Of a stretch of 64,000 nucleotides of DNA, positions 1 to 64,000 are shown in pieces (the first letter of the stretch is position 1; every line of letters starts with the position of its first letter). The DNA comes from Limnanthes douglasii subsp. nivea (lineage: Eukaryota > Streptophyta > Magnoliopsida > Brassicales > Limnanthaceae), in contig JAUPFV010000005.1 in assembly GCA_036936605.1 (NCBI GenBank), positions 228,251,770 to 228,315,769 on the forward strand, written 5' to 3'. The notes under the pieces were generated by a model. The model searched no databases. It was not told where the DNA came from and saw only the letters and a list, made by a program, of their open reading frames with translations. The translations under genes and the position numbers were made by a program.

Positions 1-177
1 GATGGTGCATGGTTCGCCGGGTTCTTCAATACCTTTGCCGGCGACGGTGGTGGCGGTTCCGGCGACCATGGCTCCTTCTCCGGCGACTCAATCTCTTTTT
101 CCGACGAAAATTCATCATTCCTTCTCTCCAGCGACATCAACTCCTCCACGCTGATCCCTAGTTCTGCTTCCGACATG
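1..177 (-). CDS. Possible 5' end of an unrecognised gene, cut by the window edge
   Basis: An ATG at 177 opens a frame of 59 codons that leaves the window at base 1 without a stop. The peptide begins MSEAELGISVEELMSLERR, continues Glu/Ser-rich and then has a proline run (PEPPPPSPAK). I do not recognise the family. The stretch is GC-rich (many CGCC/CCGG words) next to AT-rich DNA, as at the start of many plant coding regions. The plus strand is also open from 1 to a TAG at 193-195 (Gly/Ser/Asp-rich, ending MIDFVF), so the coding strand is not settled. I prefer minus because it supplies an ATG followed by an uninterrupted frame. Confidence 0.4.
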
Positions 178-979
178 ATCGATTTTGTGTTTTAGTTTGA
201 ATGTTCTTGATTTTCTTAAGAAGTTTGAATTAGGTTTCAAAATTTTTAAGAAACTATACTATTTGGATAGTAAATTCAGCAAAGAAGAGTGTTTGTTTGG
301 GTATACATAGCGAAATAGGACTTTTGGTGAATTGGGTATACTCAGGATACACTTAGTAGTTTTTTTTTACTTAATGGCAGTTTAGATATTAATTTTCTGA
401 TGGAGGGTAAAAATGTCAAAAAAAAGTCAATCCAAAGTCAACTGTTGTTTTTGGGTATACTTAAACTCGTTTTGGGTATATATAGCCATACCCTTTGTTA
501 TTATTGACAAGTATTACCCTTACAACAAGATTTGTTTTATATGATGTTTGACAACCACAATGGAAGTTTTTTCTCTATCATGGAGCTCATGTAATATAAA
601 ATTTTCTTTATCTGGTCTGAGACGTCAAATGAAGGGTTTGGTGAGTCCCTTATTATATAATGTTTTAGTTATCCAAACAAATCATGTTGATTTCATTTTA
701 ATATGTCTGGTCTTTTTAGCATTCTCTGGAAGTTTAACTTTTGTTAGATATTATTTAATATGCTCTCTTTAATCATTTTCCTCTTTATCTATTTCAAAGA
801 TTGTGACTCCTAAAGCTGATTTTTCCCCATAAATTTGACTGGAATGATGATTGAAGGTTTTTTAAGGGTTATTTCTGATGTTGAATTTGCACAGGTAGAA
901 GATGCTAAAACATTGTCAGTTTCTCCTAAATATGAAATTTTATGAGGTATCAGGTCAAATTTTATTTTTTAGCTTTGGC
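178..979. other. Intergenic AT-rich stretch
   Basis: No supported gene. The phrase TTTGGGTATA recurs near 297, 452 and 472. This resembles wording near the right end of the 18.6-30.1 kb MULE, but I could not define element ends here. Confidence 0.4.
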
Positions 980-2460
980 CTAGTATAAAGCATAGTTGAC
1001 CACAAGATAAGAGTATGTGAGGAGCTTAAACCTTTTGGATCCACAAATAACAGTTAGCAAAATATCAACTATTGTTGCTTCATACTCTGGCTCATTTTTG
1101 AAAGTATATAAATCACATTTTATAGTTTGTCTCATACTTCTCATATTGGACATGTTAATTGAACTCATGGTCCCAAGTCCAAATTGTTTCTTTATCTGGT
1201 TGTACAGTTGAAGGTACATATTTTTTTACATGAACTCTATTAAGAAACCTAACAAGGTTTGAGCTTATATGACAATTCTTGGCTCAAGTTTTATGTTATA
1301 GTTTTTTAACTCGATTGGCCATTTAGTCAGCATTCCAGATACATCAAGTTTTTGTATTACACTCTTTAGAAGGAATGAGGTTCTCACTATTATTATATGA
1401 ACCTGAAAGTAAGATTTCATCTTCCTGGCTACAACTACCAAAACTAAAATAATTTTTTGGAGTTTAAGGTAATGGGTTTCAACGTCCAAAAATGATTTAC
1501 TTTCATAGTACATGGCTATAAATTCCTTTCATTCTTTTCTAATTAGAACTTTACTAACTAAAAAAACTAAAACAACTAGATATTAAAATAGTTACTCGCA
1601 TGGCTTTGGCTTGGTTAGCATCTCTATCGAAGTTATAAACATTTTAATGTTGTAGAAGGCTTAATTACAAATTGGATTCCAGTTAAATTTTCATGTTTTT
1701 TTAATATTTTGAAGATTGGTTGGCAATTTTCTGAAGATTTTGAAATAAATTTTTTTAGTGCAACTAACGATCGTGTTAGTACTTGAACCTTCTTTGTGCT
1801 CTAAGGGGATCCACTGCGGCTTGTTTCAACGAATGAGTAGCGTTTTGTATTATTTTTTCACTAACCATGTGGCCTATAAATTTACCATATCTTTCACCGA
1901 ATGTGTATTTCTCTATATTTAGATTTTGGTTTGGTATTCTTAGATTTGTAAATGTCTCAGGTAAGTCATCTATGTGGTGTTCATTTTGAGTGTTGGTAAG
2001 TAACATATCATCAATATGGGCATGTAGATTTCAGCTAATAACTTTTTTCGATGTTTTATTAATCAGTTTTTGATATGTAACCCAATATTCTTCAGTCCAA
2101 GTGACATAATTTTGCAAGAAAAAAGTTCATTCTCAACGATGAATGTATTGTGTTCTCTTCATGCATATGAACTTGGTTGTATCTTGATTAAGCATTAATA
2201 AAAGTAAAAAGTATTTGTTTCCTTAAGTTGCATCCACCAATTGATCAATTCTTTGAGAAATAGGATGAGTTATTGGGGTAAGCTTTGTTTAAATTAGTGA
2301 AGTCCACACATATTATCCATTTACCATTCTTTCTATATACTAGTACTGGATTAGATGTCCATATTTAGTAGTAAGCTTTCCTAATAAGGCATATATCATT
2401 AAGTCTATTAACTTCCTCCATAATTATTTATGTTTTTTGCTAAGAAAATATATATTCTTC
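980..2460 (-). pseudogene. Decayed Ty3/gypsy pol (Tat-type): RT, RNase H, second RNase H
   Basis: Reading the minus strand from right to left, fragments of a gypsy polyprotein appear in the expected order. Near 2230-2320 is the RT phrase NGKWIICVDFTNLNKAYP. At 1776-2006 comes the later RT part (HIDDLPETFTNLRI, then YGKFIGHMVSEK). At 1265-1513 lies RNase H (ETHYLKLQKIILVLVVVARK, then MLTKWPIELKNYNIKLEPR). At 980-1120 is a second RNase H-like segment (EPEYEATIVDILLT, then SYLVV). A tandem second RNase H is a known mark of the Tat lineage, so I infer Tat. Stops and frame changes separate every piece; no LTR or integrase was found. The element is old and non-functional. Confidence 0.75.
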
Positions 2461-3306
2461 AGTTTTATTGGTCGACAGTTGTTATATAATGATACCTTAT
2501 GACACATAAAATATGTTGGGACTATTTTTACATCCTAGGCACTTCAAACAAACAAGTTTAAGTTTATTTGTAAAATATATAGTATTTTATATCTGAGGTT
2601 GGTAGGTATGTCTCGACCGAGTTGTAGGAATTTTCTTCCTTCTAACTTTACGCTTTATATCTCCTCTCATGGTTTTATACGTATAATTTGATTACGAAAT
2701 TAGTCTGAAAAAATAATTTGGATTCCAGTTGCAAAGATAAAAAAACAAATTCTAAAAATATCACTCATGGATTTCGTTTTATTATTTTTTAGAAAATAGA
2801 AATATGTGTTTTTAGAAGAAAAAAAAATAGTTAGATTTTGAAAGATATAAAGTTTGAAGGTTAAAAATAACTAATTATGAAAGTTGTATGTGTTTGTATA
2901 TTCATAAATATTGTTAGAATATTTTATGGTGCAAAATCCAAATGATTATTAGTAATTTAATCAGTGAGATGGTTATCAATAACGCGCCTATATATAAAAT
3001 AAAGTTATCAAAATTATATTAAAGTATTCAATTCAAAAATATTTCGCATTGGATTCATATGCTAAAAATATACATTTAAAGATACTCAAAATATTCAACT
3101 AAAGAAAAAAATCAAATTTATATACTATTTTAAAAAAAAAAATTAAAATATTCAACTCAATTTTATTTTATCCTCAACTAATATATTTTAAATATGTTAA
3201 AAATATATTGTAAGAATGTTAAAATTATATTGAAATTATATAATTCAAAAGAATTATTTGTTTAAAAAATAAGGTGAAGACCCAAAAATAGATAGTCGAG
3301 TTTCTC
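2461..3306. other. Very AT-rich spacer without genes
   Basis: Homopolymer-rich A/T sequence with no open frame of note and no recognised motif. It separates the gypsy relic from the TIR element that follows. Confidence 0.5.
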
Positions 3307-4364
3307 ACTTTCACATAGTACCCAAAATTGATAAACTACACATGGATACATGGATTAAGGTAAAAGATCTCAAATAATCATCTTGTTATTTTTTGAATCA
3401 AACCTTTTTTCATATATATTTTTAAAGTGTATATTTCATACGATAGCTCTGGATAAAATCTTAAAGTACAATCAAATTTGTTTTTTTAAGACGAACAAAA
3501 TTAAACCCGTTGATGATATTATTTGATTTTTTTTGCCAAGAACCATGTGAGACTAGACATAATAAATTATGCTAGACCATGCATTATTAAATCACGCTAG
3601 ACGATGCATAATAAATCATGCGAGATCGTACATTATTAAATCATACAAGACGAGACATAATAAAATATGCTAGACCGTGGATTTTAAATCATGGGAGAGC
3701 ATGCATAATAAAGTTGAGAGATCAAACATTATTTAATCATGAGATACCAGAAATGATAAAGTTGAGAGATCAAACATTATTAAATCACGCAATACCATAA
3801 ATGATAAAGTTGATAGATAATACACTACTAAATCATGCGAGACCAGGCATGATAAAGTTGAGAGACCATGCATTGTTATATAATGTGAGACCATGCATGG
3901 TAAAGTTGAGAGACCAGACATTATTAAATCATGCGAGATAAAACATGATGAGAGTGGATAGATGCGAGACTAGCCATATGAAGCAGAGAGATGCGAGACA
4001 TATACTACTTGATGATAAAAATGCGAGACCATGGTTACTAGGTCCGACGAAAAAATAAATAAAAAATATATCATCAATAGATCTAGTTCTAGTTGTGTTT
4101 GTTTAAAAAAAAATGTACGGTCTCACATGATTTATTATGCCTAGTCTTGTATTAATAATGTGCATGATTTATTATGCATAGCCTCACATGGCTTCTAAAG
4201 CAAAAAATTCAAAAACAAATTATCAATGGATCTAATTTTGTTCGTCTTAAAAAAAAATTAAATGTAGTTTCGGATTATTTTTTGGAACTCCAATTTAAAT
4301 AATACATATCTTTAAAAAATAAAAGTTTGACTTAAAAAAACTATTAAATAGGTAATAGTGAAAG
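3307..4364. mobile_element. Non-autonomous TIR element with internal repeat array
   Basis: The two flanks of the repeat array are inverted copies of each other. The strongest shared block is TTTTTTTAAGACGAACAAAA at about 3480-3500, matched in reverse complement at 4238-4260. Weaker similarity extends outward to TTTCACATAGTACC near 3309 and its inverse near 4350-4363. The interior has no transposase. The termini are degenerate and I could not identify a target-site duplication, so the ends are approximate. A MULE-type or other TIR transposon is likely, but the superfamily is not proven. Confidence 0.5.
3548..4040 (+). repeat. Degenerate tandem array, unit about 26 bp
   Basis: About fifteen imperfect copies of a unit built from AGACCATGCAT, then AATAAATCATGCG. 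Many units contain GCAT and ATGC as an inverted pair around an AT-rich spacer (for example GCATAATAAATCATGC). From about 3700 the array alternates with GATAAAGTTGAGAG. The open frames seen here are by-products of the repeat. Confidence 0.7.
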
Positions 4365-4988
4365 TTGATATATTACATAATATTATACATTAGTATTGAA
4401 TATCCATGTGAACTGTTCCTTAAAAAATATCTAAAAATAAATTATTTAAAATAAAAAAATTAACGTGTTAAATATTTTGTGCTAAAAATATTATAATTCT
4501 TTTATAAAATTTATATTTATACTTTGATTTTTTTCAACATCAAATTTTTGAAATAAAATATTATAAAAAATGGATAATATAAAATTTCTATTTTTATAAT
4601 TTCTATTAATTACCTTTTGTTAATAAATATGCTCCTAGCTATAATTTTTAGGAAAAAAGATTAAATATAATTAATTTGAATGATGAGGTAGAATATTAGG
4701 AAACCGAATGAGAGAGGAGTCTGCAATCTGAATAGGAAATTCAGAACAACAAATAGGTTTCAGCCCTATTTCTTTCTCTACTTCCTCTTCCCCAACACTT
4801 CCAAAACAAAAACAAATTTATCAATTTAAAGCATTCAACTCTTCCCAATTCGCTTCTTTTATATTCGCATCATCCTGGAAACTTAGCTCCTGAATTCTCT
4901 CAGATACCACCATCGTCATCCTTCTCTCTGATCATAATCGCTTAAACCCTTTTAAAAGATCAACTTTTCAATCTAATTCCATAACTTT
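4365..4988 (+). promoter_or_regulatory. Upstream region of the UFD2 gene
   Basis: The first half is AT-rich filler. From about 4750 the sequence becomes pyrimidine-rich (TTTCTTTCTCTACTTCCTC), typical of plant 5' leaders, and remains so until the ATG at 4989. No clear TATA box is seen, which suits a housekeeping gene. Confidence 0.4.
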
Positions 4989-7900
4989 ATGGCGACACAA
5001 CGATCGCAGCGATCCCTTGAGGAAATCGAGGACATAATCCTTAGGAAGATTTTCCTTGTAACCCTCACATACTCCACGGAATCTAATTCCAGCGTTGTTT
5101 ATCTCGAATTGACCGCGGCGGAGCTTCTCAGTGAAGGTAAAGACTTGAGGCTCTCTCGTGATTTGATGGAGAGAGTACTCATCGACCGACTTTCCGGTGA
5201 CTTTCCCTCTGCAGAGCCGCCGTTTCCGTACCTTCTCGGGTGTTACAGCCGTGCCCACCAAGAATCAAGGAAAATTCTTTCCATGAAAGATAAGAAAATT
5301 CTCTCGGAGATGGAGAATGTTATCAAACAGGCTAAGAAGCTTGCCCTATCGTATTGCCGCATTCACTTAGGGAATCCAGACATGTTTGGCAGCTCGAACA
5401 ACTTCCAAAAGACTAATGTCTCACCGCTGTTGCCCTTGATTTTTTCAGAGCAGGGTGGAGGTGTAATTGATGGTTTTGGTAGCAGCAGTGGGGGTGTCCA
5501 GTGCCCTCCTGGGTTTATAGATGAGTTCTTTAAGGATGCCGATTCGGATAGCCTGGACCCTATTTTGAAAGGGTTGTACGAAGATTTAAGGGGTAGTGTA
5601 TTGAAGGTTTCCGCTCTTGGGAATTTCAGGCAGCCATTGAGAGCGTTGTTGTTTATGGTTAGTTTTCCTGCCGGAGCTAAGGCTTTAGTTAATCATGTAT
5701 GGTGGATTCCTAAAGGGGCGTATTTGAATGGCCGGGTTATTGAGATGACAAGTATTTTGGGTCCGTTCTTTCATATTAGCGCTCTTCCAGATCAAACTAT
5801 CTTCAAGAGCCAGCCTGATGTTGGGTGAGTATATCTATTGCTTATGTCAATTCATATAATCTAGTTAGAAAAAAAAAAACTTTTTTATGTTTATGCTAGG
5901 TTCATACAAGCTGATATTCTACTTGAAGTTAGATTTATTAGAGAAACATTATAGCCAAAAGAGGACTCTTTCAAATGCTGTTGTTTCTTATGTTATGTTT
6001 TCGTACGTTCAGTTGTTTTTTGTTTATGATTAGGTTTATTTAGTTCTCCTTCAGTTAGTTGCTCCTTTGTCAGCCTGTATGGATGTAAATCAGAACAAAA
6101 AAATCTTATTTTTGGATGCTTGTTTTCATAGAAGCCATAATTCCACTTAATTGTGCTTATATGAATAAAAGTTGCATCTTTGAACAGAGAAAAAAAAAAC
6201 ATAGCTCTATGACAATCTGCTGTTGGGTAGTGTTTTTATTTAAGCTGTATTCTGTCTTGAATATACAGGCAGCAATGTTTCTCGGATGCATCGAACCGTC
6301 GTCCAGGTGATTTACTATCATCATTCTCAACGATCAAGTCAGAAATGAATACACTTTATGAAGGACTCGGAAAAGTGATTCTCTCTCTCCTTAAGAATAC
6401 AGACACCCGAGAGAGTGTTCTAGAGTATCTTGCGGAGGTGATTAATAAAAATGCATCCAGGGGTCAAATACAGGTAAGTACTAGTTTAATCCTTAACAAA
6501 ACTTGATCATTGGTTTGGTTTTACAATTTTATTAAGTGATTTTTTAGAACTTTATTCATTTTCTTTCTTTTTATTACATCAACAGTAGCTAACTATATTG
6601 TGTGAAACATATGGTAGGTTGATCCAATGGTAAGTGCTAGCTCAGGCATGTTTGTAAACCTCAGCGCAGTCATGCTTCAACTATGCGATCCTTTTTTAGA
6701 TTCAAATTTAACTAAAAGAGATAAAATTGACCCAAGTTATGTGTTCTACAATACCCGTTTGGATTTAAGGTGAGGACTTATGTTTTTTGTCGATCTTATG
6801 ATTCTTTATTCTGTCATTTGGGGTTCTTAACTATTGTTTCGTAATGTCAGAGGGTTGACTGCTCTCCATGCATCTTCAGAAGAAGTTACCGAATGGATAA
6901 AGAAAGGTAATGCTGCAGAAGAAGCTCAGTCTCGCTTGCAACAGTCCCATGAGGCCACCAGTACAGGCAGTCAGGGTTCTAGACCTGTCCGAAGTGCTAA
7001 ATCAAATAAATTTTCTTTCATTTGTGAATGCTTCTTTATGACTGCAAGGGTATTTAACCTGGGCCTGATAAAAGCGTTTTCCGACTTTAAACATCTTGTT
7101 CAGGTAAATGCATGGATTTTTTAGTTTAAAATAGTAAGCTTGTTTTTCCTCCCATTTTCTACAATTGTATTGTGTCCCCAGCTAGTTTTGTACAACGAAT
7201 TGGAATTAAATTAATGACTTTCTTTCCTTAAATATCATTTATTAGATAATAATGAGCTTTCATCTCCTTATCTTCTAGGATATTTCAAGAAGTGAAGATA
7301 CTCTCTCCACATTAAAAGCTATGCAAGGGCGAGGGCCTTCTCCTCAACTGGAGCTTGATATAACTCGGCTTGAAAAAGAATTGGAGTCGTACTCACAAGA
7401 AAAGCTTTGCTATGAAGCTCAGTTACTAAGGGTATACATTCCTCTCCCCTCTCCCAGCCTGTCTTATATTTGCGGTGCTAATCTCTCTAGTCTTAACTGA
7501 TAATGAAAGCCTAATTGGTTTTTTAAAAAAAATTCTACTGAAATTTATGAGAATTGAAGTTTTACTCATATTAAAAATAAAATGTAAAACTTATATCCAT
7601 ATATTAAATTTCCGCAACATTTCTAAGTCCATATTTTTAGATTCAACTCAAGTAATCGCATGTTCGTTCTTATTATATTTTTAGGTCGTCAGCCAATTAT
7701 ATCATCTGTATTTTGAAACTCAAGCTATAAGAAGATAGTACAGTAATTACAATTTTAGAACCATGTTTTCAGTTGCTAATTCAGAGTTTAATTTGAGCTT
7801 GAAAATGTTTAAAAGAACATTTTGATTACTAACGCACAATGCCTGAATATAATAATATCTTTCTTTGCATGTGACTTTATTAGTTTTCCTTTTCATGGTT

Positions 7901-8125
7901 TAAGGATTCGGGACTTATCCAGCGTGCACTATCATTCTACCGGTTAATGCTAGTTTGGTTGGTTGGGCTTGTTGGTGGATTTAAGATGCCTTTACCATCA
8001 ACTTGCCCCATGGAGTTCGCTTGTATGCCAGAGCATTTTGTGGAAGATGCCATGGAACTGCTTATATTTGCCTCAAGGATACCAAAAGCATTGGATGGGG
8101 TGATACTGGTTGGTAGATTTATAAA

Positions 8126-8183
<58 letters not shown>

Positions 8184-10562
8184 AATTAAACAACATATAA
8201 TCAACTAAATCTTCTTATTTGAAGGATGACTTTATGAACTTCATTATAATGTTCATGGGGAGTCCGGACTATATCAGAAACCCGTATCTCAGAGCTAAGA
8301 TGGTTGAAGTGCTGAATTGCTGGATGCCTAGTAGAAGGTGAATTTAATTAATGCCTTTCTTAGATACAGATAATAAAGCATTTCCTTGTTAGTTTTCCGA
8401 GACACTTGTGTTTATTCGTGCAGTGGTTCATCCGCTACTAGTACTCTGTTTGAAGGGCATCCACTATCTCTTCAGTATCTTGTGAGGAACCTTTTGAAAC
8501 TATATGTGGACATTGAGTTCACTGGTTCTCATACACAGGTGAGGGCCTCATACAACCATTATATGTTATGAAAAATAAAAATTATTTTAGCTGCATCTGC
8601 TGGACTATCATAGATTGTTCTGCTACTGTTATTAATAAACATTGGCTTTTTAGTAGAACTTTTTCTTATTTTATAGGTTTCTTGTTTTTGTCGTCTTAAC
8701 TTGGCCTTTTTCTTTATTATCCGAGGCAGTTTTATGACAAGTTCAATATCCGGCACAATATCGCCGAACTTCTGGAGTACTTGTGGCAGGTTCCAAGTCA
8801 CCGCAATGCTTGGAGACGGGTCGGTTTTTGGTGGTCTATATGTGTCAAAATACTATTATACTTCAGCATTATTACAATTCTATTCTTAATGATGCCATAT
8901 CAATGCCATTTCAGATTGCTAAAGAGGAGGAAAAAGGCGTTTACCTGAACTTCTTGAACTTCTTGGTGAATGATAGCATATATCTTCTTGATGAGAGTCT
9001 TAATAAGATTCTTGAGATCAAAGAACTTGAAGCTGAGATGTCAAACACGGAAGAATGGGAGCAAAGACCAGCTCAAGAGAGGCAGGAGAGAACTAGATTG
9101 TTCCGTTCCCAGGAAAATGTAAGCATAGTCTTTTGGTTTAATCTTCTTTTTACATTTCCTATTGGCATGCATGTGCTTTAGTGTATTTGATGAACAATGA
9201 ATATATATATAATTCGCATTTTTCAGATAATCCGGATTGATATGAAATTGGCTAATGAAGACGTGACTATGCTGGCATTTACATCTGAACAAATAACAGC
9301 TCCTTTTCTACTTCCTGAGATGGTAGTCTTTAATCTACTTACCCTCAAAGATATTTTTAGTCAAAACAAATCGTACTAACCTTACTGAATTATCTTGTTT
9401 CATTTTCTGTTAGGTTGAAAGAGTTGCTGGTATGCTAAATTATTTTTTGCTACAACTTGTGGGTCCTCAGAGAAAGTCTCTGAGTCTAAAAGATCCTGAG
9501 AAGTACGAATTTCGTCCTAAACAATTGCTTAAGCAGGTACTGAGTAACTTTCAATTATATTTAGTCTGTGGTTTATCATTCAAACCATGATTAAAAAGAC
9601 ATGATATTTTTGGTTCGTGCACTGTAATTGGATGTCTTTATAAATGTAAGATTGCTGAGAGCATTTGCAGTGGCTTTTATCTCTGTTATTTTTTGCAGAT
9701 CGTTTGTATATACGTTAATCTAGCAAGGGGTGACTCCAAAAATATTTTCCCAGATGCCATATCTAAGGATGGTCGATCATACAATGACCAAGTAAGTCCA
9801 TTATGACAAAGCTTCTTGCTAATTGTATAAAGCAAATATTTTAGACTTCGACTTGAGAAGTCCTTTTCTTCAACTACTTATTTCATCAAATATTTTCGAC
9901 TTCGACTTGAGAAGTCATTTTTTTCAACTACTTATTCGATCGATTAAAATCTGTTACTCTTGTGCATGATCCAGCTGTTTAGCGCTGCAGCAGATGTCCT
10001 TCGAAGAATTGGTGAAGACGGACGACTTATACAACAATTTCTGGAGCTAGGTTCAAAAGTCAGAGCTGCTGCGTCTGAGGCAATGGACGCTGAAGCTGCT
10101 CTAGGAGAGATACCAGATGAATTCCTGGATCCAATTCAGGTATTTCTCGGAGCAAGAGAAAAGGTTTATGTTTGTTGAATTCTTAATAACGTCTCTCTTT
10201 TTCAGTACACGCTGATGACAGATCCGGTGATACTACCGAGCTCAAAGATCACGGTGGACAGGCCTGTTATTCAGAGGCATCTTCTCAGTGATAGTGTACG
10301 ACTTCTTAAAAATCTGTTTCACATCCTTATCATATGAATCTTTGTGCTTTGCTGATTTAGTTAACTTTTATAATTGCAGACTGATCCCTTTAGTCGTGCA
10401 CATCTGACCGCTGACATGCTGATTTCAAACACGGAGCTGAAAGCAAAAATCGATGAGTTTGTAAGGTCACAAGAAGCAAAGAGACATGGGAAAGAAGACC
10501 TGAACAATAGAAGCACTAAGGGTTTGATCCAAACCACTACTAGTGAAATGTTAATTGACTAG
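4989..10562 (+). CDS. UFD2: Ubiquitin conjugation factor E4 (UFD2 type, U-box), 16 exons
   Basis: E4 ligases extend short ubiquitin chains on substrates for proteasomal turnover; the Arabidopsis member is known as MUSE3. My model joins exons 4989-5824, 6269-6473, 6618-6769, 6851-7103, 7279-7431, 7905-8108, 8225-8337, 8424-8538, 8730-8819, 8915-9118, 9227-9322, 9414-9536, 9699-9791, 9975-10139, 10206-10295 and 10380-10562. All introns are GT..AG and the sum is 3075 nt, giving 1024 residues without a stop, close to the usual plant length of about 1040. The UFD2 core includes [31 protein letters not shown] and [17 protein letters not shown]. The C-terminal U-box begins at [10 protein letters not shown] (about residue 925), with [15 protein letters not shown] and DPFSRAHLT, and the protein ends MLID. 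No lesion is seen. Donors at 8109 (GTTGGT) and 8820 (GTCGGT) are weak, but the family sequence supports them. Confidence 0.95.
8127..8178. repeat. (TA)n microsatellite in a UFD2 intron
   Basis: About 25 TA units lie in the intron between 8108 and 8225, just after the weak donor GTTGGT. Confidence 0.95.
9844..9934. repeat. Short tandem duplication in a UFD2 intron
   Basis: A 37-bp phrase starting GACTTCGACTTGAGAAGTC occurs at 9844-9880 and again at 9898-9934 with a few changes. It lies in the intron before the exon at 9975. Confidence 0.85.
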
Positions 10563-10934
10563 TTGTAATCTTATTCGTTGATTTAGGGAGAGTTCAAGAC
10601 GTTTGTAATTTTAAATATTCTTAGAAATCGAAGGTATACCTGGCATGTCAATTTCTCCGTTGCAGAATATATAAGAACGGTGGATGGGTACCTGCCACTT
10701 CAATTTCTCTGTTGCAGAATATTTAAGATATGCTAAATCAGTGAACTATTTCAATTAAAGTAATTATTTTTCACTTCTGAACTTTTTAGTTTTTTTGTGT
10801 CAACATATTGCTGGATCGGTAGCTGCAACTAAATAAATTTTGATATCAATGTGATTGCACATTCTCACCTAATCTGAATAGAATTACAGTTGGTACATAT
10901 AATGAAATATGTATTTATTTGTTCCACACAAGCT

Positions 10935-10961
10935 ATGTCAAACTCAACAGATTTTGAATGA
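10935..10961 (+). CDS. Upstream ORF made by duplication of the UGT start region
   Basis: ATG at 10935 opens an eight-codon frame, MSNSTDFE, then TGA. It nearly copies the beginning of the glycosyltransferase 54 bp downstream, MSNSADFQ. The flanks are also alike (CACAAGCT before the first ATG, CACAAACA before the second), so a short tandem duplication is the likely origin. If the transcript starts upstream of it, the small ORF could lower translation of the main frame. The transcription start is not known. Confidence 0.5.
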   Translation: MSNSTDFE

Positions 10962-10988
10962 AATATATATCATCAGCTCTACACAAAC

Positions 10989-12371
10989 ATGTCAAATTCA
11001 GCAGATTTTCAGTCAGGTTCTCCCAGTATAGCTTTGTTTCCAAGTGCAGGAATGGGTCATCTAACCCCATTCCTCCGTCTTGCTTCAATGCTATCTGCTC
11101 GCGGCTGTCAAATCACATTGATAATTGCTAAACCGACTGTTTCCATGGCCGAATCCAAGTATACATCCTGGTTCCTTACCAACAACCCAAGAATCAAGAG
11201 CATTGAATTCCACCCAACACAAAATCTGTCTGTTAATTCTTCGGACGATCCTTTCTTTGTTCAAATGGAAGCAATTAGCCGCTCTATTCCTCTTCTTTAC
11301 CCTTTACTATCTTCTTTGTCTCATCCTATCTCTGCCATCTTTTGTGATCTTGTAGTAGCCTCTGGTATTGATCAAATTGCTTGTGATCTTAGCATTCCTT
11401 ATTATGTTGTTTCCACCACTTCTGCCAATTTTCAATCTCTCCTAATGAAAGTTCCAATCACAACGACCACTGGTATGACTCATTTGGAAATGCCAGGCAT
11501 GACTCCAATTCCTCTGTCAAGCATTCCTCCACCCTTATTGTTTAGCCCGGATAGTCTGTTTACGACAACTGTCTTAAAGAATGCTCAAGCTGTAACAGGA
11601 GCAAAGGGAATACTCATCAACAGTTTTGACTGGTTCGAGTCGGAAACACTCAGTGCACTCGACAAAGACAGAATGTCATACGACTTACCACCACTACTTC
11701 CGATTGGGCCGTTAGAAACTTTCGAGCTGGAGAAAGACCAGAGTAAGTGTGTATCATGGTTAGACAAACAACCGGCAGAATCTGTTGTTTATGTCAGCTT
11801 TGGGAGTAGAACAGCCATGTCTGATGATCAAATAAGAGAACTTGGAGATGGGGTTGATAAAAGTGGGAGCCGGTTTTTGTGGGTACTCAAGACTGAGAAA
11901 ATTGATAGGCAAGACAAAGAGGACCTGAAAGACTTGCTAGGCGATGCATATCTGAAAAGGACCAAGGAGAAAGGCATAGTAGTGAAGAGCTGGGTCAACC
12001 AACAAGAGATTCTAGCTCATCCTGCACTCAGAGGGTTTATAAGTCACTGTGGGTGGAATTCAGTGATGGAAGCAGCACAGCATGGGGTTCCCGTGCTGGC
12101 ATGGCCACTGAATGGGGACCAGAGAGTGAATGCGGAAATCATGGAGAAGAAAGGGCTAGGGATATGGGAGAGAAGCTGGGGTTGGGCTGGTGAGAGATTG
12201 GTGAAGGGAGAGGAAATCAAGGAGAAAATTTTAGAGCTTATGGAAGATGCAAAGCTACACGCAGCAAAGAATGTAAGAGCAGAAGCAAAGAAGGGGCATG
12301 AAAACGGAGGTAGCTCTCAAAAGGTGATCATGGACCTCATCCAATCATTATCTCAGAAGAAGTTAAATTGA
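10989..12371 (+). CDS. UDP-glycosyltransferase, UGT708-like (family 1), single exon
   Basis: This 460-residue enzyme should transfer a sugar, usually glucose from UDP-glucose, to a small aromatic acceptor in the cytosol. Best resemblance is to UGT708, which holds C-glucosyltransferases of 2-hydroxyflavanones and related polyketides; some members also make O-glucosides. The family signature SAGMGHLTPFLRLASMLS is at residues 19-36 with catalytic His24, and the partner Asp is D120 (AIFCDL). The DDPF motif at residues 86-89 is typical of plant C-GTs. The PSPG box spans about 335-378 (WVNQQEILAHP..HCGWNSVMEA..NGDQ) and ends in Asp-Gln, as in glucose-using enzymes. There are no stops or introns, and the start matches the family N-terminus. 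A near-duplicate start precedes it. The next gene, TrmH, converges on it. The exact substrate cannot be read from sequence. Confidence 0.93.
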   Translation: MSNSADFQSGSPSIALFPSAGMGHLTPFLRLASMLSARGCQITLIIAKPTVSMAESKYTSWFLTNNPRIKSIEFHPTQNLSVNSSDDPFFVQMEAISRSIPLLYPLLSSLSHPISAIFCDLVVASGIDQIACDLSIPYYVVSTTSANFQSLLMKVPITTTTGMTHLEMPGMTPIPLSSIPPPLLFSPDSLFTTTVLKNAQAVTGAKGILINSFDWFESETLSALDKDRMSYDLPPLLPIGPLETFELEKDQSKCVSWLDKQPAESVVYVSFGSRTAMSDDQIRELGDGVDKSGSRFLWVLKTEKIDRQDKEDLKDLLGDAYLKRTKEKGIVVKSWVNQQEILAHPALRGFISHCGWNSVMEAAQHGVPVLAWPLNGDQRVNAEIMEKKGLGIWERSWGWAGERLVKGEEIKEKILELMEDAKLHAAKNVRAEAKKGHENGGSSQKVIMDLIQSLSQKKLN

Positions 12372-12909
12372 GACCCAAGCTGAAGAGGAAAGGAAAAAAA
12401 AGGCTATAATATGCTATGGCATGGGGTTGTCCTGGTGATATGTCAATTAATAAAACTAGATGATTACAGATTTTTGTGTTAATTCACAATGTCGAATAAA
12501 GCACACCTCTAAACTTCTGTTAAATAAGTACAACTGCAAAATATCAATGATGCCTAACAATATTAACTCACATTTGTTCCTACGCAATTACTATGTAAAT
12601 ACAAATGAAGTTTGAAGGTTACACACATACGTTTTGATAATATGAAATCATACAACCACAGTATTGAGGGTACATGCAAGAAACTTTGATGAGTACCAAC
12701 TTGAACAATTATAGTCGAGATTCTAACTGCCTTACTACGTCTGCTCTCGCTGACGCAACTAAATGCAGCATGGAGCAGGAGGAAGAAGCCTCCATATTCT
12801 TTCGTTTATATCTGGATAGTTTGAAACTGTTTCTTCAAAGTTGGTTGCACTTTAGCAGTCACTTTTAGCCAAGATTCTGGACAATCTGTTAACTTATGAT
12901 AAATGAAGG
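12372..12909. other. Spacer between convergent UGT and TrmH genes
   Basis: Holds the 3' ends of both transcripts. AATAAA at 12449-12454 is a plausible poly(A) signal for the glycosyltransferase. No further gene is supported; the small frame at 12674-12868 has no recognisable content. Confidence 0.5.
12449..12454 (+). terminator. Putative poly(A) signal of the upstream UGT gene
   Basis: AATAAA, 78 bp after the stop codon, followed by a T-rich stretch. Plant signals are degenerate, so this is only a candidate. Confidence 0.4.
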
Positions 12910-15285
12910 TCATAGCTTTGATATATGCAAAGATCCATTCTGTTTTCCATATTCGTAAGCAATGCTTGCGGAGTTCTTGTTGTGACGTAGTGAGAATTCC
13001 GCAAGCAAGATTTGTCTTTCTTCTGCTGTCAAGTCACTGTGATGTCCCTGTGACAGATGCAGTTTTGTTATTGCCATAATGAACGGAAAGAAACGATAGA
13101 TAACTTAATAAGTATAATCTAAGCCGAGAATAGTTATCATATGTATGCCAGTTAAGTATAGAGATATATTCAGGATTAGTAAATAAACAAATAATATTTA
13201 ATAACACCTCATTGTAACAAGCATGCAGTTCGATATATACCAGCCAGGTATAGGGAGATATTCAGGATTAGTAAGTAGCCAAACAATATTTGAAAAAAAA
13301 AACATCTTATTGTAACAAGCACGCAGTTCGACATATATACCGCAACGATGCAGAAGTTAAACCACCCATATCAAAGGTACAAGAATACAAATGAAATCTA
13401 GTTTACTGGTGAAATATAGAGGTTGACTTCTCTAATAGCTAAAAGTAGATATGTATAAATAAAAAGCCAAGTTGCCGTAGATGAATAACAAATTTGAGTG
13501 GCAACAGACATAACAAGTTCATAAAGTTAGCTCAGGTTACTGCACAAAAAAGGAATTCGTTGATACCAGGCGAGAAGTTCTGTCACAAACAGCATGGTGC
13601 ATGAGAATGCCCGAAGCAACTGAAACATTGAACGAATCCACCATACCATTCATCGGAATGCTGCAACTCAAGTCTGATAGTTGTAAAGCCTCGTCACTGA
13701 TGCCACTGCAACACTCTACTCATATTAGGATTTATAACTATTAATGCATTGTATTATATAAACATACTGTTTTCTATTTTATGTTGAAAGGACGCAGGGT
13801 TAAAAAATCAATCAAGATACCAGAAATCCTTATTTAGAAGCATGCAGCCATTCAGATTATGCCAAATTATCTATGTCCAAATACATATTTTCCAATTGCA
13901 ACGGAAAATGTAAAGGGTAAGAAATTACCGTGTCTCGTTTCCAACTACTATTGCAGTAGGGCAAGACCAATCCATGTCATGTATGGATACCTAAGCATAA
14001 CACAAATTAGTCATTTATCTTGACAACCTTCGATCGACCAAATCCAATTATTAAAGAAGACTATCATGCTCAACAATCCTTTCTAGAAAAGCAAACTATA
14101 AACAGCTTCAATGAAGCATATGTTACTTTGCTTATTATAAATAGTAATATAGTCACAATAAAAGGATGCGGATTTTATTAGTACCGTATCCGTTCCCAAA
14201 TGAGTAGTAGCAATTCGGTAGCCACGCTCTCTAAGAGCTTCAAAACATTCTTTAGGGGAATCCCAGAGTTCAATGTCCAACCATTTTTCTGCACCCTTAC
14301 TAACATGGCGGTTTTCTCTGTACCTGCAACCACATAGTTATGTCATTAACCGAGCCCAAATGTGTCTCTAGTCCAACAAACAAAGCAGAGATAGAGAAAA
14401 CATCCAACGTTGTAACTTTGCAAGTTAGAGTTCGAACAGTCCTGAATCGAATGGATTCAAATCTTATATCAACAGAGCACATCAAGACATTTCCTTTTAA
14501 TAACAGAAAACCTAACAGGTTAAAGATCACTAGTTTCCATAACAGCTAATAAACATATAAAATGCCAACCTCAAAGGCACCTGTTGGAGTTACGGCAAGA
14601 GACCACATGAACTGACTGGACACCAAATGCATCTGCGGACCTAAATGCAGCTGAAACATTCCCGAAATCATGGAGCCCTTCAACCACCAAGCAGACTGAG
14701 AAGCTCCGGTTGCTGACAACACGCTGGAACTTCTCTTTCCTCTCTTCCATTATATAAGGGCTCATTACCTCCAAAACCTGGGCGCTGTTCAGCTGGACAT
14801 CCCCACACCTGAAACTGTCCAGGTAAGGGAACCAACGTTTGCTCGACGAACCAGTGTTCTCGTCGCTTATTGTGGACCTGCGCTCCATTTTCATCGACTT
14901 AGCCACGTCGTCTCGGTTTTTGAGCAAATTCTCCACAGTATCCCTCGTTGAATCTTCTGGATAGTCCTCTATCAACTCTGTAGCTGGTTCGGCTGACACT
15001 ACTGTCGTTTGGACCGAAGAAAAGGTTCTCAAACGAACTCTTAACGTATTGGTTTTTATGCCTACAAGACACCCAAATTCAATTAGTTCATTGGTGATTC
15101 AACAATGGTGAAAACATATAAATAGATAGATACTTAGTGTTTATATTACATGACGATTTCGGGGATAGTACGGAGAGAGGAGATAATGGACGAAGAGACA
15201 GAGTAGAGAGATGTGTCAAGTGGAAATGTGGAATGGTTTGGAGGGAAGAGAGAGATGCGCGGACAAAGGTTTTGCAGCTGCTCAT
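12910..15285 (-). CDS. SpoU/TrmH-family RNA 2'-O-ribose methyltransferase, six exons
   Basis: Likely methylates a ribose 2'-OH in tRNA or rRNA with S-adenosylmethionine. Exons on the minus strand: 15285-15150, 15061-14581, 14323-14185, 13990-13929, 13705-13567 and 13047-12910. The sum is 1095 nt, 364 residues, with all splice sites GT..AG and the frame kept. The N-terminus (MSSCKTFVRASLSSLQ) is Ser/Arg-rich, like an organelle transit peptide. The three SpoU motifs are present: NVSAAFRSADAFGVQSVHVV, then VVGNETRGISDEAL, then SIPMNGMVDSFNVSVASGIL. These build the knotted SAM site. The usual Gly in the second motif (GNExxGIS) is kept. It converges on the UGT gene, and a TIR element sits 168 bp upstream of its ATG. 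The substrate is not known. Confidence 0.92.
13151..13341. repeat. Tandem duplication of about 95 bp in the last TrmH intron
   Basis: TATTCAGGATTAGTAA, an ACAAAYAATATTT-like block, TTGTAACAAGCA and CAGTTCGA recur in the same order at about 13151-13240 and 13247-13341. Both copies lie in the intron between the exons at 13047 and 13567. Confidence 0.8.
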
Positions 15286-16072
15286 GTTTTTGGCAGAAAA
15301 AAAAAACGATAGCTAGGGCTTTGCTTTTAGCTAAAGAAGAAAAAGACGATGGCGTCTCGATAGACCAGTTTGACTAACGACTGTTTTAAACCGACGGCGT
15401 TAAACCGAGGCGCACGGTGGAAAAGAAAGGTTACTCTCAACGGTTCTCAAATGGGAATTGCTAAAAAAAGGCTAAAATTACTCCGCGAAGTCGCTTATAA
15501 TTTTTTTAAAAAATTACTACGTGAAGTTATTTTGTTTGACGATTTTACTTTTACGAAATCGTATAAATAGTCAAATTTACTCCACGAAGTTATCATAATT
15601 TCAAAAAAAAAACTCAAATTCTCTAATTTTGCTCTATCTTCTCTCTAAAAAAATTATAAAAATTATAACTACAATTATAACTAAAAATTAAAACTAACCT
15701 AAGCTAAATTAAATTAAAAAAAAACCTAAACCTAAAATTTAAGTCTAACCTAACTTAAATTAAATTAAATTAACCTAATCTAAAATCTAAAACAAAAATA
15801 AATTAAAACTAAACTAAAGTATACCTTTCTCTACCCACCCCTAGACAGAAACCCTCCCCTCTCTCGGCCACTCTTTCACACCTACCGGCACCCATCCAAA
15901 CCGAAATCGTGACCGGAAATTCTAGTCGGCGTAACAGGAAGGAGACGGGCGAGATTTCGGAATCGAAAAATTATTGTAAGTTCATTTCGTTGTTGTTTGA
16001 TAGGTTAGTTAGGTTTAGTTAGGTTTAGTTAGGCTAGATCTGTAGAAAATGTGGGTTTTTGGGCTGTCCGTA

Positions 16073-16107
16073 CGCCATGGCAGAAGCTTAAAGCTTCTGC
16101 CATGGCG
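16073..16107. repeat. Perfect 35-nt palindrome
   Basis: CGCCATGGCAGAAGCTT, one central A, then its exact inverse AAGCTTCTGCCATGGCG: 17-bp arms around a single base. Confidence 0.9.
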
Positions 16108-16140
16108 AAACTGTTCTTCGCCACACGGGGGCGAAGAACA

Positions 16141-16272
16141 GGGTCCCTACGCCAGCGTATGTGGCGTAGGGTTGGTCCCATACGCCATGGCGAAGGCGTG
16201 GGAACCTGGCTTTACGCCTTCTCCATGGCGTATGGGACCAACCCTACGCCACATACGCTGGCGTAGGGACCC
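16141..16272. repeat. Long fold-back: 59-bp arms, 14-nt loop
   Basis: Arm 16141-16199 begins GGGTCCCTACGCCAGCGTAT. Arm 16214-16272 is its reverse complement with a single mismatch (GGCGAAGG against GGAGAAGG). The loop is 16200-16213. Transcribed RNA would form a nearly perfect stem long enough for Dicer-like processing. Smaller hairpins follow, for example ACACGCCAT and ATGGCGTGT around CAGT near 16276-16297. Confidence 0.92.
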
Positions 16273-16488
16273 TGACACACGCCATCAGTATGGCGTGTGT
16301 ATCATGTTCTCCGCCATAGTGATGGCGCTGTGATGCTACAGTCACCGGAATGGCCCGGGACCGGTTTCATATTGTTTCTTGGTGTCGATCATATGTGTTT
16401 ATGCTATTTTTGTAACAAAAACAGATATCCAAGTGAGTTTTAGTATTTTTCAAGCACGCCTTCACATTTACGTTTCTATTTACAGGTT

Positions 16489-16893
16489 ATGGAGTTAGGT
16501 ATGGACTTTAATGAGGACGAAGACCATCGGTTGCTTCAGGCCGTGAAGTTTGTTAAGCAAACAATGTCCGATGATACGACCGATGCTTTTTTTGATCGAG
16601 TGGTTTGTAGGATGTTTTATGATTATGGACGCTTGGAGTATCCTAATCCGCTGCCATGTAGTCGTGAAGAAGTCAAAAGCAGGTACAATCGTGTGAAAGC
16701 TGAACCACTTCAGATTTTGTCCAACTTGCCTTACAAAGTTCAACAAGTAGCACTTGTTGATTGGAACCTGTTTAGGACAGATTACGTTACCAGACATATG
16801 TTGGATCATATCGAATGTAAGGTTGAAGAGATAGACGATGACATTGCAAACTTCGGACATATTCCAGAGAACAGTATGTACGGTTTCGAGTAA
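16489..16893 (+). CDS. Unrecognised 134-residue protein inside the TIR element
   Basis: ATG at 16489 lies just after a good splice acceptor (TTTCTATTTACAG at 16485), and the frame ends at TAA 16891-16893. The acidic peptide starts MELGMDFNEDEDHRLLQAV and includes FVKQTMSDDT, CRMFYDYGRLEYPNPLP and SREEVKSRYNRVKAEPLQIL. The shape (acidic start, LL.A..FVK, Trp-free helices, then KSRYNRV) recalls Myb/SANT-like DNA-binding proteins of plant transposons, but I cannot assign it firmly. The minus frame opposite is a shadow. It may be an element-encoded or captured gene fragment. Confidence 0.5.
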   Translation: MELGMDFNEDEDHRLLQAVKFVKQTMSDDTTDAFFDRVVCRMFYDYGRLEYPNPLPCSREEVKSRYNRVKAEPLQILSNLPYKVQQVALVDWNLFRTDYVTRHMLDHIECKVEEIDDDIANFGHIPENSMYGFE

Positions 16894-17151
16894 TAAATTA
16901 TATTTTCACTGTGTGATGTTGTTAATCTCACCTTGCCGTGAGATCGTTTTATTTATATTTTGTATCAAACGTATCATTTTGGGTTTCGGATTGCATGATA
17001 CTTTCGGATTGTATGATACTTTTGTATGATACTGTTTTCTATATTTTGGTGCTCTCGTTGATGTTTCGGTCCATGTATGATACTTTTTCCTTTATGTTTG
17101 ATATTATAAAAAAAGTATTTCCCGCTTCAAAACATATAAGAAGTTATAACA

Positions 17152-17265
17152 ATGGGTGATTCAGGCTGGAACGTGTACGAAAATGCAAGCCTCCTAAGCG
17201 CATTTGACTTCGTCAAAGGTACGATGCAAGAGGAGATTCCTGGTTTCATCGATGCAGAAGTGTGA
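17152..17265 (+). CDS. Short related N-terminal fragment (37 residues)
   Basis: MGDSGWNVYENASLLSAFDF opens at 17152 and stops at 17265. The core LLSAFDFVKGTM aligns with LLQAVKFVKQTM of the neighbouring frame, so this looks like a diverged, truncated second copy of the same domain, or an alternative first exon. It is too short to be confident of function. Confidence 0.35.
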   Translation: MGDSGWNVYENASLLSAFDFVKGTMQEEIPGFIDAEV

Positions 17266-17485
17266 TTGTTTTCAAGATAAACATCCAAACAAAAAACATC
17301 CAAAGTTTACATTCATTACAAATTTTAAGTGGTGAAATGATGAAATGATTAGCGTAGGCCGAAACAAGTGAAATTTCACATTGTGTAACATCCTGCAACA
17401 CATAAGAAGTAGTTAAACCAATTGAACCGGCATTCTGGAATAGTTAACTGAATTTTGCCATTAGTGTGGCGCCGGACAACGTGAG

Positions 17486-17538
17486 TTCGCCACATGTGTG
17501 GCGAAATACATGGTTCCCACGCCATCTGTTGGCGTGGG
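17486..17538. repeat. Two perfect short palindromes
   Basis: 17486-17505 is the self-complementary TTCGCCACATGTGTGGCGAA. At 17516-17538, CCCACGCCA and TGGCGTGGG face each other around TCTGT. Both reuse the CGCCA/TGGCG core seen in the left half of the same element. Confidence 0.9.
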
Positions 17539-17998
17539 GATTCCAAAGGGCGCCACACGCATGACGTACGCCCCACCACCCACGCCAATGCGTGACGACG
17601 AACAGGAAAAACGGGTTTTCTCCAAAATATCTAATTATCGCAGAAATAAGAGGGGACTAAGCAATGTAACTCCTCGGTGTCCATAGTGCTCCGGATGGTA
17701 AGTGGTTCCGACTCTCCTCTGGCCATGTTTTGAAGGTTTGGAGGTTTTTAAAAAAATGGGTTAAAAGGTTGTTGACTTTGGAGGTTTTAGGTAGTTTGGA
17801 GAAGATGATTATGGTGGATGTTTGAATTTGTGTTTGCAACTTCATGGAGTAGTTAGAAGTGCTCAATGGCGTGGGTTGTAATTAATTAGACTTCAAAGGG
17901 TTTTTTGGGTTTTTTGCCTAGTGGCAAATTTGTAAATATTGAAAAATAGAAACAAGCGACTTCACGGAGTAGTTTTGGCCGTTTTTTTAGCAATTCCC

Positions 17999-18608
17999 TT
18001 CTCGAAACTTACCCATTTGAGAAGAGAATGGCTAAAAAAAGTGCAAACATTATTTTAACAATTTTTTCGTTAAATTGGTAACAAAATTTGAATTAGGCTA
18101 GGCGAAACGAGATTCATTTTTTTCAAATGAGATCGGTACCGTAATCATATTTGTTTTTCGCGAACTCTGTACATAGTGGGTTGTCGGATCAGTTCATTCA
18201 TTCTAACGCGTGATACGTACGTTTTTTCTACTGATCATAAAAGAAGTTTGAAAAATTAGTTTTTTCTGTTTTATAATTTTTTAGTTAAAGTTAGTATTTA
18301 AGAATAGTCGGTTGAAGAAGAATAAAAACATGTGTTTTTAGACAGAAAATTGAGTTTTTATATATGAAAGGTAAAATAATTTATTCACGTTTTTTAAAAA
18401 ATCCTAAATTTAAGTGTCGTTATAAAAAAAAGTTGGGGCTCAAAATAACCGTGATTTTAGAAATCTCATTCTAACAATAATAATGTCTTATTTTAGTCTT
18501 GCCCACCTTTTTGTTATCATATTTCGAAATTAACAGGTTTCTTTTATTTTATTTTTTATTTTACTAAATAAGTTACCGTAATTGAGTTTTTATAATTTCA
18601 TTCGTAAA
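17999..18608. other. Spacer between two TIR elements
   Basis: AT-rich, no gene seen. The first 40 bp echo the terminal words of the left-hand element (CATTTGAGAAG, GGCTAAAAAAAG). Confidence 0.5.
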
Positions 18609-18617
18609 TTTATTATA

Positions 18618-18715
18618 GGGAAATTGCACCTAAAGTATCCTCTCAACTATTCAATTTTCACTTGCTACCCAAAGTTTAATCAATTGTTACTTAATACCCA
18701 ACTCAACTATCTTAT
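18618..18715 (+). repeat. Left terminal inverted repeat of the 11.5-kb MULE
   Basis: Imperfect partner of the right end. Shared words in order are ACCTAAAGTA/ACCTGAAAATA, CTCAACTAT, CTACC and GTTACTTAATACC. Confidence 0.8.
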
Positions 18716-19703
18716 TGTCACTTAAAACCTAATATTATTTTAATACCCTAACTACCCTTAACCCACTATATAAACATAATTTTCTGTTTTCTTTCTATTT
18801 TTTCTAGCTTTTTGAAGATTTGAATTTGTTAGCCGCTCTAACCACCTAACCCTACGAACCACCACGAAGACCGGTTGAAATCACATTTTCCGGTGATCGG
18901 AAGCTGTTGAAGGTTTGTTTATTTATGTAGGTTGTGGTGTTAGTCTTGTCTAACCAGTGTTTTCTACGTACAGGAGTTGATCGTGGTTTTTTGGAATATG
19001 TTGGCTTACAAGTAATCGTGTTGCTTGCTTTTCAGGTAATTACCTACCGATTTCGAAGTTATTCATTGGTTTTCTCTGTTGGAATAGGTTATATTCTACT
19101 GTTTTTAGACGTCATTGCCTGATTTCGAGCTTTTCTCTGTTTTTTTGTTATAGTGATCTGTTATTGTTTGTTTAATATTGTTCGTTATATACTTATGTCC
19201 TTGTTTTCTGATGTTATATACTAATTTTGTAGTGCTTTAGTTTTTTATTTCATGTGTAGATTACGAGTTTTAGTTGTCCAGGCCTTACACTAAAGATGCG
19301 AATTGTTTGATGTATTCGATGAGAAAGATGCTAATTGTATGATCAATTCGCATGGTGACATGCGAATCACATGAACGAAGTTTACATACGTTTCGCATGT
19401 TAGGATGCGAACTATGTGAAACTATAGAGTAGTGTGTGTTCAAACATATACCAGGACTTTAGATAATTTTTTACACAGTTCGCATGTTATGATACGAACT
19501 ATTTATAACTTTTTAGAGTATTGTACATCGAACCAATTATCAGGACTTTTTTTACACAGAAATATCAGGACAATATGCGAATTGCTCGATGTATGTATAC
19601 ACAATTCGCACGTTAGGATGCGAATTGTTTGATACGGTAGTAAATAATTTGCACATAGTTTTTGTGACTAATAACTAATAACTTGTTCTGTCCAGGGTAA
19701 GAG

Positions 19704-22253
19704 ATGTCCAAATCACGAGTTTGTATTTTTAAATATGGTCACCAAAGTGCAATTGTGCCTTTCACGGAGTTTGAAAGCTTTCAAAGTATCCAAGCTTATG
19801 TAGAGAACACATGGGAGGATCTTGCCACAAGTGACTACCTAATTACCTACTCCTGTGGGGATCACAATAATTGTTTCTTTAATAACCAGAATGATTTTTT
19901 GGGTTGGTGTTATATCTTGATTTGGAGTGTTTAAAACGGGTTAGTATTCTCATAGAACATCACGTCTTCGATAAGGGTTCTGGTAATAAAAGTTCTGTTG
20001 ATAAGAGCTCTGGTGGTAAGGATTGTGGTGTAAAGCGTAAAGAGCGTAGCTTGATTTTGGGAGAACCATCTCCCAATCAACTAGTTAGCGGTGAGAGTAG
20101 TAACGGTTTAGTTAATTATGATCAGAGAAAAAAAACAACTTGTTACTGCTGGTTGGGCTGATGCTATTATAGGAGTGGGTCAAGCTTTTGAAGAAGTTGC
20201 TGCCGGTCTGAGGTTATCTTTGTGCAAGTTTGCGTTAGAGCATGGTTTTTCTTTTAAATACCTGCACAACACAGCAAATAAGATCACTGCTTATTGTGAA
20301 AATAAGTTCACAAGTGGGTGGAAATTGAGGCTTTATGCATCTATTGACTCAAGCACCAGCTTGATGACGATCAAGAAGTATATCCCGCACCATACTTGCA
20401 GTCCTGTTTTCTCCCAGAAGCATAAGCATAAGCGGCACATGAATTTGACATCAGATTTGATTGCAGAGGAAATTCAGGATTCTCTACAGACCTGTCATTC
20501 GTCGATAGCCAAAACCATACAATTGACTGTCAAACAAGATTATGGTCTTGACATCTCTTATCGTTTGTCATGGAATGCTTTAGAGAAGGCTATGAGGGGA
20601 GTTTTTGGAGATAGTTCAAGTTCTTTTAGTTTACTCAACGGATACTTCAAACACTTGAAGAGTTGGGATATTACTTCAGACTGCCAGTTGGAGGTTTCAG
20701 CTGGAAACCGATTCAAGCGCTGTTTTATAGCATTCGGTTCGTCCCTTCGGGGTTTTCATTCATGCCGTCCAATGTTGTTTGTCGATGGAACCCACTTATA
20801 TGGCAAGTACAAGGGTACCTTGCTCACTGCTGTAGCAAAGGACGGAAACAACGGTTAGTTACATTTATCTAGTTAATCTGAATGATGTTTTTGTGTGAAA
20901 ATGCTGATGCAATTCGCATCAGAGGCTGTGAATTAAGCAGTGTAATGATCTTAACCTTTCGCATCATGTGCTACGAACTAGGTATTATCTGAAACTGTAC
21001 TTACATCTCAGCTTGAATTAGGTATTATTTGAAGTTGTCACAAACAATTCGCATGCCAAGCTGCGAATTCCATGTATGAGCAATTGAAATGTCCCACATA
21101 ATTCGCATGACAAGCTGCGAATTGTTTGTTCCAGGACATCATGCGAATTGTTTACAATTTTTAACACTTTGGGTACTGTTGTAGTGTTCATTTGATCTGC
21201 CTTTTTCCAGGACTATTCCATGTTGCTGTTGGTGTAGTTAACATTGAAGATTGTGACAATTGGATGTGGTTTTGGGGTGTTTGAAACCACATTTACTGGA
21301 TCACCAGATCACATTTATTTCAGACCGTCATTCTGGTATCGTTAATACTGTTTCTGTCTTGTATCCAAACTGCTATCATGCGTACTGTTATTTCCATCTA
21401 ATGCAGAATTTGAAAGCCAAACTAGAACATACTAACATACACTATAAAAAAAAGGATGTTGAGTTTCTTCCATCGTCTTGCTTATGCTCCCAGTAGAGAG
21501 CTTTTTAAAGATATACTAACGATTTTTCTATGTGAAGGTGGTGACAGAATGAGTGATTTTCTTGCAAATTTACCCCCTGAAAAGTATGCGCAGGCTTACG
21601 TAAAAGGGAAGCGATACGGCTCTATGGCTTCTACTGCAGCTGAATCGTTTAACAATCAGATTAAAAAATATTGCGGCCTACCTATTGTTGAGTTTATTGA
21701 TTGGATTAGAGTCTTGCTTATGACTCAAGTTTCACGGAGATATGAAGAGGGTCTCAGCTGGAGTACTAATTTGGTTCCCGAGTACGAGAAGAAGCTAAAG
21801 CAGAATGTTGACATGTGTCGAACTTGGGTAGTACGTAAGTCCTCTACCGCCATGTTCGAAGTCTTTTCGAATCTTGTGGCTGTTGTTAATCTGTTGGATT
21901 TCAAGTGTTCATGCGGATCATGGCAACAAGAGTGTTTTCCATGTCCTCATGCTTTAGCGGCATTACAATACACTGACCAAGATCCATTGACTATAATAGA
22001 ACCCTTCTTTACGGTTAAGAATTACAGGGAAAGTTACTCTTTTAGCATACCAGCTATAACTGATTTCGGCGAAGGGTCCAGCGCTAACGATCCTTCTTTT
22101 GTTGAAGTTCTGCCTCCGAACGTTAAGAGACGCTCAGGAAGGTCTAAGAAAAAACGAATCCCTTCTAGAGGAGAAATCTCAACCAAGCAGTTGAGGTGTG
22201 GCCGATGTTCGAAATCATGCCATAACCGGAGGACTTGTGATGTTCCAGTTTAA
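19704..22253 (+). pseudogene. MULE transposase (mudrA type), interrupted by frameshifts
   Basis: Begins MSKSRVCIFKYGHQSAI at the ATG 19704. Exon 1 runs to 20853 and exon 2 from 21211 to the TAA at 22251-22253. The MULE transposase core is clear: PMLFVDGTHLYGKYKGTLL near 20779 holds the first catalytic Asp, and ITFISDRHSGIVNTV near 21310 the second. A SWIM zinc finger (CSCGSWQQECFPCPH) near 21910 and a zinc knuckle-like end (CGRCSKSCHNRRTC) follow. The frame changes at about 19896 (T run), 20130 (A run), 21275 (G run) and 21445 (A run), alternately losing and gaining one base. Every lesion is in a homopolymer, so decay or sequencing error are both possible. A full protein cannot be made from the sequence as given. 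Confidence 0.88.
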
Positions 22254-23002
22254 GGACAATCCGTGTTGTGGAGAATTCTGGTTGGCCAGATCACATTTAT
22301 TTGTAGTACTGTTATTGTTCTGTACATCAAACTAAACATTTTTACATTCCTGTGTTTTGTAATGCTATTATTAGAGTTATGAAATGTTAAGTGCTTTGGG
22401 TTGTAAGCATTTCGCATCCTGTGTTGCGAATTGTGTACAATATGTTGGTATATTGTTGCAAACATCTATCAGGATTACATACGATTTTGTGTGAAATTTC
22501 ACCAGGATGCGAATCGTTAGTAAAATCATACCAAACATTTATCAACATTTGAGGCTACGAACTATGTTGAGCTATAACGTAATGCCATTTCATATAGATA
22601 TCAGGACTCCTGGCTGCGAATTATGACCAGAACATATGATAATAATTATGCGCATACGTTTTGCATGATATGCTGCGAATTATGACCAGATTTATGATGC
22701 GATTGGAGAACAATTAGAAGTCCTGATATTTGTCACATGATAAGCTGCGAAGTGTGCTTTAATAAAAATACCAGGATATTCGGTAAGGTTGAAAATAAGA
22801 AATATATCAGGTTAACATGCGAATGATTTGCAAATTGTAACTGGATGCGAATCGTTTATATGATTGAAAGTCTGTAAACAAATTGGATTACAAAAAAGAG
22901 GATTACAATATTTTCATGCACTAACAAATGTTTACATAGATCACTACAAGCTACTACTATTAGTTAGTTGCATTCCAAAAAATCAAAAAACAAAAACCAA
23001 CT

Positions 23003-23374
23003 CTAGGAGTTAGTAGAGGATTCATCACCATCTTTTTTCTCTTTCTTCTCTTTGTGCTGATCATCTTTCTCTTTCTCCTCTTTCTCTTCCACTTCCTCTT
23101 CATCTTCAATATCTACGTCCATCATGCTTAAAACTTTTGTCCTTGATGGACCAGCTTCGTCTTCCCTCTTGCTTTTGTTGTTTCGAACCACTGCCGTTTA
23201 ACGTTGCACCTTTTTTGGCTGAGGTGCAGCAGCAAGCATTGGAACCTCTTCTGGCTGAGGTTCAGCAGCAACCAGTGGAACAACTTCCACTGGTTGAGAG
23301 TCAACAGAGTAGTAGTCATCATACATGTCCAACCCAAAAACAGATACTGGGCTGTTTGGTGGTGCTGCTGGCAT
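23003..23374 (-). pseudogene. Small acidic protein gene, third gene of the MULE, one stop
   Basis: From ATG 23374 a minus frame of 123 codons plus stop reads MPAAPPNSPVSVFGLDMYDD, then a Val/Pro/Glu repeat-like part (QPVEVVPLVAAEPQPEEVPM), and ends in a strongly acidic and Lys-rich tail (MDVDIEDEEEVEEKEEKEK) with TNS at the C-terminus. One TAA at 23198-23200 interrupts it; the frame continues unchanged on both sides. The frame is also open upstream to 23485 without an ATG. TATAAATA lies at 23543-23550 on the same strand. No family is recognised. It converges on the transposase gene. Confidence 0.5.
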
Positions 23375-23542
23375 GATCAACTCATCACTCCAGTTAACGG
23401 TTAAGGATGACCAGGAGTCACCCAGAGAACCGAGTGAACCAGAGTTTGAGTATGAGGTGGTGGTTGTGGTGGTGGAAGAGAACAAGAGGTGTTTTAAAAA
23501 AATATAGAGTATGTTGTAAAATTAGCCTCAGGTTACTAGAGG

Positions 23543-23550
23543 TATTTATA
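23543..23550 (-). promoter_or_regulatory. Putative TATA box for the small minus-strand gene
   Basis: TATAAATA on the minus strand, about 58 bp before the open frame begins. This suggests a separate promoter inside the MULE rather than read-through from the ULP1-like gene. Confidence 0.5.
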
Positions 23551-24058
23551 GGGAAAGGAGGTAATCATTACATAGCCTCTATGTCCAAGCAGCATTTAAT
23601 GGGTTATGTACTTGATTAGATTGTTTTTTGTATGCTCAATGGAGAAAACGTTTACCAAGGCATAAGCCATAGCCTGTTCGTATCCTTGAACTTTATATTT
23701 TGAATTTTTTATTTCTACACCATGCTGCGAATTTTTTTTAAGGTGGTATACCAGGCTGCGAACTGTTTGTGTAGTGATAAGTACGCATCTATCAGGTTAG
23801 TATGCGAACTATTTGCTGATAATTTAGGCTGCGAATTATTTACTGATAAATAAGCATCTATCAGGTTAGGCTGCGAACTGTTCATACATACCATGGATTT
23901 GCTGCGAATTATTTGGTTGGAATTATTCGAATATTAATCAACCCTTATAGATCAGGAATATTCACATTTCTGGAAATGTAATTTGTTTATGTATGCACAA
24001 CAAACTAAAAAATACAACCGATGTATTTACAAGCAAAAACATAGTGTTTTAAATCGAA

Positions 24059-27000
24059 TCAGCCATATGCGATGCGGTCTTTGTCATTTAAAAAGTAATA
24101 AAACATTTCTGCTCTGAAGGCAGTTACCATATCTGCATCGTATTTTTTCTGCACGAATCCATGCTCGATAATATCTCTTGCATATTTACAGACAAAGATA
24201 CCACAGTCCAGGGTGCCTCGCTTTTGTTGTGGGATACCTCTTTCAACTTTCACCTTCCACCCTGTCTTATATTTAGGTAGGAATCCTCTATCCAACAAAT
24301 ATTTGATCTGTGTATAATAATTAGTGTTAGGAATAAGCACAAAAACAACAACAGCTGGTGCCACACAATTCGCACCTTAGGCTTCGAATTGTATGACAAC
24401 AAATCCAACATGGGCATGTCACACGATTCGCAGCTTAAGTTGCAAATTATTTGATATGCAATCCATTTTTTGTTGAAATGCCCCGTTCAACACAATTCGC
24501 ATCATATGCTGCGAATTGAGTTATGGATAGGCTGCGAAAAGCAATTGATTTACTCACATTTCGCAACATATCCCGATCACAGTTCGCAGCATGCATACTT
24601 AAAATGTGTTTAAATTTAAGTGTATAGTTTGGAATATTTACCAGTTGTGCAGGTGTCCTTGTGGTGTAGTCTATGGCTTTCAGCTTAGGCAGAAGCGGAT
24701 TGTAGTTTGAAATTGTCCTGCCGTCGACGTCAATGACGAGCAACGTTCAGTGGTTTATCTAGTCCTTTGTCTCGGTGCATACTGGAACGATGATGATGTT
24801 GGCATCTTTGCGCCACATTCTAAAAGCCATGTCCACCAAATTTTCTACTTGCCAGCCTACTTTCATTTGATGCTGCATCCAAGCAAGAGTATATTAAAAT
24901 GAGAACATTTTCTGAAAACTTTGTTCAATTTACCTGAGCTAAACTTACCGCAGTCATGGCCGAAATCAGTACGGCGTCATGATGCTCTCCTTTAGCTTTA
25001 GTGCATGGAACTTTGAAGTCTGCTTCTTCAAGCATCTTTCGAATCCAAGCATCGATAACCTAAGAAAGGAGTTTTAGATTTATGCTAAATATACAAGACA
25101 TATTTGAAACATTGAAAATAGAATTGGTTGACAATTGGATACCTTTACGTCCAGCTCCAGTTCTAAAGGTAGTGCCATGGCATCACTCGCTTGCACTCTG
25201 ATTCCGTATGTAAACTTGGACTCTGGTAATTGCCATACCACTAGATCAGGGGTGTCGCTCTCGTAGGCTTTAACTAACTGTATTTTGTGGTATTCTGCCA
25301 CATCGATACAGTCAGTTACTTTTGTTTTCTTTGGCCAGTCGTTGTATTCTACTTTTGGCGGTTCCCGTATTGTTATAATGAACTCTTCCTCTTTCTCTGC
25401 CACTTGAGGCTGTGTTTGTGTCAGTAGAGTAAAACTTGGCTCCTTTATCTCCTTACTGGGCTTGAGCTTAGTAAATAACAAAAATCAAAAGTAGAAGGGT
25501 GTCAGTAATTATAATTGCAACGACTCCAAACAGTTCACATGCTAACATGCGAACTGTTTGGTTCCAGATGAATAAATTTTATAGTATCTATCAGGGTAGG
25601 ATGGGAACTGTTCGAGGTTCCACTGAACAGTTCGTATGATACCCTGATATTCGTTTGTAATACCCCAATCAGTTTGCTAACACAAATCTCATGTTATGAT
25701 GCGAAATCATTATAAGTAGCCCTTACCGCACGGTCAGCGACAACCAATGTCGTTGACTTGTTCGACATAGGATCTGGATCGTGTCGGCAGAAATCATTAA
25801 TGTCATCCTCCGACATGTTCTCCAAGGACCGTTGTATTATAGAATCGTAACATACATTATCAATTTCATTTAAAAATGTCTGTAAAACTTGAGTGTAAAT
25901 ACCATCAACAAAAGCATCGGGTAAACCTACTATGTTATCATGGGACTCTAGAGCTTGCAGTTGATTTGTTACCGGGCCTACGGTTTCACGTTGTCTTAGC
26001 AATTCTGACTTTGTTGACAGCACCGTTGGTCTTTGTGGTTCCACTGAAGAAGTGGTGTTGTCTTCTAAGGATGGTCCTTCCTGGCTGAGTAGTTTCATCT
26101 TCTCACCGGGATGGACATGTTATGACTCTTGAGGTGCTATCTCTTGCGTTAGCCTTTCTCTCTTTGCCAAGGTTATCTGTTGCTGTTGTTGTTGTTCTTG
26201 TTCTTGTTGTCCTTGTTGCTCTCGTTGTTGTTCTTGTTGTTGTTCTTGTTGCCGGTCTTCGTGTTGAACTTGTGGCTGCTGGTGTTGTTGCTGGTGGTGT
26301 TCTTGTTGTTGTTGCTCTTGGTGTTGTTGTTGCTGGTGGTGTTCTTGTTGTTGTTGCTGTTGGTGTTGGTGTTGCTGGTGGTGTTCTTCTTGTTGTTGCT
26401 GTTGGTGTTGTTGTTGCTGGTGGTGTTCTTCTTGTTCTTGCTGTTGGTGTTGTTGTTGTTGTTGTTCTTCTTGTTCTTGCTGTTGGTGTTGTTGTTGTTG
26501 TTCTTCTTGTTCTTACTGTTGGTGTTGTTGTTGTTGTTGTTCTTGTTTCTGTTGTTCTTGTTGTTGTCTTTCGGTCTCCTGTTTCATACAAAATTCCAAA
26601 AAAACAAAAGGGTGGAAGGGTTAAGCATACTATAATCATTGTTGCGAACGATTCGCATGCTGACCTGATATTTGTTTTGTCCACCTCAAACAATTCGCAG
26701 CTCAGCATGCGAATTATGTAATAACCAATCCATTTTTTGAATACACAATTCGCAACATAAGATGCGAAACGTTTGGTCAGGACTACACAAGAGTCCTGAT
26801 ATTTGTTTGATATCATCATATCATCCACTTACATCGTGTATCTCCTTTGGGTCATTCAGAGGAGACTCGTGTCTTTCTTTCTCTCTCTATGTCTCCATGA
26901 TGTCCATCTCTGCAGATTGTACCGGTATGGGTGAATGGTTGGCATTATCGTCCCTTTCTTCTGGCAGTACTCCATCAGCATGGTGCTGATCAACATTAGA

Positions 27001-29156
27001 CACGGATGCTTGCTGATCAGTGGATTCTTCTCTGTCTGGAAATACTGGTACCTGCTCAGCTATTGGGCTTTCAATCCGGCAAATTGGCTGAGAGATAGCA
27101 TTGTAGAGTTGTTGTGCTTCAAGTTCCGCTATCTTGCGTTTCAATTCTTTCAGCTGGAAAAATGATAGCAAACATTTTATAAACATATTAAGTGCTGATT
27201 GTAGCGATTATTTAAGGCTCAAGTCATACTTACTTCTCTGACCAGTTTTTCTATCTTTCTCTCGTACTTGTTCTTGTCGGCGTATATCTTCAAACGCTTT
27301 GATTTAGCAACGATTGCAGAAATCTCAGGATTAGGACCTCTGCGTTTGAGTACATAATCACCGATTGTTTCACTCATACTGGTTGTGTCGTCGTCGTCGG
27401 GCTCCTGCCTGGATTTGCCTTTCGGTTGTGGTGGAATTGTTTGCTTGGGGAGTCTTGGTGGTGGAATCGTTGGCTCGGGTGGTGTTGGTTGTTCGGGTCT
27501 GGGAGACATCACCTTATTCATTACTTTCTGTGATGCTCGTCTCCTTTGTCTTGGTTTTGATGCTGTACTTTTCGTCCTCTTCCTTGGTCTTTCTTCCGGT
27601 GAAGTAGAAAAGGTTTCTGCATCTTCACTATCTTCTCGTTCTCCGAAAGCTTCACTTTCAGCCTCAGTAAGACGTAATGGACCTTCGAAAACCTACCAAC
27701 AGAGGCACATGTAATTAAATAAATTGTTTTTGAAAGTATGAGGGTGTAAACAAACAAATTGTTTTTAGAAACAGTTCGCATTATATGATGCGAAATGTGT
27801 GATTCTAATCATGTTAGAGTTGCAAAGAATTCGCATGCTGAGCTGCGAATTGTGTATGGGACATATGCTGCGAACTATGTGTAAACCATATGCTGCGAAC
27901 TAAGTATTTATGTCAGGCTGTAAAAATGATTGATGCATTGTTCTATTATAACACTTTGTTAAAACTCATGCAGAGCTGCGAAACGTGTGTAAAACTATAT
28001 GATGCGAACTGTGTGGAAAAAGAAGTTGCGAAGTAAAATTCATATCAGGCTGCGAAATGATTGATACATTTTTCTAAGCAAAACGCATGATATGCTGCGA
28101 GCTGTTTGCACCCCTAGTTCAATACCTATATAAAGCTTATACCTGGTCATTATCCAGCGAGGGTGTTCTAAGAAGCACTGTCATGGTTTCTGCTTGGCAC
28201 TCTAATCCCAACCATTTAAAAAACCTTGGTATCGAGGTTGGCTTCGCTACCTCGTGGCTGATTGTTGTGTGCTCCGTGATGAAGAGCTGCATGGGGACAA
28301 GTTTTATCAACAAGATGCTGTGTACATAACTAATTTTTATACTGAATAGATCAATCTTACAATTACAAGGGCGACGCAGACGACGACTTTATCAGCTCTT
28401 TCTATTGCTAAGCAACTCCTGATTGACTGTCGAAGCTTGTACAGTATTGATCCAGCCCAGTCATAATTGTTTATTCTGCTGAGGTCTTCAACGTAATAAA
28501 CCGTGCTCCAACCCAGGATATCTCCAGATACTGGGTGGAGCACAAAAACAGTATCAACAGCCTCGCAACGTCTTCCAACTCATGCTCCCCTCCTTCGTTT
28601 ATGGCCTTCTCTATACCCTCTTGTAAAACCAATGACAACATGCTATGTTAGAAATGTACAGAATCTTGATTTATAAAGATGAAGTCCATTTTAGACGTAC
28701 CTTTATAATGGCATTTGTTATTGTTTTGGTATTACTAGCTGCTACTTTCCTGCCAGTTTTACCCATGAAGTATTTCTTCATCATCCTTGATTCGTCCTCC
28801 TCGCCGGGTGCATATTTGTTCTGAAAAGCTCCGGTTTTTGTTAACCGCATTTTCTCGGTGCCATGCCTCAACCCGAATATGATCTTCACATCGTTTTCAG
28901 TTATCTTTACATACTTGTTGCCAATCCTAAAGGCGTCTCTATCCACAGAGAATTTCTCGATGATATACTGAATGATTGAGTAGAATTTTTTCTTTGCCAG
29001 CTCTGCCTCATTGCGGATTTGGAAAGCCGTTTTCAGAAGTGTGTAGAATGGTGTGTTTCTTGCAGCTTCAATGTGAGCCCTTGTAATACGCATATCTTTA
29101 AGTAGCTTCAGAAGGCTTACCAACCCTGACCCGTAGTAGCTAGGTTTTGTTGGCAT
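24059..29156 (-). pseudogene. ULP1-like (C48) cysteine protease gene of the MULE, ten exons, inactivated
   Basis: The family removes SUMO-type modifiers; copies inside MULEs are of unknown role. Likely exons: 29156-28701 (MPTKPSYYGSGLVSLLK..), 28617-28361, 28286-28143 (FITEHTTISHEVAKPTSIP), 27692-27234, 27153-26833, 26575-25727 (Gln-rich), 25466-25143, 25059-24949, 24872-24642 and 24307-24059. The C-terminal protease part shows TLLVIDVDGRTISNYNPLL after the expected His, and QQKRGTLDCGIFVCKYARD with the catalytic Gln and Cys. It is broken: stops flank the His (near 24752-24765), the Gln-rich exon has a stop near 26514, another stop lies near 26125, and frames shift near 28552 and 26890. The first exons match the N-terminal region common to plant transposon-borne ULP genes. 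Confidence 0.8.
26176..26574. repeat. Gln-coding minisatellite in the ULP1-like gene
   Basis: On the plus strand this is GTT/GGT/CTT-rich, with a roughly 30-bp unit around GTTGTTGTTGCTGGTGGTG. On the minus strand the exon frame reads Gln with some His and Glu. A Thr-rich frame and two plus-strand Leu/Val-rich frames also stay open, only because the repeat lacks stops. Confidence 0.85.
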
Positions 29157-29984
29157 ACTTTCTGCACAAACACAAATCAGTTGGAATGTCACAAATAATT
29201 CGCATCACAAGTTGCTTAACATGTCACACACAATACGCATGACAAGCTGCGAATTGATTATATATGAATATTTCTTTAACATACAATTCGCAACCTGGGC
29301 TGCGAATTGTCTGTAGATAAACGACATAAAAATATAATCGAGCTGCGAATTGCTTACATAATGGGTGATCAGGATGCGAACTGTTCCACTTTTTACATGC
29401 ACGTTGCAGGGATCTAGGAATTATTGAACAAACACCAAAATCAACAATCAACTACCTAATGCACATCTAACATACATAATATTTCTCAGGATAGTATTAG
29501 CATTACATGCAACTAAACTTCTACCCTGCCTTCGACGATAAACCCAGAAACTTAGCAACTATCGTCAGTATATACTTCATTCCAGTATAAAAAGCAACGC
29601 CTATCGTGAAGTAACATAAAAAAGTGGTTCAAATTCGTCAAAAACGCAAAAAAAGTACACTTTCCACGATAATGCATACTTGTTAAATTTCACCGGTCGG
29701 AGAACGAGATTGAAGCTTTCGGAGACGACTTCACGACAACTTTGTCGAACAGAAGGTGTGTAGTTGGAGTGAGTAAAAGACGCTGACCGGTGCGATAGCG
29801 TCGAACGTGCGAACGGTGAGAAGCTGTAGGGTTTTTGGGTTTGAGAGAGAGAGAGTATCACGAAGTCGAACGGTTTTCTGGTGGTTTCTAAAATTAGACT
29901 TTTGGGTTTGTTTAGGGTGATAGGAAGGTGGAAAAAGTGGGTTCGAACTGAAAAATGGGTATATATAGTCGAGGGGTATTTTTG

Positions 29985-30081
29985 TCCAATTTATTAGTCG
30001 AGGTATTAAGTAACACTATGTAAAATTTAGGTAGTGTCGAGTAATAAGATAGTTGAGTGGGTATTTTCAGGTACTTTTCTC
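29985..30081 (-). repeat. Right terminal inverted repeat of the 11.5-kb MULE
   Basis: Inverse of the left end with scattered mismatches and small indels. The last base before the target duplication is 30081. Confidence 0.8.
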
Positions 30082-30090
30082 TTTATTATA

Positions 30091-30300
30091 TCACAATTTT
30101 TTTTATTGAAATACTTAGTTATTTTAAATAATAATAAAATAATAAGATCCAAGATAATAATAAAAGTTGTAAAAAAATAGATTTGTGTTATGAAAAATAA
30201 GTTTTTATACAAATTCTAGAACATTAAATTAAAAAATAGAAAGTTCACACAAATTCTTATAAAAAAAATTAAATTTATTTTTTAAAAACTAAATTATAGT

Positions 30301-30331
<31 letters not shown>

Positions 30332-31662
30332 TTAATATTACCGTCTTGATTTAAAAAATAAATTATGGATTAGAAATCTTCAAATAAAATCCTAACATTT
30401 GAATGAATACACTTATATTAAATTTTGACAAATCCGATAATTATTAGAAAAATATAACTTAAATGAAGATCGGTACAAACATAAACATAAAGGAATGTCT
30501 CAAACAATTTTATACGATTTTCTACAAGATAATACATTTTTTATTTCCGTGAGAAATTTTAGGTGTTTGAGGAATAAAATAATTTATGATCTACCACTCT
30601 TTAATGGTTGATACGAGTTTATGAACGGTAAAACATCCAAAAAAATACAAATTTATTATTATAAAGGTTGATCGATTATAACAAGTATGAAATATTATAA
30701 AACTAATGTATCTAAAATGGCTAGCCAATCTGATTTTTATTAGAAAAAAAAACAAATATGAATGATACACGTTGCTTTCGCTGATTTAAACAGATTTTTT
30801 CTAGAAAGATTCTTTTCCGCTACCAATAATAAAGTAACTTGTTGATGCAATGACGGTACACGAGGTACAATCCTTTTTAATATATAGTCTAGTTATAACC
30901 AGATTAAAATGAATGGAGACGACAAAAAGAACATCATGTTCATGATAGAACGAAGGTCTTAACGTAATAGAGTCATGACTCTCGTATTGAATAAATTTTT
31001 GATATATTTTCTATCTCTAGTGGTTAGAGGTTTTGATGAGACATTCTTGTTTGTCAAACTATTAATAAACTTCTTCATATCATTATTAATATTTTCTTTT
31101 ACTCGTATGAAAATGAAACAACTCTTACACCCATAAAATATAGGGAATTTAAAATTATCCAATGCTATAGTGATTTGGCGGTATATGTTTTCCATCTCCA
31201 ATGGTGCGAAGAGGTTTTGATGAAGAATCATTTTTTGTAATAAACTTCTTCGTATCGCCCTAATTTTTTTTATTCTCCATATATAATTTTTTAAGGAATA
31301 AATATGAAATATAAACTAAAATGAAGTTGTAAACAAACATGAGGTCATAAAGATTAATTATTCACAAAATGATATTTGAGTCGGTATGAGGTTATAAGAC
31401 AAAATATTACAAGGTCATAAAGACAAATAAGTTAAGAACGACACTGAAATTGTTCTAAGGCTATAAAATCCACATATTAACAAATATGTATAATAAAGAT
31501 TACGAAACCATCTATTAATTATAACTTATAAAAACCCGCATGTAAAAATCCTATAACAAAGTCAAAATCAAATAATATCAATTAACATCAAAATAAAAAA
31601 CAATAATAAGAAATACAATTTGTAATATGAAAAATAAAAGTCGAAGAAAATAAACAAATAAA
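30091..31662. other. AT-rich spacer with a (TA)n run at 30301-30327
   Basis: No recognised gene. A minus frame at 30959-31231 has no family resemblance that I can see, and a second partial copy of its wording (AATAAACTTCTTCRTATC) follows at about 31241. Confidence 0.45.
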
Positions 31663-32390
31663 ATCATTTAAAACACAATTAAGACAAAGGTAAAGTTTCA
31701 ACATGAAAAACTTGATGGACTAGACTCATATTTTCTTTTTCGTTTTTTACCACAACATAACAAACATGAGGAATATTAAGCTTTATATCTTCAAGGATAT
31801 ACGTCTAGTAGTGGCCTATGTGTCAAGATTGAGATCAAATAAATCTTTGGAATATCTCACTACAAGTAATGCGTTTATACTTAATAGTTACCGTGATAGC
31901 ACTCTTTTGAGCCTTTATCATAATTTCCTAAAAAAATTGGTGAATTATTCATTATTTAGTTTTTCCAAATTCTCACATTCTTGCTTAACCTTTTCAACTC
32001 ACCTTTTACCTCGAATAACTATAATATCATTTAAAACACAATTAAGACTAAAGTAAAGTTGCAACATGAAAAACTTGATGGACTAGTCTCATGTTTTCGT
32101 TTTCGACCACGACATAACAAACATGAGAAATATTAAGCTTTATATCTTCAGGGATATACGTCTAGTAGCAGCCTCCGTGTCAAGATTGAGATCAAATAAA
32201 TTTTTGGAAAATCTCACTACAAATAACACGTTTATACTTAATAGTTACCATGATAGCACTCTTTTGAGCCTCTATCATAATTTCCTAAAACAATTGGTGA
32301 ATTATTCATTATGTAGTTTTTCTAAATTCTCACCTTCTTGTTTAACTTTTTCAACTCACCTTTTACCTCGAATAACTTTTACTCCACATT
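31663..32390. repeat. Tandem duplication, period about 360 bp
   Basis: ATCATTTAAAACACAATTAA begins both copies, at 31663 and 32026. Similarity runs through AACATGAAAAACTTGATGGA, AAGCTTTATATCTTC and GATAGCACTCTTTTGAGCC to ACCTTTTACCTCGAATAACT. Both copies contain a similar plus frame (MRNIKLYIF..), which I take as incidental. Confidence 0.85.
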
Positions 32391-32732
32391 GACTGCCCAT
32401 TCCTCATCGGTTTTAAGATTAATTTTCAACTTTTGTTTATCCCTCTAAAGAAGAAATATTATTACTCGCCATCGACGTTAACTTATTTTTTTCTAAGCTC
32501 CACCAGCAGATTTGTATTCATTTCAGCACTACAATCATCTCTAACTCATCTCACAAATTCATTTATTCTAAAGTATTTCAAAAGAATTACAAATTTTTTG
32601 TAAGGATGAAGAATCAACAAACATGAGATATGCATGAATAATAATAAAAGTAAACTTTGAAAGATAAAATACTTGACAAATAATTTTAACACCTTAAATC
32701 GACTATAACTATAATCCACAATAACTACAAGG

Positions 32733-33090
32733 GAGCAGCGTGCAGACGTTTTAACTAAAGCGATGAACATTGTGAAGCTCGAAAATATGCGAGATTTAGT
32801 GGGCATGAAGAACCTGCAGGTTGGAGTTTAGCTTACACGGGAGAATGTTGGAAGTAATCTAAACTAGTTGGTTTGAATACGTATTGTCTACTTTATGACG
32901 TGTCTAATATCAGTTATTAGGGTAGTTATTTAGATAAGATCGAACAGTTTGTCTGTATTTTACAATATAAGAAAACAGACCCCATTTCCGCACTTCTTGT
33001 TTATCTCTATAAATATATATTAGTCTATTTATTAAGGTTATTTGCATTGCTGTTTATCTTTGCGATTTTTCCCTTCTATTGGTGATGGGG
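32733..33090 (+). mobile_element. 3' end of a Ty1/copia element: last codons of pol plus LTR
   Basis: The frame from 32733 reads EQRADVLTKAMNIVKLENM and ends in TAG at 32829-32831, the usual C-terminus of copia RNase H. A purine stretch (ACACGGGAGAA) follows, then TGTTGGAAG at 32846 begins an LTR-like sequence with TATAAATATA near 33017. The LTR end is not certain and the rest of the element is missing. Confidence 0.6.
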
Positions 33091-34487
33091 TCACTAAATT
33101 ATTTATTTATCTATCAAATGGTTATGTATAAGATTTGACCAAAGAATTATACTCGGTAAATTAGACGTATTAGTAAATCATTGAAAAAATTATAATTTTG
33201 CACCATAAATTTTGCATCCATTGCTAATATGGGCTACTAGAATATTGTTAGAAGAATACATATGATTAGCCCTTTATATATTATAGGGTCGGATTGGATT
33301 GGAAGGCCTAAGAAGTAAAGTAAATTGAATTTTTTAGAGGGGAAGTTAAGACCAAATAGTTAAATTTGATGAGTAAGTTGTGTGCTTAATACTCAGCTAG
33401 ATGACTAGTACATTTGTTTATGAACTTGGGGGCTCATGAGATTGACCCAAACCTATGAACCGACCCAAAAAGCCTATGGACCTAAAAAAGTATAAATATT
33501 CTAAAAAACAACAACAAATGGGTTCGACTTTTTCTAAAAACAATAAATATAAGCATCTATTTTATCTCCTTACTTTCTATTAAGAATTTAAGACCATAAA
33601 AACTAAAGATCTTCCAAAGTTACCCATGGATCAGATTACATCATCACCAATATGTACTCTGAAATATCCTCATACTAATCATTCAAAATGGACAAGACTT
33701 CTTTTTTGCATAGACATTGTATTAGTGGTATAGCCATACTTTTTTTATAAATTACATTGTAAAAAATTACATATTTTGTTCCTTGTAAAATTAATGCTCG
33801 TGTTTGTGCTTTATCATGTGGTAATATTTGATCCTTAAAAAATAGCACCATTGACACCAATTCTCAGCCTCGTCAATTGATGGCACCACTGAATTTTCAA
33901 GCTGACACTTTGAAGTCCGCAATGGTTTTCGACTTTCACCAAAAGTTCCATGACCTTTACTTAGGATCGTTATGGTAAATGGTCTCGACCAATCAGCGGC
34001 TAGTTGAAGTGGTTGCCGTAGATTTTGATGATGATATGAAGGATGAAACAGTTGAAAGAGTAAAAAAATAAAAATGGGAGAACATTCCTGATACTTTAGT
34101 CGTTGTCAATATCGGAGTCAATGAGGAAGACATTGCTTTAAAGAAGTAACTTTAGCGGTTATACTTACTGTTTTTCCATTCGCATTAGTTTTTTGTTTTC
34201 CAATTTGAACGACCCCTAAAATACCATAGTATCATGTTGTGCCATACTATATTTCTCCCCATTTCACTAAGACCATATTCCTTCGACGAATAATGAATTT
34301 TCATTCTATGACTAAAGTTCCCAGATAGCTACGACATTTCAAGTTTCTTAAATGTTAATGCACTTTCTTTTTTTATCTCACTTTTTTTATTCCGCTTCAG
34401 TTTGGCCTAAACTAGCGGTGATCAACCTTTAGAGCGACACACACTTTTGTTATAACCTTGATTTGCTATCTCCTAAACTTAATGTTT
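33091..34487. other. AT-rich region with unassigned coding-like scraps
   Basis: A minus frame at 33675-33860 and a plus phrase at about 34000-34150 (VEVVAVDFDDDMKDETVERV) look protein-like, but I cannot assign them. They may be further retroelement debris. Confidence 0.3.
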
Positions 34488-34735
34488 CAGATTGCTCTTC
34501 GACCAAATAGGGTTGGAAAAATTTACGAAGGCTTCAGACCGATGCGAATCATAATTGTAGAACATTAGATTGCTTATTGGCAAACTAGGATTGGAACGCT
34601 TTACACAGGCTTCAGACGGAACCGAATCACACGCTTAAAGCATTGAATTTCTCTTTGACCAACAAATGTTGGAACGTGTAACAAAGGTTTCAGATCACGT
34701 TTGACCAACAGGGGTTGGAATAATATACAGATGTT
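34488..34735. repeat. Four degenerate tandem repeats, about 60-85 bp
   Basis: Each unit contains a variant of TTCAGAC, TTGACCAAC and AGGRTTGGAA. Starts are at about 34488, 34557, 34640 and 34692. It lies at the left edge of the older gypsy remnant, where such elements often carry untranslated repeats. Confidence 0.6.
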
Positions 34736-35404
34736 GCGGGTGAAACCGAAGTAATAATGGTTACACATATTAAAATTACAAGAAATTTATTAATATGCTG
34801 ACTATGTACGAACCTATTTAAAACCTTTATGCGTCACTAGGGTAGGAATGAGTATGCCACCGATCCCTTCAAAATTACATACAATGTAATACAAAATAAA
34901 CATTACATAATTACATAAAAAAATACGAGTATTCCCTGAAGTTGGTTTCCACCAACTGATCTACCCTTAAGACAGGGAAAGGTCCTTCAAGCACGCTCTA
35001 TTCAAATTTGTTAAGTTAACACATATCCTCAAACTTTTATTTTTTTTTCTTTACTAAAGTTGGGTTGGCAATCCACGTAGCATATTTAGACTTTCTGATA
35101 TTGCCTATACTTGATAATTTATCAACCTTGGTGACTATAATTGCAAAGTTTTCAATGGAAAATTACCTTATTTTCACGATATTGGCCTTGTGTTCGGGTT
35201 AACTAATAGCTTTGACATATAATATCAACTAGGACCTCAGTTACATTTTGGTAAACCATGCAAAAACATCCAAATTAATTGATCGAAACAAGATTAAATC
35301 CCTTCTCAAATCCCATGGTAGAAAAGTGTCGATGCTCAAACTTTTGCCTTCCTCAAAGAATTAGGCTTTGACATTCTTTTCGGGAATAAAAAACATTGAG
35401 GTCT

Positions 35405-36969
35405 CTATAGGATCTTCGACAACCTTGACCTCTTGGGAGGCCCCAAGAACTGATATTCCTCTTTTTTTAGTGCCAAATATGTTGCGTAACATTTCTTGGA
35501 AACTTTTTGGTTTATCCAAACTACACCCACTTTATACCTCACGACATACCGAATGAATTGATGAGTAGTCAAAGTGATGGCGTGCATCCGATCGAGACAC
35601 AACCTATCATAGATTTTATTGTAAGAAATGTGGTTATTTACCACCATAAGGAGCACTTGAACCACCTCTTTCTACTCGTCTCTTCCTAGAATAAATTTTG
35701 CCTCGAATTCTCTAGAAAATCGATGGCACTCACCCCGGTGAAACTAAAAACAGTCATGTTTGAATGTCGAATACTTGGAGATTCTTCATCTTATCATAGG
35801 TCTTCTTAAAAAGTATGTTTGTCGAACTTTTTGTGTCAATTAACATCCTTTAGATATTCTATCTCTCAATAATTGTTGTTATTATGATGACATCCTCGTT
35901 AAGGTCAACAATACCTCTAAGGTAATCATCGTTTAACACAATATGAGGGTAATGAGCTCGATTGAGATATGGTAATGTTCTCCCTTGGATTTTCCCTCCA
36001 TACTTCTGATATTTTTTTCTAGAACAATTGGTGATCTTCAAAATAAATCTCCATAAAAAATGGTATGAAGGACAAAAGATAAACTTGGATCTTAGATGAA
36101 ATGGTACGCACTACATGGTGGTTCTATTCAAGATCAAGATACTCACTCGGAAAATCAAACACTCTAGTTTCTTGTTCAACAATTACCATGTTGACATTCT
36201 CCTATTTGTGAATAGTCAATTAGGTCTGCAATCCTCTAGTCCTGAAATATCCTGACCCATTCCTCGTGTTTTTTTAACACCACTGTTGTTGTTTCTAAAA
36301 AAGTGTACGAACTTCTTATTATCGATCAGACTCTAGATCTCCTCTTTCAAGGTGATATAGTCCCTGGTCCAGTGACCAATGTCATTATGGTACTTGTAAT
36401 ATATTTTATTTATGTCATCTCGAAGTTTAGTTATGGTGAAAATATTCTTATACTAAACGCAGTTTTTAGTTTTATCATAAATCATCGCTATACTATCAGT
36501 ACGCTGAGCATATGTGTCATGTCTCAACCATTTGCTCTTTCGGTCATCCCGACCCCTCACTGAAGTCCTGCCTCGGACTGGAACAATCTAAACAAGTAAG
36601 TCTTTGCGCACTTTGATTTTGAGCTTGCGGTGCTCTTGATTGCACCGGTGTTGCAGGAAAAAGAATGAGATGGTAAGTGATTTACTGCTTATGTTTTACC
36701 TGAGATGCTCGATACACTACCGAAGTAACTATTGGGATCGGGACGGAGGGTTGATAGTTATACCGATGTTGATTATTTAGGACTAGCCAAAGTCGCTAGT
36801 CTTATTAACTTTGATTTGTGACTATACTTGAGCCAACAACACTCCAAAAATTAAAACTTTATGTTGATCATATCCTTAGCCAAAGTTCTTAGAAGGAGTC
36901 CTTGGATACAAAATGCGCAAATGACGTCCTCACTATAATACTTGAGACTGTTTTTGGTTTTCACGAAGC
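35405..36969 (-). pseudogene. Older gypsy element, left part: gag end, protease, start of pol
   Basis: On the minus strand, KYYKYHNDIGHWTRDYITL near 36350-36420 matches the gag C-terminal region of plant gypsy elements. MLIDTKSSTNILF near 35810-35850 is a protease site with Asp-Thr kept but the next Gly changed to Lys. HAITLTTHQFIRYVVRYKVG, then QKVSKKCYATYLALKK, at 35405-35590 is the segment before RT. Frames are broken throughout. The gag start is found on the other side of the young CRM element, at 42513-43180, so one old element was split. Lineage is probably Tat or Athila. Confidence 0.7.
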
Positions 36970-36974
36970 ATTGG
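36970..36974. repeat. Target site duplication, left copy (ATTGG)
   Basis: ATTGG directly abuts the left LTR; the same five bases follow the right LTR at 42508-42512. Confidence 0.93.
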
Positions 36975-37491
36975 TGGTGGCGACTGGTTTTGAAACACAG
37001 TCGTCGGCTGTAGAAATCAAGAGGAAGAAGACAAAAAGAACTGTTGGATAATTCTAACCCTAGGTTAGATTAAGGGAGACTTTAAAGAAAATTAAAATTG
37101 TATTCAAAAAAGTCTGAGGCAAAACTAGGGTTTGAGAGCCTTTTATAGAAGTGCTCGAAACCCTAGCCCAAAATTACATCTTTTTTTCTTATGCAATAAA
37201 ATAAAGCCCAGTCCAATTTCAAAGCGATTGGAGCTGGTTAAGTATTTTAATAAAATCTAAATAAAATAGGAAAATGCAGAAAATTTACTAAAACAGCAAA
37301 ACGAGGGTTTAAACGATTAAATTTAGGGCCTGGACTTCATCACTTTGTGATGCTTTCGAAAATTGTTGGGCTTCTCGACGCGTTCGATTTGAGTGGTCGC
37401 ATCGCCTAATTCTGATATCTGGGCCCCAAATAAAGCCTGTTTCCGTTTGTCCAAAAGGGCCATATAGTCATGGGCTTGTGCAACTACATCA
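36975..37491 (-). repeat. 3' LTR of the CRM-like element
   Basis: Looks identical to the 5' LTR. It carries the last 56 codons and the stop of the polyprotein (37323-37491). Confidence 0.95.
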
Positions 37492-40400
37492 TCCTCCCCT
37501 TCTTCGGAAGAATTCGCCCACGAATTCTCAGCTTCATCATCCTCAGCAGCAGCGGTAAATGGCACCAGGTGCTTCACGTTGAAAACGTTATGGGTCTTCA
37601 TGTGGCTTGGAAGTTTCAACCTGTATGCATTGGGATTAATCTTTTCAATGATTTCAAACGGACCCACCTTCCTTGCAGCCAACTTGTTGTACTCGTGTGC
37701 AGGATAGCGATCCCTGGTCAAAACAGCCCATACAAAGTCTCCCACTGCAAACTCCACCAGGCGGCGCTTCTTATCTGCGGCAATCTTGTACTTCTGTGTT
37801 GTTTCCTCCAAGTGTTTGCGGGTGTTCGCATGGATCTCCCATAGATCAGCAATGGCGTTCTCAACCTTAGCTGGGACCTTATCAAGCGTTGGGAAAGCTA
37901 AGTCCATAGGACCCCGTGGGTTATAACCATAGACTACCATGAAGGGACTATACCCAGTACTACGCTTGTGGTGCCTGTTGTAGGCGAACTCAACATGATA
38001 AAGACGAGAATCCCATGCTTTCAAGTTCCCAGAGACCTCTGTGCGTAACATGTTGCCTAACGTTCGATTAGTTACCTCGGTTTGGCCATCTGTCTGCGGG
38101 TGATATGCGCTGCTAAAACTCAGCTTCGTGTTTGTGAGGCGCCACAAACTCCTCCAAAAATGCCCCACAAACCGCGCATCGCGATCAGAAACGATATTCA
38201 AGGGTAGACCATGTAAGCGGTAGACCTCACGAAAGTATAAATTAGCAACATTCACAGCATCTGTGGTTTTCTTGCAGGCAATGAAGTGGGCCATCTTAGA
38301 AAACCTGTCAACCACTACAAAAATAGAATCGTTACCTCTCTGTGTTCTTGGCAGCCCAGAGATGAAATCCATGCTGACGCTTCGCCATGGTCCTTCCGGG
38401 ATTGGGAGTGGTAGGTATAGACCTGCGTTGGAGGATGTACCTTTTGCCACTTGGCAAACCCGACAACCAGCTACAAAACGGATAACATCTCGCCTCAAAT
38501 GCGGCCAGAAGAACTGACTGGATACAGAGTGAAGGGTTTGATCTCTACCCCCATGCCCCTCGTTATGTCTCTCCTGTACAATCAGTAATCTCAAACTGCC
38601 CTCAGGAACACAAAGTAAATTACCTTTAAAGAGGTAACCGTTGCTCACTGCAAAATCTTTTCTCAAACCTGCGCTGACGTCCTCTATAATAGGACCAAAA
38701 TATGGATCGATAGCTAGTAGATCCTTCATCATCTCGAATCCCACAACTTCTCCTTCCATACGAATCATCATACTGCGTCGGCTCAATGCGTCAGCTACAC
38801 GGTTAACTGTCCCTGAAGTATGCTTAATGGAAAAGGTAAATTGTTGCGTAAATGCTGCCCAACGTGCATGGCGGGAAGAGAGTTTCTCCTGACTCTGCAG
38901 ATGTTTTAAGGCATCATGATCGGTGTACAGGACAAAGTCATTGTAGGCCAAGTAGGAACTCCAGTGCTTCAAAGCTCGTACAACTGCATAGAACTCCTTG
39001 TCATAGGTGCTGTAGTTAAGTTTAGCTCCACTTAACTTTTCGCTGAAGTATGCTACAGGACGACCTCGTTGGCTGAGTACGGCGCCAATGCCCAATCCGG
39101 ACGCATCACAATGCAGTTCAAATCCTGTAGAAAAGTCAGGTAAAACCAGAATCGGTGCAGTGGTCAGTCTTACCTTGATTATCTCAAACGCTTTAGCTGC
39201 TTCAGGGGTCCAACAGAATGTCTTGCCCTTCATACACTCTGTAATGGGAGCCATAACAGTGCTGAAGTTATGTATGAACCGTCTGTAAAAAGAGACCAAT
39301 CCGTGAAAAGAGCGGACTTCAGTGATGGAAGTAGGAATAGGCCAGTCTCGCACGGCTTCTACTTTCGACTGATCCACTGAAAGCCCATCTTTTGACACAA
39401 CATACCCTAGGAAGACGACCGAATCTGTCATAAAACAACACTTATCGAGTCCTCCATAAAACTTCTCTCGCCTCAACACAACCAACACCTCGCGTAAGTG
39501 CTGGAGATGCAGCTCTTCCGTGGTACTATAAATAAGAATATCATCAAAGTACACAACAAGAAATTTTCCGATGAATGGGCGAAATACCTGGTTCATAACC
39601 CGCATGAACGTGCTAGGAGCGTTAGAAAGACCGAATGGCATTACCATCCATTCAAACAGACCTTCTCGGGTCTTGAAGGCTGTTTTCCACTCATCCCCCA
39701 TACGAATACGAATCTGGTGGTATCCGCTCTTCAAATCCAGCTTCGTAAACACAGTAGCACCATTCAATTGATCCAGTAAATCATCAAGGCGAGGAATAGG
39801 AAACCGATACCTGACTGTAATTTTGTTGATAGCCCGGCTATCCACACACATTCTCATTGAGCCATCTTTCTTTGGTGTTAATAGTGCAGGAACCGCACAA
39901 GGACTAAGACTCTCCCGGATGTGGCCTTTCGTTAACAGTTCCTCCACCTGTCTGCGAAGCTCTTCATGCTCTTTTGGGCTCATCCGATAATGCGGTCGGT
40001 TTGGTAGACTAGCACCCGGTACAAGGTCAATCTGGTGTTGGATATCTCTCAATGGAGGAAGACCTGTAGGTAAAGTATCGGGAAAGACAACAGAGAATTC
40101 TGCTAAAAGCGGCCGAACTCGCTCAGGTATACCAGCAAATGGATCAGTACTAAATTCTTTAACCATCAAAAGATAGACAATCCCTGTTTCATGAGCATGT
40201 TCTATAAACGCCTTTTGAGCTAGAAAGTTCTTACCCGACTCCTTTGATACTGCAAGGGCAGGTTTTGGAGAAACCTCTCTAGTTGGTGTTAATATGAACC
40301 TGACATTATTCCATATAAAACTGTAGCGGTTCCTCCTACCATCATATGTGACACTTCTGTCATATTGCCAGGGTCGGCCTAACAACAAGTGACACGCATC

Positions 40401-41945
40401 CATCCCAATGACATCGCACCAAGCTTTATCCCTATAGTTACCAACAAAGAAAGATACCAGACATCTTCTAGAGATACTTACCTCACTACCTTTCTTTAAC
40501 CAAGCAAGCTTGTAGGGGTTTGGGTGGTCTTCTGTTTTCAGGGCCAGTTTCTGGACAACTTCTTCAGAGATAACATTTTCGCAGCTCCCTGAATCAATAA
40601 CGAATTTGCATACCTTTCCCCCAATAGTACAAGTCGATTGGAAAATATTGTTCCGTAGCCAATCATCCCCATCACTTTTGGCTTTCGGCGTCAAGCAGAT
40701 ACGCCTTAGAACCAATGCCTGACCAATATCTCCTCCTGTAACCTGGTCCTCTGGAACCTCATCAACAACATCTTCTGGTTCTTCATCAAACCGCGGCTCG
40801 CCCTCCAGGGAAAAATCAGCAGTGTCAGCGAACAGACCCCTCGGGTGTTGTGGTTGTTGTCGTAATTTGGGACACTGTAAAGCAACGTGCCCTAGTTCAT
40901 GACAATGGTAGCACCGGACCTGTGAGGAAGTAACTGTGCGACTAGGGTCCTGTAAATTAGCACCTGTGCGCATAGGAGAAGCAGTTGGCACTCCTGGGTT
41001 AGGGCTTGGAACCGTCCTTTTGGGGAATGTCAATGGATTTTGTCTGGCAGTGTCTCCTCCATAAGGCCTTCGTGAAAGGGCTTTCTCCAGATGCAGTGCG
41101 CGCTGATGTGCTTCAGACACATTCACAGGGTCGAACATATTCAGCTGGTCCTGAAACTGTTGTCGCATCCCCCCTATATAGCGAGAGACTAGCTGATCTG
41201 CTGAATCAGTAATATATACACGGTTTTGTAGCGTGAAAAAATCGTTAGTGTACTCGTCAACAGTCTTTGACCCTTGTTTAAGGTTTTGGAACTGCTGATA
41301 CATTATGCGGTTATAGTTGTAAGGCAAAAACGCAGCCCTCATGTGCTTCACAAACTTAGCCCAAGTTGTTATTTTTGTCTTACCGTGCCTTGATCTGGTC
41401 TGCTTGAGCTGTTGCCACCAGGATGCAGCTCGGCCTCGGAACTTAGTTGCAGCCAACTGTACCCGCTTTGCATCCGGAACCTCCTTGAAATCAAGAACTT
41501 CTTCAACTGAGGCGATCCAATCTAAAAACTCCTCTGGTGCAAGACCCCCTTGGAACTCTGGGATCTCCAATCTGAATCCAGATTCCCACCGGTTGTTGGC
41601 GTTCAGATCAGAATCTCTCGGTGGCGGCTGCTCAAAGACTTGGTCACGGCAGTCTTGTGGTGAGTATTGACCCCTAACTTGTTCTCGCCGAGGAGCAAAC
41701 GGATTTTGCTCGCGACCGATCTCTCTCTCAGATCCCGACGGCTGGTTGCTCGAACCTGGTGCTCGAAAGCCGTTGGTTTGGTTGTTCAACAGCCTGTGTA
41801 GTGCTTCTTGTACGTCTCTCAACTGATTTCCCAACGAGTGCATCTGTTCACCAACCTGGGATTGGAATTGACCGAATTCATCACGGTCGATCGATTCAGT
41901 GATCGGAATAGTGGACTTCCCTCGAAAAGATCGCTTTGGCGGCAT
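37323..41945 (-). CDS. CRM-like gag-pol polyprotein, 1540 residues, intact
   Basis: The first ATG is at 41945 (MPPKRSFRGKSTIPITES); the frame is open further into the 5' LTR but without an ATG. Domains in order: gag (EFQGGLAPEEFLDWIASVEE to QRALHLEKAL, about 130-300); zinc knuckle CYHCHELGHVALQC near 345-360; aspartic protease site VIDSGSCENVIS near 447; RT with VVYFDDILIYS near 798; RNase H with HCDASGLGIGAV near 945 and TDHDALKHL near 1010; integrase with an HHCC zinc site near 1125-1165 and the D-D-E residues in SVSMDFISG, NIVSDRDARF and DGQTEVTNR (about 1190-1290); then GPFEIIEKINPNAYRLKLP. No canonical chromodomain is visible after it. The tail crosses the polypurine tract into the 3' LTR, a CRM trait. 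No stop or frameshift, so it could be active. Confidence 0.95.
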   Translation of the reverse strand: MPPKRSFRGKSTIPITESIDRDEFGQFQSQVGEQMHSLGNQLRDVQEALHRLLNNQTNGFRAPGSSNQPSGSEREIGREQNPFAPRREQVRGQYSPQDCRDQVFEQPPPRDSDLNANNRWESGFRLEIPEFQGGLAPEEFLDWIASVEEVLDFKEVPDAKRVQLAATKFRGRAASWWQQLKQTRSRHGKTKITTWAKFVKHMRAAFLPYNYNRIMYQQFQNLKQGSKTVDEYTNDFFTLQNRVYITDSADQLVSRYIGGMRQQFQDQLNMFDPVNVSEAHQRALHLEKALSRRPYGGDTARQNPLTFPKRTVPSPNPGVPTASPMRTGANLQDPSRTVTSSQVRCYHCHELGHVALQCPKLRQQPQHPRGLFADTADFSLEGEPRFDEEPEDVVDEVPEDQVTGGDIGQALVLRRICLTPKAKSDGDDWLRNNIFQSTCTIGGKVCKFVIDSGSCENVISEEVVQKLALKTEDHPNPYKLAWLKKGSEVSISRRCLVSFFVGNYRDKAWCDVIGMDACHLLLGRPWQYDRSVTYDGRRNRYSFIWNNVRFILTPTREVSPKPALAVSKESGKNFLAQKAFIEHAHETGIVYLLMVKEFSTDPFAGIPERVRPLLAEFSVVFPDTLPTGLPPLRDIQHQIDLVPGASLPNRPHYRMSPKEHEELRRQVEELLTKGHIRESLSPCAVPALLTPKKDGSMRMCVDSRAINKITVRYRFPIPRLDDLLDQLNGATVFTKLDLKSGYHQIRIRMGDEWKTAFKTREGLFEWMVMPFGLSNAPSTFMRVMNQVFRPFIGKFLVVYFDDILIYSTTEELHLQHLREVLVVLRREKFYGGLDKCCFMTDSVVFLGYVVSKDGLSVDQSKVEAVRDWPIPTSITEVRSFHGLVSFYRRFIHNFSTVMAPITECMKGKTFCWTPEAAKAFEIIKVRLTTAPILVLPDFSTGFELHCDASGLGIGAVLSQRGRPVAYFSEKLSGAKLNYSTYDKEFYAVVRALKHWSSYLAYNDFVLYTDHDALKHLQSQEKLSSRHARWAAFTQQFTFSIKHTSGTVNRVADALSRRSMMIRMEGEVVGFEMMKDLLAIDPYFGPIIEDVSAGLRKDFAVSNGYLFKGNLLCVPEGSLRLLIVQERHNEGHGGRDQTLHSVSSQFFWPHLRRDVIRFVAGCRVCQVAKGTSSNAGLYLPLPIPEGPWRSVSMDFISGLPRTQRGNDSIFVVVDRFSKMAHFIACKKTTDAVNVANLYFREVYRLHGLPLNIVSDRDARFVGHFWRSLWRLTNTKLSFSSAYHPQTDGQTEVTNRTLGNMLRTEVSGNLKAWDSRLYHVEFAYNRHHKRSTGYSPFMVVYGYNPRGPMDLAFPTLDKVPAKVENAIADLWEIHANTRKHLEETTQKYKIAADKKRRLVEFAVGDFVWAVLTRDRYPAHEYNKLAARKVGPFEIIEKINPNAYRLKLPSHMKTHNVFNVKHLVPFTAAAEDDEAENSWANSSEEGEDDVVAQAHDYMALLDKRKQALFGAQISELGDATTQIERVEKPNNFRKHHKVMKSRP
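37492..37504 (-). other. Polypurine tract
   Basis: AAGAAGGGGAGGA immediately before the 3' LTR. It also encodes part of the polyprotein tail (EEGED). Confidence 0.88.
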
Positions 41946-41974
41946 ACCGTCGTTACCCACGCCGTAGGAACTCT

Positions 41975-41987
41975 GGCTCTGATACCA
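41975..41987 (-). other. Primer-binding site, initiator tRNA-Met type
   Basis: TGGTATCAGAGCC on the minus strand, three bases after the 5' LTR, complementary to the 3' end of initiator tRNA-Met. Confidence 0.9.
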
Positions 41988-41990
41988 ATA

Positions 41991-42507
41991 TGGTGGCGAC
42001 TGGTTTTGAAACACAGTCGTCGGCTGTAGAAATCAAGAGGAAGAAGACAAAAAGAACTGTTGGATAATTCTAACCCTAGGTTAGATTAAGGGAGACTTTA
42101 AAGAAAATTAAAATTGTATTCAAAAAAGTCTGAGGCAAAACTAGGGTTTGAGAGCCTTTTATAGAAGTGCTCGAAACCCTAGCCCAAAATTACATCTTTT
42201 TTTCTTATGCAATAAAATAAAGCCCAGTCCAATTTCAAAGCGATTGGAGCTGGTTAAGTATTTTAATAAAATCTAAATAAAATAGGAAAATGCAGAAAAT
42301 TTACTAAAACAGCAAAACGAGGGTTTAAACGATTAAATTTAGGGCCTGGACTTCATCACTTTGTGATGCTTTCGAAAATTGTTGGGCTTCTCGACGCGTT
42401 CGATTTGAGTGGTCGCATCGCCTAATTCTGATATCTGGGCCCCAAATAAAGCCTGTTTCCGTTTGTCCAAAAGGGCCATATAGTCATGGGCTTGTGCAAC
42501 TACATCA
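41991..42507 (-). repeat. 5' LTR of the CRM-like element
   Basis: TG..CA ends. CTATAAAAGG on the minus strand (42155-42164) is a likely TATA box for the genomic transcript. Confidence 0.95.
42155..42164 (-). promoter_or_regulatory. Putative TATA box in the CRM 5' LTR
   Basis: CTATAAAAGG, about 210 bp upstream of the polyprotein ATG. Confidence 0.6.
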
Positions 42508-42512
42508 ATTGG
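42508..42512. repeat. Target site duplication, right copy (ATTGG)
   Basis: Matches 36970-36974. Confidence 0.93.
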
Positions 42513-43180
42513 GTATAGCACCCCCAAACTTTTTCAATTTACTTGATCAATGTGCATGCTGAAGTTCATGTGGACCTTGGCTTTTTTTTCTCTCTCACAA
42601 ATGGATGTCTGAACAAAGTTTATAGTCTCAAAATTAGCAATCAAAGTTGGATTCAACTGATTGAACCATGTCAAACCGTTACCTTTGAAAACCATTGAAA
42701 AGGTTCAGTAAAAAAGTCGATCATTATCTTCGAAACTAAATACGTAGTTTCTAAAGTGCTTAATGTAGTGTCCGGGATCACCATTTCTATTGTACTTCTT
42801 CGTCTTACAATGGTCGAACCTTCTTGACAGCTCTCTAGCAAAAGCTTTCAAGGCTAAGATGAAAATCCTTCTTCTATAGCCCTGATTATAAATTAGGTCA
42901 TTAACAGTCCTGTCCGGAGTTGAATACAGGTCCACGTGATACCATAGCCCTCATTGGTAGATCGGCAATTGGCATCCATACCCTAGCCCCTTCCCTGAGG
43001 CCATTTATTAAAAAAAAATTGAGTTTAAATCCTGGGATTGGAAACCAACCTATGGAGTTGTTAGGGAAGAAATGTTTGTTGCTGAAGGTCAGACGGCACA
43101 AGAAAGACCTGCGTGTGTTGTTAGATCTCGAGCCCAACCTCCGTTCACCTTGTCATTGTGGCCACAACCGGGGCAGCTAT
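42513..43180 (-). pseudogene. Older gypsy element, right part: gag start
   Basis: The minus frame shows YNRNGDPGHYIKHFRNYVFS, then LTWFNQLNPTLIANFETINF, which matches the gag of plant gypsy elements (GDP..H...F, W...L....I..F). It continues to the CRM insertion point and resumes at 36969. Stops are present. Confidence 0.7.
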
Positions 43181-43727
43181 TACTAGTGTATCCTGGTTAG
43201 GATCACGATCTATACGAGACTCCCTTTAGGATGCCTCAAACTTTTGGATTGAGATTGATGTCGACGTTTGGTATGCGCGTCACTCCTTTGGTGATGCCTT
43301 TTTTGGGTGAGGATTGATGTTCCTCACTATCAAAACATTTTTTATCACTAAAATATGCCGAAGATAACGACGTTTTACTTGACACTCCCTCTTGAGAGAC
43401 TTGTAACTCTTATTCGGACCATAAGGTCCCATAGACTCTGGATCCTCTACTTTAGTTGTTTATGTTTTGACCCTAATTTCAGATCGGAGGGCCGAAATCA
43501 TTGCAGTCAATAAAATTCAGCCAAATCAACCAATGTTTCTCTTTCGGGCTATAGTGGAGCCTCTTCAGCCATTAATTGTCATCTATGTTCTTCAAACTGA
43601 GATGTGGAAGCGTCGAAGATTTCCTAACCCATCACGTGTGATCTCAGTTCCTGGGTGATAAATGTGTCTTTCGCCCCTTGAGCAACCATGTTATCCGAGC
43701 TAACAAATACAAGAGCTTTCTTCTTAA
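43181..43727. other. Remainder of the older gypsy leader or flank
   Basis: No gene recognised. Probably upstream sequence of the split gypsy element; its LTR was not found. Confidence 0.35.
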
Positions 43728-43739
43728 CAATCACACTTT

Positions 43740-43961
43740 TTTTTTTCGGAGGGAACCCGCAGCCGCTACTCAGAGTGCAATGAGTGCGCACAGGGTAAAC
43801 CCTCAGTCTGACGCGATAGCCTGCAAACCAACGCCAGAAGGTAAACCACACAAGATGACAGGCTCAGCCGAGAAAGCGTATGTAGAGGGACTCGAACTCG
43901 TGACCTTTTGGTCATAAAAATGCCATATTCAACCAACTCGGCTACCCCCTTGGGGGCTTAG
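43740..43961 (-). mobile_element. tRNA-derived SINE, copy 1
   Basis: On the minus strand it begins just before GGGGGTAGCCGAGTTGGTTG, with pol III box A (TAGCCGAGTTGG) and, 30 bp on, box B (GGTCACGAGTTCGAGTC). It ends in a GGAACCC..TCCG segment and an A-run. CAATCACACTTT flanks it at 43728-43739 and 43962-43973 as a target duplication. A related copy lies at 50166-50401. Being A-tailed and tRNA-related, it depends on a LINE for movement. Confidence 0.9.
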
Positions 43962-44249
43962 CAATCACACTTTAAAAGATGGTTTTTGGATATCAATTGA
44001 AATGTCACTTCTATTATAATGGTCATTGATGAAACATAGTGCGACCATCCGACTCGACTAATCGGTTCGACCAACCATCTCAGCTCACTAGATATGATGA
44101 TATAATAAATTAAAGATAAAAATAACTAAATAGAGAATATTATGTGTTTATAATATAATAAAAATCGTTAACTATCTCAATTGCTATACGAAGTTATAAA
44201 TACAACAAATCTCTATTCTAATTTACTCTTTTTATAGTCATGCATATCG

Positions 44250-45003
44250 GTGCTAATGTTGGTCCGAACCGGCCCGATCCGACCTAATTCGGTCGGGTTT
44301 TGTCCAGCCCGAACACTTAACGGGACGGATATGGATATACGAATTGTGATTCGTAAGCGGGTCGGGTCGGATATGGATTTTTAATTTGTCCAATCCAACC
44401 GACCCGCAAATATAAACTATATATAAAAAATAAAAAAATGTATTAAAAAATAATTATAAATTTGTAAAATATAACTAAAAAAAATACTAATCACTAATCA
44501 CTAGAATACTGACATTTATATGTTTACCAATAATATATCGTTTTAAGTAATTATTATTTTACTTTTACAGTGAATAATACATTTATTAATTATATTTTAT
44601 TTCCATAAACTAATTTCATAAATTATAAATATATTTCTTCAGATCTTTGCTTTATAAATTTCCAATTCTAAATATTAACTTTTCAAGTTTCGTTGGATGT
44701 TTTTCTTTTTCTGCTATTGTGTTTTAGTTATGTTAATTAAAAAACTGATGCCTTAAATTTTTGTTTTAAATTAAAAATTAAGTTAAATTTGAACTAGTTT
44801 GGATTGGGTCCGGTTTGGCCAACCATAATTGTAAAAACAATTTTTGCGGAACGGGTCGGACTGATCCATGAACATAAACGGAACAGACTCGAATTCGAAA
44901 ATATTAAACCCGTTGCGGGTCGGACTGGATTTGGGTTCGAATAAAAAATAATAGACCCAAACGAATCGGCCCACTCGGTACAAATCCGGCTCATTGCCAT
45001 CCT
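44250..45003. mobile_element. GC-rich-ended repeat, hAT-like non-autonomous element, copy A
   Basis: Both ends are rich in CGGGTCGG/CCGACCC-type words around an AT-rich centre, and the right end inverted reads AAGGATGGCAATGAGCCGG, like the GGATGGCAA termini of plant hAT elements. The phrase GGGTTTTGTCCAGCCCGAAC is shared with the copy at 58066-58541. I found no clean 8-bp duplication. Confidence 0.45.
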
Positions 45004-45511
45004 TACTAGTGCAACTAAATCAGTTCAAAAATCAATCCAAAACTCAATTAATAATTAGCTTATAATACCACGTTAAATTATCAAGATTTCTGTCCACTAA
45101 TTTTAAAGGTTGATTTGAAATTAAGATTGTTTATCATTTTTTTAATAATAAGTAAAAACATCATTTTAGTTTATAGTATTTAATTATGAACGATAAAGTA
45201 TATATAACATACTAAATAAAAATGTGAAATATAGAAAATTAACATGGAAACTAACTAGAACAGTAGAAAGATGTTTTTAAGTATCCTCATCGAGGAGATG
45301 TTCTAATACAAAAGATAGACTACAAAATGTTTTGAAATTTTATGCAGAGGAGGTTCTGATGTTTATTACAATAGTTTTTTGTTGACCGTTGGATACAAGC
45401 GGTAGCTATAAATGTCACAGATGAAAACGTGGGACAAGTAGGACCGAAGCCACCCACATGATTTCTCAGTCTCACCAATCTAATATAGATGTAATAAGTA
45501 CAGATTACTTC

Positions 45512-45518
45512 TATAAAT
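45512..45518 (+). promoter_or_regulatory. Putative TATA box of the second UGT gene
   Basis: TATAAAT, 55 bp before the ATG; transcription would begin near 45540-45545. Confidence 0.6.
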
Positions 45519-45572
45519 GAAACAGCAAAATGATCCCATGGAGCATCTTGTACAGCAAGTAATACACAAAAA

Positions 45573-46919
45573 ATGTCAATTCTAGTACCTCATATAGCTC
45601 TGATTCCAAGTGCAGGAATGGGTCACCTCACTCCATTCCTCCGATTAGCTTCAATGCTATCGGCTCGTGGCTGTCATATAACTCTAATAACTCCAAAACC
45701 AACTGTCTCAGCAGTGGAATCTGTCTACATCTCATGGTTCCTCAGAGAACACGTGAAAATCAAGAGCATTGAGTTTCATGTAACTCAAAATCAGTCGGCC
45801 AATTGTTCGGATGATCCATTTTTTGTCCAATTTAAAACCATTGCCTGCTCTGTGCCTCTTCTTCTTCCTTTATTATCTTCTTTGTCACCTCCTCTCTCTG
45901 CCATTTTTTGTGATCTCATAGCAGCTTCTGGTATGAATCTAATTGCTACTGACCTTGGCATTCCTTACTATGCTGTTTCCACCACTTCAGCCAAGTTTTT
46001 CTCTGTTATGATGAGTGTTCCGATCATATCAAGCAGTAGTATGACTCATTTGGAGATAGCAGGCATGGCTCCGATACCCCTATCAAGCGTGCCTCCACCG
46101 CTATTTGACCCAAATAGTCTTTTTACAAGTGTCATTAAAAAAGCCCAGGTTATAGCAGGCGCGAGCGGCATTCTTATGAACACTTTTGACTGGTTCGAGG
46201 CAGAAACACTCACTGCTGTCAACAAAGAGAGAGCTTTTCACGGCTTACCACCACTCCTTCCGATTGGGCCACTAGAAACTTACGAGCTGGAGAAAGACCA
46301 GAGCAAGTGTCTGTTGTGGTTAGACAAACAGCCGGCGGAATCTGTTGTTTACATCAGCTTTGGGAGCAGAACAGCCATGTCTCCTGATCAAATAAAAGAA
46401 TTGGGAGAAGGGATTGAGCAAAGTGGGAGCCGGTTCTTGTGGGTACTTAAGACTAAAAAAGTCGATAGGGAAGATACAGAGGATATGAAAGATTTACTAA
46501 GCAACAATTTTTTTGAGAGAACTAAGGATAAAGGTATAGTGGTTAAGGGCTGGGTGAACCAACAAGAGATTCTAGCTCATCCTGCAATCAGAGTGTTTAT
46601 AAATCACTGTGGGTGGAATTCGGTGATGGAAGCAGCATGGTACGGGGTTCCTGTGCTAGCGTGGCCCCTACATGGGGATCAGAGAGTGAATGCAGAAATT
46701 GTGGAGAAGATGGGATTGGGAATATGGGAAAGAAATTGGGGCTGGGGTGGTGAGAGATTGGTGAAGGGAGAGGAAATCAAGGGGAAAATTCTAGAGCTTA
46801 TCGAAGACGTGATGCTGAGTGCAGCAAGGAACGTAGGAGCAGAAGCAAGAAAGGCTCGTGAAGACAGAGGGAGCTCGGAGGCAATGTTAAAGGGACTCAT
46901 CCGAAAGTTGGAAAAGTGA
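45573..46919 (+). CDS. UDP-glycosyltransferase, UGT708-like, second copy
   Basis: This is a 448-residue single-exon paralogue of the gene at 10989, clearly similar along its whole length. It keeps SAGMGHLTPFLRLASMLS with catalytic His18, the DDPF motif at residues 80-83, Asp114 (AIFCDL), and a PSPG box at about 327-370 (WVNQQEILAHP..HCGWNSVMEA..HGDQ). Differences include RVFINHCGW in place of RGFISHCGW and a shorter N-terminus. The box ends in His-Gly-Asp-Gln, usual for UGT708. Expected activity is C- or O-glucosylation of a flavonoid-type acceptor using UDP-glucose; the substrate may differ from that of the first copy. A TATA box lies 55 bp upstream. A relic TrmH exon lies 318 bp downstream in convergent orientation, as at the first locus. 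Confidence 0.93.
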   Translation: MSILVPHIALIPSAGMGHLTPFLRLASMLSARGCHITLITPKPTVSAVESVYISWFLREHVKIKSIEFHVTQNQSANCSDDPFFVQFKTIACSVPLLLPLLSSLSPPLSAIFCDLIAASGMNLIATDLGIPYYAVSTTSAKFFSVMMSVPIISSSSMTHLEIAGMAPIPLSSVPPPLFDPNSLFTSVIKKAQVIAGASGILMNTFDWFEAETLTAVNKERAFHGLPPLLPIGPLETYELEKDQSKCLLWLDKQPAESVVYISFGSRTAMSPDQIKELGEGIEQSGSRFLWVLKTKKVDREDTEDMKDLLSNNFFERTKDKGIVVKGWVNQQEILAHPAIRVFINHCGWNSVMEAAWYGVPVLAWPLHGDQRVNAEIVEKMGLGIWERNWGWGGERLVKGEEIKGKILELIEDVMLSAARNVGAEARKAREDRGSSEAMLKGLIRKLEK

Positions 46920-47236
46920 CGCACGACTACAGAGAAAGGATAAAGGATTTCATGTTTCATTGGCCAGTGACTTTGCCTGCAATAGCTGAACAAAACTGAA
47001 GTTTCTTAACCCAGAGCTTCATAAATTTGATTATCTTTATGCAACACGACTGTATCTTTATTATGCGCTGCTTAACTACTGACAATCATGTAATTCCTTA
47101 ATATTGTGAGAAGGTTTATTTCCAACTTTTTGCAAGTTTTAATAATTATGTAAAAAGTTTTAATTCAAGATATGAGTTGCTTCGGATCAAGTTAGCTAAT
47201 AAAAATTAATTTAGAGTGCATAGAAACAGTCATTAC
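46920..47236. other. 3' flank of the second UGT gene
   Basis: No gene. No match to the last TrmH exon could be seen here, although the neighbouring relic suggests that it once lay in this interval. Confidence 0.4.
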
Positions 47237-47369
47237 CTGCCAAACTTTTCTGTCAAAACAGCATTGTGCATGAGCACACCCGCAGCAACAGGAACATCAA
47301 AAGGAAATGATGTTGCTGACTTTGCAATGCGCCAGAGAATATCATTAAATAGCCTCATCAATCGTTCCA
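47237..47369 (-). pseudogene. Relic of TrmH exon 5
   Basis: 133 bp between a preserved acceptor (TTGCAG then TGG) and donor (GTAATG), against 139 bp in exon 5 of the intact gene. The start reads GTIDEAI where the intact gene has GISDEAL, but two stops follow at once. In another frame FDVPVAAGVLMHNAV matches FNVSVASGILMHHAV. The exon is dead through stops and a frame change. The remaining exons are not visible. It sits beside the second UGT gene in the same convergent orientation as the intact pair. Confidence 0.85.
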
Positions 47370-47771
47370 CTGCAATTAGAGTCTCATTAAATAGCCTCAT
47401 TCAACTAAAACAACAGCTTCGAGCATTATCAACAATCAAGATACTGTTGACTAATACTATTTTAACACTGGTGTTGCTCCAAAGAAAAGACATAACGTAA
47501 CATAAGAATGCGCCACCTTTTTTAGGTCAATGTTTCAGCTAGAAATCTAAATCAGAGTTAAAAAAAGCAACTTTACAACCATTCCACTGACAAAAGCTTT
47601 TATTCCTAATATCCTGAGTCTCATACATACAAGCCGCAATCTATTTTTCAAAGGTGCAGTTAAATATATTAACACCACGGAGACTACTGGTATGGAGTAC
47701 TATTAATATAATCTTCAAGGCAGAACGAATGATATATATATAAAGGAAAGCCGTTAAAAGAGATTCAGATA
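47370..47771. other. Spacer between the TrmH relic and the PPR gene
   Basis: No gene. A short direct repeat, CATTAAATAGCCTCATYMA, occurs at 47343 and 47391 across the relic boundary. Confidence 0.45.
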
Positions 47772-50141
47772 TTATGATACCTGCTTATCAAGCATTAGCT
47801 GACTATACCCAGGAATCCTCATCATATCTCTATCTTGTGTCATGGCTCTTATTCTGGCCACTTCATCCCATTTCCCATCTGCTGCATAAAAATTCGAAAT
47901 AGAACTAAATATACTCGAGTCATCGTGTACTACGTCTAAAAGGTGTTCTTCAATAATCACCCCCAACTCTGTTCTTCCATATAGCCGACAAGCAGCAAGC
48001 AAAGTACGTAGTGCATAAGAGCTTTGCACTGATTTCGGCAGGCATTTAGCTAAGGCATAGGCTTCTTCAAGCCGTCCGGCTCGACTTAACATATCTACCA
48101 TACAACAATAATGCTCTTCACATAGGACCATAGAATAATCTTCGGAGATAGATTTGAATACCTTTAAACCCTCTTCTATCAGTCCTGAATGACTACAAGC
48201 GTTGAGTATCGATGTAAAGGTTATCTCATCTGGAAGGACCTTCTCATCTTTCATTTGCTCCAATAATTTCAGAGCATCAAGACAATTCCCGTGCATACCA
48301 TAAGCAGCTACCATCGTGTTCCATGATGTCAAATAACGCCGTTTCATCTGCTCAAACAGATCTCTGGCCATGTTTATCTTTCCGCACTTGGCATATGCAG
48401 TCACTAGAGAATTAATTAATTGATTTTCATTCTCCATAAAAGCCCGATACACGTGACAGTGTACTTCCTTCACTAAACCTAAGCATCCAAGATGAGTGAA
48501 TGCCTGAAGCAAGCATATTAGAGTGACTAAATCATGTTCAATATTATCCATTTTCATCATCTGGAACAAAACTACGGCTGCATTGGCGTTACCATTAGAA
48601 ACATATCCCATCATCATTGAGGTATAAGATACTAAGTCTTTATATTTTATTTGGTCAAAGACTTTTTGTGCGGAGTTTGTATGACCACATTTTGCGTACA
48701 TGTTGATAATCTGATTGGGAACTTCGAGATTGACGTCAAAGCTATGCCTTAATATATATCCATGGACACATCTGCCTTCTTTTGTGCATTTCAGATCCGA
48801 CAATGCTGAAAGCAAATTCAAAATCGAAGCTTGATTTGGTCTAACATCTGTTCCAAGCATTCCGACAAAAGTTTCAACTGCTTCAATAGCGAACTCATTT
48901 CGGAGGTAACCCGCCATCAAAACATTATATGAAACCACATCTCTAATATCGATCTCATCAAACAATTTCCTAGCTTGGACTAACTTGCAACATTTAGAGT
49001 ACATATCAACTAATGCAGTGGTAGCTATGCGATCAAGCCGAATCCCGTTTCGAATTATATAACCATGAATGCTCTTGCCTTCAAACAAACACTTCAAATC
49101 AGCACAACAAAAGATCCCATTGGTTAAGCTATGTAAATCAGGCGATATATTTTCTTTCACCATGAGACCGAAATATATCAAGGCTTCAAATGGCTGCCCA
49201 ACTTGAAGGTAACCAGCAATCACAGCATTCCACGTGCTGATTGTTCTAGCATTCATTTTGCTGAAAACACAATCCACTGACTTATAAGAACTACATTTGA
49301 TGTACATATCTAAAAGACTTGTTTCAAATACTTCATCAGAAAGACCAATCCCTCTCCTTATAGCATAGCCATGCACGGAACATCCCTCTCCCAATGCTTT
49401 TAACTGTGCCGCTACCTGAAGCAAACTCACTAAAGTCACCCGATTTGGATCTATCTCAGCAATCTGCATAGCACAGAAAACATCAAATGCCTCATAAGCA
49501 CGGTGGTCACGCATCCGTGAATACTCAGTTATCATCGACGTATAAACTACAACATCCTTGTCCGTTATTTCATCAAACACTTTCGATGCATCCAAAATAT
49601 CTCCATATTTTGAGTACAAACCAATAAGGGAAGAACCCACGAACCGGTCATGACTTAATCCGAACTTGTAGGCATCTAAATGAACAGCTAGACCGAACTC
49701 TAAATTGCCCAACTCAAGGCAGCTTTTCAAAGTAAAAGTAATAGATGCACCGTCCAAGCCTATCTTTTCCTGCCTCAAATTCAGATAACGCCTAAGAATT
49801 TCAGTATAGCATCCAGCCTTAAAATACCCAACAAGTATGGAATTCCAAACACGAAGACTTCCATCAATGATTTGATCAAATAGACTCCTCGATTCAGCCA
49901 AAAAACCAAACTTTGCATAGGAAACAAGAACCCTGGAACCCAAGAAAGGGTTATTGCTGATTCCATAGGTAAATATGCTAGCATGGAGCTTTCTCAGCGT
50001 GAGTATATCACTGCAGTTATCTAAAATATAAGCAAATTTCTCTAAAATAGATTGATAGAGCAATCCACGTCGAGGTATGGATGGTGCTATTGGGTTGGTT
50101 CTGGGGACCAGTGTAAGTGCTCTCGATGAAAACCCATTCAT
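47772..50141 (-). CDS. PLS-class pentatricopeptide repeat protein, 789 residues, single exon
   Basis: The family binds organelle RNA for editing, splicing or stability. I use the ATG at 50141 (MNGFSSRALTLVPRTNPIAP); seven more codons are open upstream but start with TTG. The first 30 residues are rich in Ser, Arg and Pro and poor in acids, like a mitochondrial or plastid targeting peptide. About 17 repeats follow, alternating P, L and S types (RVWNSILVGYFKAGCYTEIL, DVVSYNVLMAGYLRNEFA, HYCCMVDMLSRAGRLEEAY). The C-terminus has an E-type region (LRTLLAACRLYGRTELG.., FYAADGKWDEVARIRAM) and ends soon after, with no DYW domain. The last codons CAGGTATCATAA could also be read as a donor (CAG, then GTATCA), so a downstream exon cannot be excluded. 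A SINE is inserted nine bases upstream of the TSD-bounded start region. Confidence 0.92.
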   Translation of the reverse strand: MNGFSSRALTLVPRTNPIAPSIPRRGLLYQSILEKFAYILDNCSDILTLRKLHASIFTYGISNNPFLGSRVLVSYAKFGFLAESRSLFDQIIDGSLRVWNSILVGYFKAGCYTEILRRYLNLRQEKIGLDGASITFTLKSCLELGNLEFGLAVHLDAYKFGLSHDRFVGSSLIGLYSKYGDILDASKVFDEITDKDVVVYTSMITEYSRMRDHRAYEAFDVFCAMQIAEIDPNRVTLVSLLQVAAQLKALGEGCSVHGYAIRRGIGLSDEVFETSLLDMYIKCSSYKSVDCVFSKMNARTISTWNAVIAGYLQVGQPFEALIYFGLMVKENISPDLHSLTNGIFCCADLKCLFEGKSIHGYIIRNGIRLDRIATTALVDMYSKCCKLVQARKLFDEIDIRDVVSYNVLMAGYLRNEFAIEAVETFVGMLGTDVRPNQASILNLLSALSDLKCTKEGRCVHGYILRHSFDVNLEVPNQIINMYAKCGHTNSAQKVFDQIKYKDLVSYTSMMMGYVSNGNANAAVVLFQMMKMDNIEHDLVTLICLLQAFTHLGCLGLVKEVHCHVYRAFMENENQLINSLVTAYAKCGKINMARDLFEQMKRRYLTSWNTMVAAYGMHGNCLDALKLLEQMKDEKVLPDEITFTSILNACSHSGLIEEGLKVFKSISEDYSMVLCEEHYCCMVDMLSRAGRLEEAYALAKCLPKSVQSSYALRTLLAACRLYGRTELGVIIEEHLLDVVHDDSSIFSSISNFYAADGKWDEVARIRAMTQDRDMMRIPGYSQLMLDKQVS

Positions 50142-50165
50142 CTCGATGCAAATTATGGGCAAGAC

Positions 50166-50401
50166 ACTTCAATATTTTTTGCGTGGGTAGCCGAGTTAGT
50201 TGAGTATGACATTCTTATAATCAAAAGGTCATGGGTTCAAGTCCTTTACATACGTTTTTCTCGGCTGAGCCTGTCACCTTGTGTGGTTTACCTTGTGGTT
50301 TACCTTCTGACACGTTGGTTTGCAGGCTATCGAGTCAGACTGAAGATTTACCCTGTCCGCGCTCATTACACTCTGAGTAGCGGGTTCCCTCCGGAAAAAA
50401 A
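50166..50401 (+). mobile_element. tRNA-derived SINE, copy 2, next to the PPR start codon
   Basis: Same family as 43740-43961: GTGGGTAGCCGAGTTAGTTG with box A, GGTCATGGGTTCAAGTCC as box B, then CGGCTGAGCCTGTCACCTTG and a GGTTCCCTCCGG end with an A-run. AAATTATGGGCAAGAC flanks it at 50150-50165 and 50402-50417 (16-bp target duplication). A small internal duplication of TGTGGTTTACCT distinguishes it. It lies antisense in the leader or promoter of the PPR gene. Confidence 0.93.
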
Positions 50402-51208
50402 AAATTATGGGCAAGACGGCTTATTTACGTTGTAAAAATATCCTTGTAGAAGAAAATCAGACATTATTTAATTGCAGGTGAGCTCATCTGTCTGTCTCTC
50501 AGTCTTTTATATATCATAAACTAACTTTTGAAATTACCGAGAAGGTGGAGGTATAGCGTATAGGTAGTCAATGGTTCGTTTATTTTGGGTTATGGTGTAA
50601 ATGTAGTCCTTGGTTTTTCTTTCTTTTGACCGGCTTAATACCAAAGCCAATATTGGTCTACATATTTGTTTTTGGTTGTCCTATTTTGGTTATTTTTGAT
50701 TGGCCAAAACTATTTCCTGCATGTTATTTGTTTATTTCTTTATCTTTTGAAAAATTTTCCATGATGTTATTTCCTTTATAAAGGAAGTTACAAAATTGCT
50801 TTTTTATCCATTTTTTCTTCACAAAACCATTACCCTAACATACCGACCCATTCTATTCAGTACAACAAAACTCATTCTTCACCCTAGAGAACTACCTTAC
50901 GAAGAAGAAATCCCATTTTTCACTTATCACTACCTTACAACAGCTGATTCGAAGATAGAGAAAGCTTGGAGAAAGAAATTCTAGGTTCTTCCCCATTACA
51001 AAACAAATTCCAAGAGAGAGTAGCTGAAGGTAAGATGACGAAATCATCTTCTTTGCTTCTTCATTTTTCGATTAGGGTTTGTAGTTAGATTTTGTTGTTC
51101 GATTTGAGGTAAGATAACGAAATCATCTTCTTTGTTTCATTTGGGGTTTGATTTCATTGTTAGAATCGATTAGGGTTTGATCTTGGGTTCGCCTTGGGAT
51201 ATCCTACT

Positions 51209-51297
51209 GTTCTGAATTTTTTTTTGAACACTCAGCATGTGATTCCGAGTGGCCTACTCGGAATAATATGCTGAGTGTTAAAAAAAAAATTCAGAAC
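51209..51297. repeat. 89-nt near-perfect hairpin inside the Pack-MULE
   Basis: GTTCTGAATTTTTTTTTGAA, then CACTCAGCAT and ATTCCGAGT on the left are mirrored by ACTCGGAAT, ATGCTGAGTG and AAAAAAAATTCAGAAC on the right, around GGCCT. Mismatches are few (a G/T at the A-run edge and the GTG/AAT bulge). It ends exactly where the captured DYW fragment begins. Confidence 0.92.
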
Positions 51298-51394
51298 AAA
51301 CACGAAGGTTCTTCGTTACCTGCAGTCGAGTTCCTGCTTCTGTATTTAACAATCCAAAAGCGATAGCAAGTCTTTCACTGTGTCCGTATACTTC
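51296..51394 (-). pseudogene. Captured DYW-domain fragment of a PPR gene
   Basis: The minus strand reads [20 protein letters not shown], then [13 protein letters not shown], which is the HSE..A..FGL.......KNLR.C core of the DYW domain carrying the first zinc ligands of the deaminase-like fold. The rest of the domain is absent. The neighbouring PPR gene lacks a DYW domain, so the fragment is unlikely to come from it. Confidence 0.85.
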
Positions 51395-51651
51395 CGCATA
51401 GTATACGTCTCTTTTCGTCATCGCAATTATTGAAGTTCTTTGTTTTAGGGTTAATTTTAGAGATACAATCATATATCTTGGATTAAAGTTAGGTTAATGC
51501 TGTGTTTTTTCATATAAGACTATCTATTAGATAAATGACATCTAGTGATAAATTTGAAATAAAAATAAGGGTAATTTGGTAAAAGCAAGTCATTAGTATT
51601 TTTGAGGAAATAAAAAATAACATGGAGGAAATAGCTTTGGCCTTTTTGATT

Positions 51652-51867
51652 TTATGACTTATTGATGCGTACATTCAAAGAACACGAAGTATGTTGGGGT
51701 CTTTAACGACCAAATATTGTCATCGTATAACCATCTAAACAAAATTAAATTTGGTTGTATATTAGGTTTTCTTTTTTAATTTAGACTTTTAAATATATAT
51801 ATATATATAGCCAAAAGATATTATAAACTCAATCATAGATATAGATATATACCAAAATATTTTGGTT
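51652..51867. other. AT-rich spacer
   Basis: No gene seen; includes a TA run at about 51795. Confidence 0.5.
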
Positions 51868-52078
51868 TGCTGGAATTGATTTAATTGTTTTAATTATCTT
51901 ATTTCATAATTAAGCGTTACATCAATTAGTATTTTAGACGTTACTATTGTGGTCAATAAAATTTATCATTTATTGACTTGAATATGTAACGCTTTTTTAG
52001 GCTATTTAAAGTCATTTTTTATGCTGCAGTTTAATACGTAGAGTCTTATTTTCTCTACATATTACTCTTGATATAACA
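51868..52078 (+). repeat. LTR of the left copia half-element
   Basis: TGCTGGAATTGATTTAATTG to CTTGATATAACA, matching the inverted LTR at 55559-55810. Confidence 0.85.
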
Positions 52079-52089
52079 TGGTATCAGAG
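52079..52089 (+). other. Primer-binding site of the left copia half
   Basis: TGGTATCAGAG directly after the LTR, complementary to initiator tRNA-Met. The mirror copy is at 55548-55558. Confidence 0.85.
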
Positions 52090-52990
52090 AGGTATGTGTG
52101 TTTGAGTAAAACAATTTGAGTGAGAGGTATCTGTGTTTGAGTAAAACAATTTGAGTGAGAGATATGTGTGTATGCGTAAAACAATTTGACAATTTGAGTG
52201 AGAGATATGTGTGTATGCGTAAAACAATTTGAGTGAGAGGTATGTGTGTCTGAGTAAAACAATCTGAGTGAGAGGTATGTGTGTCTGAGTAAAACAATCT
52301 CAGTGAGAGGTATATGTGTCTGAGTAAAACAATTCGAGTGAGAGGTATGTGTGTCTGAGTAAAACAATTTGAGTGAGAGTGCGGTATGTGTGTCTTAGTG
52401 AAACACAAAAAGAGTGAGTTATGTATGTCGGAGTGAAATACAAAACGAGTGAGGTATGTTGTCGGAGTGAAACACAAAAAGAGTGAGGTATGTGTGTCGG
52501 AGTGAAACACAAAAAGAGTGAGGTATGTGTGTCGGAGTGAAACACAAAAAGAGTGAGGTATGTTTGTGTGAGTGAAACACAAAAAGAGTGAGGTATGTTT
52601 GTGTGAGTGAAACACAAAAAGAGTGAGGTATGTGTGTCGGAGTGAAACACAAAAAGAGTGAGGTATGTGTGTCGGAGTGAAACACAAAAAGAGTGAGGTA
52701 TGTGTGTCGGAGTGAAACACAAAAAGAGTGAGGTATGTTTGTGTGAGTGAAACACAAAAAGAGTGAGGTATGTTTTTGTGAGTGAAACACAAAAAGAGTG
52801 AGGTATGTGTGTCTGAGTGAAACACAAAAATATTCACTCAAAAATAGTGAAGTATGTGTGTCTGAGTGAAACACAAAAAAAAGAGCGAGGTATATATGTC
52901 TGAGTGAAGCACAAAAATAGTGAGTATGTGTGTCTAAGTAAAACAAGAGTGTTTGAGTAAGAAAAATGAAGAAAGTGTGAAACAAAAGTG
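52090..52990 (+). repeat. Tandem array of 35-bp units between PBS and gag (left arm)
   Basis: About 25 copies. Early units contain GAGTAAAACAATTTGAGTGA, later ones GAGTGAAACACAAAAAGAGT with GTATGTGTGTCGGA. The period of about 35 leaves all frames open on the minus strand, giving large spurious ORFs. Confidence 0.92.
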
Positions 52991-53006
52991 AAGAAAGTGT
53001 GAAAAA

Positions 53007-53930
53007 ATGGCATCTGATTCGAACAATTTTAGTGCCCCATGTGTGCCCAAATTTGATGGAGATTACGATCATTGGAGTTTACTGATGGAGAATCTCTTAC
53101 GTTCAAAAGAGTACTGGTGTGTGATTCAACCAGGCCCCCAGAAACCTGGAGAAGGTGAAGTGTTGACGGCAGTGCAACAAAAGATGTTGGATGAATCAAG
53201 GCTTAAAGATTTGAAGACATAGAATTATTTGTTTCAGTCCATCGATAAGACTATTTTGAAGACTATTACTCAAAAGCAGACATTCAAACAACTTTGGGAA
53301 GCAATGAAGACCAAGTATAATGGCAATGAAAGAGTGAAGCGTGCTCAACTCCGCTTCGAAGGGTTGTTTGAAACAGAGGAGATGGAGAAGGGTGAGACAA
53401 TGACAAATTATTTTGGAAGTGTTATGGTTATAGCAAATGACATGAGAAACTGTGGAGAAGACCTGGAAGATGTAAAATTTGTTGAGAAAATTATGCGCAC
53501 GATGACAAATGATTTCAATTATATTGTATGTTTAATTGAGGAGTCAAAAGATATTGATAAAATGATAGTCGATGATTTGCAAAGCTCATTACTTGTTCAT
53601 GAATAGAAGCTGCGATGCAAGGTCTCTAAAGAACAAGTACTGAAAGTCGAGGGTGATCGCAGCTACGGACAAGGCAGTGAAATAAGTAATTCTGGTAGAG
53701 GGGGAAGTAATTTCTCGAGAAACGGGGGAAGAGGTGGAAGAGGAAATGGATCATATGAATATCAAAGAGGTTGAAGATAAAGGGATGTGGTTTATCGATT
53801 CTGGTTGTTCAAATCATATGACAGGTAACAAAGATTGGTTTATTGAGCTCAATGGAAACTTTAGACATGGAGTAAAACTAATAAATAACTTACGAATGGA
53901 GGTGATAATGGAGGTGATGGGAAAATGAAA
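53007..53930 (+). pseudogene. Copia gag and protease start, left arm
   Basis: ATG 53007 opens MASDSNNFSAPCVPKFDGD. TAG at 53220-53222 and TAG near 53604 interrupt it. The text LWEAMKTKYNGNERVKRAQL, then RNCGEDLEDVKFVEKIM, is copia gag (UBN2 type). DSGCSNHMTGNKDWF near 53800 is the protease/leader of pol with Asp-Ser-Gly kept. The zinc-knuckle part is deleted between about 53740 and 53750, in contrast with the right arm. Confidence 0.85.
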
Positions 53931-53994
53931 TGTGAAGACCAAATCACCTTCATTCGTGAGTAAAACTATTACTATTACGGTTAGCCCTTCAATT
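53931..53994. other. Centre of the copia inverted repeat
   Basis: Junction of the two arms. CACCTTCATTCGTGAGT occurs here and again just inside the right arm at about 54020. Confidence 0.7.
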
Positions 53995-55045
53995 TCAAAC
54001 TTCATATTTCCTTTTCCCATCACCTTCATTCGTGAGTTATTCCCTAGTTTTACTCCATGTCTAAAGTTTTCATTGAGCTCAATAAACCAATCTTTGTTAC
54101 CTGTCATATGATTTGAACAACCAGAATTGATAAACCACATCCCTTTATCTTCAACCTCTTTGATATTCATATGAGCCATTAAGAGAAATTCTTCTCTTTC
54201 ATCGAACTCGACGTAGTTTGCTTTATTTTCTCCATTTGGGCACTCGTATTGATAGTGGCCTAGTTTGTGACACTTGAAGCATTCAATGTGAGCTCTGTTA
54301 ATACTCCATCCTCTTCCACCTCTTCCCCGTATCTCGAGAAATTACTTCCCCCTCTACCAGAATTACTTATTTCACTGCCTTGTCCGTAGCTGCGATCACC
54401 CTCGACTTTCAGTACTTGTTCTTCAGAGACCTTGCGTCGCAGCTTCTGTTCATGAACAAGTAATGAGCTTTGCAATTCATCGACTGTCATTTGATCAATA
54501 TCTTTTGACTCCTCAATTAAACATACAATATAATTGAAATCATCCGTCATCGTGCGCAGGATTTTCTCAACAATCTTTACATCTTCTAGGTCTTCTCCAC
54601 AGTTTCTCATGTCATTTGTTATGACCATGACTCTTCCAAAATAATTTGTCACTGTTTCACCCTTCTTCATCTCCTTTGTTTCAAACAATCTTCGAAGCCT
54701 CTAGAGTTGAGCACGCTTCACTCTTTCATTGCCATGATACTTGGTCTTCATTGCTTCCCAAAGTTGTTTAGATGTCTACTTTTGAGTAACAATCTTCAAA
54801 ATAGTCTTATCGATGGACTGAAACAAATAATTCTTTGCCTTCAAATCTTTAAACCTTGATTTATTCAACATATTTTGCTACACTACCGTCAACACTTCAC
54901 CTTCTCCAGGTTTCTGGTGACCTGGTTGAATCACACCAGTACTCTTTTGAACGTAAGAGATTCTCCATGAGTAAACTCCAATGATCGTAATCTCCATCAA
55001 ATTTGGGCATATATGGGGTACTGAAATTATTTGAATCAGATGCAT
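53995..55045 (-). pseudogene. Copia gag and protease start, right arm (inverted copy)
   Basis: Same protein region as the left arm, on the opposite strand. It retains the zinc knuckle CFKCHKLGHYQYEC near 54225-54275 that the left arm lacks. The protease site reads NSGCSNHMTG, so the catalytic Asp is Asn. One base is missing at the start codon relative to the left arm (ATGCATC against ATGGCATC), and stops and frame changes lie near 54700-54890. Confidence 0.85.
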
Positions 55046-55079
55046 TTTTTCACACTTTCTTCATTTTTCTTCTTCTTAA

Positions 55080-55547
55080 ACACGCTTGTTTTACTTAGAC
55101 ACACATACCTCACTCTTTTTGTGTTTCACTCAGACACACATACCTCACTCTTTTTGTGTTCCACTCAGACACATACCTCACTTTTTTTGTGTTTCAATCA
55201 GACACACATACCTCACTCTTTTTGTGTTTCACTCAGACAAACATACCTCACTCTTTTTGTGTTTCACTCTGACACACATACCTCACTCTTTTTGTATTTC
55301 ACTCAGACACACATACCTCACTCTTTTTGTGAATCACTAAGACACACATACCGCACTCTCACTCAAATGTTTTACTCAGACATGCATACCTCTCACTCAA
55401 ATTGTTTTACTCAGACATACATACTTGTCACTCAAATTGTTTTACTGAGACACACATACCTCTCACTCAAATTGTTTTACTCAAACACACATACCTCTCT
55501 CACTCAAATTATTTTACTATTTCACTAAAACACACATACCTCTCTCG
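55080..55547 (-). repeat. Tandem array of 35-bp units (right arm)
   Basis: About 13 copies of the same unit in reverse orientation, fewer than in the left arm. Confidence 0.9.
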
Positions 55548-55558
55548 CTCTGATACCA

Positions 55559-55810
55559 TGTTAGAATATCAAAGAGTAATATGTAGAGAAAATAAGACTC
55601 GATGTATTAAACTGCAGCACAAAATGACTTTAAATAGCCTACAAGAAGCGTTACATATTCAAAGTCAATAAATGAAGTCAATAAATGATAAATTTTATTG
55701 ACCACAATGGTAATGTCTAAAGTACTAATTCATATAACGTCGAAAATACTAATTCATATAACGTTTAATTATTAAATAAGATAATTAAAGCAATTAAATC
55801 AATTCCAACA
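55559..55810 (-). repeat. LTR of the right copia half-element
   Basis: On the minus strand TGTTGGAATTGATTTAATTG to ATTCTAACA. It is longer than the left LTR through a short duplication (TTATATGAATTAGTA). Confidence 0.88.
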
Positions 55811-56180
55811 AATTGACCATGACTCTTCCATCTTGCAAAGATGGAATATTATTTACCGGTTAATTTATTATTAATTTTTAAATAAAAAATATCATTAATC
55901 AAACTCTAAAGATAGAGCATCTGGATCGGCTTTAGAACTCAAATTTCTCGACTTATCTCATTTTCATTTTCTGGTTACATTTTCGTGGTAAAAGATTATT
56001 AAAAGATATAGGCGGAATTTATGCATGGTCTTATAAAATGTTCTAATTATTTTCGTCTTCATCGATTTTTTTTTCAATTCTTTCTTGTGTAATTTATTGA
56101 TTTATTGATTTTTTAGTTTATCTACTTTCATAGAATATCTTTTATGGGGACAATTTCCTATCAAGTCCACCTTCTGATGA
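55811..56180. other. Spacer without recognised features
   Basis: AT-rich; nothing identified. Confidence 0.5.
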
Positions 56181-56600
56181 TTGTATATTAGGACTGTCAA
56201 TTTCGGATTTTGGTTCGTATTTGTGTCCGATTTAACTAATCCAAAATTTTAAAACACATGACACGAATCCGAAATATATTCGAAATTTGTATCGGGTTCA
56301 AAGATACAAAACTGACCTGCTGAAAATCTGTTTGACACGAACCTGACCTGTTTGACATGAAAATACGAACACATGTTTGACACGAACCCGGCCTGATTGA
56401 CATGAAAACACGAACACATGTTTGACACGAACCCGGCATGTTTGACATGAAATTTTAACCAATCCAAAAATACAAACCCGACCGGTTAAACAAACATGAA
56501 ATTTTAACCAACTTGAAACACTAACCGACCTGTTTGACATGAAATTTTAATTAATGCGATACATATGTTCAATACGAACACGACCTGTTAAACACATAAA
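56181..56600. repeat. Internally repetitive CACGAACC/TTTGACATGAAA sequence
   Basis: GTTTGACACGAACC and GTTTGACATGAAA alternate about six times between 56325 and 56550. The start TTAGGACTGTCAATTTCGG near 56190 resembles a hAT terminus. It may be the end of the hAT relic that follows. Confidence 0.5.
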
Positions 56601-57055
56601 TATGAAAACTAAATACTCAAATAAATACATAATGCGAAACATAGTATCAAATTCCAATCTCACACAATATTAAAAAAAAATTACATTACACAAATTTCAT
56701 CTTAAACAACAAGTGATTAAATTTTAGAAAAAACACAAACTTTGAGATTGATTTTAAAAATGTTAAGCTCCTAGAAAAATAAAATAAAATAAAGGTTAGA
56801 TTTCAAATATATATTATACTTCATAACATATTTATATAATTCTATCATAAATTACGTAGAATGAAATCAACTGGTGGAACCATCATTTGTGTTAAGATCT
56901 AAATCTAAACTCAAGCAATCATCCGTGAGTTTTTTCATTTTCTCTTTTTGTGAAGTTATAATATATTATCAAGCAAAAGATATTGAAATCATATAAAATA
57001 TAAAATTTTAAACATTTAAGTTTTGGAATTTAGAAAACTTACATTTTTCTCCAAA

Positions 57056-57656
57056 TAACCAATCATTTGTATACATAAATGCTTCAGTCGTGTCCAGTTT
57101 AAGTGAACTACAAAATTGGTCAAGAACTCGACCCCCAGTGCTAAATGTCAACTCCGATTCGAACGTAAATATAGGATTTGACAACAAATCTAGACCATGG
57201 TAATGAGTTCCAAATATTGATATTAGTTTATTTTCTAATATGTTATGATTCTAATTTTTCTATTACCTTTCACCTTTATTGCATCTAAATATAATTTGAG
57301 TTGTTTAGTTTTTTATAAACCACTACATACATCACTTTTGAAACCATCAAACTCCTGCATAAGTACAATCATATATAGATTTAAACAAACAAAATTAATA
57401 TTGTACAATAGATTAGTGTTCTTCATATATAGTTTCAATTTATTAAATATTTTTATTAGAATAACAAGAAGATATTACATATAAAAATATATATCCATGA
57501 AGTCATCTCCTAATTTACCCATCAATGGTAATCGAGTATTTCCCATATTATCCGGAGATGAAGTCTCTTCAATATGAAGTCTTGCTCGCATACTTATAAA
57601 AAAGAGAATATAACTTGTTTTTAACCTTGTGAAACTTATGTTCATAACCATCATCA

Positions 57657-57728
<72 letters not shown>

Positions 57729-58030
57729 GTAAGAGATCTCTACAAACTAAATTTTATAACAATGATATAATATCATGGCAATAGTCATAATTAGACTAAA
57801 ACTATACCAATATTTTCTAAACTGTTCCCACATTTGATGAATCATCTTTCTTATGTACTCATCTTCACTTCTTAACTATTCTGTCAAAGTCAAATGTGCC
57901 ATGACAACCAAAGGAAAATACAAATTCGATGCAGGATACTTGCTTCCAAAAAAAGTAAAAATAATATTATGGAACACCTTCAAAAATATAATCTTCTTTA
58001 ACCTATCCCACTCCTCACATGTTGGACAAG
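57056..58030 (-). pseudogene. hAT transposase relic
   Basis: At 57060-57190 on the minus strand FESELTFSTGGRVLDQF, then EAFMYTNDWLFG, is the hAT C-terminal dimerisation domain. Near 57795-57860 YIRKMIHQMWEQFRKYW fits the region upstream of it in hAT transposases. Frames are broken and the N-terminal zinc finger is not visible. Confidence 0.7.
57657..57724. repeat. (TA)n microsatellite, 68 bp
   Basis: Uninterrupted TA units inside the hAT relic. Confidence 0.97.
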
Positions 58031-58065
58031 AAGTAAAAATTGAATAACTTAACTAGGGATGGAAA

Positions 58066-58326
58066 TACGGGAATTGTCTAGTCTATCTCGTCCCGATACG
58101 ACCGATTTTTGTCCAGCCTGGTCGAGTTTTGTCCAGCCCGAACATAGAACGGGTCGGATACATGTTTAGAAATTATAATCCGCAAGCGGACCAGGTCGGG
58201 CTCGGGTTTTTAGTCTGTTCAACTTGGTCCAGCCCAAAAATTATAAAAGAGATATAAAAAATAATATATTATATATAAAATAATATATATATATATATAT
58301 ATATATTAATAATATATTTAAATTTA

Positions 58327-58377
<51 letters not shown>

Positions 58378-58541
58378 AAAGTATAAAATTGATGTTCGCG
58401 GGCTGGGCCGGGTTGACCGACAGACATGAACGAACATGCTCAGGTTTAAAAACATTAGACCCAGAGCGGGTCAGGTCGGATTGTAGCTCAAGTGTCCAAA
58501 AAGCAGACTCGGGCAGGCTGGCCCAAACCCGGCCCAACTCT
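58066..58541. mobile_element. GC-rich-ended repeat, hAT-like non-autonomous element, copy B
   Basis: Begins TAGGGATGGAAATACGGG and ends, inverted, TAGAGTTGGGCCGGGTTTGG. It shares GAGTTTTGTCCAGCCCGAAC and the following GAACGGGTCGGATA with copy A at 44250-45003. The centre (58260-58376) is almost pure TA repeats. No clear target duplication. Confidence 0.5.
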
Positions 58542-58659
58542 AGATGAGAAAATGCACGACGATAAAACATAGAACTCTCAAGCATAAGAAAACCCGAGTT
58601 CCATCTTCCCTTAAACCCTTAGTAAAATCTAAAGACATATGCTTAACACATTCTAAAAA

Positions 58660-59041
58660 TGTATACTTCTTGTGATCCCCTTGATGAGCTATTGTTTTGC
58701 CTTGGTAAATTGTTAATAGAGAATTCTAGAGAGAGAAATAGCTGGAGAGTTTTTAGAGAGAGAAAGTACAAGTACAAATGAGTCTTGAAGTAAAAAGTGT
58801 TCAACCCTTTATTAGAGTAGCCTTGCCCTTTATATAGAGGAGCCAAGACTTAGTCTCAAACTGAAATCTGTTACAAAAGAGGGCTAATTGTTGTTTAGTC
58901 CTCATCAATTATACATAGTTACAACTACTCTCTAAAACTTACACCAGTTACAATTTAAGGACAAAACTTAAAATACTTATAATTAAATCCTTAAATTTAC
59001 ATTATTTACAATTTAATCCTCAAAATCCTATTTCTATATCA
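58660..59041 (-). repeat. Probable 3' LTR of a Tat-type gypsy element
   Basis: On the minus strand it runs from TGATATAGAAATAGG (59041) to AAGTATACA (58660), with TATATAAAGGGCAAGG near 58830-58845 as promoter and AATAAAGGG just after. A polypurine tract, AACTAGGGGGGCTTC, directly precedes it at 59042-59056. Only this LTR is seen, and the border at 58660 is a best guess. Confidence 0.6.
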
Positions 59042-59056
59042 GAAGCCCCCCTAGTT
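59042..59056 (-). other. Polypurine tract next to the Tat-type LTR
   Basis: AACTAGGGGGGCTTC on the minus strand abuts the TG of the LTR. Confidence 0.6.
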
Positions 59057-59483
59057 CTCATGTCAGTAAATGAATGAGAACTAAATCTTCGAATCCAATT
59101 GTCTTCGAATATTACCATATGTTATATAACCTGTGATAAACTTGAAGAAATCATCTTAAACAATCATTCGAAGCACTCAATTATTCAAAGCGCATTTAAA
59201 CCAAATAGCAATTAGGAAAAATGCTAAAATCTGATAACCTTTTAAAAATAAAATCACCTCGAAATACTGTAATAGAAATATTGCCTCGAAATATTGCGTA
59301 ACAAATTGTCTTCGAACATAACCGTTGCACGTATGAAATTAACCATTGTGCATAACCGTTAAGTCCATCAAAACCCTAGAGGTCTAACCCGACAGATGTC
59401 GATCATCTAATCAACTCATCAATTTGTATTCCAACCTATCATCATAAGAGTCTTTCCACTTTCACACGTCTTCACCTCATTTG

Positions 59484-59491
59484 TATAAATA
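59484..59491 (+). promoter_or_regulatory. Putative TATA box of the antisense ORF
   Basis: TATAAATA on the plus strand, 174 bp upstream of the ATG at 59658. Confidence 0.55.
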
Positions 59492-59657
59492 TAGTCTGCC
59501 TTTCATTTTCTCACTCTCATCACACAAATCTTTTAAGAGAGAAGTCAGATCTTTTGGCTACCCTCACCGTGTTCTTCCCCTTTTCTCAGTATTCTCATCA
59601 GAAAATTCATCCTCTTCGATCAACCTTCATCCTCTCCGATCAACCTTCATTTGGTTA

Positions 59658-62564
59658 ATGAGAAAGAAACCAAACACCAAAAAATCGAAAGCTATCATAC
59701 CCCAAGCATTAGAACCTTCAAACTCTGACACCAATTTTATCTTTGAAACATACGACTATTTTTGTATTACACAACGAGCTGGAGAATACAAGAAAGTAGG
59801 ATTGATCAATAGCCTCGGAGTTGGAACTACTACTGAAACAATCTATTACGGTAATTTCGATCCCACTAAAGCTCCAGTTCTTTCGCTTTCTTCCACAGTC
59901 GAAGAAAAATCCTCATCTAAAATCTTAGGGCCTAAAACACCTCGAGCCTCCTCATCTCAGAGTAAGATTTCTCCTCTGATTAGTGAAATATCCTCTCTAA
60001 AACCAAAAGCAAATATCCCCTCTTCGAATCACTCTTCAGTAACCAGAAAAAGAAGAACTTTCATAGCCATGTGAGATGAATCAGAAATTATTCGAAGTAC
60101 TTCTCCTCCAAATTCAAATGTTGAAAATCCTCCTCAAAGAGAAGTAATTAAGGAAACTCCTCGATCTGGTAACCTTTTACCAGAAGCTAATAACCCAACA
60201 TCTCAAAACCCTCGTGAAGAGACATCGAAAGCCACCGAAGTAGATTCAGAAGCTACAAAAACCGACCTCGAGGCTGATTCTAACGATGAGAACTCTGCAA
60301 ATATCTAGAACCCTCAAGAAGAAGTAGATGCTTGCTTCGTCTCCGAAGAAGAAAAGGAAAAAATTGGAATAAATTTGAGGAATCTTGAAGGCAAATACAT
60401 CATTACGCTGAGAAAGGTTCGCTACACATACTACACAGATAGCCAGGCTTCGACTCTGAAAAAACAATGGGGAATGGGAGATGATATAACTCTTCGTCTG
60501 CCAAAGGAAGGAGAAACTTCCCTAGACTACAAAGATGACGAACTAATAGTCTACCCTGAAATCATCAACTAGAGTCTTCGATTTCCACTGGATCCCATGA
60601 TCGTGGAATACTTTGAACTCCTCAGCTTATGCCCTACCCAGGTGACACCGAATTAGTGGTTCACCCTTATGTCAATGATCATAGCATCTCGATTGTCTAA
60701 AATCCCCATCATCATCAAAGACTTCATCTCACTGAACCAATTATCGAAAGGTGTGAAGCTTCACTTTTACTACCTCACCCTGATGGATGATATCAAGATC
60801 ATCGATGATCTCTTAGAGGCTGGAAATTTTTGGAAACAAAAATTCGTCTTTATATCAGGAGCATGGGAAAATGGCAAAGCAATTTCCGAGGCCAACCCTT
60901 CAAAGCTAACTCTCGTTTGGAGAAGAAATCGTAAGCTCTTTGGAATTTTTACGTTCTGAAATAAAATTTACACTATTTTTTTAATTTTCTGTTTTCTAAT
61001 TATTTCAGAAATTTCGAAGCGTTACTCAACACGACGAAAGGCTGCTAAGGAGATTTTCTGAAAACTCGATGCTTGGGCTGAGAAGGAATGGAATAACGCA
61101 TTTCATACTGCCTTTCAACCCATTAACTTCCTTACTTGTCACATGTTTCCAATTTCCGAAAGTGCTTTGCTACCTAAAGATCTAATGTCAGACCTCGATC
61201 CGAAGATAGTCTGCAAACGAATAGTTCAACCTGATTGCAAGATCTTCATTCCCATTCGCAAAAGATCAGATAGCCAGTTGCCAAAAAAGAAAAAAGAAAA
61301 AACTGTCAAAGAAAAGAAAAGCAAAAAAGACAGCTAGCACATCTGGTGCTAACCCTTCAACTTCATCGAAGCCTAAGCCTCAAAAAAGGAAAACTGCAAA
61401 ACAACCTCTCTCACCTATCGAAGAGGGTATAGATCAAGAACCATGTCTAAAGTTTAAGAAAGCTTCCTCTGGTTCCCATGGAAAGAAAAAGAACCAAAAG
61501 ATAATCACTTCGTATGCACTGGTTGGCGAAGATGAAAACGCTGCTGCTGGAAACCGACAACACCCACAAAACCCTTCGATCGAAGAACATCCTACCAAAG
61601 GCAACCCTGTGATTCTCATCGAAGACAGCACTTCCAATGAAAATCAGGTTCCTACAAGTTTCGATCCTAATATATTTATCAATTTCGAGAACACCGAAGT
61701 ACTTACTGGTGAAGAGGATCCTGTTATTCAAGTCATCCAAAATCACATGCTTGACTTTGGAAGACCAACACCAAACGAAGTTCGTCCAGAAGTTACTCTC
61801 TCTCATGATCCTATCACTTCTTTGGATATGATTCAAGGTCCTAGCACATCAGAACTTCGTATTCGTCCTCCAAATCCTGCAATCATTATCGCGCTTCAAC
61901 CATTTTCCGACTTTGACACTGCCATAAAACACTTGCTTCCCAAGTCGAAGCTTCTCAGAAGCATCTAAAGAAGTTGGCCAAAGATATGGTTTACAACAAG
62001 GAAGCTTACGAGGCTAAGAAAAACTTTAGAGAAACTTTGCACGATAAGATAGTTGATCAATTTCATGGTTATAAAATGGCAAGGTCCGAACTCATAAAAA
62101 GTGATCTATGTATGAAGAATAATCTGTGAATCACTCACATTGTAGATACAGAATTACTGACGAACTCTCATGAGGCAGAGGTGACCAAACTCAAGGCTAA
62201 TCATGCTACTGAACTGGCCACTGAAAAATCCAACTCCACTAATCTTCGAAATTCTCTCACTCTTTATGAGACAAAAAATAAAGAGCTAACTGATGATATA
62301 GCTAAACTGAAGGAGGATTTCAAAGCAGAAAAAACTGTTGTTGCAACTGCTGCCGAGGCTGAGCTTTCAAAAGATATGCAAACAACTATCAATGTCGGAA
62401 AAGAAGATGCAACCATTCTCCTTCTTCGAGAGCTTCACGCTGCTTATCCAGAAATTGACCTTACAAGTTTTTGGAATGACATCCGTGAAGAAAAACGCCC
62501 AAGTGAAGCTTTCAACCCTGTTCCTGGATCATCATCCTCAGATAATGAATCGTTTGAAGAGTAA
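59658..62564 (+). pseudogene. Gypsy-associated antisense ORF (PF04195-like), decayed
   Basis: From ATG 59658 (MRKKPNTKKSKAIIPQALEP) one frame runs to about 60930 with four stops (near 60072, 60306, 60570 and 60654). LRFPLDPMIVEYFELLSLCP, then TQVTPN.WFTL, fits the 'putative gypsy type transposon' domain. A GT..AG intron is likely at about 60930-61010. Lys-rich and Ser/Pro-rich parts follow, with a frame change near 61320. The end (62181-62564) is a coiled coil (NSLTLYETKNKELTDDIAKL) and an acidic tail. Tat-lineage elements are known to carry such an ORF on the opposite strand just inside the 3' LTR, as here. Its function is unknown. Confidence 0.7.
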
Positions 62565-63180
62565 GAGTCTTTTGATTAACTTTATCACTTTTTTGTCTTT
62601 GTCAGATTTTTTCCTTTTGTACCTCAACGCGTTAATCTAAATGAAAAATGGTTTTCTATATTTTATCATTTGCTTTGCATATTATTCGATACTAAATTTG
62701 AAAAACAAAATAATTGCAAAATGTAAACTTACCACCTTAAATACCTTAACGAAATTGGTGAATACAATAGTTATTCAAAACAAAATCGGCTGCTCCGAAA
62801 CAATTTCAATGTGATGTTAAGCTTTCGTAGCTCTTCGAAAAATTCTCAGTGTGCTATTAAGCATCCACTTCGAAATAAAAATGTAATGTGATAATCAAAC
62901 ATGGTTATTTCTTCAAAAAGTGTCAAAAAACACTTTGGAACATACTACTCTTAACTAATCTCAAAGATAATCAGTCATAGATGATTTGATCTCGAGTTTG
63001 ATCAAATAGATATTGATACCATACGTCTATATGGAGAATTAGAAGAGATAATTTACATGTGTAATAAAAAAGATTTCAAGAAGAGAATGAATAAAATGTG
63101 TTTGTTGAAGTATATGAGGTGAAACAATCATCGAGGCGGTGCAATATACGATTTGATTCTTTTATGAAATCCACTAAGTA
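62565..63180. other. Spacer between the Tat remnant and the copia remnant
   Basis: AT-rich. Tracts such as CTTCGAAAAA and CTTCGAAATA recur near 62830-62880. No gene recognised. Confidence 0.4.
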
Positions 63181-64000
63181 TTGAGAAACTTTCATGAAAA
63201 TTATGTTTATTTTAATGAAGAAACACAAATTGAGAGACCAATTATGTTATTATTGTATGTGAATGATATCCAAATAGTTAGAAAATACAAGAGAATGATT
63301 GAAGAGGTTAAAACTCTCATTGGTTCACAATTCAAACTTAGTTTCACCCAAGAAATAGTAAAAAGTTCATGTAAAGAATACCCCATACAAAATAAATTGG
63401 AATAATAATGTATGCTACAGTATGCATGAATCCTGATTTTGCCTCATTTATTAGTATTTTAAGCAAATTTATGTCAAATTTAGGAAGCTTTATTGACATG
63501 CCCTTAAGTGGCTCATGAGATACTTAAAGTATTCATATGAAGTTGGGTTGTGTTATAATTAGAATAATACTATTGATGAAATACTAAGAGGGTATGTTGA
63601 CTCTGATTTTGATAGTTTCCTTGACATAAAGAAGTTAACTTCAGGATCTGTTTATTGTGCTTGAAGAAGTGGTTAGCTGGAAGTCTTGTATACATAAAAT
63701 TTGTTGCCTTGTCATCTACATAAGTCAAATATAAGATCACTACTGAAGCAATGAATAAGACTATATGGTTGAAGGGATTGTTGAGTGATATTACTAGTGT
63801 AAAGCAAAATATAATTTTGTTATGTGATAATACTAGTACTCTTCATTTAATGAGAATTTTGAATTTCTACGAGAGAACTAAAAATGTATATATCAAGTTG
63901 CACTTCATCCGCGACGTGTTGGAGAGAAAACAAGTGAATGTGAAAAATATTGCAAGCGAGAAAAATTCTTCGGATGCTCTCACCAAAGTATTGTTGGTTC
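63181..64000 (+). pseudogene. Ty1/copia pol relic (RT end and RNase H), runs off the window
   Basis: MLLLYVNDIQIVRKYKRMIE near 63244 is the copia RT active-site region with the second Asp pair changed (YVND for YVDD). ATVCMNPDF, then ISILSKFMSNLG, near 63415-63483, GYVDSDFDSFLDIKKLTSGS near 63590-63650, and FIRDVLERKQVNVKNIASEK, then SSDALTK, near 63905-63990 are RNase H in order. Frames shift several times and stops are common. The right edge is cut by the window. Confidence 0.8.

Follow-up and report, generated by a model that had tools for sequence, protein, structure and literature searches.

A decayed MULE copy in the window (the whole 64,000-nucleotide stretch of DNA that was analysed) carries, in its introns and between its genes, a hexamer that recurs as inverted pairs of fixed spacing, which raises the question of what, if anything, reads this array. 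VANDAL21/VANC21 and VANDAL6/VANC6 of Arabidopsis are anti-silencing systems (Hosaka 2017, PMC5735166). According to the available portion of that paper, VANC21 binds the motif YAGTATTAY in the non-coding parts of VANDAL21, and the targets of VANC6 have motifs that differ from those of VANC21, such that related families have different motifs. Half of the VANDAL group has PMD and/or DUF, the VANC gene having a DUF1985 (or DUF287) domain, and the terminal inverted repeats (TIRs) of the group, where present, are 46-174 bp long (PMC6446971). VANC genes with Ulp1 are named KIU in a review (PMC13317346), the accessible part of which describes KIU/Kaonashi as an Ulp1 gene in a three-gene MULE that is said to recognise non-coding motifs and relieve silencing.

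A fixed-spacing array within one MULE

Direct reading and terminal alignment place the element at 18618..30081. As expected of a MULE, it is flanked by a 9-bp target-site duplication, TTTATTATA, at 18609-18617 and 30082-30090, and its terminal inverted repeats are degenerate, extending over approximately 90 bp in a gapped alignment, as in the VANDAL group. TGCGAA or its inverse TTCGCA occurs 62 times in the element, compared with a mean of 5.04 and a maximum of 14 in 500 dinucleotide shuffles, in accord with the original count of about 60 copies where about five would arise by chance. Twenty-four of the 62 hexamers sit in exact TTCGCA-N8-TGCGAA pairs; at least twelve such pairs had been noted, and 12 were counted (shuffle mean, 0.002). 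All 12 have a gap of 8, with zero at every other gap from 0 to 30, so that the spacing peak, whose absence had been set beforehand as a possible refutation, is present. Damaged pairs were also said to keep the spacing, and when one mismatch is allowed in the partner there are 32 half-site hits at gap 8 and at most one at each other gap from 0 to 30. With two mismatches, gap 8 has 35 hits and the runner-up, gap 19, has 11; smaller secondary peaks accompany gap 8 in this histogram. The remaining 52.5 kb of the window contain 11 hexamers, and no exact N8 pair was found there.

The clusters map, as had been described, to introns of both genes and to the DNA between genes. Cluster 1 (19297..19624; 9 hexamers; pairs 19347-19366, 19392-19411 and 19605-19624) lies upstream of the transposase gene, cluster 2 (20913..21147; 7 hexamers; pairs 21048-21067 and 21102-21121) in an intron of that gene, and cluster 3 (22411..22851; 8 hexamers; pair 22411-22430) between it and a small open reading frame (ORF), followed by cluster 4 (23726..23908), which comprises six half-sites, all single. 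Introns of gene 2 hold cluster 5 (24369..24588; 7 hexamers; pair 24496-24515), cluster 6 (25548..25705; 2 half-sites), cluster 7 (26643..26768; 6 hexamers; pairs 26694-26713 and 26749-26768) and cluster 8 (27775..28056; 10 hexamers; pairs 27775-27794 and 27830-27849), while cluster 9 (29199..29380; 6 hexamers; pair 29287-29306) is located upstream of this gene. None of the 62 hexamers falls in the modelled exons, which make up 6,257 of the element's 11,464 bp and would contain approximately 34 hexamers under even placement.

The site is a wider dyad built of two half-sites, TAnGMTGCGAAYTGTKT. Spacer bases vary from pair to pair while the spacing is held, as first noted, but they are not free: the spacer has the dyad-symmetric consensus KCNTANGM, with approximately 0.9 bit at four of its eight positions. 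The flanks (AAYTGTKT) are constrained as well, and unpaired half-sites have much the same extended consensus as those in pairs. In 93 distinct sites, no co-variation between the spacer halves was found beyond column composition (pairing of 0.28/0.57/0.31/0.47 observed versus 0.33/0.56/0.30/0.56 expected), and the flanks behaved likewise. For the half-sites of the window family, phases of 10-11 bp and of 22 bp were also considered; with 675 distances, taken together from copies that are related, the vector strengths were 0.10-0.22, and no such phase is claimed.

The array in sibling elements and across the genome

N8 pairs number 15,513 in the 1.78-Gb genome, against 10 in the reversed control; the corresponding counts are 901 (control, 115) for N0-7 and 1,400 (control, 246) for N9-20. 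Seven of eight loci sampled by motif belong to the window family. Sibling elements had been proposed as a test of the array, and ten sibling stretches of 11.3-11.6 kb were retrieved by an exon rather than by the motif. The array is present in nine of them, with 45-66 hexamers and 8-14 N8 pairs each, counted over the entire retrieved stretches including flanks; the tenth, L160, which covers the right part of the element only, has 32 hexamers and 6 pairs. Among sibling pairs with gaps of 0-29, 109 of 124 have a gap of 8. The stretch 19513-19680, single in the window copy, is tandemly duplicated in several siblings (up to about four times in L156 and L162, judged by overlapping hits). Two diverged subfamilies, with exons 58-83% identical, retain the motif (in 9.0-kb stretches, 39 hexamers and 5 pairs in L183 and 25 and 2 in L184).

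Consensus hexamers of the sibling alignment are absent from exons (0 of 68, with an exon list that omits the third ORF). Rates of change were taken from a nine-row alignment that excludes L160 and also L170, whose left 2.65 kb are unmatched. The pattern foreseen for siblings, a core that is kept while spacers drift, was seen in part: the lowest rates are those of the core outside its CpG (T 1.0%, A 2.1%, A 3.4%, G 4.6%) and spacer positions change by 4.9-11.8%, but the hexamer as a whole changes by 4.0%. Because the distant non-coding background outside motif zones also changes by 4.0%, the constraint on the core is visible only against neighbouring positions. CpGs change at 6.5% in the hexamer (positions, 6-7%), 9.0% in other non-coding DNA and 6.8% in coding DNA; since the alignment rows are related, no protection of CpGs at the sites is claimed.

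Coding content of the element

Gene 1 (19704..22253, + strand) encodes a MURA-like transposase, its frames broken in the window copy. Its SWIM match is over the cut-off (E 4.5e-6), as expected of a MuDR-type transposase, and its DBD_Tnp_Mut match is below the cut-off (E 1.3e-4). A third ORF (23017..23521, - strand) encodes a small protein that is basic over one stretch and acidic at one end; its frame is broken in the window copy, and 166 aa are open in two of eight siblings (L152 and L156). Gene 2 (24059..29204, - strand), the frames of which are also broken here, encodes a PMD/DUF1985-like N-terminus (28701-29156 and the following exons) and an Ulp1 (C48) C-terminus (24059-24345). The latter gives a Peptidase_C48 match over the cut-off (E 6.3e-6), as in Ulp1 of the KIU type, and in four of eight siblings the NHW...D and DCG stretches, which we take to hold the catalytic residues, are both in frame. 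The E1 exon of gene 2 has a dN/dS of 0.225 in 27 of 31 sequences, four exons with stops being excluded, and a short predicted coiled coil spans the 27225/27160 exon junction. For the N-terminus, one of two queries matched PMD below the cut-off (E 0.037), and neither matched DUF1985. A genome-wide DUF1985 search, in which 150 of 1,225 candidates were scored, returned three weak places, the gene 2 of the window not among them, and of the 3,156 candidates from a search of a large protein database with gene 2, not one reached E 0.001. The structure model of the first exon was poor (pLDDT 60.3), shows no DNA-binding fold and was set aside.

A sister family with a different site grammar

A sister family, L185/L187, of which one copy was read, has the gene layout of the window family; the two are 66% identical in transposase and 33-53% in gene 2. 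The copy read has 6 TGCGAA hexamers in 11.9 kb and no N8 pairs. In L185, TGMTAG instead forms direct repeats, seven at 22 bp and six at 44 bp, where no distance from 8 to 60 had more than 1 in 200 shuffles. Thus, the site grammar differs between the two families, that of the sister being based on one copy and on pattern counts. Among the first 100 matches listed, which extend on C1 up to 54.5 Mb, TGATAG-N16 pairs lie within 6 kb of five of six Ulp1 Pfam hits (random sites, 0.07 of 6), the sixth hit having none nearby, and near neither the three window-family exon hits nor the eight window-family motif clusters of C1 (nine motif places minus the lone pair of L182). The two grammars are unmixed where we could compare them. 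Genome-wide, TGATAG direct repeats number 5,398 at N6-15 (control, 3,698), 3,009 at N16 (control, 339) and 18,386 at N17-26 (control, 3,992); repeats at N17-26 being commoner than those at N16, no unique peak at 22 bp was found.

A candidate reader of the array

The observation of the hexamer and N8 array is confirmed, and is stronger than could be known from the window. We propose, with a probability of roughly 0.7, that the array comprises target sites of the family's own gene-2 protein (PMD/DUF1985-like plus Ulp1), which would bind as a dimer and relieve its own family of silencing, as VANC proteins do for VANDAL elements. The gene-2 protein would recognise the dyads in introns and spacers, and its dimeric binding is predicted because the site is a dyad and because of the short predicted coiled coil. 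Once bound, it may bring about a loss of DNA methylation, perhaps via local removal of SUMO; both this outcome and the choice of gene 2, rather than gene 1 or the third ORF, as binder are what we infer. Because the genes of the window copy are broken, relatives whose frames are open would have to serve that copy in trans. The original prediction of an element-encoded dimeric protein, possibly with an anti-silencing role, fits and has VANC21/VANC6 as precedent (PMC5735166, available portion), whereas the transposase is a weaker candidate and hairpins are disfavoured. If true, VANC-type sequence-addressed anti-silencing would extend to a plant with a large genome. The dyad, being fixed, would also yield clear predictions about the reader: that it is dimeric, how much change of spacing it tolerates and how sensitive it is to CpG methylation.

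It was incorrect to suppose that MULEs with an internal grammar had not been described, as VANDALs bear motif arrays in non-coding regions. Like VANDAL21 and VANDAL6, insofar as the available portion of PMC5735166 describes them, the window family is a MULE with a transposase and further ORFs; its family-specific short motif is repeated in introns and spacers but not in the modelled exons (in VANDALs also in terminal non-coding DNA), its motif regions expand through tandem duplication, and motifs diverge between related families (here L185/L187, one copy read) while the transposase stays more similar. The VANDAL motifs (YAGTATTAY; AGTTGTCC/AGTTGTAC) are short words in tandem, whereas the present unit is a long dyad, each half of which contains a CpG, with a separation of exactly eight bases; furthermore, the gene-2 protein carries Ulp1, and the host has a 1.78-Gb genome and is not Arabidopsis. 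The available text of PMC5735166 contains neither 'palindrom' nor 'inverted'. KIU/Kaonashi shares with the present family an Ulp1-domain gene within a MULE of three coding genes, and the accessible part of PMC13317346 gives no fixed-spacing inverted site geometry for it. The two-fold, CpG-bearing, fixed-spacing site form looks like a new variant.

It is unlikely that the gene 1 transposase binds these sites, internally or subterminally, for transposition or self-regulation. Its N-terminus is DBD_Tnp_Mut-like, below the cut-off, and, in the accessible text of PMC10398659, MURA of MuDR (TIRs) and TnpA of Spm are transposon proteins tied to hypomethylation, acting on their own elements as is predicted here. 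The array, however, avoids the ends of the element: the leftmost site lies 679 bp inside the left end, the right-hand 700 bp hold just one hexamer, unpaired (29808..29813, +), and the sites occupy introns over the entire element. The binding sites of TnpA of Spm/En and MURA of MuDR, unlike these, are terminal or subterminal; a literature search on Spm TnpA sites returned nothing. Two observations make the transposase the weaker candidate, namely the avoidance of the ends by the array and the similarity of the sister transposase despite its family's different grammar; on the same grounds transposase sites at the ends were dropped as the leading idea.

Less probable still is a host transcription or silencing factor, the sites being piled up for expression or reflecting host recognition. 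Introns and upstream regions are plausible places for enhancers, and a two-fold dyad would suit many such factors; against this stand the genome-wide excess of N8 pairs over control and the assignment of seven of the eight motif-sampled loci to the window family. Furthermore, the sister family has another word and another geometry, and an element-encoded reader therefore fits better than a host factor. We regard as highly improbable a neutral product of tandem duplication and common descent that has no reader. Some stretches are duplicated, in numbers that differ among siblings, and the whole hexamer changes no more slowly than the distant background, yet the core and spacing hold while spacers and flanks differ between pairs, the modelled exons are free of hexamers, and the diverged subfamilies retain the motif. 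Least credible is the formation of hairpins or cruciforms by DNA or by RNA, which the perfect six-base arms and eight-base loop would allow but which we rejected for want of co-variation in the 93 distinct sites, and against which the shared consensus of unpaired half-sites and the direct repeats of the sister family also speak.

A further, rather doubtful reading is that both geometry and word separate the sister families, and that both readers bring a SUMO protease to the element. In the window family, the reader would be a dimer on inverted, CpG-containing sites with eight bases between the halves; in the sister family, the half-sites would be read as direct repeats spaced by two turns of the helix. 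De-SUMOylation, directed at the silencing machinery and switched by the methylation of CpGs in the sites, would open the chromatin of the family. The effect of Ulp1 when tethered at sites, its role in such elements being termed unknown in the accessible part of PMC13317346, is addressable through this pair of families. With a shared gene layout and different site geometry in one genome, the two also offer a test of how targets change without crossing over. The abstract of Sasaki 2022 (EMBO J) reportedly treats motif sequence, density and helical periodicity, and such a periodicity would suit the 22-bp spacing of the sister family.

The element and its site array

The MULE copy under study, which is decayed, begins with GGGAAATTGC at window 18618 and ends at 30081; its ends form a degenerate inverted repeat, and it is flanked on both sides by the 9-bp target-site duplication TTTATTATA. 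Gene 1 (forward strand, 19704..22253) encodes a MURA-like transposase that includes a SWIM finger, and gene 2 (reverse strand, 24059..29204) encodes a protein with a Ulp1-type C48 protease at its C-terminal end. The N-terminal domain of gene 2 bears a weak likeness to the plant mobile domain (PMD; E 0.037, reached by one of the two queries) and gave no match to DUF1985 in either query. Gene 2 also specifies a run of basic residues and what is predicted to be a short coiled coil, with heptads read by eye, that would span an exon junction. A third small ORF of 166 aa (23017..23521) lies between the two genes in the orientation of gene 2 and is open in two of eight siblings (L152 and L156). All three are broken in the window copy. 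Within gene 2, window 26103-26828 is a long coding stretch of simple repeats, rich in Gln, Asn or Thr depending on the frame, with several frames open.

The original prediction of about 60 copies of TGCGAA or its inverse TTCGCA, at least 12 of them forming TTCGCA-N8-TGCGAA pairs, was borne out: the element contains 62 such words (dinucleotide shuffles of the element: mean 5.04, largest 14) and 12 exact N8 pairs (0.002 in the same kind of shuffle). Among gaps of 0-30 bases, exact pairs occur in the element only at gap 8; allowing one mismatch yields 32 matches at gap 8 and at most one at any other gap, and allowing two yields 35 and at most 11, respectively. The 1.78-Gb plant genome, with its five large contigs of 293-405 Mb, contains 15,513 N8 pairs versus 10 for the reversed control, as compared with 901 versus 115 for gaps 0-7 (all eight summed) and 1,400 versus 246 for gaps 9-20 (all twelve summed). 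Not one of the 62 words lies inside an exon, the exon models covering 6,257 of 11,464 bp, and none lies in the left terminal 679 bp. The words fall into ten groups: one 5' of gene 1, one in the gene 1 intron, others in the spacers on either side of the third ORF, in four gene 2 introns and 5' of gene 2, and a lone word near the right end.

Conservation among siblings and site consensus

A search with a gene 2 exon gave 150 scored places, the window's own among them, from 8,591 candidates, and ten siblings were taken as stretches of 11.3-11.6 kb. Nine of these hold 45-66 words and 8-14 pairs; L160, a stretch that takes in no more than the element's right part, has 32 words and 6 pairs. The gap is 8 in 109 of the 124 sibling pairs with gaps of 0-29. 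When loci were sampled by motif only, seven of eight belonged to this family, and two of the seven led to diverged subfamilies: L183 (exons 69-83% identical at the protein level; 39 words and 5 pairs in 9.0 kb) and L184 (58-75%; 25 words and 2 pairs in 9.0 kb). The eighth locus, L182 (G000:C1:3549200-3550400, on a contig of the host genome), has one exact N8 pair in DNA without similarity to the family.

From 248 distinct paired half-sites of the window element and its ten siblings, the half-site consensus is TAnGMTGCGAAYTGTKT; unpaired half-sites have nearly the same consensus, with a weaker right side. Spacer bases had been said to differ from pair to pair at a conserved spacing. The N8 spacing is indeed kept, but the bases are not free, since the spacer follows KCNTANGM, four of whose eight positions hold about 0.9 bit. 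A hairpin reading of the pairs is disfavoured, because the halves of the spacer, compared in 93 distinct pairs, match no more than column composition predicts, a result that favours a protein touching each half separately. When the window element was aligned with eight siblings (L160 and L170 excluded), change per core position was 1.0% at T, 2.1 and 3.4% at the two A positions, 4.6% at G and 6-7% at the CpG pair, and 4.9-11.8% at spacer positions; the contrast between core and neighbours is only local, because the background outside motif zones, 4.0%, equals that of the hexamer as a whole.

A sister family with different sites

A Ulp1 search led to a sister family, represented by a single copy (L185, lengthened by L187), that has the same gene layout and is 66% identical to the window-element family in the transposase and 33-53% in gene 2. 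An acidic ORF stands at the place equivalent to the third ORF, a match that is positional. The sister copy has six TGCGAA words in 11.9 kb and zero N8 pairs. L185 instead contains 23 copies of TGATAG (shuffle mean 5.5, largest 13), and its TGMTAG direct repeats, separated by varying sequence, include 7 at 22 bp and 6 at 44 bp (largest count 1 in 200 shuffles at distances 8-60). TGATAG-N16-TGATAG occurs 3,009 times genome-wide versus 339 for the control. Among the first 100 pair places listed, which cover C1 up to 54.5 Mb, such a pair lies within 6 kb of five of six Ulp1 matches, and of none of three window-family exon matches or eight window-family motif clusters. The 22-bp evidence is tempered by TGATAG direct repeats at N17-26, which are also strongly enriched genome-wide (about 4.6 times the reversed control); TGATAG is also used by other repeats in the genome. 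Several of the listed N17-26 places run in 25-30 bp steps, a pattern suggestive of tandem repeats within other elements.

Relation to VANDAL systems

The prediction that no described MULE has such an internal grammar does not hold, as site arrays in MULEs were already known. The abstract of Sasaki 2022 reportedly mentions helical periodicity, and that work may describe a similar geometry. The VANC literature examined yielded no inverted site that is strict, carries a CpG and keeps a fixed spacing, and 'palindrom' occurs zero times in PMC5735166 and PMC10398659. VANDAL/VANC is the closest precedent. VANC21 binds a nine-base motif in VANDAL21 introns and spacers and removes methylation, VANC6 targets carry other motifs, motif regions expand through tandem duplication, and VANDALs resemble one another more in their transposases than in their VANCs (PMC5735166, in part). 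Some VANC genes bear Ulp1 (KIU), whose role there is stated as unknown, and recognise motifs in their own kind (PMC13317346, in part). Similarly, the window element has its sites in non-coding DNA, with tandem duplication, and a gene 2 carrying Ulp1, and the sister family keeps a more similar transposase with other sites.

Because this layout matches that of VANC systems, the array is best read as target sites of the gene 2 protein. That protein would bind them as a dimer, with anti-silencing as the probable outcome and a possible part for Ulp1. The element probably operates as VANC systems do, and it is likely, short of certain, to be one of them, since DUF1985 was not detected; the comparison with VANDALs is one of published description.

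Neighbouring observations

Four TTCGCA-N6-TGCGAA palindromes, arranged as two pairs with 32-bp steps, were seen in L186:489-626 (G000:C1:63862088-63862225), another MULE with a FAR1-like transposase frame, identified by reading, and a PF10551 match nearby. It shares the core word at a different gap and is apparently a separate family. At G000:C1:31620592-31620765 and similar places, groups of inverted TGCGAA pairs separated by 12-13 bases recur in sets with steps of about 32 and 87 bp, and are perhaps relatives of this N6 family. Elsewhere in the window lie a Ty3-type retrotransposon (37326-42032, reverse strand) with a 1,569-aa open frame (gag, protease, RT, RNase H and integrase), two UDP-glycosyltransferase frames (10962-12371 and 45534-46919) and a PPR protein frame (47772-50168). 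At 52001-56000, GC skew swings sharply from +0.43 to -0.34, and long frames overlap there.
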